DNA of 64,000 bases from Ulva prolifera (taxonomy: Eukaryota > Chlorophyta > Ulvophyceae > Ulvales > Ulvaceae), in contig CM041199.1 in the NCBI GenBank assembly GCA_023078555.1, positions 4,035,315 through 4,099,314 of the forward strand, read 5' to 3'. Each line of letters begins with the position of its first letter. Position 1 is the first letter of the stretch. The notes beneath the pieces are model-generated. The model was not told the origin of the DNA. It saw nothing but the letters and a program-made list of their open reading frames with translations, and did no database searches. Position numbers and translations under genes: made by a program. Positions 1 to 64,000 of the stretch are shown here, piece by piece.

Positions 1-1721
1 CTCAGCGTCGGGAATGTGCAGGGAGTCCGCACATGCTGCAACAGGTCTTCTTGCTCGTCATGCTCGTCCATGTCAAGCAGACCTTGCCGCATGTAGTTCA
101 CATGATCCATCATCGTTGCCATACTGATAGATTCTCAAGATTGATAACCAACTGCTTAATACCGCCAGTAAGCCATACACACGGCACACCGTCCAAGCTG
201 GCGAGGACAAGAAGGCTGTCCGGCAAGGCCTGATTGGATGTGAGGAAGATCACATAAACGTGTCTATCAAAGCGTTCACGTCTGCTGGGAATGTCAAGCG
301 GGATGTCTATACACGGGAGAGAGCGTCAGCTGCCAGCGTAACAAGCTATACAAATACCCGCAGCGGACAGTTCACGTCCGGACACCAACACATGACAGAC
401 GTCTGCTCGTCATCTTCTGATCAGAAGGGCCATGCCGGACCCGGCTTTTCCACAGGAGCCTTGGTTGTTCGCGCTGTATCCCGGTATGTCGCCATACCCT
501 TGCTCGGTCGGCACCCAGCTACGTCTTGTAAATACAGGCCAAGAGATCCATGACATACATTAGAAATTGCAGGTGTCACGACATTTGGCATCGTATGTAG
601 GAATGCTGGCTAAGCGATGGTGTCGGTTGTTTAGTACTTGATGAATCTCTTTGCGGGACTCGGCACGTTCAACAGGACGTTGTACCTTCAACCAGGCTTT
701 CGTGCCAAAGACTTTGGGTTCCAGTAGCGATTCCGATATCAGATGTTATGGCCACAACGCCTTGGTCATGTATTCTCGTGCAGGTATTCTTGTGCCAGGT
801 AACTTAGCTCAACTGAATCTTTGGATGACGTCTGCGTGCGTACTACGCAACACAGTGCTACATAAAGTGCAGAAAACGATCAATTAGGTCGATGCAGTAT
901 ATAAATATGTCTCAAGGATAGCATGTAGACCATCTCTAGCGCAGACAGAGCGAATGTGTGCTGGAGGCGACGCATGCGTCCCATAATCCAACGGAACAAC
1001 ATCGCCTGGTGAATGCTCGGGCGTGGTGACCGAAGCCATGCAGCTTTGAGACATTCAACGACGCATTATCAGCACTGTCGATATTCAGTTTCAAGCATCG
1101 GCGACTCATGTGGGCAGCAGCGACGCGAGGGAAGCCTGTACACCATGAATGGTTGCGACTGTATCCGAGGAGATATGTTACCCGTAAGCACCGCATGTTG
1201 AGAAATATGTTCTCTGACGTGGAAGGCACTGCGCCGATGCGATGTCACCGGTTGGGCATAGTTGATGTCCGTTCCGCAGTAGTCATGGCTAATCTTAAAG
1301 GAATGCTACGCGCTTCAGAGAAAGTCACAAGGGAACCGATGAGAGAGTACTTTTCCATCTACATGTCGATAGCACGCAGTGCACTTCCGTCAGACGTTTG
1401 TTCAAGCATGTGCTGCACTTCCGGTGAACGCGGAGACAGTAGCCTCGTCACCAAACTTGCATGTGGCCAGGTGACCACCAGGGCAGTGGACGAGCCGGGC
1501 ACATGGGTCGCTGCAGTCCCTGGCAACGACTCGACGGAAAGAGGGACGCAGGAGTGCCATACAGCCTGAACAGGTACAGTCTCACTTATGATAATGACTT
1601 GAGCCGAACATTCACCACGTGAGCGGTCCCACAGTCAACGGCGGACACATCTCGCGTATGCGTAGGATGTTTTGTGTTGTATACATACACCCGTGTCATC
1701 AGTTCCGTCCTTAATTGACAC
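1..1721. other. Upstream intergenic region, no supported gene
   Basis: Short open frames occur on both strands (the longest about 150 codons at 1108-1569 and 168 codons at 1586-2092 on the minus strand), but none shows a recognisable domain or consistent splice pattern. The last few hundred bases before 1722 should hold the promoter and 5' UTR of the MLO-like gene. I see no clear TATA box there. Confidence 0.5.
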
Positions 1722-4700
1722 ATGGCTGCCAAAGATGATGCGGAAGGTGGTGACTTTGATACGCCTGTGTACCGCCTCGTCCTGTTCTTCGTTCTCATCC
1801 TGGCCATTGATACCATCTGGGAGCTCATCGACGAACATGTCACGCACACAATTCGCAAGCGACAGCATAAAGGCCTGGTACACGCATGGGAACAGCTCAA
1901 GTTCGAGGTCATGGCACTGGGGCTAGTCTCGCTGCTTCTTGTTGTGTGTGAGGTGCGCATGCAACATCCCCGCGGCGTTGCCGTTATGGCGTCGCAATAC
2001 ACAAGTCCAGCTCGCCAATACATGTACAGGTCTCCCGAATTGGCAGCGAAGCTGCGCAGTGCGGAGTGAATTGTAACATCGATGTTGTACACTGCAGTGC
2101 CGGTGGGTGTGCACGTTCCCTAGCTCTGGTCCATTTGTGGTTGTTTGCAGGAATACCTGTTGAAGATCTGTGTTGATAAATCGAAGAAGGATTATGAGGA
2201 ATCAGATGCCGAGGACGTGTACAGACGAAGGTTGCTTGCAGCCAAGGCGGACTGCCCAGAAGGGAAGGAGCCTTTTTGGAGCAGTGCCCTGATTCACAAG
2301 ATACACATCCTGATCTTTCTCATCGCTGCATCTCATGTCATATACGCTGTGACATCCTTGACCATGAGCATGCTGTCGATGCGGCGGTGGCAAGAGTACG
2401 AGAGCACTGCCCAGGACGGGGAGCTGCTCCCGTTACCAACAGACCAGCTGCAGAAACAAGGCGAGAACAGGGTCATGTTCGGATTGCGGCAAGCCTATCG
2501 GCAGTTTGTCTACCCCATCGACCGCCCGACATACATAGCACTGAGGAGGCTGTTCTTTGAGCGTATGCCGGTACGTCATCCAGACTTGTTGCTCGTAGAT
2601 TTGACACGTGAAGAACTAGCATGAATCTCCGCCGCTCTGTTTCACACCTGTCACATTGCCACTTGCCGACATGCATATGTGTTCTTGCCATGACATTGCG
2701 GTGCATCTGAGCTTGTTCCCATACGCTACTGCATCTGTCTCTGCACAGGCTAACATCAGCATGTCTTGTTGTGTGACATTCATGGCGGCATCTGCTGCCA
2801 GCATCATTGGAAGCATAAGCACATCCATACCCTGGACCTCTGCGCTGCTCGCGTGCAGCACTATGCAGCGAGCACCGCTGTGCCATGCGTCGACTGACCT
2901 GCTTGAGCAACTTTCGCACGCCTCAGTCACAGCCTGCACGACCACTTTGCATGGGCGCTGCCGTCTCCGCGTGTGACATTCTCCACCGCAGTGTTATCTT
3001 TCACTGCACGACAGGACATCTAAACAGGGATTACTAATCTCTGTCGCCCATACTCAGCTATCCCTTAGATCTTGGCTGAGTGGCCCGCGATCACGTCCTC
3101 TCTGCTGTCACTGCGTTGATGGCTCAACACCTGCACATGCAAGACAGGACTCTGTCGGTCCTCTCTGCCCATTGCGAACGTGGCCCATACCCGATGCAGC
3201 CCATGGCCATGCAAAAGATGCTGTGGCTGCACATGTCAGCATATGTGGTCCCCTTAACTCGTTTTTGTCAATGTCCAATGGGATACGGCTCAGTAAATTC
3301 AGATTTACTTTGCTTTTACATGTGCTGGTGGGACGGTGGCATGTGCACGTTCTATCGCCCCGGCCCGGGCTGCACGCTCGCGAGTTTTCCTGTAGTGTGT
3401 GGCGGCGTAACTCCGCACCAGAGGAGGACTCTGGTGAGGTGTCCCAACGAACATGGTAGTGGACTTATCGCACCACCACCCCGCCCCGCTGACCGCATCC
3501 CGCCCCAGTACAGGTCGATTCCTCCTTCAACTTTGCGGACTTTGTCACGGACTTTCTCACGGAGGAGTTTGCGCGCGTCGTGAAGCTCGAGTTCCTGATG
3601 TGGATCATCGCGATCGTCTGGATCGCGATCCCCGCGGGCGCATACGCCGGCTTCTGGATGACGGGGTTCTTCTTCCTCATCTCGGTCGTCGCGGGCGCGA
3701 AGCTCCACGTCATCGCGATGTCCCTTGCGCGCCACGCCTACGGTCTCTACTTCCAACCCCCCCCAGCGTCGCCTCGGGGCATCAGCGTGCGCATCGGGCA
3801 GGGCGGCGCCGCCGCCGGTGAGGCCGTCGGCGGCGAGGCTGCAGCCGCGAAGAAACAATCGCTGGGGCTGTTTCGCAAGTCCGCGGTGGCGGTGCCACAG
3901 CGGGAGTACGCGGCGCGTGCGGCGGCCGGGCCGGTCGGGGAGGCCACGGAGGGTGCGGACCTCGCTGGGCTGCTCGCGGAGGGGGGTGCGGCGGAGCCGC
4001 CGCTGACGACGGTCATGGAGGCGCCGGAGCACGAGCGCCTGGCGCGGACGATGAGCGGCCGCCGCTCCAGCGTGCAGCTGCGGAGGTCGCGCTCCGAGTC
4101 GGCGATGCTGCGGATGTCGGAGGACAAGCCACCGAGCCCGCTGGCGGCGGAGCGCGGCGCGCGGCTCCCGGATGCGACGTCGTCGGACAACAGCCGCCGT
4201 GTGAGCGGTGCGACCCTGCCGCCGCAGGAGGTAGCGGCAGACGCTGCTGGTGCCGGCGGCGACGCGGTCGTGCCGCGTCGCGGCGGGTGCCTTGCGTGTG
4301 GCGGGCCCCAGCCGGGCGCCGGCGCGGCCGGCATCGCGCGGCGCAGCGCACCGGTGAAGCCGTGGCGTGAAGTCGACTTCAAGCAGCTTTTCTGGTTCCG
4401 GCGGCCGCGGCTGATGCTGCGCATCTTCCAGTACGCGTACTTTGAGAACGCGCTCTCCCTCGCGGTCCTCGCGTTTGCGTTCTGGCAGAAGGAGAGCTCC
4501 ATGTTTGCGGGCGTGGTCGGTGACAAGAGCGCGATGGACCGCAGCACGCTCATTGCGGCCTGCGTCTTCATCGCCCTCGACGTTGCGCTGCTCGTGCACA
4601 GCTCCTGCTTCGTCCTCCCGGTGTACGCGCTCACGGCGGCCGCCGCAAACTTCGACACGCCCGAGGGGCTGCTTGAGTTTGCGAAGAAGCGCGGGATTCG

Positions 4701-7039
4701 GCCTGACATCATCGAATTTCTCGAGGAGACGGACCCTGTGGTGCGGAGCCCCGCAGCTGCTTGCAAACTCAATGATGCTTGTTGTGATGTTGTTCTGCGT
4801 TCGAGTGTCAGACTGCAGCCACCGGGGCCTGACACGATCCAGGAAGGCCGCCGCTGGCTATGCATCACTGTTCTGGGTAGCATGGTCTGTGTTGCATGTT
4901 TGTGAGAGTGGCTGTGCTGTACCCATCTGACCGGCTGGTGTGGGAGTCTGCTCACGTGGTGTAGGCTTCAGTATTGTGCGCCACCGGTCAATTGATCGGC
5001 ACCAGATCATTGAGCGCAGATATGTTGTCTGAGAGTCCTTGTGGTGCCACATCGATGGAATACAAAAAATTGCGCCGTACGATTGATCTGTGGGCAGTTC
5101 CGTGTGCACCGCCGCTGCATGCGTGCATGCCGCTCCCAGCGAATTGGTGGTGCGTCATTTAGTTCTAGGAAGCTGCTTTTTTCAGAACTGCCGCGTGTTT
5201 GACGAGCTTGGCTCTCCCAATAATTCAGCCTGTACGGGAGCACCGCGCGGAAGCGACATCCATAGTGCTTCTGCACACACGCGCACTCGTGCATACATAA
5301 TGCACCAACGACCTGCATGCACAGTACGTCGTCATGGTTCCAGTCTCACCTCTGCGCGCGGTGCTGCAGTCCCTCGGCGGCTCCCCGCGCCGCCCCGCCG
5401 CGGGCATCCCCCGGGGCATGCTCCCGGCCCAGTCTCCTGAGATCCCCGCGTCGCCACACCACAGCGACGACGGCATGCTCGGCCTGCCTCCGGCGCCCGG
5501 CACCGTGCCGGTGCCAGTCGACGGCGCCCCGGAGGTCTCGACCCTGCGCCGCGCGTCCACCGGCGCCCCCGGCGGCATACCCCTGGCGGACCTTCCCGAG
5601 GCCGCCGCGGGCCCCGGCGGCGCAGCGCCGCGGCGGAACCCACTGTCGCGCATGAGCGCCGCTCCTGCGATGACCCACGTGTCGCCTCCCACGAGTGCGC
5701 GCGGCCCGGGCTCTGGAGGCACGGCGCGGCCACGGCCGAGCCTCAGCCGGGCGAGCTGCCCGGTCTCCAACGGGGCACCGCGCCAGGGGGGGCTGTCACG
5801 GACGTCCGCCCGCGGGAACGTTGCACAGCCGCGGCCGGGGCTGACGCGCGCGAGCCTGCGGCGCAGCAGCGTTGTCCGGGCAGGTACGCCGTTGCGATTG
5901 CCGCCATGTGCAAGCGGTGGTCCGCGCCGTGCCGTACACCAAACCTGCGTTTTCCGGTGGTGTCTGTTGACATCCTGGGCGTCATCGCTGCATTGTGGGA
6001 TGGCGTGCGCATTGCTCTGTCACTGGTCTGGTGATGTTGTGGCGTCGGGCATATGGCCAGCGCAGTGTCACCTGTGCTGATTGTAGCAGTATTCACAAGG
6101 CGAGCATACAGGGTTTAGGTAGCTCCAATCAAGCATGCATGTCAGGCGCCGGGAGCTGCCCAGGAGCAATTCGTGTTGAAATCAGGAGTGGTTCGCAAGC
6201 TAACTAGTTCAGACGCAGTGGGTGATCCTCATGTAGTGTCTCATTGAGACCTGTGGCGAATCTACGCACTCGGTCGAACGTGTTGCAAAGGCACTGAGTC
6301 ATCATTCAACCTCTTGTGTTCTTCATTGTGTGCCGTATGTTGCGCGAATTCAGTCGCGTCCGCTCGATACTCATGCAAATGGGCAAGTGCATGCCATCCA
6401 ATAGGTCGTCTTATATACCTCGCAATTTCGACCCTCGCGCAGCACGTTTTCAGCCGTTGACTTCATGGCAGAGCAGTCAGATCGCAGCCCAGAGCTGCAC
6501 ATGGTGCAAGCCTGATGCGCTCGAGAAGGAAAGTGATGCCGCAGTCTGACGGCCCGCGCTGTGCTGCAGGGCCAGGCGGGGACATGGAGGTCATCGCGCC
6601 GGTGCCAGAGGCGCCGGTACTGCCGGCGATGCAGCGCGACATCGCGCACATGCAGCCGTCAGTTGAGGGCCTGATTCAGAGCCTCTTCCAGGCCCGGCTC
6701 AAGGAGCTGAAGGACACCGCGGCCGCCTCCTCCGGCGCCCTGACGCCGCGGTCACCGCACTCCCCCTCCGCCGGCACCGTGCGCGGCACCGTGCTGTCGC
6801 GGCTGAGCGGTGGCACCGCCGCGATGTCATCAGCGGCGGCGGCGGCAGGGCCGAGCACGAGCCGCAGCGGCGGCCCGAGCCGGCCGCACGTGAGCCTGAG
6901 CCGCCATAGCGACATGTCGGCCGTGACGGCGCGGCAGAGCTCGCGGGCTGAGGAAGGCAGCGACGGCACGGGGCGTGGGGTGGGGGGCAGGGTGCACAAG
7001 AGCACTTCTGCCGGGACTCTAGCGCGTTCGTCCTCTTGA
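1722..7039 (+). CDS. MLO-like seven-transmembrane protein, 5 exons (1722-1952, 2151-2570, 3514-4740, 5325-5883, 6570-7039)
   Basis: The spliced product is about 968 residues and matches the plant MLO family, plasma-membrane seven-helix proteins that bind calmodulin and act in Ca2+ signalling and, in land plants, in powdery mildew susceptibility. TM1 is near residues 17-36 (after DTPVYR), TM2 63-76, TM3 128-150 and TM4/TM5 243-281. The family hallmark before TM6 is KPWREVDFKQLFWFRRPRL at about 499, then TM6 and TM7 ending in PVYAL. All introns are GT-AG and phases agree (0, 0, 0, 1). The first donor joins VVCE to EYLLKIC, exactly where MLO proteins continue. Unusual are a roughly 200-residue Ala/Gly/Arg-rich insertion between TM5 and TM6 (a short loop in plants) and a tail of about 340 residues with repeated LSRxS motifs. 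Start chosen because it is the first ATG before TM1. TM boundaries and the third and fourth introns are inference. The family call is firm. Confidence 0.88.
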
Positions 7040-8282
7040 CTCAGGCCGCTATGTGCTTTCTTTTGATGAAGGCCCAGCCGTGCGGTGTCCACGCCCAGTC
7101 CACACGGGCACTCAGCTTGCATGCGCAGCAAGGCATGCATGCATCGTCGGGCAGACCACAGCGGCAGTTCTACCGGTGGCCGGCTGCGGTGTGGGTGCTG
7201 TGGCAGTTGCTCTCGTCACGGCACATGTCAGCTGTGCGTTTTCAGTAGTCGCTCGTGTGAGCGCGTAGTCATATTTGCACGCGATGGTCTCGCTGTGCAG
7301 GTGTTTGAGTCTGTGATGGCATGATCAGTCCAGTTTTAGAGTGTGCCTGCGTCGGTAGTGCAAATATTACAGGGGAGCGAGTCCGAGTCCGTTGGCCAGC
7401 ACCGTTTACCCGCACCGTTGGCAGCGTGTGGTGCCCGTGAACAGTATGTGCCTGTCTCCGGGCGGCAGCTGCACCAGTATGGCGGAGCATATGCTCTATA
7501 GACCGTCAATTCCCTTGTTCAGATTGCCAATCAGTTCAAGCTTGCTTGTCGCCGTGCAATTCGTAACTTGCAAAGCATGGACCAGTGAGTATTGTTGACC
7601 TGCAACGACCAGGGGCGCTCCTTGACGCAGATCAATTACACGATCCACTCACAATAAGGGGTGACAGCAGGGTCATCCCGGCGAGTGATGTTGACATATG
7701 ATCACCATTCGCTTTGGATGGCTGACACTTTGGATCATTCGGCGCCCATACTGTGGTCGATCGTACACCGCCAGTGTCCTGGTCGTTCAGGGCTTTACAC
7801 GAAGCATTGCAGTGCAAAACGTCCTTTGTATTGGAAAACCGTGGTGGACTCATTGATTGAAAAGCATGCTCCTGCGAAATTTACCAGATATCAGCTAGAA
7901 TGCGAGATGCTGTACATGCCAAGTCTCTGGTGGCTGTGAGCAGGAAACGCTGAAGGCAACACCAAACAATATGAAAGACCCTGCCAACAAAAAACACCCT
8001 TACAACGCCAGTGAAGAGGACATCGGTCTGCTGCCCTTGCACTCCAAACAAATGTCATTTAGTCAACTGTATTTGTCAGCTGAATGCAGTCGCCGAAACG
8101 AAGCTTAGACGATCCATTGCGGCTGCTCATAGCCGATGTCATGTCCTGATGGCATGGTATAATCACTGGTGCACAGCCCAACACACCTGACCAACTCAGT
8201 CACCGATGCAATCGAAAACAGCACGATCTATTTCCGTCTAAGCCATGGGCTCTGTGGGACCATCATAAACATAGACTGACCA
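7040..8282. other. Intergenic region between two convergent genes
   Basis: This 1.2-kb stretch lies between the stop of the MLO-like gene and the stop of the minus-strand ABA4-like gene, so it should hold both 3' UTRs. Open frames here are short and overlapping, and I recognise none of them. No repeat seen elsewhere in the window occurs here. Confidence 0.5.
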
Positions 8283-9705
8283 TTATTCCTGGGACTTTGC
8301 TGAGACATCTTGCTCGGAGCTTGCTGCGGAAGTCTTCTGTGGAGTTGCCTCGGTCTCTGCGGATGCCTTGGTGTTCGATCGTAGTGCCTGGGTGATAGCC
8401 TCTGTGATGAAATGCGAAATCAGCCCTGGTGGGCCTGCACAACGAAGATGTACAGCTATGTGTCATGCGGTACAGTGTTTGGCCAAGGCTGTGGTATCTG
8501 CCTCGGCCAGGTTTGTCTGGAGACGTGCATTGTCATGGCGTGAGGTGTCACATGGCCCTGTGGCATGAGGGGAACCTTCAAAAGAGGCAGTCACGAGCAG
8601 CTGCAGGCATGCTTGTGGGCACAAGCAGTGAGCATACACAAACTGAGAGATGGAGCAACAGCGTGGAAGTCACAACTCTGCACCCACAAGCCATTGCAAC
8701 ATTTGATGTTGTGCCGTTGCTGGTGTCGGGAGGACACGAGCTGCCGTGGATGCACGTGGAAAGAGGCCAACAGCACCTGAGTTGAAGGCCAGCACAAGGC
8801 TGTGCCTTGTGAAAATCTTTTTGTCTTGACCTTGGAGGTAGATCCAGTATCCAACAAAATAGTCCCACGTGCACAGATGAGCCCAGTCTTGAGCAGCATA
8901 GACAGGACGATCTTGGCTAAACATTGCGGCCATCTTCTTTGGGTCTGTAATACAGGCACTGTAAATCCTTTTAATCTGATCTACTACCTGGACTCGACAT
9001 CGCTGGGAATTGTGCTTTCCCACAGGCGATGCGCTTTCAAGGAAGTTGTCAAAGCCGAATCCGATACATCAGAGACAACAAATTCCTATGTTGACTCCTA
9101 TGCAGTGAAGCGCATGGCTGCTGGCGAGCAGAGATTTGGCAGAATCACCTAGCGAATGCCCGAGGCATTGAATCAGAGACGGTAAGCATGTCACAATCCT
9201 GGATGTTAAGCTTTGGCTGAACCATCGATGTGGGAACATCTGAAATTGCTTGAGGGGGCCAGTGCATAAGTAAGGTGTTCGAACCTGCCACGGCTTCCAG
9301 GAACAAGAACTGGACTTCATCTGAGAGGCTAGCTCCTGCTCGCAACGCCTCAGCAGTTGCGGCAGCAAAGAGATAGATGAACATCAAGCAGAAGATGTAC
9401 AAGAAGATGTTGCTCTTGATCAAGCTCCTTGTGAAGTCCAGATTGGGCACGAAGACCATCAAGGTCCATGGAAAGAGAAGCAACGTGTTGAAACCTGTGA
9501 AGACTGCCGTAGCAGTGTCATACGCAAACACATCAGACGAGGCCCTGATGAATCTAGGAGTGATTTGCATGGGGTGTCTGCTGCGCCACATTTCGGAGCC
9601 TCGTGGCATGGCCGGGCGAGGGCGACATTTGCTGCAGATCTGCGTGCTCGGCCGCAGAAGAGCTTGTCCAGCTCCAACAGCTGCCGCACGGATTCCCAGT
9701 GACAT
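8283..9705 (-). CDS. ABA4-like (DUF4281) plastid membrane protein, 3 exons (9705-9285, 8944-8777, 8434-8283)
   Basis: The spliced product is about 246 residues, close to Arabidopsis ABA4 (about 220), a chloroplast membrane protein needed for neoxanthin synthesis. The first 55 or so residues (MSLGIRAAAVGAG...) are rich in Ala, Arg and Ser and low in acid, as in a transit peptide. Family blocks follow in order: FPWTLMVFVPN with hydrophobic helices at about 66-86 and 99-117, then DRPVYAAQDWAHLCTWDYF, WIYLQG and TRHSLVLAF. The last exon supplies GPPGLISHFIT. Both introns are GT-AG in phase 1, and each join rebuilds a family block (VA|D-PKKMAAMF and FNS|G-PPGLISHF), which strongly supports the model. 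An upstream in-frame ATG at 9744 is possible, but the ATG at 9705 gives a cleaner transit peptide. DUF4281 also contains non-neoxanthin paralogues, so the exact role is inference. Confidence 0.85.
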
Positions 9706-10976
9706 TTTCGCCTCTATGTTCCTATTCCAGCGGACATAAGACACAGATCTCTGATTGCTGCTGCTCCATCAACGCCACTGGCTAGCGATGCCGTAGGGGC
9801 CCCTCTCCACACCTGGTGCGAAAAGCAGGCTAAGACAGAGCATTCAGTACGCCTACTACATCAGCTGATGGCACTGTCGTTGGACACCTGTCACTTTGTA
9901 TTTCCTAGCTACCGCTGACCCTCAAACGCGCGGTTTCGTCCGTTGCAACGTATCATGCACGCTGCAGTGTCTACGCGTGACATTGTCCGCATCACAGTCT
10001 CACCATCAAGGCCTCATCGGCAAAGCGCGCTGCCACGTACTGGAACCAGAATCCGGTGTAAAATCAGCCTGTTACCTGAAAATTGCAGGCAGCGTTGCAT
10101 AGCATGAACTGTTGTGTTTAGTGACGGATCCCAGCTCTCTGCTCTGCTCAGGTGTTGGTTGGGTGAAGGCCTGATTCCAGACTGTTCTGGAGGCTGAGAT
10201 GTCGACGATGTGTCGCTTAAAGCAAACTGAGCCAACCTGTATTGTTGTGGCTCAGTATGGCCTGCTCCTCTTGGACAGCGTGGCCTTCAATGAGCGTGCC
10301 AACCACGCACGCTACTGCAGAGACTGGATCAATACTGCCGGGTGTGCTCGCAATACAGAGTTTCACATGTACATCGTTTTTCTATAGCTGACTGCACTTC
10401 TTGGAGATTTGCTCCCTGCGAGTGCCGGAACGTTCCAAGTCTCTAGGACACAGAAGGAGTCCAGTCATGCGCGCCTTTGGCTGAACGTGACCAAGCAGTA
10501 CCGTTGAATTTGCGACTATCGTGCTAGCTGTCTCATTCCCAGGGTACTGATTTCACCATCGGCGCTCGGCAGGCTCATTTGAACCGATTTGCTGCTTCCG
10601 GAGCTTCGAGAGCTTACCAGTCTGCTGCATGCTCTGCTGCAATCCCCGGAAAGGTATGATGTGTTATGATATGAGCCTGTCTATACAGTGTTCATGCTGA
10701 CAGATCACGTTGCCAACCGTGTCGCTACTGGCTCTTGTTGTGTAATCTCCTATCTGTTTGCATTGATGCGACAATCAATCACTGTATACCAACTTGTTTA
10801 TGCTATCTTAAAGTCTCCTTCTTGGGCAAAACATAGAAAATATGCGTCGGAGCAACCAGATACAGCAACATTTCTGCAAAGCTGCGAATAATTGTCATAA
10901 TCATTTTAATATTGCTATAAGTTCAACATGAGATGACAGGTGACCATCACTTAACAACGATGGTCTGGAACAGACT
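9706..10976. other. Intergenic region upstream of the ABA4-like gene and the tRNA
   Basis: No supported gene. The right part of the ABA4-like promoter lies here. The segment 10650-10930 is visibly richer in A and T than its surroundings and leads into the tRNA. Short open frames at 9896-10102, 10199-10387 and 10688-10891 have no recognisable content. Confidence 0.5.
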
Positions 10977-11056
10977 GGTGACGTGGCCGAGTGGTCTAAG
11001 GCGCTGTGTTAAGGCCGCAGTCCTTCGGGGCGCAGGTTCGAATCCTGCCGTCGCTA
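10977..11056 (+). tRNA. tRNA-Leu (anticodon AAG), intronless
   Basis: An 80-nt cloverleaf can be folded by hand. The acceptor arm GGTGACG pairs with CGTCGCT (two G-U pairs) and the discriminator base is A at 11056. The D arm is GCC...GGC. The anticodon stem CTGTG/CGCAG closes the loop TTAAGGC, giving anticodon AAG. An 11-nt class II variable arm fits a leucine tRNA, and the T arm is GCAGG-TTCGAAT-CCTGC. The internal pol III promoter elements are intact: A box TGGCCGAGTGG and B box GGTTCGAATCC. No CCA is encoded, as expected for a nuclear gene. Confidence 0.96.
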
Positions 11057-11057
11057 A

Positions 11058-11062
11058 TTTTT
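11058..11062 (+). terminator. Pol III terminator of tRNA-Leu
   Basis: A run of five T residues starts two bases after the tRNA 3' end, the usual RNA polymerase III stop signal. Confidence 0.7.
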
Positions 11063-13318
11063 CGACCTTGTCGAGATAACGGGATTGTTTTGAAATCTAA
11101 CTCAACAGATCGGCAGCGGCGTCGGATATTCGCGCATCTTGCTGTACTGTCTGCACTGTTCGCATATTGTACATTACTATGGTTAATATTGGATTACATG
11201 TGGTCGGATACGTGATCTCAACCGATGCTCTAGCGTGTCGTGGCTATACAACAAACGTCGGTGCATGTGTGCACGCGCCCGCAGAGCGCGGCAGCGGGTG
11301 CACCCTTGGCCACACAACCGCGCATTCGGTGTGTCCACTCTGCTTGCACGCTCATGGAACCGTGGCCTTTATACCTGAATAGGATGAATGTTCAAATAGA
11401 TGTGCTAACATGTGCTGCTTTGAGTCTTTCATAAAGTAGCGTCGTCAGCACAGCTTAACCTGACTCCTCCACGAGACAACGGGAAGTTTGTTTTGAAAAT
11501 TTGGACAACGTTTTGGACAGACGTTGCAACGCGTTGATAGTAGATCTGGCTACACCGGCTACACAGGCCGGTAGCCGGCTTCATGGCAGGTACAGCACTA
11601 TAAATTATATGTGCGCTACTTTTGGGACCGAAAGCTCAGGGATCCTGAGCCCGAACGCGTCTGAGTTAAGCACTTTCGGTTTGCTGGAACGTCGGTGCAT
11701 GGCGCGGCGCCGCGCAATGGCGCACTCCTCGCCGCGCGGTCTCTGCGCCGCGGAGCTTCCGACCCTTGACGTGTGTATTGCTCGTGCATGTTGGCAGCGT
11801 ATGTAGCGGTGTCATTTAGTGGATTTTGGATGTAGTCGATGTTGCGATTGATTGGCCTCGTCATTGTGGGTGTGACGGGCCCGGGTGTGTGAAGGACGAT
11901 GCTGCGTTGGAAGCGGTAGGTGAGAGAGCGTCCGGTATCCGCAGCGATAGTAGCGCAGTTGGGAAATTAACTACAGCCATTTCGGTTAGCCGGATCCGAT
12001 GCAGGATTGGTGTCGGGTGATGTCTGTCTGCATGTCCGGCTGGGGGAACGGCAGCGACGTCGCTGTACATCGGGCGTGATCTGTGCCGAAGAAGCGATTT
12101 AATGATCCATCAAACGCATCAGACAACTCAACTGGACACCTGGAGTCCGCCGTGTGGCCGTTCGTTTGTGTAGGTGTCGGCAGGTACCTCTGAGGGACCG
12201 GCAGTGCAGGAGGCAGTGAGCACCGGTGCAGGCGAGATGCCACGCTTTGCATGGCATGATCTGTTGGGAAGTGGGAAATGACATGCTGTTACGGGCCTCT
12301 GGCGCGAACAGCAGCGCTGCGGGGATGTTCAACGTCCAGGGGCAGCGTGCAGCGGACACGCAGGGCAGCACCAGCCTCGAGCACGTATAAGGACAACAAC
12401 TGCAACACATTGGGCGTGTTTTGGATCACAGGTGGTGGATGGCTGGTTTAGGAAGCTATGTGGTGCACGCCTGGGGACGGAACCGGTACATCGACGGCTG
12501 GAGGATGTTTGAGCAATTTAACCTCAGCCACTGTTAGATACGTCTGCAGTGCTTTATTCATATGGCTCGGCGCACGTAAACCAGGTTCGAGCGTCTCCAA
12601 GTGAACGCAACAGCGTGCGTGATGCTGTATACCGTCTTGAACGTAAAGAGTCGTTACTAGCCCCACAGGGACGGGACTCCCACTGGACGTCACGGGAGGC
12701 GATATGGTTTTTCTGCTATATGGAGTCATCGTATCGGTTGCGACATGCAAATCGTTTATTGACAGCACGTCAGCTGCAAGCTCTGCCGGACGGGACAGTC
12801 GTTGGTCGCTCGTTACACCGCGGTGAGTTTGCTTGTCAGTTTGTTGTGGAGTACTATATTCTATATACTCGCGCGATTGAGCAGTCACTATGAGCGAGAT
12901 CTCAATTTTTTTTTTGGATGACAACGATGGTATCCCTGATGATATGAGCCAAATCTGGGCGAGGGGATCTTGGTAGAGACAATGGACCGTGCACAGGTGG
13001 CTGATACAGAGACGCGCATAATGTGTCCAACGGTGGACACTCTAGATGAGATACGAAACTCCTAGATGGAGACGCCGACTGCGGATTGACAATTGCAGAG
13101 ACCATGTCAACTCCACGGAATGAGGCACTATTGTGCTGAAGTGAGCACCTGTCAATACCTAGATGGCTCGTCTGGTGAGGAGGTATGCCGCAGTTGATAT
13201 CGTCATCTCACTATTCAACCGTGACTGTTATTGCACATCACAGCCACAGTCCGACCTGCGCAACACAGCTAATCAGACACCTTATAGAGACGCCTCATCA
13301 AGCTCACCCGATATCATA
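11063..13318. other. Region between the tRNA gene and the copia nest, no firm gene
   Basis: One open frame of 114 codons (12549-12893, +) reads like protein in places (for example SREAIWFFCYMESSYRLRHA), but I recognise no family and see no supporting splice sites. It could be a fragment of an older element. The rest shows short frames only. A T-rich run lies at 12906-12915. Confidence 0.35.
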
Positions 13319-13666
13319 TGTCACAATGCATGAGCCTGCGGGCAGCAGTGTGGTGACAGGTGCCTCCATGCACGATCGATCCGCGGATCTAGTGCAGGGG
13401 TAAGCCGCCAGCCGGGATTGTCTCGATGTAGTGGGGGAAATCCCGCAAGGACCTCCCGCCGTAACCTTTAGTGCTCAGTGTGCATATATGGCTGTGCACA
13501 CTGTGATATGTAACCATTCTTATCACTGTTTCACGGTACTAGCTGTATCTGATCTCCCCCTCGCATTCCTCGGTTCTACCTCTGTGAGCAGCAGGTATGG
13601 AATGCTGGTTGCTTGACCTGACTTAAGACTGCGCGTCTGACCTGCAGATAGAGAGCATTTCTGACA
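13319..13666 (+). repeat. Family I copia LTR, 5' LTR of element A
   Basis: This 348-bp LTR begins TGTCACAATG and ends CTGACA. It is followed directly by a primer-binding site (TGGTATCGGTG) and a gag leader, so it is a 5' LTR. Eight further family I LTRs are present in the window. Family I ends are confirmed by solo copies with 5-bp target duplications. Confidence 0.9.
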
Positions 13667-13679
13667 TGGTATCGGTGAA
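13667..13679 (+). other. Primer-binding site of element A (tRNA 3'-end type)
   Basis: The bases right after the LTR read TGGTATCGGTGAA. TGGTATC is complementary to the 3' end (GATACCA) of many plant initiator Met tRNAs; the match beyond seven bases is imperfect. The same site follows the family I LTRs at 16855 and 56288, and a mutated inverted copy lies next to the LTR at 18417. Confidence 0.65.
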
Positions 13680-13970
13680 TGTTTGCGTTATGTCTTTATG
13701 GTCTTGTTCAGGAAGCCGTCGGCCAAAGTCTGTGCGCAGACACGGCGGGCATTCCACTGTTTTGCCGGCGCTCATACCGCGGTCATAAGCGCAGGCATCA
13801 TTAAGCGATCTCGTAGCACATTGTTATTAAATACAATTCGAGGAGCTTGTTTTAATGATCAGCGCTGGGAAAAGCGAATGCGTTCGCTTATTTTCTCAAC
13901 CTGTCGGCTTGCGAGCCGTCCCATGGGTTAGTTGCTGCGCGCGACAAACCACTGTCCGTCCTACTGCAGG

Positions 13971-16508
13971 ATGTCTAACTCCGATCACTCTAACGCCAAC
14001 TCTCCTCGCGAGGAGAGGCAGGACGATGCTGACCAGCAGCCAATCGTCGACAGGGACGCTGACCAGCAGCTCCCTGAAGGAGAACAGCCCGCGGGCATGC
14101 TGCTTCGTGGCGGACGAGTTATCCGACCACGTCCTTCTTCCCAGACAGGGCAGAGCAGCCAGCAGGTACCTTTTCCCTCTAATGTTGTGAACGATCATGG
14201 TCACACTGAGTCTTTCATCACACTCGAGACGTTGACCGAAGCGCTGCGTGCATCTCGGGGACGTTACGAGCCTGATTTGTCGAAAGGAAAACTGCGTGAA
14301 TGGAATTATGAGACCGAAAGCTTCGTTGCGTACGAGCAGAAAGTCTTTTGTGGTTAGGTCAATTCGAGCTAGACCATCTGTTGCAGCACGCACCGTCCGC
14401 GGACGAACAGCGTGTCCACGCTAGAGCAAGGACTCAAGTCCTTATGTCTTTGCCTGACGCGGATAGGACCACTATCTATCGCATGACACATCTGTGTGAA
14501 GCATGGGCCTATGTGACTGCAAAGTATAGGCCTAGCACTGAAGTCGAGATCCACAGACTGTGGAGTCGCTTCAACTCATTGTCACAGAAAAATAGAGATG
14601 TTGGACCCTATTGTGGTGATGTGATGAGTGTGTACATTCAATTGGAGGCACTAGGTGCTGATGTGGGCCAGCGATGGCTTCGTTTGAAACTTTTAGAAGT
14701 GGGGGAGGAGTTCAACGCTGTGCGTTGCAAAGTTTTACACTCCTCCCCGCATGTTATCATTGCACATTTGACTGAGCATGCTGATTTGCTCAAGTAGCAG
14801 CGGCTGCAGGCTGGGTCTGGGGCGCCTGCGGGCAAACCAGGCCAAGGCTGGCGCAATCAGCAGCGAGGCGACGGTCTTGCAGTTGCTGCGCTCGACGCTG
14901 GCAAGGCTCCTCGCGAGGAGACCTGGACCTGTTTCTTCTGCAAGAAGAAGGGACACTTGCGTGCGAACTGCCCCCAGCGCAAACAAGCCGCGGCCAAAGA
15001 TGTTTGTGCTGTAGAACTGCCTGAAGAATTCCCGGATCACGATGCGTTGGCACCGTGGAATTTTATCATAGATAGCGGTTCTGACATTCATATTGTAGGC
15101 AATCGCGACATGTTTACCAAGTATGGTCCGTGCCAGAGGACTGCCAATCCCGCGGGACCAGGCAAGATCCCCATTATGGGCAGGGGAACCATTCAAGTGA
15201 ACCTGGGCACTTATGTGGATGAGCATGGGAACAAGCATCCTCTGGATGTGGAAATCCCGGGTGTGTACTATGCCCCTGAGTGTCCATACAACATACTGAG
15301 TACTTTGGGTCTTCGTCATGAGCAGATTTATTTAGACACCCGTAGAAGTGTGCTGTATGTCCGCGGTTTCGGAGATATGGCTACTGCAATTGAGGATGCG
15401 TCCAAATACCAGGAGGTGGATGAGGATAAGTGTCGTGTCCTTGCTTTCAAAATGTGTTCCATCAAGAAGCCTGTTCTTGAGGGTCATCCTGTCAACAGGG
15501 GAGTGGTCTGGTCTGACCAGAGCAGTCCGACCTCTGTTGTGGAGGATCAAAAGCAGTGGTGTCATGTGGCCGCTGCGGCGATCGACTTGAAGCGCCCCAA
15601 TGCTGGGAGAGCTGAGGTCCCACATGATGCTTACTTGCTGGAACCTGCATTCCTAGCTCATTTGTCGTTTCATCAGTCGACGTGGGTCTTAAAGCGGATG
15701 CAGTCAAATAGTGAATTTTATGGTGACCTGAATTTGAAAGTTGACCCCGAGCCAATGGGGAATCGTTGTCACGGCTGCAGAATTGGCAAAGTGCCTGCGG
15801 GCAAAATCTCAGCCAATAATCGTGAGCTCTTAGGCCTGGCGAAATACCCTGGCGAGCAATTGCATGCTGATTTGGCTGGTCTCATCACTCCGGTTGGGAT
15901 CGGCGGTGTGAAATATGTTTTGTTTGTGATGTGCGCCTTTGCGCTATATACTTTCATTGTCGGTCTGCGTAAGAAGAGTGAGGCTGCGGCCATGATCTCT
16001 TACATCATTGAGCGCATTTGGGTGAATGTGGTGAAGCCAGGTGAACCGGGTGTGCGCATCCTTCACACCGACAAAGGGGGAGAGTTCATGGTTGACGCCT
16101 TCAAGCTCTACCTCCAGCGTCGTGGCATCACACACCGCACCACCCCCACAGCTGATCATCGCTGTAATGGCATGATCAAGCGGAGGATCGGTATTGCCTT
16201 CGAGGCAGTTCGAGCTGTACCGCTTGCGAGCGGTCTTCCTCTGTTCCTGTGGATTGAATGCCTTGCCAGTGTCATCCATGGTCACAATCTCACGCCGTGC
16301 TCGGCGTTGTACCATGACAAACTGGCAATAATGATGAAGGCCCAGAAAGCTCAGCGTGATGCCAATACAGCTGCGGATGTACAGCAGGCTGAGCTGGCTA
16401 ACAAGCGCATGAAAAAGGCCGAGCGTGACAAGTTGCGGGAGGAGGAAAAGCGCAAGTGGGAGTTGCTCACTGTGACATAACTGGACAAGTTTTTGACGAG
16501 GTCTTGTG
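13971..16508 (+). pseudogene. Element A gag-pol (Gag, zinc knuckle, protease, integrase), broken and truncated
   Basis: Ty1/copia order is visible. Gag starts at 13971 (MSNSDHSNANS). The CCHC knuckle CFFCKKKGHLRANC is near 14929-14970. The protease motif IIDSGSDIHI is near 15063, and the GAG-pre-integrase block LAHLSFHQS...CHGCRIGK follows. The integrase core keeps D (LHADLAG), D (HTDKGGEF) and a late MIKRR where family members have MIERR, so the catalytic Glu may be Lys here. Three lesions break the frame: loss of one T in a T run near 14347 (compare the inverted copy at 17749), a TAG at 14797-14799 where relatives have CAA, and a TAA at 16478-16480. The sequence stops abruptly at 16508 against another LTR, before any reverse transcriptase. 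Confidence 0.88.
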
Positions 16509-16855
16509 TGTCACAATGCATGAGCCTGCGGGCAGCAGTGTGGTGACAGGTGCACCCATGCACGGACGATCCGCGGATCCAGTGCAGGGGTGAGCCGCCA
16601 GCCGAGATTGTCTCGATGTAGTGAGAGAGATCCCGCGAGGGTTTCTCGCCGTAACCTTGAGTGTTCAATGTGCATATAGGCATGTGCACACTGAGATCTG
16701 TAACCATTCTTATCACTGTTTCACGGTACTAGCTGTATCCTGATTCTTCCCCGCATTCCTCGGTTCTACCTCTGTGCGCAGCAGGTATGGAATGCTGGTT
16801 GCCTGACTTGACCTGAGACTGCGCGTCTGACCTGCAGATGAGTGACTTTCTGACA
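16509..16855 (+). repeat. Family I copia LTR, left arm of the inverted structure
   Basis: A 347-bp LTR in plus orientation. It is not the 3' LTR of element A: no polypurine tract precedes it (pol is cut mid-codon), and it is followed by its own primer-binding site and leader, as a 5' LTR would be. Confidence 0.88.
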
Positions 16856-18416
16856 TGGTATCGGTGAATGTTAGCGTTATGTCTGTATATGGTCCTGTTC
16901 AGGAAGCCGTCGGCCAATGTCTGTGCGCAGACACGGCGGGCATTCCACTGTTCTGCCGGCGCTCAGACTGCGGTCAAAAGCGCAGGCATCATTTAGCATT
17001 CTCGTAGTACATTGTTATTAGACACAATTCGAGAAGTTTGTTTCAATGATCAGCGCTGAGAAAAGCGAACGCGGCTCTGGCCGCAGCCTGTTTGCGTTGG
17101 GGGCAGTTCGCACGCAAATGTCCCTTCTTCTTGCAGAAGAAACAGGTCCTAGTCTCCTCGCGAGGAGCCTGGCCAGCTGCGAGAGCAGCGACCACAGGGC
17201 CGTCACCACGGTGCTGCTTGCGCCAGCCATGGCCTGGTTTGCCCGCGGGCGCCCCAGACCTAGCCTGCAGCGACCGCTGTTGTTTGAGCAAATCAGCATG
17301 CTCAGTTAAACGCGATATTATCACATGAGGGGAGGAGTGTTGAACTTCGCCGCGCACAGCGTTGAACTCCTCCCCCACCTCTAACAGTTTCAAACGTAGC
17401 CATCGCTGGCCCACATCGGCACCTAGTGCCTCCAGTTGAGTGTAAACACTCATCACATCACCACAATATGTCGCAACATCTTTATTGTTTTGTGACAAAG
17501 AATTAAACCGACTCCACAGTCTGTGGATTTCGGCTTCGGTGCTAGGTCTGTACTTGGCAGTCAAGTAAGACCATGCTTCACACAAGTGTGACATGCGATA
17601 GACAGTCGTCCTATCCGCGTCAGGCAAAGACATTAGGACCTGTGTCCTCGCCCTAGCATGAACACGCTGTTCGTCCGCAGACGGTGCGTGCTGCAACAAA
17701 TGATCTAACTCAAATTGACCTAACCACAAAAAGACTTTCTGTTCGTACGCAACGAAACTTTCAGTCTTAAAATTCCATTCAGGGAGTTTTCCTTTTGTCA
17801 AATCAGGTTCGCTACGTCCCCGAGATGCACGCAACGCCTTGGTTAACGTTTCGAGTGATATGAAAGACTCAGTGTGACCAGGATCGTTCACAACATGAGA
17901 GGAAAAGGGCACCTGCTGGCTACTCTGCCCAGTATGGGAAGAGGGTCGTGGCCGGACAATTCGTCCGCCACGGAGCAACATACCCGCAGGCTGTTCTCCG
18001 GCAGGGAGCTGCTGGTCAGCGTCCCTGTCGACGAGAGGCTGCTGGTCAGCATCGTCACGCCTCTCCTCGCGAGGAGAGTTGGCGTTGGAGTTGGCATTCG
18101 AGAGAGACATCCTGCATCAGGACAGATGGTTGTTTGTCGCGCGCAGCAACTAACCAGTGGGATTGCTCGCAAGCAAACATGTTGAGAGAACAAGCGAACG
18201 CGTTCGCTTTTCTCAGCGCTGATCATTAAAACAAGCTTCTCGAATTGTGTCTAACAACAATATACTACGAGTGAGCTAAATGATGCCTGCGCTTTTGACC
18301 GCAGTCTGAGCGCCGGCAGAACAGTGGAATGCCCGCCGTGTCTGCGCACAGACATTGGCCGACGGCTTCCCAAACAAGACCATAAACAGACATAAACGCT
18401 AACATGATCGATACCA
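16856..18416. mobile_element. Head-to-head family I segment: leader (+) fused to gag and leader (-)
   Basis: From 16856 to about 17081 the sequence is a plus-strand family I leader (primer-binding site to the GAGAAAAGCG hairpin region). At about 17082 it switches to the minus strand, entering a Gag frame at its zinc knuckle. That frame runs back to its start near 18110, then to a minus-strand leader and a damaged primer-binding site near 18405-18416. With the LTRs at 16509 and 18417 it forms an inverted pair of 5' ends. Candidate origins are self-integration of the cDNA, template switching, or recombination between two opposite copies. Confidence 0.8.
17043..18110 (-). CDS. Family I Gag with zinc knuckle, uninterrupted frame in the inverted segment
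   Basis: A 355-codon frame starts MSLSNANSNANSPREER and carries the same Gag body as elements A and E, ending in the knuckle CFFCKKKGHLRANCPQRKQ. The last residues (after about 17082) come from the fused opposite-strand leader and are not native. It is the cleanest family I Gag in the window and shows which lesions in A and E are mutations. Protease, integrase and reverse transcriptase are absent, so it cannot be autonomous. Confidence 0.8.
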   Translation of the reverse strand: MSLSNANSNANSPREERRDDADQQPLVDRDADQQLPAGEQPAGMLLRGGRIVRPRPSSHTGQSSQQVPFSSHVVNDPGHTESFISLETLTKALRASRGRSEPDLTKGKLPEWNFKTESFVAYEQKVFLWLGQFELDHLLQHAPSADEQRVHARARTQVLMSLPDADRTTVYRMSHLCEAWSYLTAKYRPSTEAEIHRLWSRFNSLSQNNKDVATYCGDVMSVYTQLEALGADVGQRWLRLKLLEVGEEFNAVRGEVQHSSPHVIISRLTEHADLLKQQRSLQARSGAPAGKPGHGWRKQHRGDGPVVAALAAGQAPREETRTCFFCKKKGHLRANCPQRKQAAARAAFAFLSADH

Positions 18417-18764
18417 TGGCAGAAAAGCTATCATACGTGCAGGGCGGACGCGCAGTCCTCGTTCAAGTCAGGTCAGGACAGCCAGCATCTCGTACCTGCT
18501 GCGCACAGAGGTAGAACCGAGAGATGCTGAAAGGAGAGTGCTAATACCGTGAAACAGTAAAGAGAATGGTTACAGATCTCAGTGTGCACATGCTTATATG
18601 CACACTGAACACACAAAGTTACGGCGGGAAACCCTCACGGGATCTCTCTCACTACATCGAGACAATCTCGGCTGGCGGCTTACCCCTGCACTGGATCCGC
18701 GGATCGTCCGTGCATGGGTGCACCTGTCACCACACTGCTGCCCGCAGGCTCATGCATTGTGACA
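18417..18764 (-). repeat. Family I copia LTR, right arm of the inverted structure
   Basis: A 348-bp minus-strand LTR: its end (TGGCA for TGTCA) is at 18417 and its start reads as GTGACA at 18764. It abuts family II pol sequence directly. The 5 bp next to it (CGCGC) do not match the 5 bp before 16509 (TTGTG), so the inverted structure is not one simple insertion with an intact target duplication. Confidence 0.88.
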
Positions 18765-21396
18765 CGCGCCCCCGTTGTCATATGTCGATGCAGTTGCTGC
18801 TCGCAAGCAGTACATGCAAGTGCACGGAGCTGCTGAGTATGATTTTGACGGGATGGCCATAGGCAAGAATCTTGTTGACCTGCATGATTCGGAGTACATC
18901 GACGATAGCCTGGCCGCAAAGTTTGAGCATGTAGTTCCGGAGCTGGGGGATGACCTCGGTTCAGGGGAGCTACAGCGGAAGACTAGACATACAACTCCAA
19001 AGGTAGTGGAGAACGTCCATGCGGTAGTGCGTAGTCAGGAGCTACGCCAAGGTGCTGCTGATTTGCACCTCCAGCCAGGTGAGAACATCGAGCGCGTCAA
19101 CAATCACTCCAACGTCGACCGCTTTCGGGAGCTTGAGCACTCCAACATCGACATGTCGCCATCGGCCGCACACAACAGCCAGAGGGCGAAGAGCTTCACA
19201 TCTCCGGGGAGATCTCTCGCCGGCGACTCTGGCAGAGTAGATGAGGTGAGTGTCCGCGACATGGAGATACAACATCAACCCAGCTCTGCCGCGGCGGGAT
19301 CAGCTGGCCCGCCGCGAGGGGCCATGGGAGATATTGGGGGACCCGTCCCCAGGGCTTCAGGCGAATGGGCTACGGCTCACAGCTTGGAGCATGGGATGGA
19401 CTACATGCGCGAGCATCTGGGTGGATTTATCTCCAGGGGAGAGGTAAGTCCGGCCCCAAACTCACTTGTCGCTGGGGAGTCTATGCAGACTGCTAAAGAA
19501 GTTAGGTTTGATTTGCATGACACTGCTGCTGATGCCCAAGGGCAGGAAGCGCAGTCGGCCCCAGTTAGACACAAATGGAACCCGCTTGTACGCAAGCGCT
19601 TGATTCCACATGCAGATGTTGCTGTCGTAGAAGCTAGTGTTGATATAGAGCATAGCACAGTGAGTGAGCAGACGGTAGCACCAAAGGTTGCCGACAGATC
19701 AGGCATGTTGGCTACGGCTGACAGTGCAGTGACTGGTGCAGAGGTGACCAAGCATGGGGAGCTTGATGGCGGTAAGTCAGCCCAGCGACGTTCATCCCGT
19801 CGGGTTGCAGCCATTAAGAAGAGGAAGCCTTTTGATCCTGATAGCCCGCCTTGGAAACAGGCCTTAGCTAGAGAAGATGCCGAGAAGTGGCATGGTGCTA
19901 TGAAGGAGGAGGTGACTTCGTTAAGCGAGCACGGAAGTTATGAGCTCGTTGAGCTGCCGGTAGGGGCCAAGGCCATTTCTGGTAAGTGGGTCTATAAGAT
20001 AAAGTGGGGACCCACAGGGGAGATCCAGCGTTACAAGGCGCGGTATGTAGCCAGGGGTTTTACCCAAGAAGAGGGAATTGATTTCTTTGAAACGTGGGCT
20101 CTAGTAGGGAGCTATGCTACTTTGCGTGCATTGATTTCGATCGATGCAGTAGAGGACTTAGAAATGAAGCATGTCGATATCCAGTGTGCCTTTCTGAATG
20201 GGGTAATGAATGAGACTGTCTACGTTGAACAGCCTCCTATCCTGAATGACGGTACAAATCGTGTGTGGAAATTGCTTAAGACTTTGTATGGGTTGAAGCA
20301 GGCTGCACGTGAATGGCACAAGGCCCTTGCACGTTTGCTAGGTGAAATGGGTTTTGTGTGATCACATTCAGACCCAACACTGTATGTTAGAATAACTGGT
20401 AGGTGTTTCATATTTCTGTGGGTCGATGATCTTTTTATCTTTGCACGGTCTATGGGCCTGAAGAAGTTGATCGATCAGATTCTCAAAGCATTTGAAGGTA
20501 GAGACCTTGGTGACTTGTCGTGGGCACTAGGTGCCTCAATCACCAGGGATAGGAAGCAGAAGATCATCTCTCTATCTCAGCAGCAGAAAGTAGTGAACCT
20601 GCTAGAGAAATTCAGCATGGTAGATTGCAGACCTAGTCCGACTCAGCTGGTGCCAAGGCAACAATTGAGGAGTGCTAAGGATCATCCCGAACTTGAGGCA
20701 GCAGACCAGGCTGAGCACGCTAGATTCATTAGTGTTGTAGGAGGCATCCAATATTTTGCTGTAGTTACGCGGCCTGATATTTCTTATGCCTGCAATGTTT
20801 TGGCCAAACATATGGGGTGTAGTTTAAAGGAGCATTGGCCAGCGGTGCAACATATACTGAGATACCTGCAGTCCACGAAGGAACTAGGTCTAGTGTTTGA
20901 GGGCTCATCAAAGAGCTGTTTGCTGAAAGGCTATTCGGATGCTGATTTCGCGAAGGACAAAGGCCTCAAAAGTGTGAGTGGCCTAGTCCTTAGGGTCTAT
21001 GGCAACACAGTATTTTGGAGGTCGAAGCGACAGCCTATCACTGCTGGTGATACAACTGAGGCTGAGCTGATCGCTATGCGTAGTGCAGCAAACGAGTTGA
21101 TGTGGGCTAAACAGTTGTTGTTAGACCTGCATCTTCGTCCAGAAAAACCTGTGCTTTGGGGAGACAATAAAAGTGCGAATATCCTAGCCAACAACCCAAT
21201 CTCTAGTGATAGGTCTAAACACATTCGAGTGCGGCACCTAAGGGTCCGTGAATTTGTTGAGGCAGACGAGATTCAAGTGCAATGGGTAGGGACCAAAGAC
21301 CAGCTTGCTGATGTCTTCACGAAGGTGTTACCAGGTCCTGCATTGAAGGATGTTCGGAAGAGACTTCATCTGATGCCAGTCCAGAGTAGTCTCTAG
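18765..21396 (+). pseudogene. Element B (family II) pol: linker, reverse transcriptase and RNase H, one stop
   Basis: A single frame runs from 18775 to 21396 apart from one TGA at 20359-20361. After a long linker (KSAQRRSSRR near residue 340) comes the copia reverse transcriptase: SGKWVYKIKW, RYKARYVARGF, HVDIQCAFLNG and YGLKQAAREWH. The active site FLWVDDLFIF lies just past the stop. RNase H follows, with DADFAKDKGLKSVSG, TEAELIAM, LWGDNKSANILA and a C-terminal DQLADVFTKVL. Gag, protease and integrase are missing on the left, where the inverted family I structure abuts. A sister of family I: compare element C, roughly two-thirds identical by eye over RNase H. Confidence 0.9.
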
Positions 21397-21401
21397 GGGA
21401 G

Positions 21402-21795
21402 TGTCATAAATGAGGTCCATCCAAGGACACAATGCATGGCGTGCAAGTACGCACATGAGTGTGGTGGCCACGGGCCCAACTCCTGTTATGTTAGGACATA
21501 TGCATGATCATATGCATGAGCATAATCCAGCACAATCCATGTGAGGATTGTGTGCGGTCACTGCGATTATGACCGCTGTAGACTTGACTGATCGGTGGAA
21601 TATAGTCATGTGCCTCCAAGTCTACTGTAACCATTCTCTTACAGTCTTATGTGGTTCCTGTATTGCCTCACTGCATTACAGTACATCCCTTGATCTGTGC
21701 ATTGCCGACGTACGTCCTGAGTGCTCCACAGGTAACGGCTCTGCAGCCCACTAGCTAGCTTGATGAATGCTGCGCATAGGTCCTTACTTATAACA
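21402..21795 (+). repeat. Family II copia LTR, 3' LTR of element B
   Basis: A 394-bp LTR begins TGTCATAAATG just after a purine-rich tract (CTAGGGGAG, the polypurine tract) and the pol stop, and ends TTATAACA. The same ends are confirmed by the solo copy at 25865-26238, which has a target duplication. It holds TGTAACCATTCT, also found in family I LTRs. Confidence 0.88.
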
Positions 21796-21854
21796 CGCAA
21801 GGCCAAAACAATCGTCATGACACAACGAAACAAGATCCAGAACTTGCTTTTAAA

Positions 21855-22633
21855 AGTACAGTATGTCCGACTGTCGCAAGTCTCCCACTCCCTTAGTGCC
21901 GCGGCAACAACTAAGGAGTGCGAAAGAGCATCCTGACCTGGAGAAAGCCAGTGCTGCTGAGCATTCCAGGTTCATGAGTGCTGTAGGAAGCATCCAGTAT
22001 ATTGCAGGAGTGACACGACCTGACCTGAGCTATGTGGCACATGCCCTGGCCCGGCACATGTCTAGTAGTCTGAAGGAACATTGGTCTGCCGTGCAACATG
22101 TTCTGAGATACCTGCAGTCCACAATGAAATTAGGAATAAAATTTGTAGGCTCTGAGGGACACGGGTGTTTATTAGAGGCTTTTTCAGATGCAGATTTTGC
22201 GAACTCTGCTGATCTGAAAAGCGTGTCTGGTATGATTATTCGGGTGTATGGGAACTGTGTTCTCTGGCGTTCGAAGAAGCAGAGTATAGTGGCTGGGGAC
22301 ACAACAGAGGCTGAACTCATTGCGATGAGTGCAACAGCCAACGAGTTAATGTGGGTGAAGCAATTGCTTCTGGATTTGAAACTCGTTCCGCATAAGCCGA
22401 CTCTGTGGGGTGACAACAAGAGTGCCAATATCTTGGCTGTGAATGCTGTGTCCACTGACAGATCCAAGCACATTCGTGTGCGGCACTTGCGAGTGCGGGA
22501 ATATGTCCAGATGGATGAACTAAAGGTAGCATGGGTAGGCACTGTTGATCAGTTAGCGGATGTGTTCACTGAAGTGCTGCCCGGACCTGCTTTGCTAGAA
22601 GTTCGTAATAAACTCCAGCTAGTGGAAACGTAG
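21855..22633 (+). pseudogene. Element C (family I) pol 3' fragment: RNase H end
   Basis: The open frame (from ATG 21863) starts within the reverse transcriptase tail (CRKSPTPLVPRQQ) and keeps a full RNase H region: SDADFANSADLKSVSG, TEAELIAM, LWGDNKSANILA, then DQLADVFTEVLPGPALLEV. It is uninterrupted to its stop and is followed by the polypurine tract ATGGGGGAG and a family I LTR. It is a 5'-truncated element, probably cut by deletion, since LTR elements are not truncated by their own insertion. Confidence 0.88.
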
Positions 22634-22650
22634 CACGGTTTATGGGGGAG

Positions 22651-23002
22651 TGTCACAATGCATGAGCCTGCGGGCAGCAGCGTGGTGACAGGTGTACCCA
22701 TGCACGGACGATCCGCGGATCCAGTGCAGGGGTAAGCCGCCAACCGGGATTGTCTCTTGGGATGTAGTGAGGGAGATCCTGAGAGGGTCTCCCACCGTAA
22801 CCTTGAGTGTTCAGTGTGCATATAAGGATGTGCACACTGTGATCTGTAACCATTCTTATCACTGTTTCACGGTACTAGCTGTATCTGATCTCCCCCTCGC
22901 ATTCCTCGGTTCTACCTCTGTGCGCAGCAGGTATGGAATGCTGGTTGCCTGACCTGACTTAAGACTGCGCGTCTAACCTGCAGATAGAGAGCATTTCTGA
23001 CA
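22651..23002 (+). repeat. Family I copia LTR, 3' LTR of element C
   Basis: A 352-bp LTR from TGTCACAATG to TTTCTGACA, preceded by the polypurine tract at 22642-22650. It is almost identical by eye to the solo LTR at 52455-52806, including the unusual GGTGTACCC and TCTCTTGGGATG variants, so the two share a recent parent. Confidence 0.92.
22821..22849 (+). promoter_or_regulatory. LTR promoter and poly(A) signals (family I example)
   Basis: TATAAG at 22821 is followed 24 bp later by TGTAA at 22845, the typical green-algal poly(A) signal. The pair is kept in most family I LTRs here, for example near 52625 and 52651. This compact layout fits an LTR in which transcription starts and ends close together (a short R region). 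The roles are inferred from motif and position. Confidence 0.5.
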
Positions 23003-24841
23003 GCTGGGCGTCAAGGAAACGTTGTGCTTGATCCGGGTGCTGCTGAAGCAGACCGCACGTTCTCCGCGAGATTCTCGTGCGCTGCACAGCACGCGGCTAG
23101 GTCAGCGCGGGGCGCGACACAAGGGGCCAACGCATGCGGTAATCAGTAGCTACGGCGAGGCCGCGAGTTAACTGTGTAGCTACAAACGCTCAACAGCAGG
23201 TGGCTGGAGCTCGCTAGCACAAACGCTATGATAGAAACACGGAGCACAACTCAACGCGGCACGGAGCACATTTCGACGCGAGGCACAATGCAAGGTTAGT
23301 TTGTGCGTGTTGTGATGCAATTGTAGTATGACACCTTGATGCTCGTGTGCACAGGTGCCGATGTCAGGGTGCCACCGTGACGCTGCTATCACTGGTAATA
23401 GGGTTCAATGATGACCCCTATGCGATGACACCTAGATTACGGTGCGAGTGAGCGTGCGGGCACTGCAGTGCAATGTGGAAAGCACAATGATGCACAACAA
23501 GGGCCATAACAATCACAGATGTTCGCAGTGTTATTGTGGCGACGATTTGTGACAAATCGAGGCAGGTGAGGCTCACGGGGCTCGATGAGAGAGAACGTCA
23601 AGCGTCGCCCGAACCAGCCGTACACACTGCACTCTAGGAAATTAGGAACAGATTAACACGTAATGCAGCTGCTAAATCGAGAGATCTATGCAGCGCGTGC
23701 AGCGGTTTATAGCACGGTTCACAGCACGGCGATGCTAGCGGACGCGGGTGCGTGCAAAAGAGCAGCGAGTGTGCGGCTCGATCGACTCTCGCTCGCTACT
23801 CAGCAATGCATACCTGGAGGAGCAGCATCTGATTGTTGGAATGGTCTTGGCATGTCATATTTTTCTCTTGTAGCTCCACCAACCTGCTCAAAGACTGTTC
23901 AAATTTACAGAAGGAATCGACCTCCGGTCACACAAACAGCGATCGCATACGCACTTTCAAGTTCCAGCCACCAAAAAGCCGAGCTTCCTCAAGGATGAGA
24001 AGGCTTATGAGCACTGCAACTACACCAAGCAGTGCAGAGACAAGCGTGCATCAGAGCGGATGGCACGGCTGAGCGCACAGTCGCACATGCATGCATGTGC
24101 AGACGTATGCACGCAGCGTGAGTGCATTTGCGCGCAGCTGCGCTGGCTCGAGCAATGCTAGCACCGAGCATCGCTCATTGACATAGCTAGGCCACGACCG
24201 TACATGCTGGCATTCTGAGGTATTCTTTGATATACTTTCGGCTGGCTCAAGTTTGCAAGGCACTAGCCTGAGATACATACACATGTATCCACAATTGGTG
24301 CATGCATATCTGGAATATGTGTGCTCTGGAGCAGACAGATTTGGCCATTACAACATGACGCTTCTAGTCGCGCTTGCATTGGAACAGTTTCCTCAAGGGA
24401 GCGTTTCTAGCGGCGTTGAAGGTGACATGTGATTGCATGTGTGAGCGATGTCAACGCCCGATGCCATTGGGGAGGGGTTTGTGTAGGTGTGGATGCATTG
24501 GTGCACCAATGGTTGGGCCACGACGCACCGGTCTCTGGCGTGCGGATGCGCGGTGGTGCAAGACCGGGCATCTTGGGCGATACGTCCGCCTCTGACGACG
24601 GTGGGTGTCCTCCAACCGAAATGTGGCTGTATGTGTGTGGAGAAGTCTTTGCACGTGTCCTGCCGTCTGATATATGTCGCACAGGGCCGGGCGCGGTTAT
24701 CACGGGCGGCGATGGCGGAGCCACGCCACGATTCGGCCCCGTGCGACCCCTTGCCCATGTACCCACGGCCTTGTACAGACCTTGTCACACGGCAATACAC
24801 GGCCAACCGTCTGACTTGTTGTGCAGGGGCGCCCAACACAC
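23003..24841. other. Region between element C and a truncated family II LTR, no firm gene
   Basis: No recognisable domain. A short protein-like stretch occurs on the plus strand at about 23965-24080 (reading KKPSFLKDEKAYEHCNYTK), but no complete frame or splice context supports it. GC-rich short frames on both strands at 24370-24930 overlap each other and look like chance. Confidence 0.4.
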
Positions 24842-25113
24842 AATCCAGCACAATCCATGTGAGGATTGTGTGCGGTCACTGTGATTATGACCGCCGTAGA
24901 CTTGACTGATCGGTGGCATATAGGCATGTGCCTCCAAGTCTACTGTAACCATTCTCTTACAGTCTTACGTGGTTCATGTATTGCCTCAATGCATTATAGT
25001 ACATCCCCTGATCTGTGCATTGCCGACGTATGACCTGAGTGCTCCACATGTAACGGCTCTGCAGCCCACTAGCTGGCTTGATGAATGCTGCGCATAGGTC
25101 CTTGCTTATAACA
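24842..25113 (+). repeat. 5'-truncated family II LTR
   Basis: From AATCCAGCACAATCCATG onward this matches the LTR at 21402-21795 closely, starting at that copy's position of about 21524, and ends in TTATAACA. The first 120 bp or so of the LTR are missing, and no internal element sequence is attached. Confidence 0.85.
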
Positions 25114-25478
25114 AATCATCTATCACAATTTGTGACAACAACACTACACAACATACACGGCCACTTCCAGTCCAGTCCATGACACATTGTAACTGACTAC
25201 CAAGCTTTTCGGCCACACTCCACCATAGACACGGCCACTTCGGGCCCTGTTGAGGCATCACATATTTTAATTATAACCTATGCATTATATGTACTGCGAC
25301 AGAAATCGATTGCATTGAGCGTCGAGTACCACGCATCGAATAGCAAAGCGCCGTAGCTGCGATGCACCTCTGGCCACGCCAGCTGCAGCGATCCGCCACG
25401 GCTCCGCCAGCATCGAGCTTCGCGCTTCAACTTCGAGTATCAAAGCGTAAGGGCCTCCCGAAGGGGGTCTCTCGCTTG

Positions 25479-25625
25479 TAGTGTAGATGTAGTTAGTGAG
25501 CATCACACAGTGCTTGCTAACGACCCACATGTCGTGACAGGTGTGACCTCAAATTCATTGCATAAACATGTCGCCCTCTCTCATGTAAACACAGAGTGCT
25601 TGCTAACGACCCACATGTTGTGACA
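25479..25625 (+). repeat. Family III copia 5' LTR remnant (element D)
   Basis: From GTGTAGATGTAG to TTGTGACA this matches the end of the element's 3' LTR (30625-30796), including a doubled GTGCTTGCTAACGACCCACA block. It is followed directly by the primer-binding site at 25626. The upstream part of the LTR is not recognisable: 25114-25478 does not resemble the start of the 3' LTR. Confidence 0.7.
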
Positions 25626-25636
25626 GGTTATGGGCT
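25626..25636 (+). other. Primer-binding site of element D (internal tRNA type)
   Basis: GGTTATGGGCT directly after the LTR is the Drosophila copia type of site, complementary to the anticodon region of initiator Met tRNA (GCCCATAACC) and not to a tRNA 3' end. It implies priming by a tRNA half. The same word follows the family IV LTR at 61805. Confidence 0.7.
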
Positions 25637-25864
25637 TTTGGCGAATCCACTGTGTATCAAAGATCTGAAATGAATCTTTAAGATGTCAAGCTAGGCATTG
25701 AGCTCACTCAAGCCAATGCTTTCCAATGGTTTCCGCGGATGGAAATCCTGCTTAGAAGCCTTGATTGCTGGAACGCCGTTGCCAATATTGGTGATGTTGC
25801 TCATAAAAACGCGGTTCGACTTGCACTTGCATGCAATGTCGGAGACGATTTAATACATCAAGTC

Positions 25865-26238
25865 TGTCATAAATCAGTGTCTAGGTACACCTGCAATGCA
25901 TGAAGCGCAAGTCTGCGCATGGGTATGGTGGCCAAGGGCCCAACCCGTGTTATGTTAGGATAGTATGCATGAGCATACTTGGGGCACTCCGTGAGCGGCT
26001 CGCCCCGGGCCATTGTCATTGGGCCACGGTAGACATGCACGAATGGTCGCATATAGTCGTATGCGTCCAAGTCTGAAGTAACCTTTCTCTTACATCTTCC
26101 ATAGGTTCTGCACTGTCTTGCATCCAGTGCAGTATACTCCCTGATCTGTGTAGTGACCTTTTGTACGACCTGGCGGCTCTCCAGGTATAGGCACTACTAA
26201 CCTCCTAATGCACACATAATAGGTTCTCATTTATAACA
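25865..26238 (+). repeat. Family II solo LTR inserted in element D gag, with target duplication AAGTC
   Basis: A 374-bp LTR (TGTCATAAATC...TTATAACA) is flanked by AAGTC at 25860-25864 and 26239-26243. Removing the LTR and one AAGTC rejoins the D gag frame (LIHQV to SPTASPKDIW). This proves the LTR ends and shows that it entered element D, then lost its internal part by LTR-LTR recombination. Confidence 0.93.
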
Positions 26239-26289
26239 AAGTCAGCCCCACAGCATCTCCCAAAGACATATGGGACGTGATGAAGAAGC

Positions 26290-26634
26290 TGTTACAAACG
26301 CTATCCTATGCAGGTCAGACGCGCAGTCCTTATGCAGGTCAAGTCAGGTAGCCAGCATTTCCATACCTTCTGCGCACAGAGGTAGAACCGAGGAGATGCT
26401 AGGAGGAGATGCTAATACCGTGAAACATTATGAAGAATGGTTACAATTCTTAGTGTGCACAGTCACATATGCACACTGCATAGTCAAGATTACGGCGGGA
26501 GACCCTCGCAGGATCTCCCTCGCTACGCCGAGACAATCCCGCTGGCGGCTTACCCCTGCACTGGATCCGCAGATCGTTCGTGCATGGATGCACATGTCAC
26601 CACATTGCTGCCCGCAGGCTCATGCATTGTGACA
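26290..26634 (-). repeat. Family I solo LTR inserted in element D gag (target duplication GAAGC/GAAGT)
   Basis: A 345-bp minus-strand LTR flanked by GAAGC (26285-26289) and GAAGT (26635-26639), a 5-bp duplication with one mutation. Gag continues on both sides (DVMKK, then FSGVNSARK). The LTR carries more differences from the other family I copies than most, so it is one of the older ones. Confidence 0.88.
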
Positions 26635-29600
26635 GAAGTAGTTCTCCGGTGTCAATTCGGCTCGGAAGATAACCTTATCTCGAGCTCAAGCCAGCTTCAG
26701 GACAAATGCCGATGAGTCACTTGACACCTTCATCACCAGAGCAGAGCAATTACGTGCTGAATTGATCTCGGCACAAATGCACAAGGAAGACGAGTTGTTC
26801 TCACGTTTCTTGCTGCTCTTGATGAGTCTGACTGCTCATCATGGGCTCAAGCGACATCGGCTCGGCCCACTCTGCCCTCATTTGATGACTTGACTGAAAA
26901 TCTCAGAGGCACCTTCTATGAGAAGCTGCATGACACGGCAGCATCGTCCCGGTCCGGAGCTTATCAGGTAAGCTCACATCAGAGACCTCAATGTGAGTAT
27001 TGCCACAGACCAGGCCATGACATTCTCCATTGCTTCAAACTGAAGAATGATCAGCTTTCATATGAGAATGATCCCAATGCTGGCCAAGGCGCAGGTCGTG
27101 GCAGAGGCCGTGGCAGAGGCCGTGGAAGAGGCCGTGGCTGAGGCCGTGGATATCGTGGCAGTGGCAGAGGTTCTGGTGCCAATGCTAATCATGCATCTGC
27201 CCTTCAAGCACCAGCGCATTTGTATGCATTGCAAATGTTGCGTCCTCACAAGAGTCCAGATGGCTCTGTGTTTCAGCAGCTGCCGATCACATGGTGAATC
27301 GAGCCGAGTATCCGCATGACTTTACTGCCATGCAATCAACATGTACAGTAGCCAACAAGCGGACCGAGGAAGTTTCAGCCGTTGGCACACTCAAGCTGAT
27401 CAATCATTGCGGTGAAGAGGTCGAGTTGAAGAATGTGCTCCTTGTTCCGAAGCTGCAAGACAATCTGATATCTCTCAGCCATGCTGATGAAGCAGGGCTC
27501 TCGTACACAGGCGTGAAAGACAAGATTATTCTTTGCATTGTCTCCAAGCAGCTCTTTAGAGGCGACAAAGTCAGTCGTCTCTACAGTGTTCATTGTGAGC
27601 CGATCATCTCAGATCAGGTGCTCCAAGCTGCCGTTGCATTTCAATTGAATGATGCCATCATATGGCATCGCAGATTTGGCCATGTAGGCCACAGCACCTT
27701 GGCAAAGATGTCCCGAGAGACTGTGCAAGGCCTGCCCCTAGCTCGCGTGTTTGATGAATATCTCAAGTCAACAGTTGTGTGCACCCCGTGTGCAATAGGG
27801 AGAATGAAGAGAGCATCATTTCCCGCAACACACCGCAGAGCATCTGCCAAGCTGGAGAGTCCACACACTGATATCACCGGACCATTTGACACATCCCTAG
27901 GTGGTGCCAATTACTACTTGATGGTCATTGATGACTTTAGTGGCTATAAAGTCATCGTTCCGATTGCCAGAAAATCTGATGCAGCAGATGCACTGATGTA
28001 TCTCATTCCGAAACTTGAGAAGAAGTATCATGCCACTGTTCGTGCCGTGCGCTTTGATCGCGACACAGTGTTTCTGTCCAACAAAGTGCAAACCTTCCTC
28101 AATGACAGGCACATTGAGTTACAGGAGACATGAGGCTATAGCCCAGCTCAGAATGGGCATGCAGAGCGACACATCGTCTCTTGCTCAGTTTTGCGTGACT
28201 CCCTCATGGCGGATGCATGCTTGCAAAAGAAGTGTTGGGCGGAGGCTGCAATGCATGCCAAATACCTGTCCAACATTATGTCCAGCGATGGTGAACTATC
28301 ATCATGACAGCTCCTCAAAGGCACCAAGCCTAACATCAGCAATCTGAACATCTGGGGTTGCACCTACTTTGTGCGAGTCCCATCCGAGAAGCGCAAGAAA
28401 GGTAAACTCCCAGCCAAAGCAGTCGTGGGTAAGCGTCTTGGCTATGCTCAGCCAAATTTCAAAGCAGTCGGAATCCTACTTCCCGAAGGCAAGGTCCAGA
28501 TCTCCAAAGGTGTGCGGTTTGACGAGTCGGCAGCTCTAGCAAGCGATGATCGCTTCGACATGTTTTCAGATGTGATGGACGCAGCAGCGCCACCACAAGC
28601 GCCACAGCAAGTGCCACCAGGAGCGGCATCGCAATCGTAGCACACTCAGCAGCCATTGTAGCAGCAAAATTCTTTGCCATTGCCGCCGGCGCATGTGCAG
28701 CCACTCATGTCGACAAATCCGCTCTATGATGAACAAGAGAAAGCGCATGAGGATCCAGCTACAGAAGAGGAACCTCTTGATGAGTCCGCCGTGCACCCCG
28801 TCATGCCACGGCGCAATTTTCCGCGCAGACGGCAGCCACCGCAGGATCCTTATCGGCAGTTCATGCATGGTCTCCCATACAATTCCCATGTGAATTTTCG
28901 GCTATAGGGCTCTCTCCTGAGCCCTTGACCTTTGCAGCAGCACTTCCTGGACCTAAAGCGCCGTTTTGGCAAGTTGCAGCTGATGAGGAGTCCAATTCTC
29001 TCGTGTCAATGAATGCGTGGGAACTCTTGAACTCTTGACACTCCCACGTGAGGGCCGTTCCATCCAAGTGGGTGTTCAAGAGAAAGTTGAACGAAGATGG
29101 TTCAATTGGGCGCTACAAAGCGCGCCTTGTGATTAAAGGCTTCTTTCAAAGACCTGGAGTAGACCACAATGCAATATTTTCTCCAGTTGTGCGTGCAAGC
29201 ACATTCCGCCTGTTCTTCTCTATCGTGGCAAGCTTCGATCTTGAGTGCCATGCCATTGACATCAAAAATGCCTTTATCCAAGGCGATCTAGAAGAGCACA
29301 TTTTTCGGCATCAACCAGCGTGATATGATGACAACCCAGGCCGTGCTTGTCTCTTGAACAAGAGTCTGTATGGACTCAAGCAGGCTCCACGTGTGTGGAA
29401 CAAGCTTCGCTCAACCCACATTGTCTTCCTGGGATTCGTTTAGAACAAGAGCGATGGTGCATTATTCATGTTGTTCTCTGAGCAACTTGGCTTTGTCCCT
29501 CTCCTTTGTTATGTAGACGACATTCAGATTGCTGCCAAGGAATTGAGCAGTGTACAGAAGATCACGCAAGCAATCTTGCTCAAATTCCTTGGGAAAGACT

Positions 29601-30474
29601 TGGGCGAGCCCAAGTTCTTCTTGCAAATGTCAATTCAACGAAATCGCCAACAAAAGCTCGTCTACTTGAGGCAGCATCGGCACATTGAAAAGCTGATTGA
29701 TGAGCATAATCTTCGACATGCATAGCCAGTGTCAATCCCAATGATCGTCAATGTATATAAAGACCCATCGGTTCGAAGCAATCACAGATCCAACCGCCAT
29801 TTCGCAGTGCAAGTCTATTGTGGGAGCTCCTCTCCACATTGCCAACCACACTAGGTCAGATGTTGCATTCGCTGTCTCCTACCAGGCAAGATTTACTGCT
29901 TAGCCACCATGCAACAACTTTGTTAGGCGATAAGATGTGTTGCTATACCTGCATGGCACTGCTTCCTACAGCTTGAGACTAGGACGCCGTGAATGTGCAT
30001 TGCATGGTGTTTGTGATGCTGACTGTGCTGGTTGTGTGTATACAAGAGATTGACGACAAACGTCATTGTGAAATGCGGCATAGGTAGCGTTGTCTGGAAG
30101 TGTTACAAGCAGGCCACCGTGAGTCGCTCATCAGTAGAATACATAGCAGCCGGAGAGATTGCAAAAGAAGTACAGTATCTATTCGACATGGCTTCTTAAG
30201 TGGGCCTTACTCCAGCTTGTACACCAATATGGATTGTCAACAGGGCAGCGAAGAGTTTAATTGACGATCCACTTTTTTTTTTTCAGCAGCCCGGACTAAG
30301 CACATAGAAATTGTTTTCCATCATGTGAGAGAGAAGGTGAAGCGACAGTAGATGAGATTCATTCTAGTTCCAACAACAGACAATCCAGCTGATGTTTTGG
30401 CAAAGCCACTATCGCAACAGATGTTTGAGAAGCATCGCCAGACGCTTGGCGTTGGGCCCTAGACTAGGGGGGCG

Positions 30475-30796
30475 TGTTGAGATGTGTGATTAGCCTAGTG
30501 ATGAGCACCCGCTGAATAGACATGCTGACTCGCGCTGACTCGTGCTGAGTCGATGTAGCGGCTAATGCATAACATGCAGCAACAGTGTGCTAGTGGTCAT
30601 GCCTGTGGGATATTGATCTGCATATAGTGTAGATGTAATTTCAGAGCATCACAAAGTGCCCTCTCTCATGTCAACACAGAGTGCTTGCTAACGACCCACA
30701 TGTCGTGATAGGTGTGACCACAAAATCATTGCATAAACATGTCACCCTCTCTCATGTCAACACAGAGTGCTTGCTAACGACCCACATGTCGTGACA
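30475..30796 (+). repeat. Family III copia 3' LTR of element D, with internal 86-bp tandem duplication
   Basis: Begins TGTTGAGATG right after the polypurine tract and ends GTCGTGACA. It contains two copies, 86 bp apart, of a block starting CCCTCTCTCATGTCAACACA (about 30659 and 30745). The remnant 5' LTR shows a similar doubled block, so the duplication predates this insertion. Confidence 0.75.
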
Positions 30797-31887
30797 GGTT
30801 CGTTGCTTCTGCCCGGCCTCGGCGGCGAGCGCGGGGAGGAGGGGCCACACGATGGCTCGGGACGTGCACAAGCGCCGGAGGAACAACCGCAGAAGCGCCA
30901 TGGTTTGCAAACTCTCCTCATGGAGGTGCTGGGAGGGCAAGGACCGACCTTGCAATCGAGGGGGTCCGGGGCGTGTGGAACGTCCGGGTGCCCGTCCGTG
31001 CGTGAGCACGTCGATGTGTCTTCTGTCTATGTGACTCCGTGCATTGTATGGTTCATGCGTCCGCTTTTATGACATATATGTTTCTGTGATCGGTGGGAGT
31101 GCAACCCTGTCGATTCCGGCCGTCGTGGTCCAAGAGACGCGTGTGCATGCGATGCCATTGTCATCTGCATGAAAACGCACAGTGTGCATTGCAGGCGCTG
31201 TCGTTTTGGACTCCAGAGGAGGGGGGACGGTGGGCGGTGCGGCTGAGCGTCGCTTCATCTTGTTATGTGGCTGAACGCACCGCCGCGAGGGAACCGCCGA
31301 TCGTGCGTGCTCCCGAATACCCTGCCATCGACCTTGTGGGGTGTCATGGAAAGGTCCGTGTCAAGGTCGAGTGTGATGGACAGGTCCGGCCCTCTGCCGT
31401 CGTATGTGTGTGTCGTGCTCGTGTGTAACATATGTGTGCTGCGGCGCCATCGCCACCCTGCCGCGTCGCTGCACGTGACTGCCTATTGATGCACACTGTC
31501 CGCGCAACACCGGCACCTGTGTTCAGCTGATCGACCTCATCACGGATGACGAGGCGGCGGCAGCGGCGGTCTTCGCCGATGGACCGGCCGCTGATCCGAA
31601 TCCCCGTGTTGGCGCAGCCGCGGGCAGGCAAGACGGCAGGGGTGGTGTGGCGCCAATGCCCGGGATGCACGATGCCCATGTACCCCTATATGTGAGGCAC
31701 CCCTGGCACGCCCGCCTCGCGGCCCCTCTCCGATGCCGGTGCTAGCCAACACGCGGACGGCATCGATCGGTACATCTACCGGCCGCAGGAGGAGGCCACG
31801 GACGTGTGAGAGGCCATCCGAGTCATGCAACCCGAGGTGCGCCTGATCGTGTTCTGTTGTCGGGCGATGCATCAAGTCTGACACCTG
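30797..31887. other. Region right of element D, no firm gene
   Basis: GC-rich overlapping frames on both strands without recognisable domains. A plus-strand stretch near 31525-31660 (LITDDEAAAAAVFADGP) and an overlapping minus-strand frame (31540-31965) both look partly protein-like; neither has supporting splice sites. This may be decayed sequence belonging with the next feature. Confidence 0.35.
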
Positions 31888-32276
31888 TTGTGTGTTGTTG
31901 TGGTGGCCGATTCGGACTGCCCCGTGCACGTGCACGACGTTCTCAACCTCCTGGAGGTTTTTCACATGGTATGGCTCATCGTGTCTGCTGGCTGCGGGAA
32001 GACGAGGTGCGGCAGGATTGTTGAACAGCTCGCCAAGGCGTTTTATGGCATAGACAACGTCTACATGGTCGCATGTACCAGCAAGGTGGCGGTCAACGCT
32101 GGCTGCGAGACCCTAGCAAAGGTCCTCGGCGCCGGTTGCTATGAGCCTTCTACGCGAGGGACAAGTTCCGTTACTCGGCTGTTGCATACAAGGTTGCGAG
32201 CATCAAGGACCTCATCATCGAGGAGTTCACTGCGATCCATCCGACGCTAATGACGCAGTACATCCAGGTGTTGTGA
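31888..32276 (+). pseudogene. P-loop NTPase/helicase-like fragment, frame broken
   Basis: A plus-strand frame reads LIVSAGCGKTRCGRIVEQLA. SAGCGKT (31984-32004) is a Walker A motif, and VACTSKVAVNAGCETLAKVLG after it resembles motif Ia of superfamily 1 (Pif1/RecD-like) helicases (TxxAAxxxxGxTLH). The match then moves to another frame from about 32145, reading KDLIIEEFTAIHPTLM, which would be Walker B (IIEE for the usual IDE). An intron or a frameshift must lie between. The later helicase motifs were not found. It could be a mobile or viral replication helicase that has decayed, or a host gene fragment. Confidence 0.5.
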
Positions 32277-33426
32277 CACTGCTGGTCGCACTCATGAAGT
32301 GTACTTCGTCAGATGCGCGTTTGAGTCTCACCTTTTTGTTGCCGGCCATCGCGGACGCGCAAGAACAACGCTGCCGCTGAAGCCGATGGGCGCGAGCCAC
32401 CGTTTCCGCACTCCGAATCACCGCTCTGTGCGGTTCGGGTCGTGGCCACGGGTGACCCCTTGCAGCGTCTGCAAGGGCCAAAGGGGGTGGGCCATGTGTT
32501 GTGAGACGAACATCTCACACTGGCACTCAAACAATATCAGCCAAACACATGTGTTGTCACTCGCTGACTCGGACGCATGCATGCTCGCTGACGCGACCCT
32601 TGCGTGTCTAAGTACAACCCACAACACACACTCCAAATGCATGCAAGACAAATACATGAAGTTCGAGCACCACCGTTCACCACAATACGTCTGGTGGCAA
32701 CTCGAACACTGCACCATGCTCAAAGAATGCGGGGCAACCTTGAACGCTGCGATATGAACAGCTGCGATATGAACAGTCACGCGCTTGACGCGTCTACAGC
32801 CAACTCAGCGGCGCACACCACGTCCAGCAACACAATAATCAAGACGATGACACCTATCTGTCCACCTCCCGAGATGCTGCCCAACAAGCACTCGCACCGA
32901 GCCATCAGCTTTCCACGCGCCTGCAACCATGCCACGCCACAGTGGGCTTAGGGTGCATCCTACATGGGCGTATGCATACACCGCTGCTCACACATCCAGC
33001 GCGGGCAGTCCGTAATATCAACGCAGCGCCTGCTCTGATGAATATCAACCAAAACATACATATTTCCCTCGCATATTCGGGATCTCTGGTGGGTGCTCGC
33101 GATTGCGCGGCATTTCGGCGAGGGTAGGCAAGCATGGGGTCGTCCTTAGCGCGTCACGGTTATTTATACCTGCGCTTGCTGGGTCTGGACACACATTCTT
33201 CCGTCTAGATGGGGTGCCATCTATTTCTGCATACTGCTTACACGCTGTTGTAGCATATTGCGTATTTTCTGCTTGTCACACTATCAAAGGTTTCCATACC
33301 GCGACGAAAGCCCATCACTGCGCTACATCCGGAGGTAACATGCCCCCAAGGAGATTCGCTCCTAGACACCTTGTCACCGTTGATGGCAGCCTACGGCCGT
33401 ATGCACCACCCCCAAAGGAGACATAA

Positions 33427-33998
33427 CATCTTTGGAGCGCGGAGCCCTTCCGTGACGCGCGCACGCGTGTCGCGGTCAATACTTTGCATGACAACCACCG
33501 CTTCCGTGTCATCTTGCTCGAGCTACTTGCGACGGGGTGTGCCCTTTCAGCCGGCTGTGCAGTGAGGGAAGTGATCCCGATGCATGTGCACCTGACCACG
33601 TGCGCGCCGTCGCGTCAAGCGCCCTTGGATAGCGTGACTGTGACATGGGTTTGTTGTGTGGGCAGGCGGGGGAGTGCTCGCCGGAGTTCGGCGTCGCCCT
33701 CAATGGATGCACGGAGAGTGTTGAGCACACCGAGTGGTTCGTGAGCTACGACTACTCCGCCGGTGTGCCGAACGAGGACAAGCCGCATCCCGCGTACACG
33801 CATGTCGGCGTGCCCCATCACGGCGCCGTGGAAGTGATGTACTGGCAGAATGTATTTCAGCTGGCCGCGTACAAGTTTGCGTTCGCGCTCGCTGATGTCC
33901 CGGCTTTCGACCCTCCAATCATGCTCGAGTCTCATTCGGACACATGCCTCAAGCGGATGGTTCCGTACGCGTGTCTGCGGACATACCTATGGCGGTGA
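33427..33998 (+). other. Uncharacterised coding-like stretches, possibly two exons
   Basis: One frame from about 33446 reads PFRDARTRVAVNTLHDNHRF and continues to a possible donor near 33537. A second begins after an AG at 33664 (GTGTGGGCAG) and runs 110 codons to a TGA at 33996-33998, with stretches such as EWFVSYDYSAGVPNEDK and VMYWQNVFQLAAYKFAFA. The biased codons and amino-acid make-up suggest real or recently real protein, but I do not recognise the family. More broken coding-like sequence follows to about 34490 (KVWKWEPFSIDFVTRMAK, then stops). It may belong with the P-loop fragment at 31888. Confidence 0.4.
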
Positions 33999-34538
33999 GG
34001 CCCTTCGTGCCTTATGTGTGGCCAGCCTCTCTTTCTGCGGACAAGGCGGGCTATGTGTGATGGACCACGCCCATTCCTAGAGGGTTGTGTGTGTGTGTGG
34101 CCTTCTGATGCAGCTGCAGTTGGAGCTGGTCTGGCAACGGCGACGGCCCGAACGTGCGCGTGTGTAGGGCCGGCGACGTGCAACACCAAGAGTGCTGCAT
34201 GATCGCGGGCAACATGATCTATGATAACGTGGCGATTGTGTTGAAGGAGCCGTGCAGCCTCACACACTAGCTCGACGGCCACGTTGCGGGCTCCACGGTC
34301 AAGGTTTGGAAGTGGGAGCCATTTTCAATCGACTTCGTCACGAGGATGGCCAAATAGCACCTGTTCCACATGATGCGGGAATGGCGGGAGCGCTCCGGGT
34401 ACGATGTATAGGGATGGACCGACAAGGTGGTGGGGAAGCACCTAAAATCTGGTATGCTGCTGCGTTGTCTGGATTGCGCCACGGTGCCATCACATCATGT
34501 GCACAAGGGGCGGTTCTGGCTGGCACGCTGCAAGGTGT

Positions 34539-34572
<34 letters not shown>
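34539..34572 (+). repeat. G34 homopolymer tract
   Basis: Thirty-four consecutive G residues lie 16 bp before the (TG)n array. Such a run can form G-quadruplex structures, and its exact length is prone to assembly error. Confidence 0.95.
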
Positions 34573-34574
<2 letters not shown>

Positions 34575-34587
34575 AAACGGCCCTGTG

Positions 34588-34963
<376 letters not shown>

Positions 34964-35323
34964 TTACAAGGACAAAGCAAGCAAGGCAGGGGGTGTGTGT
35001 CTGGCTTTGGCCTGGGTAGTTGCTGGCGTATGCGGGTGCATGGATGTGTTGGTGGTTGAGTGGGTGTGTGGCCCCCCCGTTTCTGACCTGCAGTGCTGCC
35101 TGACTCGCCGATTTTTTGTTTGTCACACACAAAGCACAGCTGCTGTCCCGCCTCTGGCGGAAAGCAAGGATCTAGAGAATCTGAAGATTGAGCACAGATC
35201 CGGTGGATGCCGTGTCCCCTCAGGATGCCCTGACAAGTTGCAGCAGACACGGCGCGTGGTGGCATGAAAGTACAAAAGAATCCGCGGAACGACAGGCACA
35301 TCACCCCCAAAAGCTGCCGGTAT

Positions 35324-37798
35324 CTATGAGCGCACCGCAAGGCCAGTGTTCTCCACAGAGCAGGCGTGTTCGAGAACGTCAAGCACAGCCGCACGTGCCG
35401 CCGGCCGCTCAGCAAGCCACACGCCCCGGCTCTCCCGGAACAGCGCCACGTCGTCAGCCTCCGGCAGCAGCACCACGTCGCAACACGGGCCGGACAGGAG
35501 CGCTTCCGGAGGCGCCGGGAGGCCGAGCAGCGCGGCTAGCACGGCGGCCCACAGCACAGCGCACAGGTCGCGGTGCACGCTGAGCAGGAGCGCCGCGGCC
35601 GCGACGGCGCCGGCGCGGGGGAGCGGCGCCGCGCAGCCCGCGGTGCCGGCGGTGGTGCCGTCGGCGAGAGTTGTGCGCGCGCACAGCTCCCGCACCTCGC
35701 CGTAGAGCATAGAGTCGTAGCAGGCAGAGAAGACCGCGACGTCTGGGGCGGCGGCGGCGCTGAGCACGAGGTGCGAAAACGCGACGGCTGCGGACGGGGA
35801 CGTGGCCGGGGCAACCGAGTCGGCGAGAACGTATGCGCGGAGCATGCATGACACGGCATGTAGTGCGCCCAGCGCATGGCCGCGGCTCACGCCCATGGCC
35901 CCCCGCTCCAACGCCTGCAGCAACGCCGCACAGGGTCATGGCGGCGTCGGCGGCGGTGGAGCTGAATTACAGTGGCGATCTGCGGCGCTGGTGGTCACGG
36001 CATGCATGCACACGTATGTAGCCTGTAGGCATGATGCATCTTGATGGGTGTGCGGCAACACAGCGCCCCGCCAGACTCTCCGTGCGGACTCCTCTCAAAG
36101 CACCCTCCTGAGCTCTCTCTGGGATATAGGCCAACGCGCCAATCGTGCCGAATCAACCCATTTGGTGCGTGTACCCTCCCGCATGCATCCGCCCGCAGAG
36201 TACACATGCATGTGCGGCAGCACAGCACTCCATTACGTTGGGACGAATGCATGCACACCATCTAGCTCAGAGGCGGATGTGCAAGCAGGCCCCCGGCGAC
36301 ACACCTGCTCGCATTGAGCCACAAACGCTTTCAGCCCGTCCCCCGTGTCGAACGTCAGCAGCTCGCTGCCGCCGCCTTCCGCCGTGCGCACCATTAGCGC
36401 CACCATTGTATCCGCCAAGCCCACATCAGCCCCGCCGCCGTCGGGGCCAGCCTGGAGGTGCTCTTGCGCGATTGTCACCTTTTCCGCCGGCGCCACCCCG
36501 GCCGCGCGCTGCGCGTGTGTCGCCGCCGCCGCCGCGTCAGCTGCCGCCGCGAGGTCCTCGATGCGCCGCCGCACCTCCACTATGCAGTCCTCCCCGCACG
36601 CCAGCACGCCGCTGCCGCTGCCGTGCACGGCCTGGAGGCGGTGGACCGCAAGGCGCCACATCGGGCCCCAGTCGCCGATGCATGCATGCACAGCCTCCGC
36701 CCGCACCGCATCATGGCCACTCTCCATGGCGCCTCTGCCGGTGTTCACAACACGCACCGCCGCCGCTGCGCCAGCTCCCGCCGGGCCAGTGAGCCCACCG
36801 CCTGCAAGCAGGTCGAGCCTCGGAGCCTTCACGGGGGTCTCTTGGACCTGTGCCGGGGCGTCCGGGGCGATTGGTGGCGAACGCTTTCGGCGCGGCGCAG
36901 GGGACCCTCGGGGTGCAGCACTGGCTGTGCCGCGGCGGTCACCTGGCGCGCCGATCCCGTCCGATGTGGCGTGCATGGCATCGCCCACCTGCACCCCACA
37001 CGCACACGCGGTGAGTCACATGGTCGCAGCGGAAGCTCACCCACCGCCTTTGCTGCTCTCTCCCTCAACGGTTGCGTGCGCTGTCCGCAATGCCCACGCT
37101 GCTACTGATACACCCCATATGGAGACCCCCTCTACAGCATGCCCACACATAGCCTCTGCTGGACCCCTCCCGACGCATATGCACCACAGCCCCATCCCGC
37201 ATTGCGCGGGCCCTGCAAACACTCAACCACCAGAGTATTGAACGCACGCGTTCAGGAATCGTGCCTTGTGAGGCGCTGCGCGCGGAGATGTCATATCGTC
37301 CCCGGCCCCCGTGATGGCTTCAGATGCAAAAGGGGGATGCGCTGCCACGGTCTCGCCGCCCAGAGCCCCAGCAGATGTAGAACCAGGCCCGGCGTCACTG
37401 TGCGCCTGGCTGCTCCCTGGCGTTTCCAGGCCGACCTGCACAAATAGTTCGTCCAGCTTGCCCTTCCGCCGCTTTCTCAACACCGGAGACACCGGCGACT
37501 GCGGCGCCTCCGCGCCAGGGGTGCCTCCAGAGTCAGCGGCAACGCCGGCAGGTGCCCGCGCACTCGCCGCTCCCTGCACCTCCATGACGCCGCCTGACCT
37601 AGTATCCTGCGGCGGCGCCGCGAAAGCTCTACCAGTGGCTTGGGCCGCTGCAGTTTCTGCCTTCGCCTGGCTGTCACTACGGGGCATATCCGACGCGCCG
37701 GCGGGCTGGCCGCTGGCCGCCGGGAGAGCCTTATTGGTGGGTATGGACGGCGCACGCCCGAGCCTGCAGGTAGGTGGGACGTGACGTGGTGTTGACAT
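35324..37798 (-). CDS. Uncharacterised protein, 3 exons (37798-37244, 36988-36305, 35914-35324)
   Basis: The spliced frame gives about 609 residues. Exon 1 (from MSTPRHVPPTC) is Ala/Pro/Ser-rich and contains a basic stretch RKRRKGKLDELFVQVGLE. Exon 2 has a further basic patch (PRRKRSPP), a possible nuclear signal, then a more ordered part (DWGPMWRLAVHRLQAVHG, ELLTFDTGDGLKAFVAQCEQ). Exon 3 is a helical, Ala/Leu-rich domain (GHALGALHAVSCMLRAYVLADS, then VHRDLCAVLWAAVLAALLGLP) ending LAVRS. Introns are GT-AG and all joins are phase 0; the exon 2 to 3 join (CEQ to ALERG) is clean. The first donor (GTTCAA, chosen for phase) is the weakest point. I do not recognise the family: a nuclear protein with a C-terminal helical domain is as far as the sequence goes. 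No transmembrane signal is certain. Confidence 0.6.
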
Positions 37799-40546
37799 GG
37801 TGCAGTGGAGCGCTGCAGGGGCCTGGTGCTTGGGTATCCGGACCCGCACTGCATCCAGATGAGCACACCCCTAACCCCTATGCTGCGGAGGACACTGCCA
37901 CCAGGCTGCACCAACTGAATCCGGTAGCGCTCACAGAAACATCAAGGTTCCTCTTTGGAACCACTGGTCTGAGTCACATCGATGCCCAGCCAGCTGCCAT
38001 ACTTTGTGTAAAGCACTGTCTGGTCCTCATTGTACAAGAGGTATCTTTTGGAAGTGCATGGCCTACCAACAGATGAGTGGCAGGGTGCACAGAAGGAGAT
38101 AGAGTATGATCATGAGTATGCTGAGATAGAGTATGAGTATGATCATGCTCGAAAACACAACCAAGTTTCAAGGATACACACCTTGGTGTTTGGACGACCT
38201 CTGCAGACATGCGGGGGACGGGCGTGAGCATACACGGAGGCGAGGTCCTTGCGGGAGCGCTTGCAGTGATGCACCACACTACAAGCACTGCATCGACACA
38301 ACGCACGCTGCAATGAAAGATCAGATTTCAATGACCAGCATCGAACATGCCATCCCACATCACTATGGACCCTCGAACCCACCGTCAAATGATGATCTTC
38401 AGAGACATGCACAGTTTGATCGGAGGCATGCGCTGTTATATATAGATGTATATGTGGCGCGACGTGCGCAACACCGAGCGGGTGCCTGATTCCTTCTGGG
38501 GTGCTCGTGCTCACGCGCCGGCGTTACTCCGCGTCACGGTCTGACGGCTGGCATGACCTGATTCCGAAGGTGCGTGTCTGCGGCACACAGCATTTTGTGC
38601 ACTGAGGCGTAGGCGCTGCTGCCGTGCGGCCGCGTGTGGCTGTTGTTTCGGAAGAGATCCTGGTTGTTCTGCGTTTTTGCCGTTTCGCGTTCACTCTTCT
38701 GTGACACTGCAGCTGCAGTCGCACTGCAGCGCGTGGTAATAAAGTGAATCGGGAAACAGAATGCTTCCACCATTACTGCGATGAGTGAACCCGCAGGAAC
38801 CGCGCATAATGCAGCATAACGAGTGCGTGCTCATCGTGTTATGATGGCTGCCAGTACTTGCACTAGTCCTGCGACACACCTCCGCAAGTTCCCGTGAGGG
38901 GAGGTCGCAGCCCTCTCGTAGCTGCAGATATGCCACGCAGCTCTCCAGGCTGACCACCGCAAGCGCGAGACGCAAGGCGGAAAGCTGGCATGCGCATGGC
39001 ACCAGCAAACACATGCTGCCGACATCATCTGACCGCTGGTGCAGCACTAGGCATGTCAGTGAAAGCTGGCCCGTCACTCGCACAAATCGCGAGCTCATGG
39101 CGATCCGCGCGCTCTCCGCTGCAGCTGCGCGAGTCTGGCTGAGGAGTGCCTACGCTGGCCCCGCACCCCTGCTCTGGCTCGAAGCAGGAGGGGCCTACGG
39201 AATGGCATCCCTGTGCTAGAGGCAATGGAGTAAGACCGCCCACTTTGACTGGCACGGGCAGGTACCATGATCTTTGTGAACCGCAGCTATGTGCTGGCAG
39301 CGCTGCTCCGGGAGGCCTGTTCATTCGGGTCTTTGTTGTCTCTGTCTAGTCCCGGGCACTGTTCTGTCAGACGTGTTACAAAAGAGCGAACGGGAGAAAA
39401 CAAACACTGAAACTGTTCTGTCAGACAGTTGTGCTTGCTGGTCCGTGGTGCTGTAGTCTACTGAGCCACACGCTGCGCTATGGTCTTGGTTGCTGCACGC
39501 TGAGGACCACAAATCTCATGCTCCGAATCTCATACTGAAAGCTGTATACGTATTATGTGCAGCATCGTGCGACCCTACCAACGATCCCAGCCAAGGTGGC
39601 TGACGCTCGGTATGAAATCAGATGATCTACGTTGCGAATTTGCGTAATATATCCAAGGTGGCCTGGGCGTATCAGCATCCTGAAGTTCGCAGGTCCAGGG
39701 TGCGGTGTACGCGCACGCCTGCGCGTGAATGCATACGCAACAGTGTTAGGGGGACCAGCTCGGGGGGCTCAAAAGGCTGGGATCGCAAGGCTCGCGGCAT
39801 GGACATGCTCGAGCTTGGCTGTGACGCGATTCTGCGACGTGCCAGCCTACGCCCCTACTTCCTCCAACTGAGCTCACAATGGGAGCCATTAGCATCGGCA
39901 GGACACCTCCCTGGATTCATTTTATCCACTGCTGCACTGTTCCTTACCGACAGCCTCAGCCGCAATGATCGATGGGCGTAGCTGGCTGCATGCATTCGTG
40001 CTTACAGAAGAGTGAGCGGGAAGACATAAAGTATGACTCTCATCCGAATCAACAGCTACACCCACGCGGGGACACCACAGCCGCGCCCACGCCTTAGTCC
40101 AGCAGCTTCAGAGCCTCCGGGCCCGCATCACACCTCAGCCCTTGCTCACACGAGATCGCGAGCTATGCAACCTACCATGTCACAGCGCTCGCCAGCTGCC
40201 ACTGAAAGGACAGGCTGAGCAGAGAGAAGAGCATGCTCTAGAGAACGGCATGCTGATCGAGCACCAGCTCGTGCTCCAGAAGGAATCGATCATGTTCGAT
40301 CTGGCGCAGGCCGTGCTACGATCTTGTCCCTACATCAGCGCATGTTTTGAATCGAAAATGCAGGCACGAAATGAACAGTCCACAGTAATTCTTTGTCTGT
40401 GTTCCACAGTGCTTCTCAGTGGGATCACCACCCCGCAGATGCATCACACTTTGCCTGACAGCATGGTGACAGCAGCGTCATCGGACCGTGCCAGTATGAG
40501 CTGTTTCTGGCTGTATCGCAATCTGTGACTTGTTGACGAATTGTTC

Positions 40547-40624
40547 CTGGTGTCCTTGGGACGTTCAGTGAGCGGCAGCGGTGCACTGGTGTCCTTGGGA
40601 CGTTCAGTGAGCGGCAGCGGTGCA
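40547..40624. repeat. Tandem duplication, 39 bp x 2
   Basis: Two identical adjacent copies of a 39-bp unit beginning CTGGTGTCCTTGGGACG (40547-40585 and 40586-40624). The unit length is a multiple of three, so it would keep a frame if coding, but no gene is supported here. Confidence 0.95.
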
Positions 40625-41778
40625 GCAACGGTGTTGCCTGGCGATCACTACACCATTGACCATTTACGTCGCGTACAAAAAGCATCAGGTGTAGCAGCGA
40701 ATCAAACTAATCTATGCTGTGTCATCACCAGCACAAGCTTGTGGAGAGACAGGTTGCACGGGCACCCCCACGCTGGCGAGCGGGGCCTATACCTACCAGT
40801 GGCGAGATCACTCATAGACGCTCGATGCGGCTGAAACTATGCAGTAACAATATTGAGACATAGAGTGGTACTTGTGTCAAGTTTGAGGCGGTGTGGTGCA
40901 TGATGGCACATGTGAGTTTCAGGCTGGAGTTTGGCCACCGGAGTTGGCAGGCTGGCAGGCTGGTGGTTTGGGTGCGATTGGGGGCTGCTGGCAGGCTGCT
41001 GGGCCCCTTTCAACGCGAAACATAACTGCTACTGCTTTGACATGCCCACGCCTGCGTCACAGGACAGTGGCCGCTGCGATGCAAGCTGAAGCGCTTGGAC
41101 AGAGAAGCACAGGTAGCTACGCACCTAGGCACCATCTGAACGCAAAAAGTACACCGTTCTGCAGCGCAGGGGATATGAAATTGATTACAAGTGCTTCTGA
41201 TGCATTTGCAAGTTTTGGCGAAGGTACCGCGGCGACCACCACAGTACGCCGCGTTCTTGGATTCGTCGAATATTTCTCTCGATACTCTTGAACCGTTCCT
41301 GAGGCGAAACCTGAAATCTACTCCGGCGCGCTGACTGGAAAGGGCACATTTGTGCCAGGTCGACATATACGGCATGTATGGGCCTTATGCAGCTGCTGAA
41401 GCTGTCTGATCAAGCTGTGGACGTCAACGCTGCGCCATCGCAAGTGCCCCTGCGATCCGTGTTCGCTGAATTCCCGTCGAACAGCAAGCCCAACAACGAC
41501 TCATGGTGCGAAGTACATCTTGGCTCTGACGAGTTTTAGATAACTTTGTTTGACGGGTTGTGCACCTGCTGGCGCGCACATCTGCGACGTACGTGCTTGC
41601 AATGAATGCCTGGCTCGAATACGAAAGCGCTAGCGGGAGGCGCTGGGAATCCTTCAAAGCTTTCCAAAGCGCCTTTTTAGGGCAGATCGCATTTTGTGTG
41701 ATCAAATCATTGTGTGTGATTTGCAAACCATGGTCGACCGGTGACCGAGCACTGCAATCTGCTGCACAGTGCTGCAGT

Positions 41779-41812
41779 GTCTCAGCAGAAGCAGCGCTGC
41801 TTCTGCTGAGAC
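41779..41812. repeat. Perfect 34-bp palindrome
   Basis: GTCTCAGCAGAAGCAGC is followed at once by its exact reverse complement, with no spacer. It can extrude as a cruciform in DNA or fold as a hairpin in RNA. No gene is attached. Confidence 0.95.
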
Positions 41813-42420
41813 GCGGATAGCAGCCCATCGATGTCACATCAACGGCCGCATTCGTCAACAATCTCAACTGCCGCATTCGTCAACATATTTTAATTGTCTC
41901 GCTTGACGCTTGTGAACTTCGGAAACGGGCACAGTGCGGACGTGCGGCCTTACCTTACCATCGATGCATCGATGCATGCATTCACTACCACTGCCGCGCG
42001 ATGGCACTGCCCTCATTCAACAATTAAAAACAACATGTTCCACACCTTCGTCATGACCATTCTGGATGCCGGGGCCACTGTATCGTGTCGTACAAAAGCG
42101 CAGGCCAAGTAGATGATGCACAATGATCATTGCTGCAGCCATCGCATGCATAGGAGATGTGCATGATCAGTGCTCTTCGCTCACTACACGACGTAATTAC
42201 GCGTAAGTATTTTTGTAGCCTGCTCCTGCGAATGACTGCAACCGCCCAAATCTCTCACAGTCTGCACACATCCGGCCCATCGCATGTACGCATGCGCCCA
42301 GGCCAGCCTCCGGATGTGCTAAGCGAGGTACGAGATATCCATGCATACACACCGTAGTCCCTCATGGCCGTTTCGATCCCTCAATGCTCATGCAAAATCT
42401 AGCAGTTCCCTGCTGAGGCC

Positions 42421-44428
42421 ATGCATGCAATCCAGGCGCTCGTCTCAAGCCCGCTCAACAAAGAACCCCGGCGCTCGGACTTCCCCGGCCACCCGTCCGT
42501 GGCGGTTCTTGGCACCACCTTCGCCACCCGTTCCGAACTCAACGCTGCGGGCGTGCACCTGCCCGGGGACCGCGACGTCGCGATCCAAGACTCGCGCGGC
42601 GGTTCCGCCGCGGGGGCAGGTTTCGAGATGTGGATGCCGCCCCGGGTGATGTCAGTAGTGGTGTATAGTGACGGACGCACCCTCGCCGGCGCCGATGGGT
42701 CTCAGGTCGTGGAGCTGTGGATGCCGGCGGACAACCGCGCGCGCGTGGAGGTGCGTGCGGTGTCTATGCATTGTGTCTGCCCACAGTCTGCCCTGAGACT
42801 GCGCCGGTGGTGGAGGGATGGACGTTGGCGTTCCTTCTGCCAGCGGCTGTTTCGTAGTGTTCGCAGTGTACGTATAGAGTGAGTGTGTGATGCGTTCACG
42901 TCTGCATTGGTGTTTTGTTGTGCACCTGCCTGAGCTCAGGTACATCTGTCATTTGATACGCAGGAATGTAGGAACGCATAGCGGGATCGGGTGACGGAGG
43001 CTGCTTCGCCTTTTTTTCCGGTCTGATTTATGCACCCTTTGTCTTTGTCATCTGTGCCATCATCACATCGTGAAGAGGTCACATAGATAAATGACGTATG
43101 AGTGCGCAGTGCATGAGCGCATCGCCGCGGGTACCGATGCGTTCTTGTGAGGCCCCGCAACTGTGCAGGAGGCGGTGGCGATGGCGTGCGCCTACATCAC
43201 ACGGGCGAGCATCAGGGTCGTGCGCGCCACGACGGCGCCCCCGTCTGCTTCCAGCACCACCGCCAGCCAGGGTGGTCTATACTCTTATGAAGGTCTCTTC
43301 ACGGTCGTGGGCTGCAGCAGGTATGCATGCATGTGCAGCTTCGCCCTCAGCAGCACGCGAATGCTGTGCTATGCTTTACGCGAAGTGCCTGTCGTCAAAG
43401 CAACAACCCCGCATGCGTGCAGGGATGAGGCCAGCGTCATCACGGCCGACGCCAGCCCGCTGGAGGAAGAGGATGACGGACGAGGCCTCTTCTGCTTCCT
43501 TAAAGGTGTTCATGGGCACTCTGTACCACATTCGCAGCACGCCGAGGCTGAGGAGCATGTAAACAGCCCCAACTACCCCAGCTCAGCGTGCCGAACCGGC
43601 AATGCACCCGTAGCGGCTGATGACGCGGCCCCCGTCGCCATTGTCGCCCAGCACGCAGTACAGCATGCTGCAGGCGCGCATGCGCTACCCCCCCGTACAT
43701 GCGAGGAACCAATGAGGCCGCCGCCTCAGCAGTCGCCAGCGCAACACGACGATGCACCCCGAGCACGGCTTGCACTGCACGCAGCAGGCGCGCATGTCAG
43801 CACGGCGCGCATGCTGCCCGCCCAGGGTAAGAATGCGGCCCGGAAGCCCGGCAGTCAGGGCGCAACACGCAGCACGCATCACGCGCCCAGCGGTGCCCCA
43901 GTCGACGTGCGCATGCGTTACTTGCATCCCAGTGGAGTCACGGGCGGCGGCTCAGAGGTGGTAGCGTGCTCGCCGGCGTGCACGGTGTGCCTGCACCGCT
44001 CGCAGAGCCCCACGGCTACCCCGTACTGCAACTTCTGCAATAGCGCGCGCAAACACATCGGCCGCGGTGGCATCTCGGCGCTGCGGCAAGCGTACAAGCG
44101 CCTCGGGCCCCACGCTGACAGGGACGTGCTCGTGGACTACGCGCAGCAGCTCTGTCCCAACCTCAGCGGCGCGATTCTCCACCACAAGCGCAGGCCCTTT
44201 GCCTCCACCCCTAGGCCCCCCCGCGGCCCCGGCGCCGCCGTGGCGCCGCCGTCACCTACGAAAGCCTCCCCCGGCTGTCAAATCACAGCACCCAAAGTGG
44301 CGGAGCGGGGTGCTGCGGGCGACAGCACACCTGGGCCCCAGGGCGCGCTCGATTGTGCGATCTGCTGCCGCCGACCCAGGCTGCCGGCCTTCTCCCTCGT
44401 GCGCAGAGTGCTCTCGCGACCGAGCTGA
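42421..44428 (+). CDS. SRA/YDG-like domain protein, exons 42421-42750, 43169-43320, 43423-44428 (3' end uncertain)
   Basis: SRA domains read methylated cytosine in chromatin proteins (UHRF1/VIM, SUVH). Family blocks appear in order across three exons: GHPSVAVLGTTFATRSEL with NAAGVHLPGD (the iPGVxVGdxFxxRxEL...GxH start), SVVVYSDG, then IRVVRATT (VRVIRG) and GLYSYEGLFTVV (YxYDGLYxV), and finally GRGLFCFLKG. The first join is phase 0 (ARVE to EAVAMA) and the second phase 2 (CSR), both GT-AG; the second intron is 102 bp and itself has no stop. Downstream is a disordered region, then CTVCLHRS...YCNFCNSARKH, a possible zinc-binding CxxC pair at 43980-44055. Near 44385 the coding signal seems to move to another frame (CAECSRDRAEVRLPNKAKQ, to 44723), so one more intron is likely. 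No SET or RING domain is seen. The YDG motif is degenerate (YEG). Confidence 0.62.
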
Positions 44429-44745
44429 AGTCCGTCTGCCGAACAAGGCGAAACAGTTGTGCGATGCATACTCGCAGGTCGACGACACCACGACTCCGGC
44501 GGCGGCGCTGGCCCTCGCAAACTGCTCGCCGCTGCCTACCCCCTCAGCCAAGTCAGCTGACGCCGGCGGCCCACCTGCCACCGCTGCAGGCGCTGTCAGA
44601 CGTTCCCCCAGTGCGCTCACCGACGACCCCGTGGCATCTGTTCCGGGCACTCCCGTGTATGCGAGGCTTTGGCACCACGAATCACATGGCATGGTGCGGT
44701 CGCGTGCTCCCGGGGAGCGATAGTTCGACGAAAGAAGGCGGCTCC

Positions 44746-44769
44746 GGGGGGGGGGGGGGGGGGGGGGGG
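44746..44769 (+). repeat. G24 homopolymer tract
   Basis: Twenty-four consecutive G residues just downstream of the SRA-like gene. A third G run (18 nt) is at 46671-46688. Confidence 0.95.
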
Positions 44770-47087
44770 TAGCATTTTTGGCGCGGCTGCGTGCGTGTTG
44801 AGCGTGCGGCGGCCTGACGCCAGCGCGTGACAGGGTACTCGTGGATGGAGTCCTGCAGTGCGGCGCTAGTTGGCTGTGTCGCGTGAGTTGCTAGACGTTG
44901 AGCTCCTGTGTGCCCTGTGCGTGCTTAGAGTGCTACAGTGTGATTCCAGCATGTTCAAGGTATTAGTGGTTTTGCTGGCTGCTGCAGTCAATTGCTCCTC
45001 GCTGGCGCGTTGCTTGCATGGAGGGGTGTATGGGACGGCTGGGGGGGCTTGCTGGGAGTTGGGAGTGGAAGTGTGTAGTTGTGATCTGTTGTGTGTGATT
45101 GAATAACGATGCTGCTCGTGGGATGGGGATGATACGGTGTGCATGATTTGGCTCCTACCACAGCTATAGAGTACTATACGGTCTTGTGGTACAAGGAGAA
45201 AGCAAGCAAGGCGGGTAGCACCGCGTGCAACAACTAGCAGCCACCCGCGAGGAACAAGCCAAAAAGTAATTTAGGTTTCCAGGCACCACATGGCCAGCTG
45301 CATTGCGCTCAACCCCGAACGCCCCACCCACAGAACTTGGCAGTTTGATGTGGGTACCCGGAGCATGCAGACACGAACACACCGGGTTAGCCCACTCACC
45401 CGGGGCATGTCCTAAGCTCAAGTCAATCTTGTGGTGAGCAGGTGCAACAGTACGTGGGAAGTGATGCTCAATCGCACCAGATAGCAGCTTCATCATACCA
45501 TCTCTGAGCATGGCTACACTGTCAAATTGTCTCCCAGCCTGGTAGACAAACAACTCGAAAGAGAAACGTGAGCTGCAGAAGAGTCAACGGGAGCGAGAAA
45601 CGAAATGTGCACTGCTCGTGACCGCGAATGTAAACCAGTCCAGAGCGCCGCGAGGTGTTGGGTCACCCAATTTGCATCCCGACAATGGACTTCAACCCAC
45701 TGACGCGCATTGCAGTCATCTCCCTTCATGTCTGCATGCCGCTGCGGCCTGACGTCGTCATCGCTGCGAGCGATTGTTTGAGGCTGAGCCTCTCTCCGAG
45801 TCATGGCCGCATGCTCGTGGACCTACCCCATGCGGACAACATACCGGAGGTAGAGGCGATGATAGCCGCTGCGATTCTGCTGACCCACATGTCCGCGATG
45901 GCGGACCTCACGATCACGAACACGTCGACAGTGTCCACGACGCTTTGTGCCCGGGGACCAACATCCGCCGCATCAAGGACCACACCGCTTCTACAGGCAG
46001 ACGAGTACCGACATGCGATTATGGCGTCCGACCACGGCAGCGCGCTCTCTCAGGAGCATCCTCTTGGCCATGTGGACAACACTGTGGAACCTCCGGAGGT
46101 GCCGAATGATTGATCCCTGTAGCCACAAGCTGCCGTGCGAGGTGTTAGGGTTCGGTGGGGTTATGTACAGTACAACGCACCATTGGATGTCTTGCTTGCT
46201 TGTGTTGTACTCAACATGTTGCATCGGCATTCGGAGCAGCGGACCTCGAAGGAGTGGGAGCTGTGCTGGGGATGTTTGTGTCGTGTGCTCAATCCAACTA
46301 TGTATTGCGGACTTTGTAACGTGTCTGTGGGATCGCGAGTGGCAGAAGGCCATGCATCGCAACACACAACACCAGACGTGTATATGTGAATGGCAATGGA
46401 GCTTTTGGTGGCTCTGACATGTGCATTGCGCCAAATGGCGTCATTCAATCAAAAACCTTTGCTTTCTCAAAACTCAATCAAAACTCTTTGTTTACATGCC
46501 CATGACGCAATGGCTTTTGCTGACACTACAAAACGTTTGCATGCGTCAAGTACACCATGCACCAATGAGCCCGATATATGGATGCCGTTGGGCGAGATGC
46601 ACGTGAAAGGACCACACGATGGGTGCACTGCAGAATTTTCAAAGATCACTAACCTTGATCGTATGACGGAGGGGGGGGGGGGGGGGGGTTGTTTGTAGGG
46701 GTGATGACTGTTATTATGCTTTTGCACCTTCGTGGTTTCTCAGCGCAGGTTCTTCTTGACACATGCCCATGCGGACGACACTTGTGATATCGGGAGTGTA
46801 TTGAGCGTCTGTACATTGAAACATACATTCGTAAATAGATTGTTGAGTCTTCCAAATCATCGGAAACTTCCGGCTGCATATTCCAGAGCTTGCCGCAACT
46901 ATTGTGACAGATCAATGCGTGTAGGAAGGACATATCTTGCTGCAGCTCCAGAATACCATGGTACTGTATCTATTGGCATCGAACCCCTAACCCCCTAACC
47001 AGCCAAAACACGTGGTTGCTGAGGGGGTATGTTTTGAATATGACTGCACTCATTGCTGTGGTGGGTCTGGTGCACCCCTCCCCCCCC
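44770..47087. other. Region between the SRA-like gene and the JmjC-like array, no firm gene
   Basis: Open frames at 45164-45553 (-, 129 codons), 45655-46113 (+, 152 codons) and 45991-46434 (-) overlap on opposite strands, and none shows a recognisable domain. A run of 18 G residues is at 46671-46688. The word TACAAGGAGAAAGCAAGCAA near 45190 resembles TACAAGGACAAAGCAAGCAA at about 34965 just after the (TG)n array, so a dispersed repeat may be present. Confidence 0.4.
46671..46688 (+). repeat. G18 homopolymer tract
   Basis: Eighteen consecutive G residues (preceded by GGA). Together with G34 and G24 it is one of three long G runs on the same strand within 12 kb. Confidence 0.95.
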
Positions 47088-50028
47088 CTCAAGGTTTGGG
47101 TTGTTGTGCCACCGGAGTGGCTACAACACGCTAGCAAGCTGTGGAATGTGATGGAAGTTAAAAGTGTCCACAAAATGCAGACACAAGTTGACGCTTTTGT
47201 TACCAAGGCATATGTTGGGAGGCTGTGGTGTTTTGCCAGCGACCGGGGGATGTCGTGGTCATTCCTGCCGGTTTTGTCCACGCGGTCCACACGTGCTACG
47301 ACTAGGGAGTCATGGACCAGTGGTGTGCGTTGGGGGGGCCAGCTATGGTTTCTGGAGAACCACAGAGACCTTCAAGCCGTGTTTGTGCTTGGTGAAAACC
47401 GACAATGCAAGATCGGCTAAGGAAAGACACATGCCACCTATATTACCCCCGCCTGTTGGCACCATTGTATAGGCTATGGAAGGGGGGGAGCAAAGTCGCT
47501 GCACCTGTAACCACCTACAAGTACCTAAAGACAGTCTGCTCAGTATGAACGGTAGGAATGCCGAGTCAAAGGGGGGTAGAATAAATAAAAGGGGGGATGT
47601 GCGAACTGCAGAGCGAAGCGTGATAGGATGAAGAAAGAACGGGCTACTCGTACACGTAGGATGTTCGTGGAGATCGTCAAGGTTTGGGTTGTTGTGCCAC
47701 CGGAGTGGCTACAACACGCTAGCAAGCTGTGGAATGTGATGGAAGTTGAAAGTGTCCACAAAATGCAAACACAAGTTGACGCTTTTGTTACCAAGGCATA
47801 CGCTGGGAGGCTGTGGTGCTTTGCCTGCGACCGGGGAATGTCGTGGTCATTCCTGCCGGTTTTGTCCACGCGGTCCACACGTGCTACGACTAGGGAGTCA
47901 TGGACCAGTGGTGTGCGTTGGGGGGGCCAGCTATGGTTTCTGGAGAACCACAGAGACCTTCAAGCCGTGTTTGTGCTTGGTGAAAAACCGACAATGCAAG
48001 ATCGGCTAAGGAAAGACACATGCCACCTATATTACCCCCGCCTGTTGGCACCATTGTATAGGCTATGGAAGGGGGGGAGCAAAGTCGCTGCACCTGTAAC
48101 CACCTACAAGTACCTAAAGACAGTCTGCTCAGTATGAACGGTAGGAATGCCGAGTCAAAGGGGGGTAGAATAAATAAAAGGGGGGATGTGCGAACTGCAG
48201 AGCGAAGCGTGATAGGATGAAGAAAGAACGGGCTACTCGTACACGTAGGATGTTCGTGGAGATCGTCAAGGTTTGGGTTGTTGTGCCACCGGAGTGGCTA
48301 CAACACGCTAGCAAGCTGTGGAATGTGATGGAAGTTAAAAGTGTCCACAAAATGCAGACACAAGTTGACGCTTTTGTTACCAAGGCATATGTTGGGAGGC
48401 TGTGGTGTTTTGCCAGCGACCGGGGGATGTCGTGGTCATTCCTGCCGGTTTTGTCCACGCGGTCCACACGTGCTACGACTAGGGCGTCATGGACCAGTGG
48501 TGTGCGTTGGGGGGGCCAGCTATGGTTTCTGGAGAACCACAGAGACCTTCAAGCCGTGTTTGTGCTTGGTGAAAACCGACAATGCAAGATCGGCTAAGGA
48601 AAGACACATGCCACCTATATTACCCCCGCCTGTTGGCACCATTGTATAGGCTATGGAAGGGGGGGAGCAAAGTCGCTGCACCTGTAACCACCTACAAGTA
48701 CCTAAAGACAGTCTGCTCAGTATGAACGGTAGGAATGCCGAGTCAAAGGGGGGTAGAATAAATAAAAGGGGGGATGTGCGAACTGCAGAGCGAAGCGTGA
48801 TAGGATGAAGAAAGAACGGGCTACTCGTACACGTAGGATGTTCGTGGAGATCGTCAAGGTTTGGGTTGTTGTGCCACCGGAGTGGCTACAACACGCTAGC
48901 AAGCTGTGGAATGTGATGGAAGTTAAAAGTGTCCACAAAATGCAGACACAAGTTGACGCTTTTGTTACCAAGGCATATGTTGGGAGGCTGTGGTGTTTTG
49001 CCAGCGACCGGGGAATGTCGTGGTCATTCCTGTCGGTTTTGTCCACGCGGTTCACACGTGCTACGACTAGGGAGTCATGGACCAGTGGTGTGCGTTGGGG
49101 GGGCCAGCTATGGTTTCTGGAGAACCACAGAGACCTTCCAGCCGTGTTTGTGCTTGGTGAAAAACCGACAATGCAAGATCGGCTAAGGAAAGACACATGC
49201 CACCTATATTACCCCCGCCTGTTGGCACCATTGTATAGGCTATGGAAGGGGGGGAGCAAAGTCGCTGCACCTGTAACCACCTACAAGTACCTAAAGACAG
49301 TCTGCTCAGTATGAACGGTAGGAATGCCGAGTCAAAGGGGGGTAGAATAAATAAAAGGGGGGATGTGCGATCTGCAGAGCGAAGTGATAGGATGAAGAAA
49401 GAACGGGCTACTCGTACACGTAGGATGTTCGTGGAGATCCTCAAGGTTTGGGTTGTTGTGCCACCTGAGTGGCTACAACACGCTAGCAAGCTGTGGAATG
49501 TGATGGAAGTTGAAAGTGTCCACAAAATGCAAACACAAGTTGACGCTTTTGTTACCAAGGCATACGCTGGGAGGCTGTGGTGCTTTGCCTGCGACCGGGG
49601 AATGTCGTGGTCATTCCTGCCGGTTTTGTCCACGCGGTCCACACGTGCTACGACTAGGGAGTCATGGACCAGTGGTGTGCGTTGGGGGGGCCAGCTATGG
49701 TTTCTGGAGAACCACAGAGACCTTCAAGCCGCGTTTGTCCTTGGTGAAAAACCGACAATGCAAGATCGGCTAAGGAAAGACACATGCCACCTATATTACC
49801 CCCGCCTGTTGGCACCATTGTATAGGCTATGGAAGGGGGGGAGCAAAGTCGCTGCACCTGTAACCACCTACAAGTACCTAAAGACAGTCTGCTCAGTATG
49901 AACGGTAGGAATGCCGAGTCAAAGGGGGGTAGAATAAATAAAAGGGGGGATGTGCGAACTGCAGAGCGAAGCGTGATAGGATGAAGAAAGAACGGGCTAC
50001 TCGTACACGTAGGATGTTCGTGGAGATC
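47088..50028 (+). repeat. Tandem array, five head-to-tail copies of a 588-bp unit
   Basis: Unit starts, taken at GGTTTGGGTTGTTGTGCC, are 47093, 47681, 48270, 48858 and 49445, so periods are 588, 589, 588 and 587. The array spans 2941 bp, five whole units. Copies differ at few sites and fall into two types: units 1, 3 and 4 share one set of variants (AAGTTAAAAGTG, GTGTTTTGCCAGCG), and units 2 and 5 share another (AAGTTGAAAGTG, GTGCTTTGCCTGCG). A one-base A-run difference (GAAAACC or GAAAAACC) decides whether the longest frame is 126-134 or 169 codons. Each unit carries the JmjC-like sequence described separately. High identity means recent amplification or ongoing homogenisation. Confidence 0.95.
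47093..49720 (+). pseudogene. JmjC/cupin-like coding sequence repeated in each array unit
   Basis: In one frame each unit reads VWVVVPPEWLQHASKLWNVM, like the JmjC strand KxWxVVPPE. About 150 bp further, in the next frame, it reads QRPGDVVVIPAGFVHAVHT, like the late JmjC/cupin block (QxPGDxVxxPxGxxHxVxN) that supplies the distal iron-binding His. The frame offset is the same in all five copies, so the ancestral unit already had a frameshift or an unseen intron. The first iron-site part (HxD/E) is missing. The unit may therefore come from one or two exons of a JmjC-domain gene, amplified as a satellite. In units with five A residues the first frame stays open for 169 codons but does not contain the second block. 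Confidence 0.5.
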
Positions 50029-50827
50029 AGGCTACTGAAGGGGTTGGTTGTATGAAGATCCGGTCAATTTTTCGGCCGGTGGTGTAGGCCCGCGGTCACA
50101 CAAACTTGTACCAAACTTGTTCACAACTAGCCCGGACATTTAGCGGGGCATATAGTTGGGTATTGTTTTATGGCAGTCATCACAGTGTCGATAGGATTGT
50201 GTTGGTATGATATTTTTATGTTCAGTGCGCGTTGCCAACAATACTATTCTCTTTTGTAGCGAAACATATTTTACGGCATACCTTTCACTGTACTCCATAA
50301 TTTACTATGGACTATGTTGCCGGCGCACATTTTTCACGACAGGTACACACATGCGTGTGCTTGTATAGACCCGGCATGTAAAGTGCATGTTTGTGGTTTT
50401 CGTTGACACTCTTGGAGTTCCTCGTTTGTGTGGCTTAGGCATATATATCAATGGGCATAACATTGCCCATTCTCCATTGCAAAGTGGTGATGGTCACCAC
50501 ATACAGACTCTTACTGGCAAAACGCATGCTTACCACGATTGGCACGATATCACGTCTAAACAATTAATGTAGTGCAAGAACGGCATTCCTTGCAACATGT
50601 GTTGGAGGTTAAATCATATAGTGTTGCATTTTGCCATGCACACATCCCTGATTAACACCCAAAGTAGACTGTGTGTTACACTGCCAATATGTTGTGATCT
50701 CATTAACGCCGATTCACACCAATTAAATTATAAAAATTGGCTTTGCTCTGAGAGGTTCATGCTAGATTGACTATTCAATCAATTCTTGCAAGTGCTTTTT
50801 GGTGCAATCTGCTGATGTAATGTAACA
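50029..50827. other. AT-rich spacer between the array and the pogo-like element
   Basis: Lower GC than most of the window. Only short open frames (the longest 61 codons at 50387-50572) with no recognisable content. The array ends abruptly at 50028 within AGATC. Confidence 0.5.
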
Positions 50828-52454
50828 TACCGTATCACCGCTAATTATTGAGACCACGTGTAAAATTTTCGGTGGTCCGAAACTAGCCCCGCTAATTCGA
50901 GGCAGCTGGTCCAAAAACTTCAAAACGTACGCACACGCCGGTCCAATCCTTTTGCGGACTGCGCTTTGGGCGATTAGATGAAGCGGCGCAAATCAAATTG
51001 CGCGCATCTCGTTTAGCTACAGCCTTTCTCGCCAGAGCCCCACGATGTTGCCTTCGGATTGCAAGCCCCTTCCCCGGGCACGCGCAGGCACATACAAACA
51101 TGCAATCAATATCATTAAGTATGCTCAGAGTAATCTCAAAATGAGCACCGCTAGTAGAAGAGCGACAAAAGCAGTGCCTGTCGTGCGGAACGCCGGCCTT
51201 GCATCGGCAAATACCGACGAGGCTGTTGCGATCGATCAGCCACTTCGAAAGGTCGTGTCTGTACTATTAATCGTTGAAGACAACAAGACGGACGGAATCG
51301 AAAAGGTCTCGCTCTTCCTGATGCTCCTCGATACGGAGAAGCTGAAGCAGCCGAAGAAGTACGTGAAGCTAACGAGAGAGGAGAAACAGATGACAATCAA
51401 TCTAGCGGACGCGATAGGAGACAGAGAATCGGTGAACAAGAAGGTCGAGTTTATCAAGAGCATACATCCCAGGTTTTGCAATGTCAGCAAGCAGTCGCTG
51501 CATCGTTACCGAGAAGAGCTTGCTGATAGTACAAAGCATACGAAGCCGCCAGCGAAGCCTATAGGACGGCCTAAAGTTGTCAGTGATGAATTTTGCGCTG
51601 GAATTGGAGTGGAGGTGTGTCGCAATCGGCGTGATCGTTGTCAACTGCGTCGTTGACGTTGTTGCATCGCCGAAATCTGCAGTCACGTCGACGCCATATG
51701 CTATCACCAGCTAGCGATCATTTGATATTGTATTAATGAAACAGTGTCTCGGCTTTGCAGCTAGCACTCTCTCGCTGCAGCCCGATGTGAATCTCTGCAA
51801 TGACAACGGTACTGTGTAGGTGAATAAAATGCTGGACAAGAACATCCCAATTGCCGCTGCCCAGGTGGCAATCATTGCTGAGCATTACCTCGTTGAGGTT
51901 GGTGTTGGAGAGCTTCTTGAAGATAATGGTGGTGTATTCAAGGCTGGCAGCACATGGTGCTCAGAGTTGCTGCATGAATTGGGGTTTACTCGCAGAAAGT
52001 GCACCACACAAGCATCAAAGCTGCCAAAAGATTGGGAGAAGAAGGGAGAACGTTTGACAATGCAGGCATGTTCTCGTTCTCAGCTCGACCGATAAATGCT
52101 TGCTTCGTCAAATGACAGTGCTAGGTTTTCCCCTCATGTTCATTAACAAACATTCCAACACAGATCGGGTGCAGGTTGCCTTCGTTGTTGATGTCCATCA
52201 GATTCCACCCGAGCTGGTCGTGAACTCCGATCAGGCAGCAGTTTGTTTTGTAAACGCTCTAGTATACCAATGGGCTGTCAAAGGCAGCAGGATGTATCGG
52301 TCACTGGTTTTGCTAACAAGCGCTAGATTACTGACAATCTAGCAACGACCGCATCAGGTGACAGTCTGGGACTACAGGTGTGAATGATGAACATCTCATG
52401 TGTGCAGTGAGTGAGTTGTGTGTGTTTGAGTTTTGTCACTTCGGAAGCATACCA

Positions 52455-52806
52455 CTGTCACAATGCATGAGCCTGCGGGCAGCAGCGTGGTGACAGGTGT
52501 ACCCATGCACGGACGATCCGCGGATCCAGTGTAGGGGTAAGCCGCCAACCGGGATTGTCTCTTGGGATGTAGTGAGGGAGATCCTGAGAGGGTCTCCCAC
52601 CGTAACCTTGAGTGTTCAGTGTGCATATAAGGATGTGCACACTGTGATCTGTAACCATTCTTATCACTGTTTCACGGTACTAGCTGTATCTGATCTCCCC
52701 CTCGCATTCCTCGGTTCTACCTCTGTGCGCAGCAGGTATGGAATGCTGGTTGCCTGACCTGACTTAAGACTGCGCGTCTGACCTGCAGATGAGTGACTTT
52801 CTGACA
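52455..52806 (+). repeat. Family I solo LTR in the pogo-like element, target duplication ACCAC
   Basis: A 352-bp LTR TGTCACAATG...TTTCTGACA flanked by perfect ACCAC repeats (52450-52454 and 52807-52811). It defines both LTR ends and the 5-bp duplication of family I. It is nearly identical to the 3' LTR of element C (22651-23002). Confidence 0.96.
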
Positions 52807-53171
52807 ACCACCTGTGAGTAAGAACATGTGCAATGACATGCAGGTGATTTTCAGTGGGAAGACTACTGCCTCTGCCTGCAGCCATCAGACGATCAAGCAA
52901 AAAATTCAGTGATTGGCAGTGGACAGCTACAGCGAACCATTGGTCAAACTTGCTGGAGCAGAAGAACTATGTGCGGTTGATTCTCGTGCCATATTTTAGG
53001 GCCAAGATTGATGGGTTGCAGCTGAGCGATTCTCAGAAAGCACTCTACATCATTGACTGCTGGCCCGTGCACATCAACGCAGATTTTCGGCACTGGATGA
53101 AGACTGAATATCCCTTGATCCTCGTGTTGTATGTGCCAACAAGCTGCACCGGAAAGCTTCAGCCTCAAGAC

Positions 53172-53517
53172 TATCACAATGCATGAGCCTGCGGGCAGTA
53201 GTGTGGTGACAGGTGCACCCATGCACGGACGATCCGCGGATCCAGTGCAGGGGTAAGCCGCCAGCCGGGATTGTCTCGATGTAGTGAGGGAGATTCTGCG
53301 AGGGTTCCCGCCGTAACCTTGAGTGTTCAGTGTGCATATAAGGATGTGCACACTATGATCTGTAACCATTCTCCTTATTGTCTCACGGTATTAGCATCTT
53401 CCCATCAGTGTTTCCTTGGTTGTACCTCTGTGCGCAGAAGGTATGGAACACTGGCCTCCCGACCTGACCTGACGTAAGACTGCTCGTCTGACCTGAGCGA
53501 ACGAAGCATTTCTGACA
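53172..53517 (+). repeat. Second family I solo LTR in the pogo-like element, eroded target site
   Basis: A 346-bp LTR whose first bases are mutated (TATCAC for TGTCAC). The left flank is AAGAC. The right flank has only C before AAGTTCTACC, consistent with loss of four bases of the duplication. Removing the LTR joins LQPQD to KFYQKPFKH in the transposase frame, as in pogo-family proteins. Confidence 0.88.
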
Positions 53518-54554
53518 CAAGTTCTACCAGAAGCCATTCAAGCATGCTGTGATGGCGTCATTTTGTGAGTGGCAGATGGGCCGCTATCGAATGGCACAAC
53601 AAACAGGTATGCTCAGCTGCACCTAGCTGTCGTGTGTCAGTATGTGTGTTTGTGTGTCTGACTATGTGTCTGTGTATCTGTATCCGTGCGCGTATAATTG
53701 TCATGTGGGCGCTGATGTGCTTCAGATTTGCAGGTGACTTTGACATCCTGAAAGATTTCAAGGTGTCCACACTGAAGCCCTTGATGCCGAGCTTTCTGTA
53801 CGCGGGCTGGAGCCGGATCAAGCGAGATCCGGACATGGTGATCAAAGGCTGGGATGCATGCGGACTGCGCTGCATGTTTGACCACAGGCGGGCTGATGTG
53901 GTGAGCAGAGCTAGACTTGCTCAGTATGATGAGACGAATGAGTACTACCCCCTGTTCCCGGAATCCAAGATCAGCGCACCGCCTCTGGATGCTGAGGATG
54001 ATGCAGTCAAGGAGTCTATGATGGAGCTGGACAGTGTGCAGCCCGTAGATCAGACGATTGAGGAGCTACAGCAACACTTGATGCAAGAGGACCCCAGTGC
54101 TTTGCAACATGTGCAGACACTGCAGACAGAATCTGAGGCAAGCCCGGCTCCAACAGCTGCACCTGCCGTTGTGGGCGGGCGCAGGTTGTGCCCTCTATTC
54201 GAGGCACCACAACGTGATCGCAAGCGGGCACGGGCGAGTGGGACAATTGCGGGTGCCGCAGCAAATAACAGCAGTGGCAAAACTGACTGAGTGTTCCTTA
54301 TGCAATTGGCTGCAAGCGGGGGACCTCGGGCGGTCCAACCGTGTGCTATCAACAATTACATATTTTTTTAGCTCTGTTGCCCTGTTTAATATTGGTAATA
54401 TATTTGACCAGATTGGACCGGTCCAATATTTACCGTGCTCGCAGACCTGTGGTCCAACATTTAGCGGTGACTGGTGGCAGTGGTCCAATTTCTTAGCGGT
54501 GTGTGGCAAAGTGGTCCAATAAATTAGGGGTCTCAATAATTAGCGGTGATACGG

Positions 54555-54984
54555 TATCCAACGGATAGAGGCGGGTGTGGCAATTCCTGCTAAGGTGCCG
54601 ATTGGAATCTAGTACTATGCACTGCATATGATGGCGTGCCATCATACCACATAGTCCATATGCAATAGGGATGTACTTGCGCTTTGTTGTGAAAGTGCCT
54701 CGTAGCGCACAAGGCAGGTGCAAATGCGAAAGCACGCACGGGGTGACACGTGGCAGTCACCAGCCCGCGAATGCGAAGACGCATTCCAGCTCTCTGTATA
54801 GGTCGAACAAGGTCATGGCTCAAGTATCTGACTCAGATACTGACCATGCAGGTGTGATCCCAGATCTCAGGCGTCATGTGTTGAATACTCCGCACACATA
54901 CTTAACATTTCGCCCAACTAAACTTACGGTATGACGCTTCCACTCGCGCTTGCATCCGAACATTGCTTTGCATGTGGCAACATG
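54555..54984. other. Spacer between the pogo-like element and a solo LTR
   Basis: Begins with the TA target duplication of the pogo-like element. No gene seen; open frames are under 90 codons. Confidence 0.5.
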
Positions 54985-55338
54985 TGTCACAATGCATGAG
55001 CCTGCGGGCAGCAGTGTGGTGACAGGTGCACCCATGCACGGACGATCCGCGGATCCAGTGCAGGGGTAAGCCGCCAGCCGAGATTGTCTCGATGTAGTGA
55101 GAGAGATCGTGCGAGGGTTTCCCGCCGTAACCTTGAGTGTTGAGTGTTCAGTGTGCATATAAGCATGTGCACACTGGGATCTGTAACCATTCTCTTTACT
55201 GTTTCCCGGTACTAGCACTTCCCTTCAGCATCTCTCGGTTCTACCTCTGTGCGCAGCAGGTATGAGATGCTGGCTGTCCTGACCTGACCTGCATGAGGAC
55301 TGCGCGTCCGCCCTGCACAAGGATTAGCATTTCTGACA
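54985..55338 (+). repeat. Family I solo LTR, target duplication ACATG
   Basis: A 354-bp LTR from TGTCACAATG to TTTCTGACA, flanked by perfect ACATG repeats (54980-54984 and 55339-55343). A solo LTR left by recombination between the two LTRs of a full element. Confidence 0.96.
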
Positions 55339-55937
55339 ACATGATCTCTGTCACCATCAATGATCTCATATGATGCAGTGAAGAGTTTCGTGAATTGCTA
55401 GTCGATCAATTTACCCAATGACTATGTTGGGTGTCTCTCCTGCTGCAATATGACCTCTGTCACCAGCGGTAATCACATAGCATACAATGACGAGTCACGC
55501 CCGTCGCTTGCTCATCACACTGATAGTTGCTATGGTCGGCACTAAAAGACAAACAAACATAAGAGACTTCTCACCTATCAATTGCGTGTCAAACATGGCA
55601 TAGAATTGACAACTACATCCTACATGCAATGCATCGGACAGCCGACCTACGGTGTGCCCGCAACGTCATAGCCAAATACATGTCATCGGCTGCACTATCG
55701 TCACTGCTACGACACGCTTGCACCTAGGGAGTCAACGCTTCGAATCCGATCGGGTCACAGTGACGGCTTGGCGCTGGCTGTTGTGCATGGGACATTGCTA
55801 GCAGTATGTAAAAGCTTCAGTGTCGAGCTATCCACAGATCGACAATGGACCACGGTTTGTGGCATGATATCATACTTGCTCGAAAGGTGAAAGCAAATGC
55901 AGCCCAGAGAACGTGTCACATCTCATGATATAACAAC
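55339..55937. other. Spacer between two family I LTRs, no gene seen
   Basis: About 600 bp of moderate AT content without open frames of note or recognised repeats. Confidence 0.6.
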
Positions 55938-56288
55938 ATACACAATGCATGCGCCTGCGGGCAGCAGTGTGGTGACAGGTGCACCCATGCACGATCGATC
56001 TGCGGATCCAGTGCAGGGGTAAGCCGCCAGCGGGATTGTCCCGGTGTTGCAAGGGACATCCTGCGAGGGTCTCCCGCCGTAACCTTGAGTGTTCAGTGTG
56101 CATATAAGGATGTGCACACTACGATCTGTAACCATTCTTCTTACTGTTTTACGGTACTAGCATTATCTATCATTCCTTAGCATTCCTTGGTTCTACCTCT
56201 GTGCGCAGCAGGTATGGAATGATGGCTGCTTGACTTGACATGTGCATGACTGCGCGTCTGACCTGCACGAAGGGTAACATTTTTGACA
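55938..56288 (+). repeat. Family I copia LTR, 5' LTR of element E
   Basis: A 351-bp LTR with a mutated start (ATACACAATG for TGTCACAATG), ending TTTTTGACA and followed by the primer-binding site TGGTATCGGTGAA and the leader. The many differences from other copies suit an older insertion. Confidence 0.88.
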
Positions 56289-59200
56289 TGGTATCGGTGA
56301 ATGTTAGCGTTATGTCTGTTCTGGTCTTGTTCAGGGCCAAAGTCTGAGTGCAGACACGGCGGGCATTCCACTGTTCTGCCGGCGCTCAGACCGCGGTCAT
56401 AAGCGCATGCATCATTAAGCAGTCTCGTAGCATATTGTTGTTAGATACAATTCGAGACGCTTGTTTTTAATGATCAGCGCTGAGAAAAGCGAATGCGTTT
56501 GCTTATTTTCTCAACGTGTAGGCTTACGAGCCATCAATCGGTCACTTGCTGCACGCAACAAAGAATCGTCGGTCCTACTGCAGGATGTCCAATCTCGATC
56601 GTTTTCATGCCAACTCTCCTCGCGAGGAAAGGCAAGACGAGGCTGATCAGCAGCCACTAGCCGACAGGGACGCTGACCAGCAGCTCCCTGGCGAAGAGCA
56701 GTCCGTGGGCATGTTACTTCGCGGCGGAATCTCATCCGACCATGTCCCTCTTCCCAAAGTGGGCAGAGCAGTCATCAGGTGCCCTTTTCCTCTCATGTAG
56801 TGAACAATGTTGTTCATGCTGAGTCTCTCATCACACTCGAAACGTTGACCGAAGCGGTGCGAGCATCTCGGGGACGTAGCGAACCTGATCTGACTAATGG
56901 AAAACTGCTCTGAGTGGAATGATAAGACCAAAAGCTTCGTTGCATACGAGCAGAAAGTCTTCTTGTGGTTAGGCCAGTTCGAACAGGATCAAGTGTTGCA
57001 GCACGCACCGTCTGCGGACGAACATCGTGTCCATGCTAGGGCAAGGACACAGGTCCTTATGTCTTTGCCAGACGCGGGTAGGACTACTATCTATCGCATG
57101 TCACACCTGTGTGAAGCATGGGCCTATTTAACTGCCAAGTATAGGCCTAGCACCGAAGCCGATGTTCACAGACTGTGGAGTCGGTTTAATTCTTTATCGC
57201 TGAACAATAGACGTCTCGTCTTACTGTGGTGATGTGATGAGTGTTTACACTCAACTGGAGGCACTAAGTGCCGTTGTGAGCCAGCGATGGCTTCGTTTGA
57301 AAATGTTAGAAGTGTGGGAGGAGTTCAACGCTGTGCGCGGCGAAGTTCTCCATTCTTCCCCACACGTAATCATATCACGTTTGACCGAGCATGCTGATTT
57401 GCTTAAGCAACAACGGCTGCATGCTAGATCTGGGGCACCCGCGGGCAAACCAGGCCATGGCTAGCACAAGCAGCCCCGTGCTGATGGTCCTGTGGTCGCC
57501 GCTCTCGCGGCAGGCCAGGCTCCTCGCGAGGAGACCAGGACTTGCTCCTTCTGCAAGAAGAAGGGACATTTGCGTGCGAACTGCCCCCAGCGCAAACAGG
57601 CTGCGGCCAAGGATGTTTGTGCCGTAGAAATGCCTGAAAATTATCCAACACCTGACGCGTCTCTGCCTTGAATGTAATCATTGATAGTGGTTCGAACGTT
57701 CATATCGTAGGTAATCGTGAGATGTTTACTGAGTACGGTCCTTGTCAGAGGACTGCCAATCCCGCGGGACCAGGCCAGCTCCCTATCATGGGTAGGGGTA
57801 CCAGGTGAACCTGGGTACTTATGTTGATAAGCATGGAAACAAGCATCCTTTGTATGTGGAAATTCCTGGTGTTTACTATGCCCCAAAATGTCCGTACAAC
57901 CTGCTTAGTACAATGGATCTGAGGCATGAGCAGATGTTCTTGGATACGCGTAGGAGTGTGTTGTATGTCCCTGGTCTTGGTGACATGGCTATTGGTATTG
58001 TCGATGATATTAAATACCAGGAGCTTGACTGAGACAAGATGGTCACCCTGTATTTGCGTTCAAAATGAGTGTTGAAACCTGTTCTTATTGGTCGACCTGT
58101 CAATAGGGGGGTGGTCTTGTCTAACCAGAGCAGTTCGACCTCTGTGATAGAGGACCAGAAGCAGTGGCATCACGTGGCAGCTGCGGCTATAGACCGGAAG
58201 CGACCCAATGCAGGGGGAATTGAAATCCCACATGATGCATACTTGCTGGAACCTGATATTCTAGCGCATTTGTCCTTTCACCAGTCCACGTGGGAACTGA
58301 AGCGTATGCAAGCCAACGCTGATTTTTATGGTGATTTACGTCTAAAGGTTGATTCCGAGCCAATGGGGAATCGTTGTCATGGTTGCAGAATTGGCAAAGT
58401 GCCTGCGGGCAACTTCTCTGCCAATGATCGTGAGCTCATAGGCCAGGCCAAGTATCCTGGCGAGCAACTGCACGCCGATTTAGCTGATCCTGTCACTCTA
58501 GCAGGGATTGGTGGTGTGAAATATGTTTGGTTTGTGATGTGTGCCTTTACCCGATATCCTTTTGTGGTCTGCGCAAAAAGAATGAGGCTGCGGCCATGAT
58601 CTCTTATATCATTGAGCGCATTTGGGTGAATGTGGTGAAGCCACGTGAACCGGGTGTGCGCATCCTACACACCGGCAAAGGGGGAGAGTACATGGTCGAG
58701 GCCTTGTTGCTCTACCTCCGGCGTCGTGGCATCACTCACCGCACAACCCCCACAGCTGATCATCGCTGCAATGGCATGATCGAGCGGAGGATCGGAATCG
58801 CCTTTGAGGCACTTCGTGCTGTACTGCTTGCGAGCGGCCTGCCTCTATTCCTGTGGATTGAATACCTTGTAAGTGTTATCCATGGTCACAACCTCACGCC
58901 GTGCTCGGCGTTGTACCATGACAAACTGGCACGAATTCTCAAGTCCCAGAATGCTCAGCATGCTGTCAACGCATCCGCGGATGTTGAGCAAGCTGAGAGG
59001 GGGACCAAGCGCATGAAAAATGCCGAGCGCGATAAGTTGAGGGATGAGGAAAAACGCAAGTATCAGCTGCTTGCGACGACAGAGGTTGACGAGTTTTTGT
59101 TGAGGTCTTGTGACAGGGATATCATTCCCTATATGTCTTTTTTCAGAGACACCTCCGTTGAGGTGTTCCAAGATCTGCTGCGGCAGCAGCGTCCGTGGGG

Positions 59201-61431
59201 GGTTGAAGTGTATGCGAATCCTAGGGATGACAAGCTGCGGAAGCTGTCCCAAAGGAGTATTCTTGCATACTGGGCCGGGGTTGGGCTGGGCCCCTGCATG
59301 CAGCGTGTGTACGCCCAGAATGTCCCTGGGGGTTTTTGCAGTGCGCCAGGTCATGTGCACTGCGGATCAAATGATCCGCCACGTACGCAAGTACGATGCA
59401 TCCGCTGTTGTGGACAAGAGGGAGCCTGAGGAGTTTGCGAACTCCTACACGGTTGTCTTCGAGGGGGATAAAGACGGTGAACGTGTGACTGATAGTGATG
59501 TGCCTCCTTTCATGGCTGATCACACGTATGACGGGGGAGTGTTGCGCCGTCTGCGTGACCAGCTTCACACCCCCCCCGGTCATGGTATGTTGAGACCTAT
59601 TGGTCTGGTCTTAGGTAACAGACCTCGATGGCAGTAAGAAGAAGCAGTGATGGGTCAAGATTGCCGCAGCACGAGGGCTGTATAGGCACAAACAGAGCAG
59701 GGGTACACTCACACGCAGGGATGCGACGTGCCAGTGCAGAAATGGATGGCGCCCCAACCAGACTACTGTAAAGCGTGTCTGGTCCCAGCAAGCGCTCGGT
59801 ATAAATACCGGGGTGTGTGCGCCCAGGTCAATCCCCCTGTCAAAGCTGGCCTCGCCGAATCGTGCCGCATAACTGCCACACTGATCCCAGATCCCGCATA
59901 AGCGCGGGAGATCTTAAATTGTGGCTCACAGAGCCTGAGATGAGTGTAAGCAAGGCTGCGCACGTAATTCGTGGCCAGCTCTGGGTGGTTGTACAGATAT
60001 TATCGTGCATGCCAACCCTGGAGCCCGCCGGGCGGACCCTGTGTAACGGCGGTAATGCACACAGTAAGACGTAATATGTGCAATAACGATTCGGCTAGCC
60101 GCATAAAGCCATAATAAGCCTATGACGGGACACAGTGTGCCGGGAGAAGGCTGTACACAGTGCTGATGCCATGTGCACGTAAGGCTGGTGGACGCGTGCA
60201 GTCACACGTGGCGAGTGCAGGCACGTAAGCCCACTGAGCGTACGTGTGATCACACTGTGTACAACTCGATCGGTAATTCAAAAGCTATGCGTGTGCGACC
60301 GTCCACATGGCTGGACACGTCGCTACGCATATAAGAAAAGGTGTTAATTGTGCCAGCATGCGCTAGTGTGAGAGATATCTCACAACATGGTAGGGTTCCC
60401 GTCATGGATATGACCTTCCGGCAGGACGACCCCCTGCCAAGTCCTGACGTGTACTCTCCACGATTTGGAGCTGGCTCCTCTGCGGAGGTAATCCGGCGTG
60501 ACCCTGCTCGGGCCACACCGGAGGTAGCCAGAGTAGCTTTGCATCGCACGTGTGCGACTTCCAGAGCTGCGGCTCACCCTAATGTCCCTGTTCCCCCTCG
60601 TGTGCGCAGCCAAGTGCATCACTCTGAGGCTGTGCCCTCACGCATTGTCGATTATGTTGTCACTCGACACGCTGTTTTGCACAACCCTGGTGTAGAAGCT
60701 GCCTTCCCCGTTCAGCTGTCGGCCGGCTCATCCGAATCCGGCATGGATGAGGATGACGCCGACGGTCCCAGCATCTATGATGATGACGATGAACAGAGGA
60801 TGGACTACACCATGACAGAGGAGGCTGCGACCCATCAAAATCTGGAGGCTCAGCGGGTCCGTTCCGGGAGTAATTCGGCCGCGGCCTCAGCGTCTACCGC
60901 GGGAGTAGTTGCTCAGCCCCTGCGAGGAGCTGAGGCGCCGAGGCCTTTCTGGGAGGATGAGCCTGATGAGGTGGAGACCGGGTCCGAATTAGGGGGAGAG
61001 GCCCCGGACCCCTCAGCCGTTGTCGGGGTTGATTTGCTTGACGAGGTGAGGGCCATTCCAACTGCCTTGCCTCGTATCAAAATCAATCCTCTTGTACGCA
61101 GACGCCTTGTTCCATTGGCTGCGGATGTAGCAGCCGTACATATGCATGAGCTTGCGGGCTCTGACATTGCTAGTAGTGAAACAGATGTAGCTGCTATCGA
61201 AGCTCCGGGCTGCAATGAGGACACATCAGCCACGGCTGACTGTGGAGTGTAATGTGCAGGCCTGGAGCATCAGCATGTGGAGTCTGGCGAGCAGCAGAGT
61301 GCTCAGCGTCGTGGGTCGCGCAGAGCAGCTGCCGCTAGGAGGCAGAAGCCTTGTGACCCTGATCTGCCTTCTTGTGGTGAAACCAGGAGTTTTCAGGAGA
61401 ATCATAAGCATGGCTCAATAGGAGACTGCTG
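56289..61431 (+). pseudogene. Element E (family I) gag-pol, decayed and cut by a family IV element
   Basis: The leader hairpin (56481-56513) precedes gag near 56585. Gag blocks (FLWLGQFEQDQVLQHAPSAD, then the CCHC CSFCKKKGHLRANC at about 57543) are split by frameshifts near 56800-56910 and 57225. Protease (VIDSGSNVHIVG, Asn for the usual Asp) is near 57678. The integrase core runs 58069-59000 with HADLADP, HTGKGGEY (catalytic Asp changed to Gly) and MIERR (Glu kept). A further pol stretch ends near 59637. 59638-60340 has no recognisable coding and may be another insertion. 60341-61252 is the acidic linker (MDEDDADGPSIYDDDDEQRM), then INPLVRRRLVP and QSAQRRGSRR, as in element B. The start of reverse transcriptase is cut at 61431 by an LTR. 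Confidence 0.85.
59638..60340. other. Non-coding insertion-like block inside element E
   Basis: This 700-bp block lies between the two halves of the element E pol linker and has no counterpart recognisable in elements A or B. It holds TATAAATA (59801) and TGTAA (60041), which could be LTR-type signals, but I found no matching ends or target duplication. Confidence 0.35.
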
Positions 61432-61804
61432 TGTGAGGGAGCTAGAAGCTAGCATATCAAGAGGTGGTTGTACGCATGGTTGCTGTACACGTGCTCGACG
61501 CGATCCCTGAGATAAAGGGACTCAGAAAGCGGGAGCGTTTGTTGTTTTGCACATAGGTAGACATTATGTGTCTGTGTGCTTGTTTGCATATAAGCCTTGT
61601 GTTGACTCCAGTAGGACATCTTGTCTAATGGAGTTAAACACAGGTATGGTGTCCTCTAGCTGACATGCATGAATATGTGGTTGGTTTGTGCTTGTGGACA
61701 CATAGTCTGCTGAGTTGGTATAACTCATCATGTTGAATGCAGGCTGCATGAATCAGTGAGTACTCTAGAGGGAGATACATTCACAGCAGCTGTGTTCTTT
61801 CACA
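61432..61804 (+). repeat. Family IV copia LTR, 5' LTR of element F
   Basis: A 373-bp LTR proposed from TGTGAGGG to TTTCACA; the ends form a short inverted repeat (TGTGA/TCACA), as LTRs do. It is followed at once by the primer-binding site GGTTATGGGCT and lies 15 bp before the gag start. The left boundary is inferred from the inverted ends and from the point where element E's pol similarity stops. The 3' LTR is beyond the window. Confidence 0.68.
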
Positions 61805-61815
61805 GGTTATGGGCT
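61805..61815 (+). other. Primer-binding site of element F (internal tRNA type)
   Basis: GGTTATGGGCT, the Drosophila-copia type site complementary to the anticodon loop region of initiator Met tRNA, directly after the LTR. Confidence 0.7.
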
Positions 61816-61819
61816 CATT

Positions 61820-63988
61820 GTGTTAAGCGCAATGGAAGATCAACGAAGCAGCGCTCTCCATGCCGTCCGCAAGCTGAAGCGGGGTGGGGACTACCGGCTG
61901 TGGGCTGCACAGTTCCGGGCATCCTTGACTACAATGGGAGTGGAGGGCTGGCTCACAGAGGAGCCAGACATGGCTGCACAACAGGAAGTGATGGCGGACG
62001 CGAAGGTCCGGAGCAGGATGCTGCTCTGCATCGAAGACAGAGGTCTGGCGCGCATCATTGACCGTGCAGCCACCACCATGGCGGCGTGGCAGCAAGTGCG
62101 TGCTGAATACGAGGCGGAGCAGGAGCTTCGGCAACCGCTCTTGGTGAGCGAGCTGAATGACATTCGGCAAGGCTCATCGGAGGCATACACGCGGTATGCA
62201 GAGAGGGTGCTTGAGGTTCTTGAGAAGCTTCAAGACACCGACTTCGGGGCAGCGGATCAGCTGGCCGCGAATGCGCTCGTGCGTGGACTAAAGGAGGCTC
62301 CAGAGAGGGGGTCACTGGTCATGATGCTTACACAGCATGTGAGCGCAGGCTTCAACCAGGTCATGAAGGAGCTGAAGGCTGCCGTCAGACTCGTGGAGAG
62401 TTCTCAGCAGAGTGCCGGGAACAGAGATGGCAAGGCGATGAACGCCGAGGGCCAGAAGAAGCGGAAAGAGACGCGGAAATGTTTCAACTGCGGGAAGGTA
62501 GGCCACATCCGGAAGGACTGTCGGCAACCGAAGGTGAAGCCTGAGGATCGCCCGCGGCCGGCAGCAGCAATGGTTGCACAAGCTGCACATCCATCCGAGG
62601 GGATGGCAATGGCCGCCGGGGCAAGCACTGATGCTCTACTCTACGACAGCGGATCTTCTCACCACATTGTACACAAACGCAATGTGATTCGTGACATGAG
62701 ACCTAGCAGCACCAAGCGAGTGGTTCTGGGAGGTGGTGAATGCCACGATGTCATGGGAGAAGGAGAAGTGTGGCTGGATGGAGGCCCAGCGCGCCTGGTG
62801 CTGCTGCGTTCGGTGCTATGGGTACCGAGCATGACAGTGAACCTTCTATCAGGGTTCCTGGCAACTGAAGCAGCTCATGAGTGCACCCAGAAGGGTGACA
62901 GATGTGAGATCATGGACGCTAAAGGAGGCATCATCCTCACAGGACGGAAGCGTGGGCGTTTATATGAACTGAACTGCGAGATGATGCCCGCGGAAGCAGA
63001 AGTGGGTGAGGCTAATGCGGTCGCGTCAACAGGGACATGGCACCGACGGCTGGGTCATCCTGGGCGTGAGGGTATGCGGAAGGTTGCTGTAATGGCAGGG
63101 CTGGTGGGTATCTCAGCTGATGCGCACGATCCTACATGCGAGGTCTGCATGGAGGCAAAGCAGACTCGGGAGCCATTTCAGCGTTCAGCATCGCAGGCTG
63201 CGGAGGTGCTGGATCTATTGCACACGGATGTGATGGGGCCCTTCCGGGTTCCTAGCTGGGGAGGCGCAGTGTATGCCGTAACACTGATGGACGATGCGTC
63301 ACGGAGGGCAGAGGTGTCATGTGTCAAACGGAAGTCAGATGTCTTTGAATGGATCCGTGATACCATTCTGGAGTGGCAGCGACAAACTGGAAAGAAGGTG
63401 AAGGCGGTCCGCAGCGACAACGGAACGGAATACAAAGGCCGGCTGAAGGATTTCTTCAGACAGCAGGGTATTGTCCACCAGACCAGTGCGGACTACACTC
63501 CGGAGCAGAATGGACGAGCTGAACGGCTCAATCGAAGCCTGATGGAGAAGGTCCGAGCCATGCTCTGTGAGTTCGACCTTGCACCTGAATTCTGGGCTGC
63601 AGCTCTGGTCACAGCATGTTTTGTGCGCAAATGTATGCCCAGCACCCAGGACAATGAATCTCCGCACCAACTGTTCTACGGTACACAGCCAGACGTGCAC
63701 CGGCTGCGTGTGTTTGGGTGCACTGCGTATGTGCATGTTCCGAGTGCTAAGCGCAAGAAGCTGGACGCGCGTGCTGAACCCGGCCACGCACGCATGTGCC
63801 GGCTCGACGGCCCTGAGGCTGTTTGGAGGTCTGCACCGGCGCAGACAAGTTGCGGAGGATTGCCCGACGGCCGCGTGAGTGACCCCACGGCAGGCCTCGA
63901 GCCCGTCGATGTTCACAGCGCCGCCCACTGCCACGAAGGTACCGGTGCGCTGTACCAGCACGCAACAGCATGCAGCAGCGTCTCTTGA
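61820..63988 (+). CDS. Element F (family IV) Gag-Pol polyprotein, N-terminal 722 codons
   Basis: One open frame starting 15 bp after the LTR. A UBN2-type Gag (residues 1-210: DYRLWAAQFRASL, AWQQVRAEYEAEQELRQ) is followed by CCHC CFNCGKVGHIRKDC at about 226. The protease DSGSSHHIV is near 273. GAG-pre-integrase WHRRLGHPGREGMRK...CEVCMEAKQT is at about 410-450. The integrase core has DVMGPF, RSDNGTEYKG and NGRAERLNRS, so all three catalytic acids (D, D, E) are kept. The frame then ends at a TGA (63986-63988) soon after RLRVFGCTAYVHVP; the last 75 residues no longer look like copia, so a frameshift lies near 63770. Reverse transcriptase and RNase H should follow outside the window. It is the youngest-looking element here. 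Confidence 0.9.
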   Translation: MLSAMEDQRSSALHAVRKLKRGGDYRLWAAQFRASLTTMGVEGWLTEEPDMAAQQEVMADAKVRSRMLLCIEDRGLARIIDRAATTMAAWQQVRAEYEAEQELRQPLLVSELNDIRQGSSEAYTRYAERVLEVLEKLQDTDFGAADQLAANALVRGLKEAPERGSLVMMLTQHVSAGFNQVMKELKAAVRLVESSQQSAGNRDGKAMNAEGQKKRKETRKCFNCGKVGHIRKDCRQPKVKPEDRPRPAAAMVAQAAHPSEGMAMAAGASTDALLYDSGSSHHIVHKRNVIRDMRPSSTKRVVLGGGECHDVMGEGEVWLDGGPARLVLLRSVLWVPSMTVNLLSGFLATEAAHECTQKGDRCEIMDAKGGIILTGRKRGRLYELNCEMMPAEAEVGEANAVASTGTWHRRLGHPGREGMRKVAVMAGLVGISADAHDPTCEVCMEAKQTREPFQRSASQAAEVLDLLHTDVMGPFRVPSWGGAVYAVTLMDDASRRAEVSCVKRKSDVFEWIRDTILEWQRQTGKKVKAVRSDNGTEYKGRLKDFFRQQGIVHQTSADYTPEQNGRAERLNRSLMEKVRAMLCEFDLAPEFWAAALVTACFVRKCMPSTQDNESPHQLFYGTQPDVHRLRVFGCTAYVHVPSAKRKKLDARAEPGHARMCRLDGPEAVWRSAPAQTSCGGLPDGRVSDPTAGLEPVDVHSAAHCHEGTGALYQHATACSSVS

Positions 63989-64000
63989 CATCGTTCATGT

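Follow-up and report, generated by a model that had tools for sequence, protein, structure and literature searches.

Tandemly duplicated pseudogene fragments are known as a general kind, and the metal-binding site of JmjC proteins is marked by the triad motif HxD/E ... H. Both bear on a tandem array lying on contig C4 of Ulva prolifera, in a stretch of 64,000 nucleotides (the whole of the DNA analysed, hereafter the window). This array very probably arose by the local and recent tandem duplication of a decayed JmjC-like pseudogene fragment. No such array is mentioned in the titles and abstract beginnings of the literature searched. An earlier note, made from the letters of the window, had described it as a satellite of five exact units built from a JmjC-like gene fragment.

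Results

Five units of two types

The array occupies window positions 47089-50028 (Table 1), and its successive units start 588, 589, 588 and 587 bp apart. The head-to-tail array of five ~588-bp units described in the earlier note is real, but its units are not exact, any two of them differing at 1 to 18 of 589 alignment columns. Across all five, 21 of the 589 columns vary, comprising 15 substitutions, two internal indels (one base at column 305, and a two-base deletion at columns 529-530 in unit 4) and three edge columns. With all columns counted, the two A-type units (1 and 3) are separated by 1 difference and the two B-type units (2 and 5) by 6; between the types, 8 to 15 columns differ. 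Unit 4 follows A as far as column 148 and B from column 159 onwards, the order along the array thus being A, B, A, A/B, B. Seven of the A/B substitutions cluster in columns 70-159; equally tight clustering was seen in 11 of 200000 random placements. Our preference is to regard them as an older A/B difference, the surroundings of which would have been evened out by exchange. Conversion from the relatives on contigs C5 or C1 (see below) was rejected as their origin, since, by eye, neither A nor B fits these relatives throughout. With respect to the two motif blocks assigned to each unit, VWVVVPPEW is present in frame 0 of all five, but the second, QRPGDVVVIPAGFVHAVHT in frame 2, occurs as an exact string in two (units 1 and 3), its counterpart being LRPGNVVVIPAGFVHAVHT in units 2 and 5 and QRPGNVVVIPVGFVHAVHT in unit 4. 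The array is absent from the output of Tandem Repeats Finder, in which the longest period given is 500.

Table 1. Features of the array and its left surroundings (window coordinates)
Feature	Position	Strand	Basis
Left flank, with homology to sequence lying directly upstream of JmjC-like pieces on C6 and C1	46487..46793	+	DNA similarity
Interposed sequence separating unit 1 from the gene-like left flank	46794..47088	.	
Unit 1, A type, 588 bp	47091..47678	+	
Unit 2, B type, 589 bp	47679..48267	+	
Unit 3, A type, 588 bp	48268..48855	+	
Unit 4, A/B recombinant, 587 bp	48856..49442	+	
Unit 5, B type, ~587 bp, right edge of the array	49443..50028	+	

Relationship to JmjC-like genes

When unit frames were compared with the Pfam JmjC family (PF02373; curated cut-off 24 bits), the frame-2 fragment of unit 1, which corresponds to the second block, gave a match just below the cut-off (E 8.4e-5, 23.4 bits), while the frame-0 ORFs tested, those of unit 2 (169 aa) and unit 5 (219 aa), matched nothing in Pfam at E up to 1. 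A search of the genome (88.9 Mb, 44 contigs) with PF02373 returned 10 matches, and the array was not among them. Relatives of the array were found on C5 (72% over 287 bp), C1 (79% over 150 bp) and C3 (a stop-to-stop open frame of 386 codons), with weaker ones on C9 and C6; the search for a parent and for other arrays proposed in the earlier note produced a family, but no close intact parent and, among the matches listed, no second array. The C5 ORF scored 23.8 bits against JmjC and the C3 open frame 20 bits; for the 199-aa ORF of the C1 relative and the 135-aa ORF on C9 there was no JmjC match at E up to 0.1. Comparison of the C3 open frame with solved structures rendered three weak, unrelated matches (best E 0.36).

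The whole unit aligns to residues 199-383 of the C3 open frame (199 to 386 in the case of unit 4). For unit 1 the score against the C3 protein was 291, the maximum in 60 first-order Markov shuffles being 54; its last 149 bases, taken alone, gave a weaker match, with 5 of 200 shuffles as good. The C3 relative bears HVD at residues 179-181 and PHAAH at 253. The units, which start at residue 199, begin past the HxD motif and hold only the last His of the metal site, such that they fall short of PF02373 membership both in score and in the HxD/E ... H triad. A JmjC-like source is borne out by the HMM match of unit 1 and the alignment to the C3 frame, albeit with scores slightly below the Pfam cut-off and an array that the PF02373 genome search missed. 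The family is thus JmjC-like and lies just under the curated line, and the array is filed here as derived from a JmjC-like gene and not as a member of PF02373. As the HxD portion of the metal site is missing from each of them, the units are unlikely to yield a functional enzyme.

A founder that was already broken

The units were aligned to the C3 frame with frame breaks permitted. In each, between four and six frame breaks were seen, along with one stop at unit position 213; the break at 127, that stop and the breaks at 243-258, 313-314 and 438-439 were present in all five. In the aligned part of the relatives, C5 has one stop, C1 two breaks and one stop, and C3 is open throughout; most of these relatives are thus themselves damaged. 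With the stop and frame breaks common to all five units, and an open relative with which to compare them, the founder must already have been a pseudogene; of the two possibilities given in the earlier note, a broken founding unit is the one supported. The other, that an intron caused the frame offset, is not supported, since C5, C1 and C3 are uninterrupted at the place of break 127 (in C1, a stop precedes that point by some 12 codons). The offset would instead be explained by breaks within a stretch that the relatives read through.

Surroundings of the array

The left flank is 79% identical to its C6 counterpart, and positions 46493-46791 are 70% identical to C1 at 9.96 Mb. It holds the peptide THAHADD, which aligns with the HxD region of the C3 open frame, and it matches C3 residues 150-191, adjoining residue 199 where the unit begins. 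This peptide match is modest, 3 of 60 shuffles being as good when the whole flank and frame were used, and 3 of 300 with a narrower query picked after the first test; for the counterparts on C6 and C1, 1 and 42 of 300 shuffles, respectively, were as good. The DNA similarity between the left flank and C6 ends at 46793, but C6 and C1 remain alike past the corresponding point. In the interposed sequence, 46867-46981 resembles two places on C5 (~71%). Neither 46811-47090 (150 of 300 shuffles as good) nor the right flank at 50030-50372 (168 of 300) gives a match to the C3 protein. The locus is thus made up of C6-like sequence on the left, ~295 bp of a different sequence, and, on the right, C5-like sequence in five repeats. 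The resemblance of the left flank to the sequence upstream of another JmjC-like piece (that on C6) suggests that the array grew in or beside a patchwork locus of this family, its flank being C6-like and its unit C5-like.

Other repeats in the window and at the relatives' loci

Elsewhere in the window, 34539-34962 holds a run of 34 G and, 11 bases further along, ~189 copies of TG. A ~350-bp repeat, possibly a solo LTR, occupies nine places in both orientations (13319-13666, 16508-16855, 18417-18771, 22651-23006, 26287-26634, 52455-52817, 53171-53521, 54984-55338 and 55941-56288). A dispersed repeat starts at 50828-51000, with at least six further places at 97-98% on other contigs and more at 77-91%. 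At 58069-59429 two ORFs resemble, by eye, a copia-type integrase; Pfam rve was matched by the second only (E 0.098), the first having no match. At the relatives' loci L018 and L019, C5 and C1 have pieces in common (4.1 and 0.75 kb at 92.8%, and 0.17 kb at 94.7%) which contain the JmjC-like gene and an adjoining second JmjC-like piece; in L018 one copy of the ~350-bp repeat sits within sequence that runs unbroken in L019, and a 5-bp overlap there resembles a target-site duplication.

Codon positions and the open frame 0

The earlier note had offered selection or youth as reasons for the conserved stretches. By frame-0 codon position, the 15 substitution columns fall 3 at first, 5 at second and 7 at third positions (5 third expected, p = 0.20). 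At sites fixed in C3, C5 and C1, changes on the unit branch numbered 8, 7 and 8 over the three positions, versus 8, 10 and 21 on the C3 branch, a contrast that speaks for decay of the units but is not significant (Fisher p = 0.19). Per available site, third-position change was commoner on the unit branch (8/29 versus 15/109, p = 0.09), a value compatible with constraint before decay. These counts are small and show no significant departure that would indicate constraint in any frame. Selection is therefore given no clear sign by the codon positions, and youth, together with exchange between units, suffices for the absence of decay.

The same data bear on whether the units might be a new gene, two opposite frame breaks having reopened frame 0, with an ATG in the preceding unit's tail and a repeated protein of ~169 aa being kept. 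ORFs of 169, 169 and 219 aa do run through units 2, 4 and 5, that of unit 2 (47628-48137) beginning in the unit 1 tail; it is in the abandoned frame that the stop at position 213 falls, and the 7 third-position columns are a small excess. However, in units 1 and 3 the frame ends after 109 codons, a base being missing at column 305, the two ORFs compared with Pfam matched nothing, and the other 8 of the 15 variable columns are at first or second positions. A gene of this kind is therefore considered highly improbable. A shade less probable still is that a JmjC-like exon was converted by compensating breaks into a novel repeated frame, expressed as a family of small proteins.

Distribution in the genome

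The tandem order and the exchange between units could also be those of a nascent satellite, or of a unit spread by a mobile element. Nevertheless, one array was found in the 88.9 Mb, counts being lower bounds, and no inverted repeats of at least 25 bp (seed 12) were detected in 46300-50900; such an origin deserves even less credence than an expressed small-protein family. The genome DNA search gave at least seven matches, namely the five units at one place and single relatives on C5 and C1, which supports duplication in situ. The satellite of the earlier note is thus not upheld: long or multiple arrays would mark a satellite, and here there are five copies at one place, with no second array among the matches listed. 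The genome also gave 38 matches to the chlorophyll a/b-binding family; for one of these, the best chain among solved structures was a protein of the Euglena gracilis photosystem I, followed by many chloroplast chlorophyll a-b binding proteins of the green lineage, so that the DNA probably comes from a phototroph with a green-lineage plastid. A search with PF02972, directed at cryptophytes, had no match, and neither had its controls.

Discussion

The least credible reading, a multi-domain JmjC gene that has introns and still works, and of which the repeats would be exons or domains, has in its favour a pyrimidine-rich stretch followed by AAG before unit 1 (by eye, a candidate splice acceptor), but the common breaks and stop lie inside the conserved core, the relatives are continuous at the first break and the HxD motif is absent from the units.

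Tandem duplication of a pseudogene fragment, the origin we favour, would have proceeded as follows. A JmjC-like gene copy on C4 decayed, as is shown by the frame breaks and stop within the stretch that is continuous in relatives. A segment that starts midway through the JmjC-like domain and stops some three codons short of the open frame's end would then have been linked tail to head through an error of repair or replication that needed little homology or none; by eye, the unit 4/5 junction, which has an ancestral look, shows no more than one base of homology. Unequal exchange may have raised the copies to five and mixed the variants; the recombinant unit 4 and the order of types are themselves seen in the sequence. 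Several observations count against this origin: in units 2, 4 and 5, frame 0 has no stop over the first 152 codons, a length not certain for neutral sequence; there are the third-position excess of frame 0 and the third-position rate on the unit branch; and the locus is a patchwork for which no close intact parent was found, its left flank having a modest protein match.

The array offers a clean and young illustration of a piece of a decayed gene becoming a tandem repeat, with exchange mixing variants among few units. Only if its units turn out to be expressed would it have a bearing on chromatin control.

Compared with known systems, the array resembles satellite DNA in its tandem order and near-identical units, but differs from it in having five copies at one place, other arrays not having been found (counts being lower bounds). 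It resembles Pfam JmjC (PF02373) in that the C-terminal metal-binding strand matches, but the scores obtained, 20 to 23.8 bits, stay below the cut-off of 24, and the units are without the HxD part. With tandemly duplicated pseudogene fragments it shares local head-to-tail copies of a decayed gene piece and exchange between the copies; what sets it apart is that the source is a JmjC-like gene and that the unit retains nearly the whole 3′ half of the open frame.
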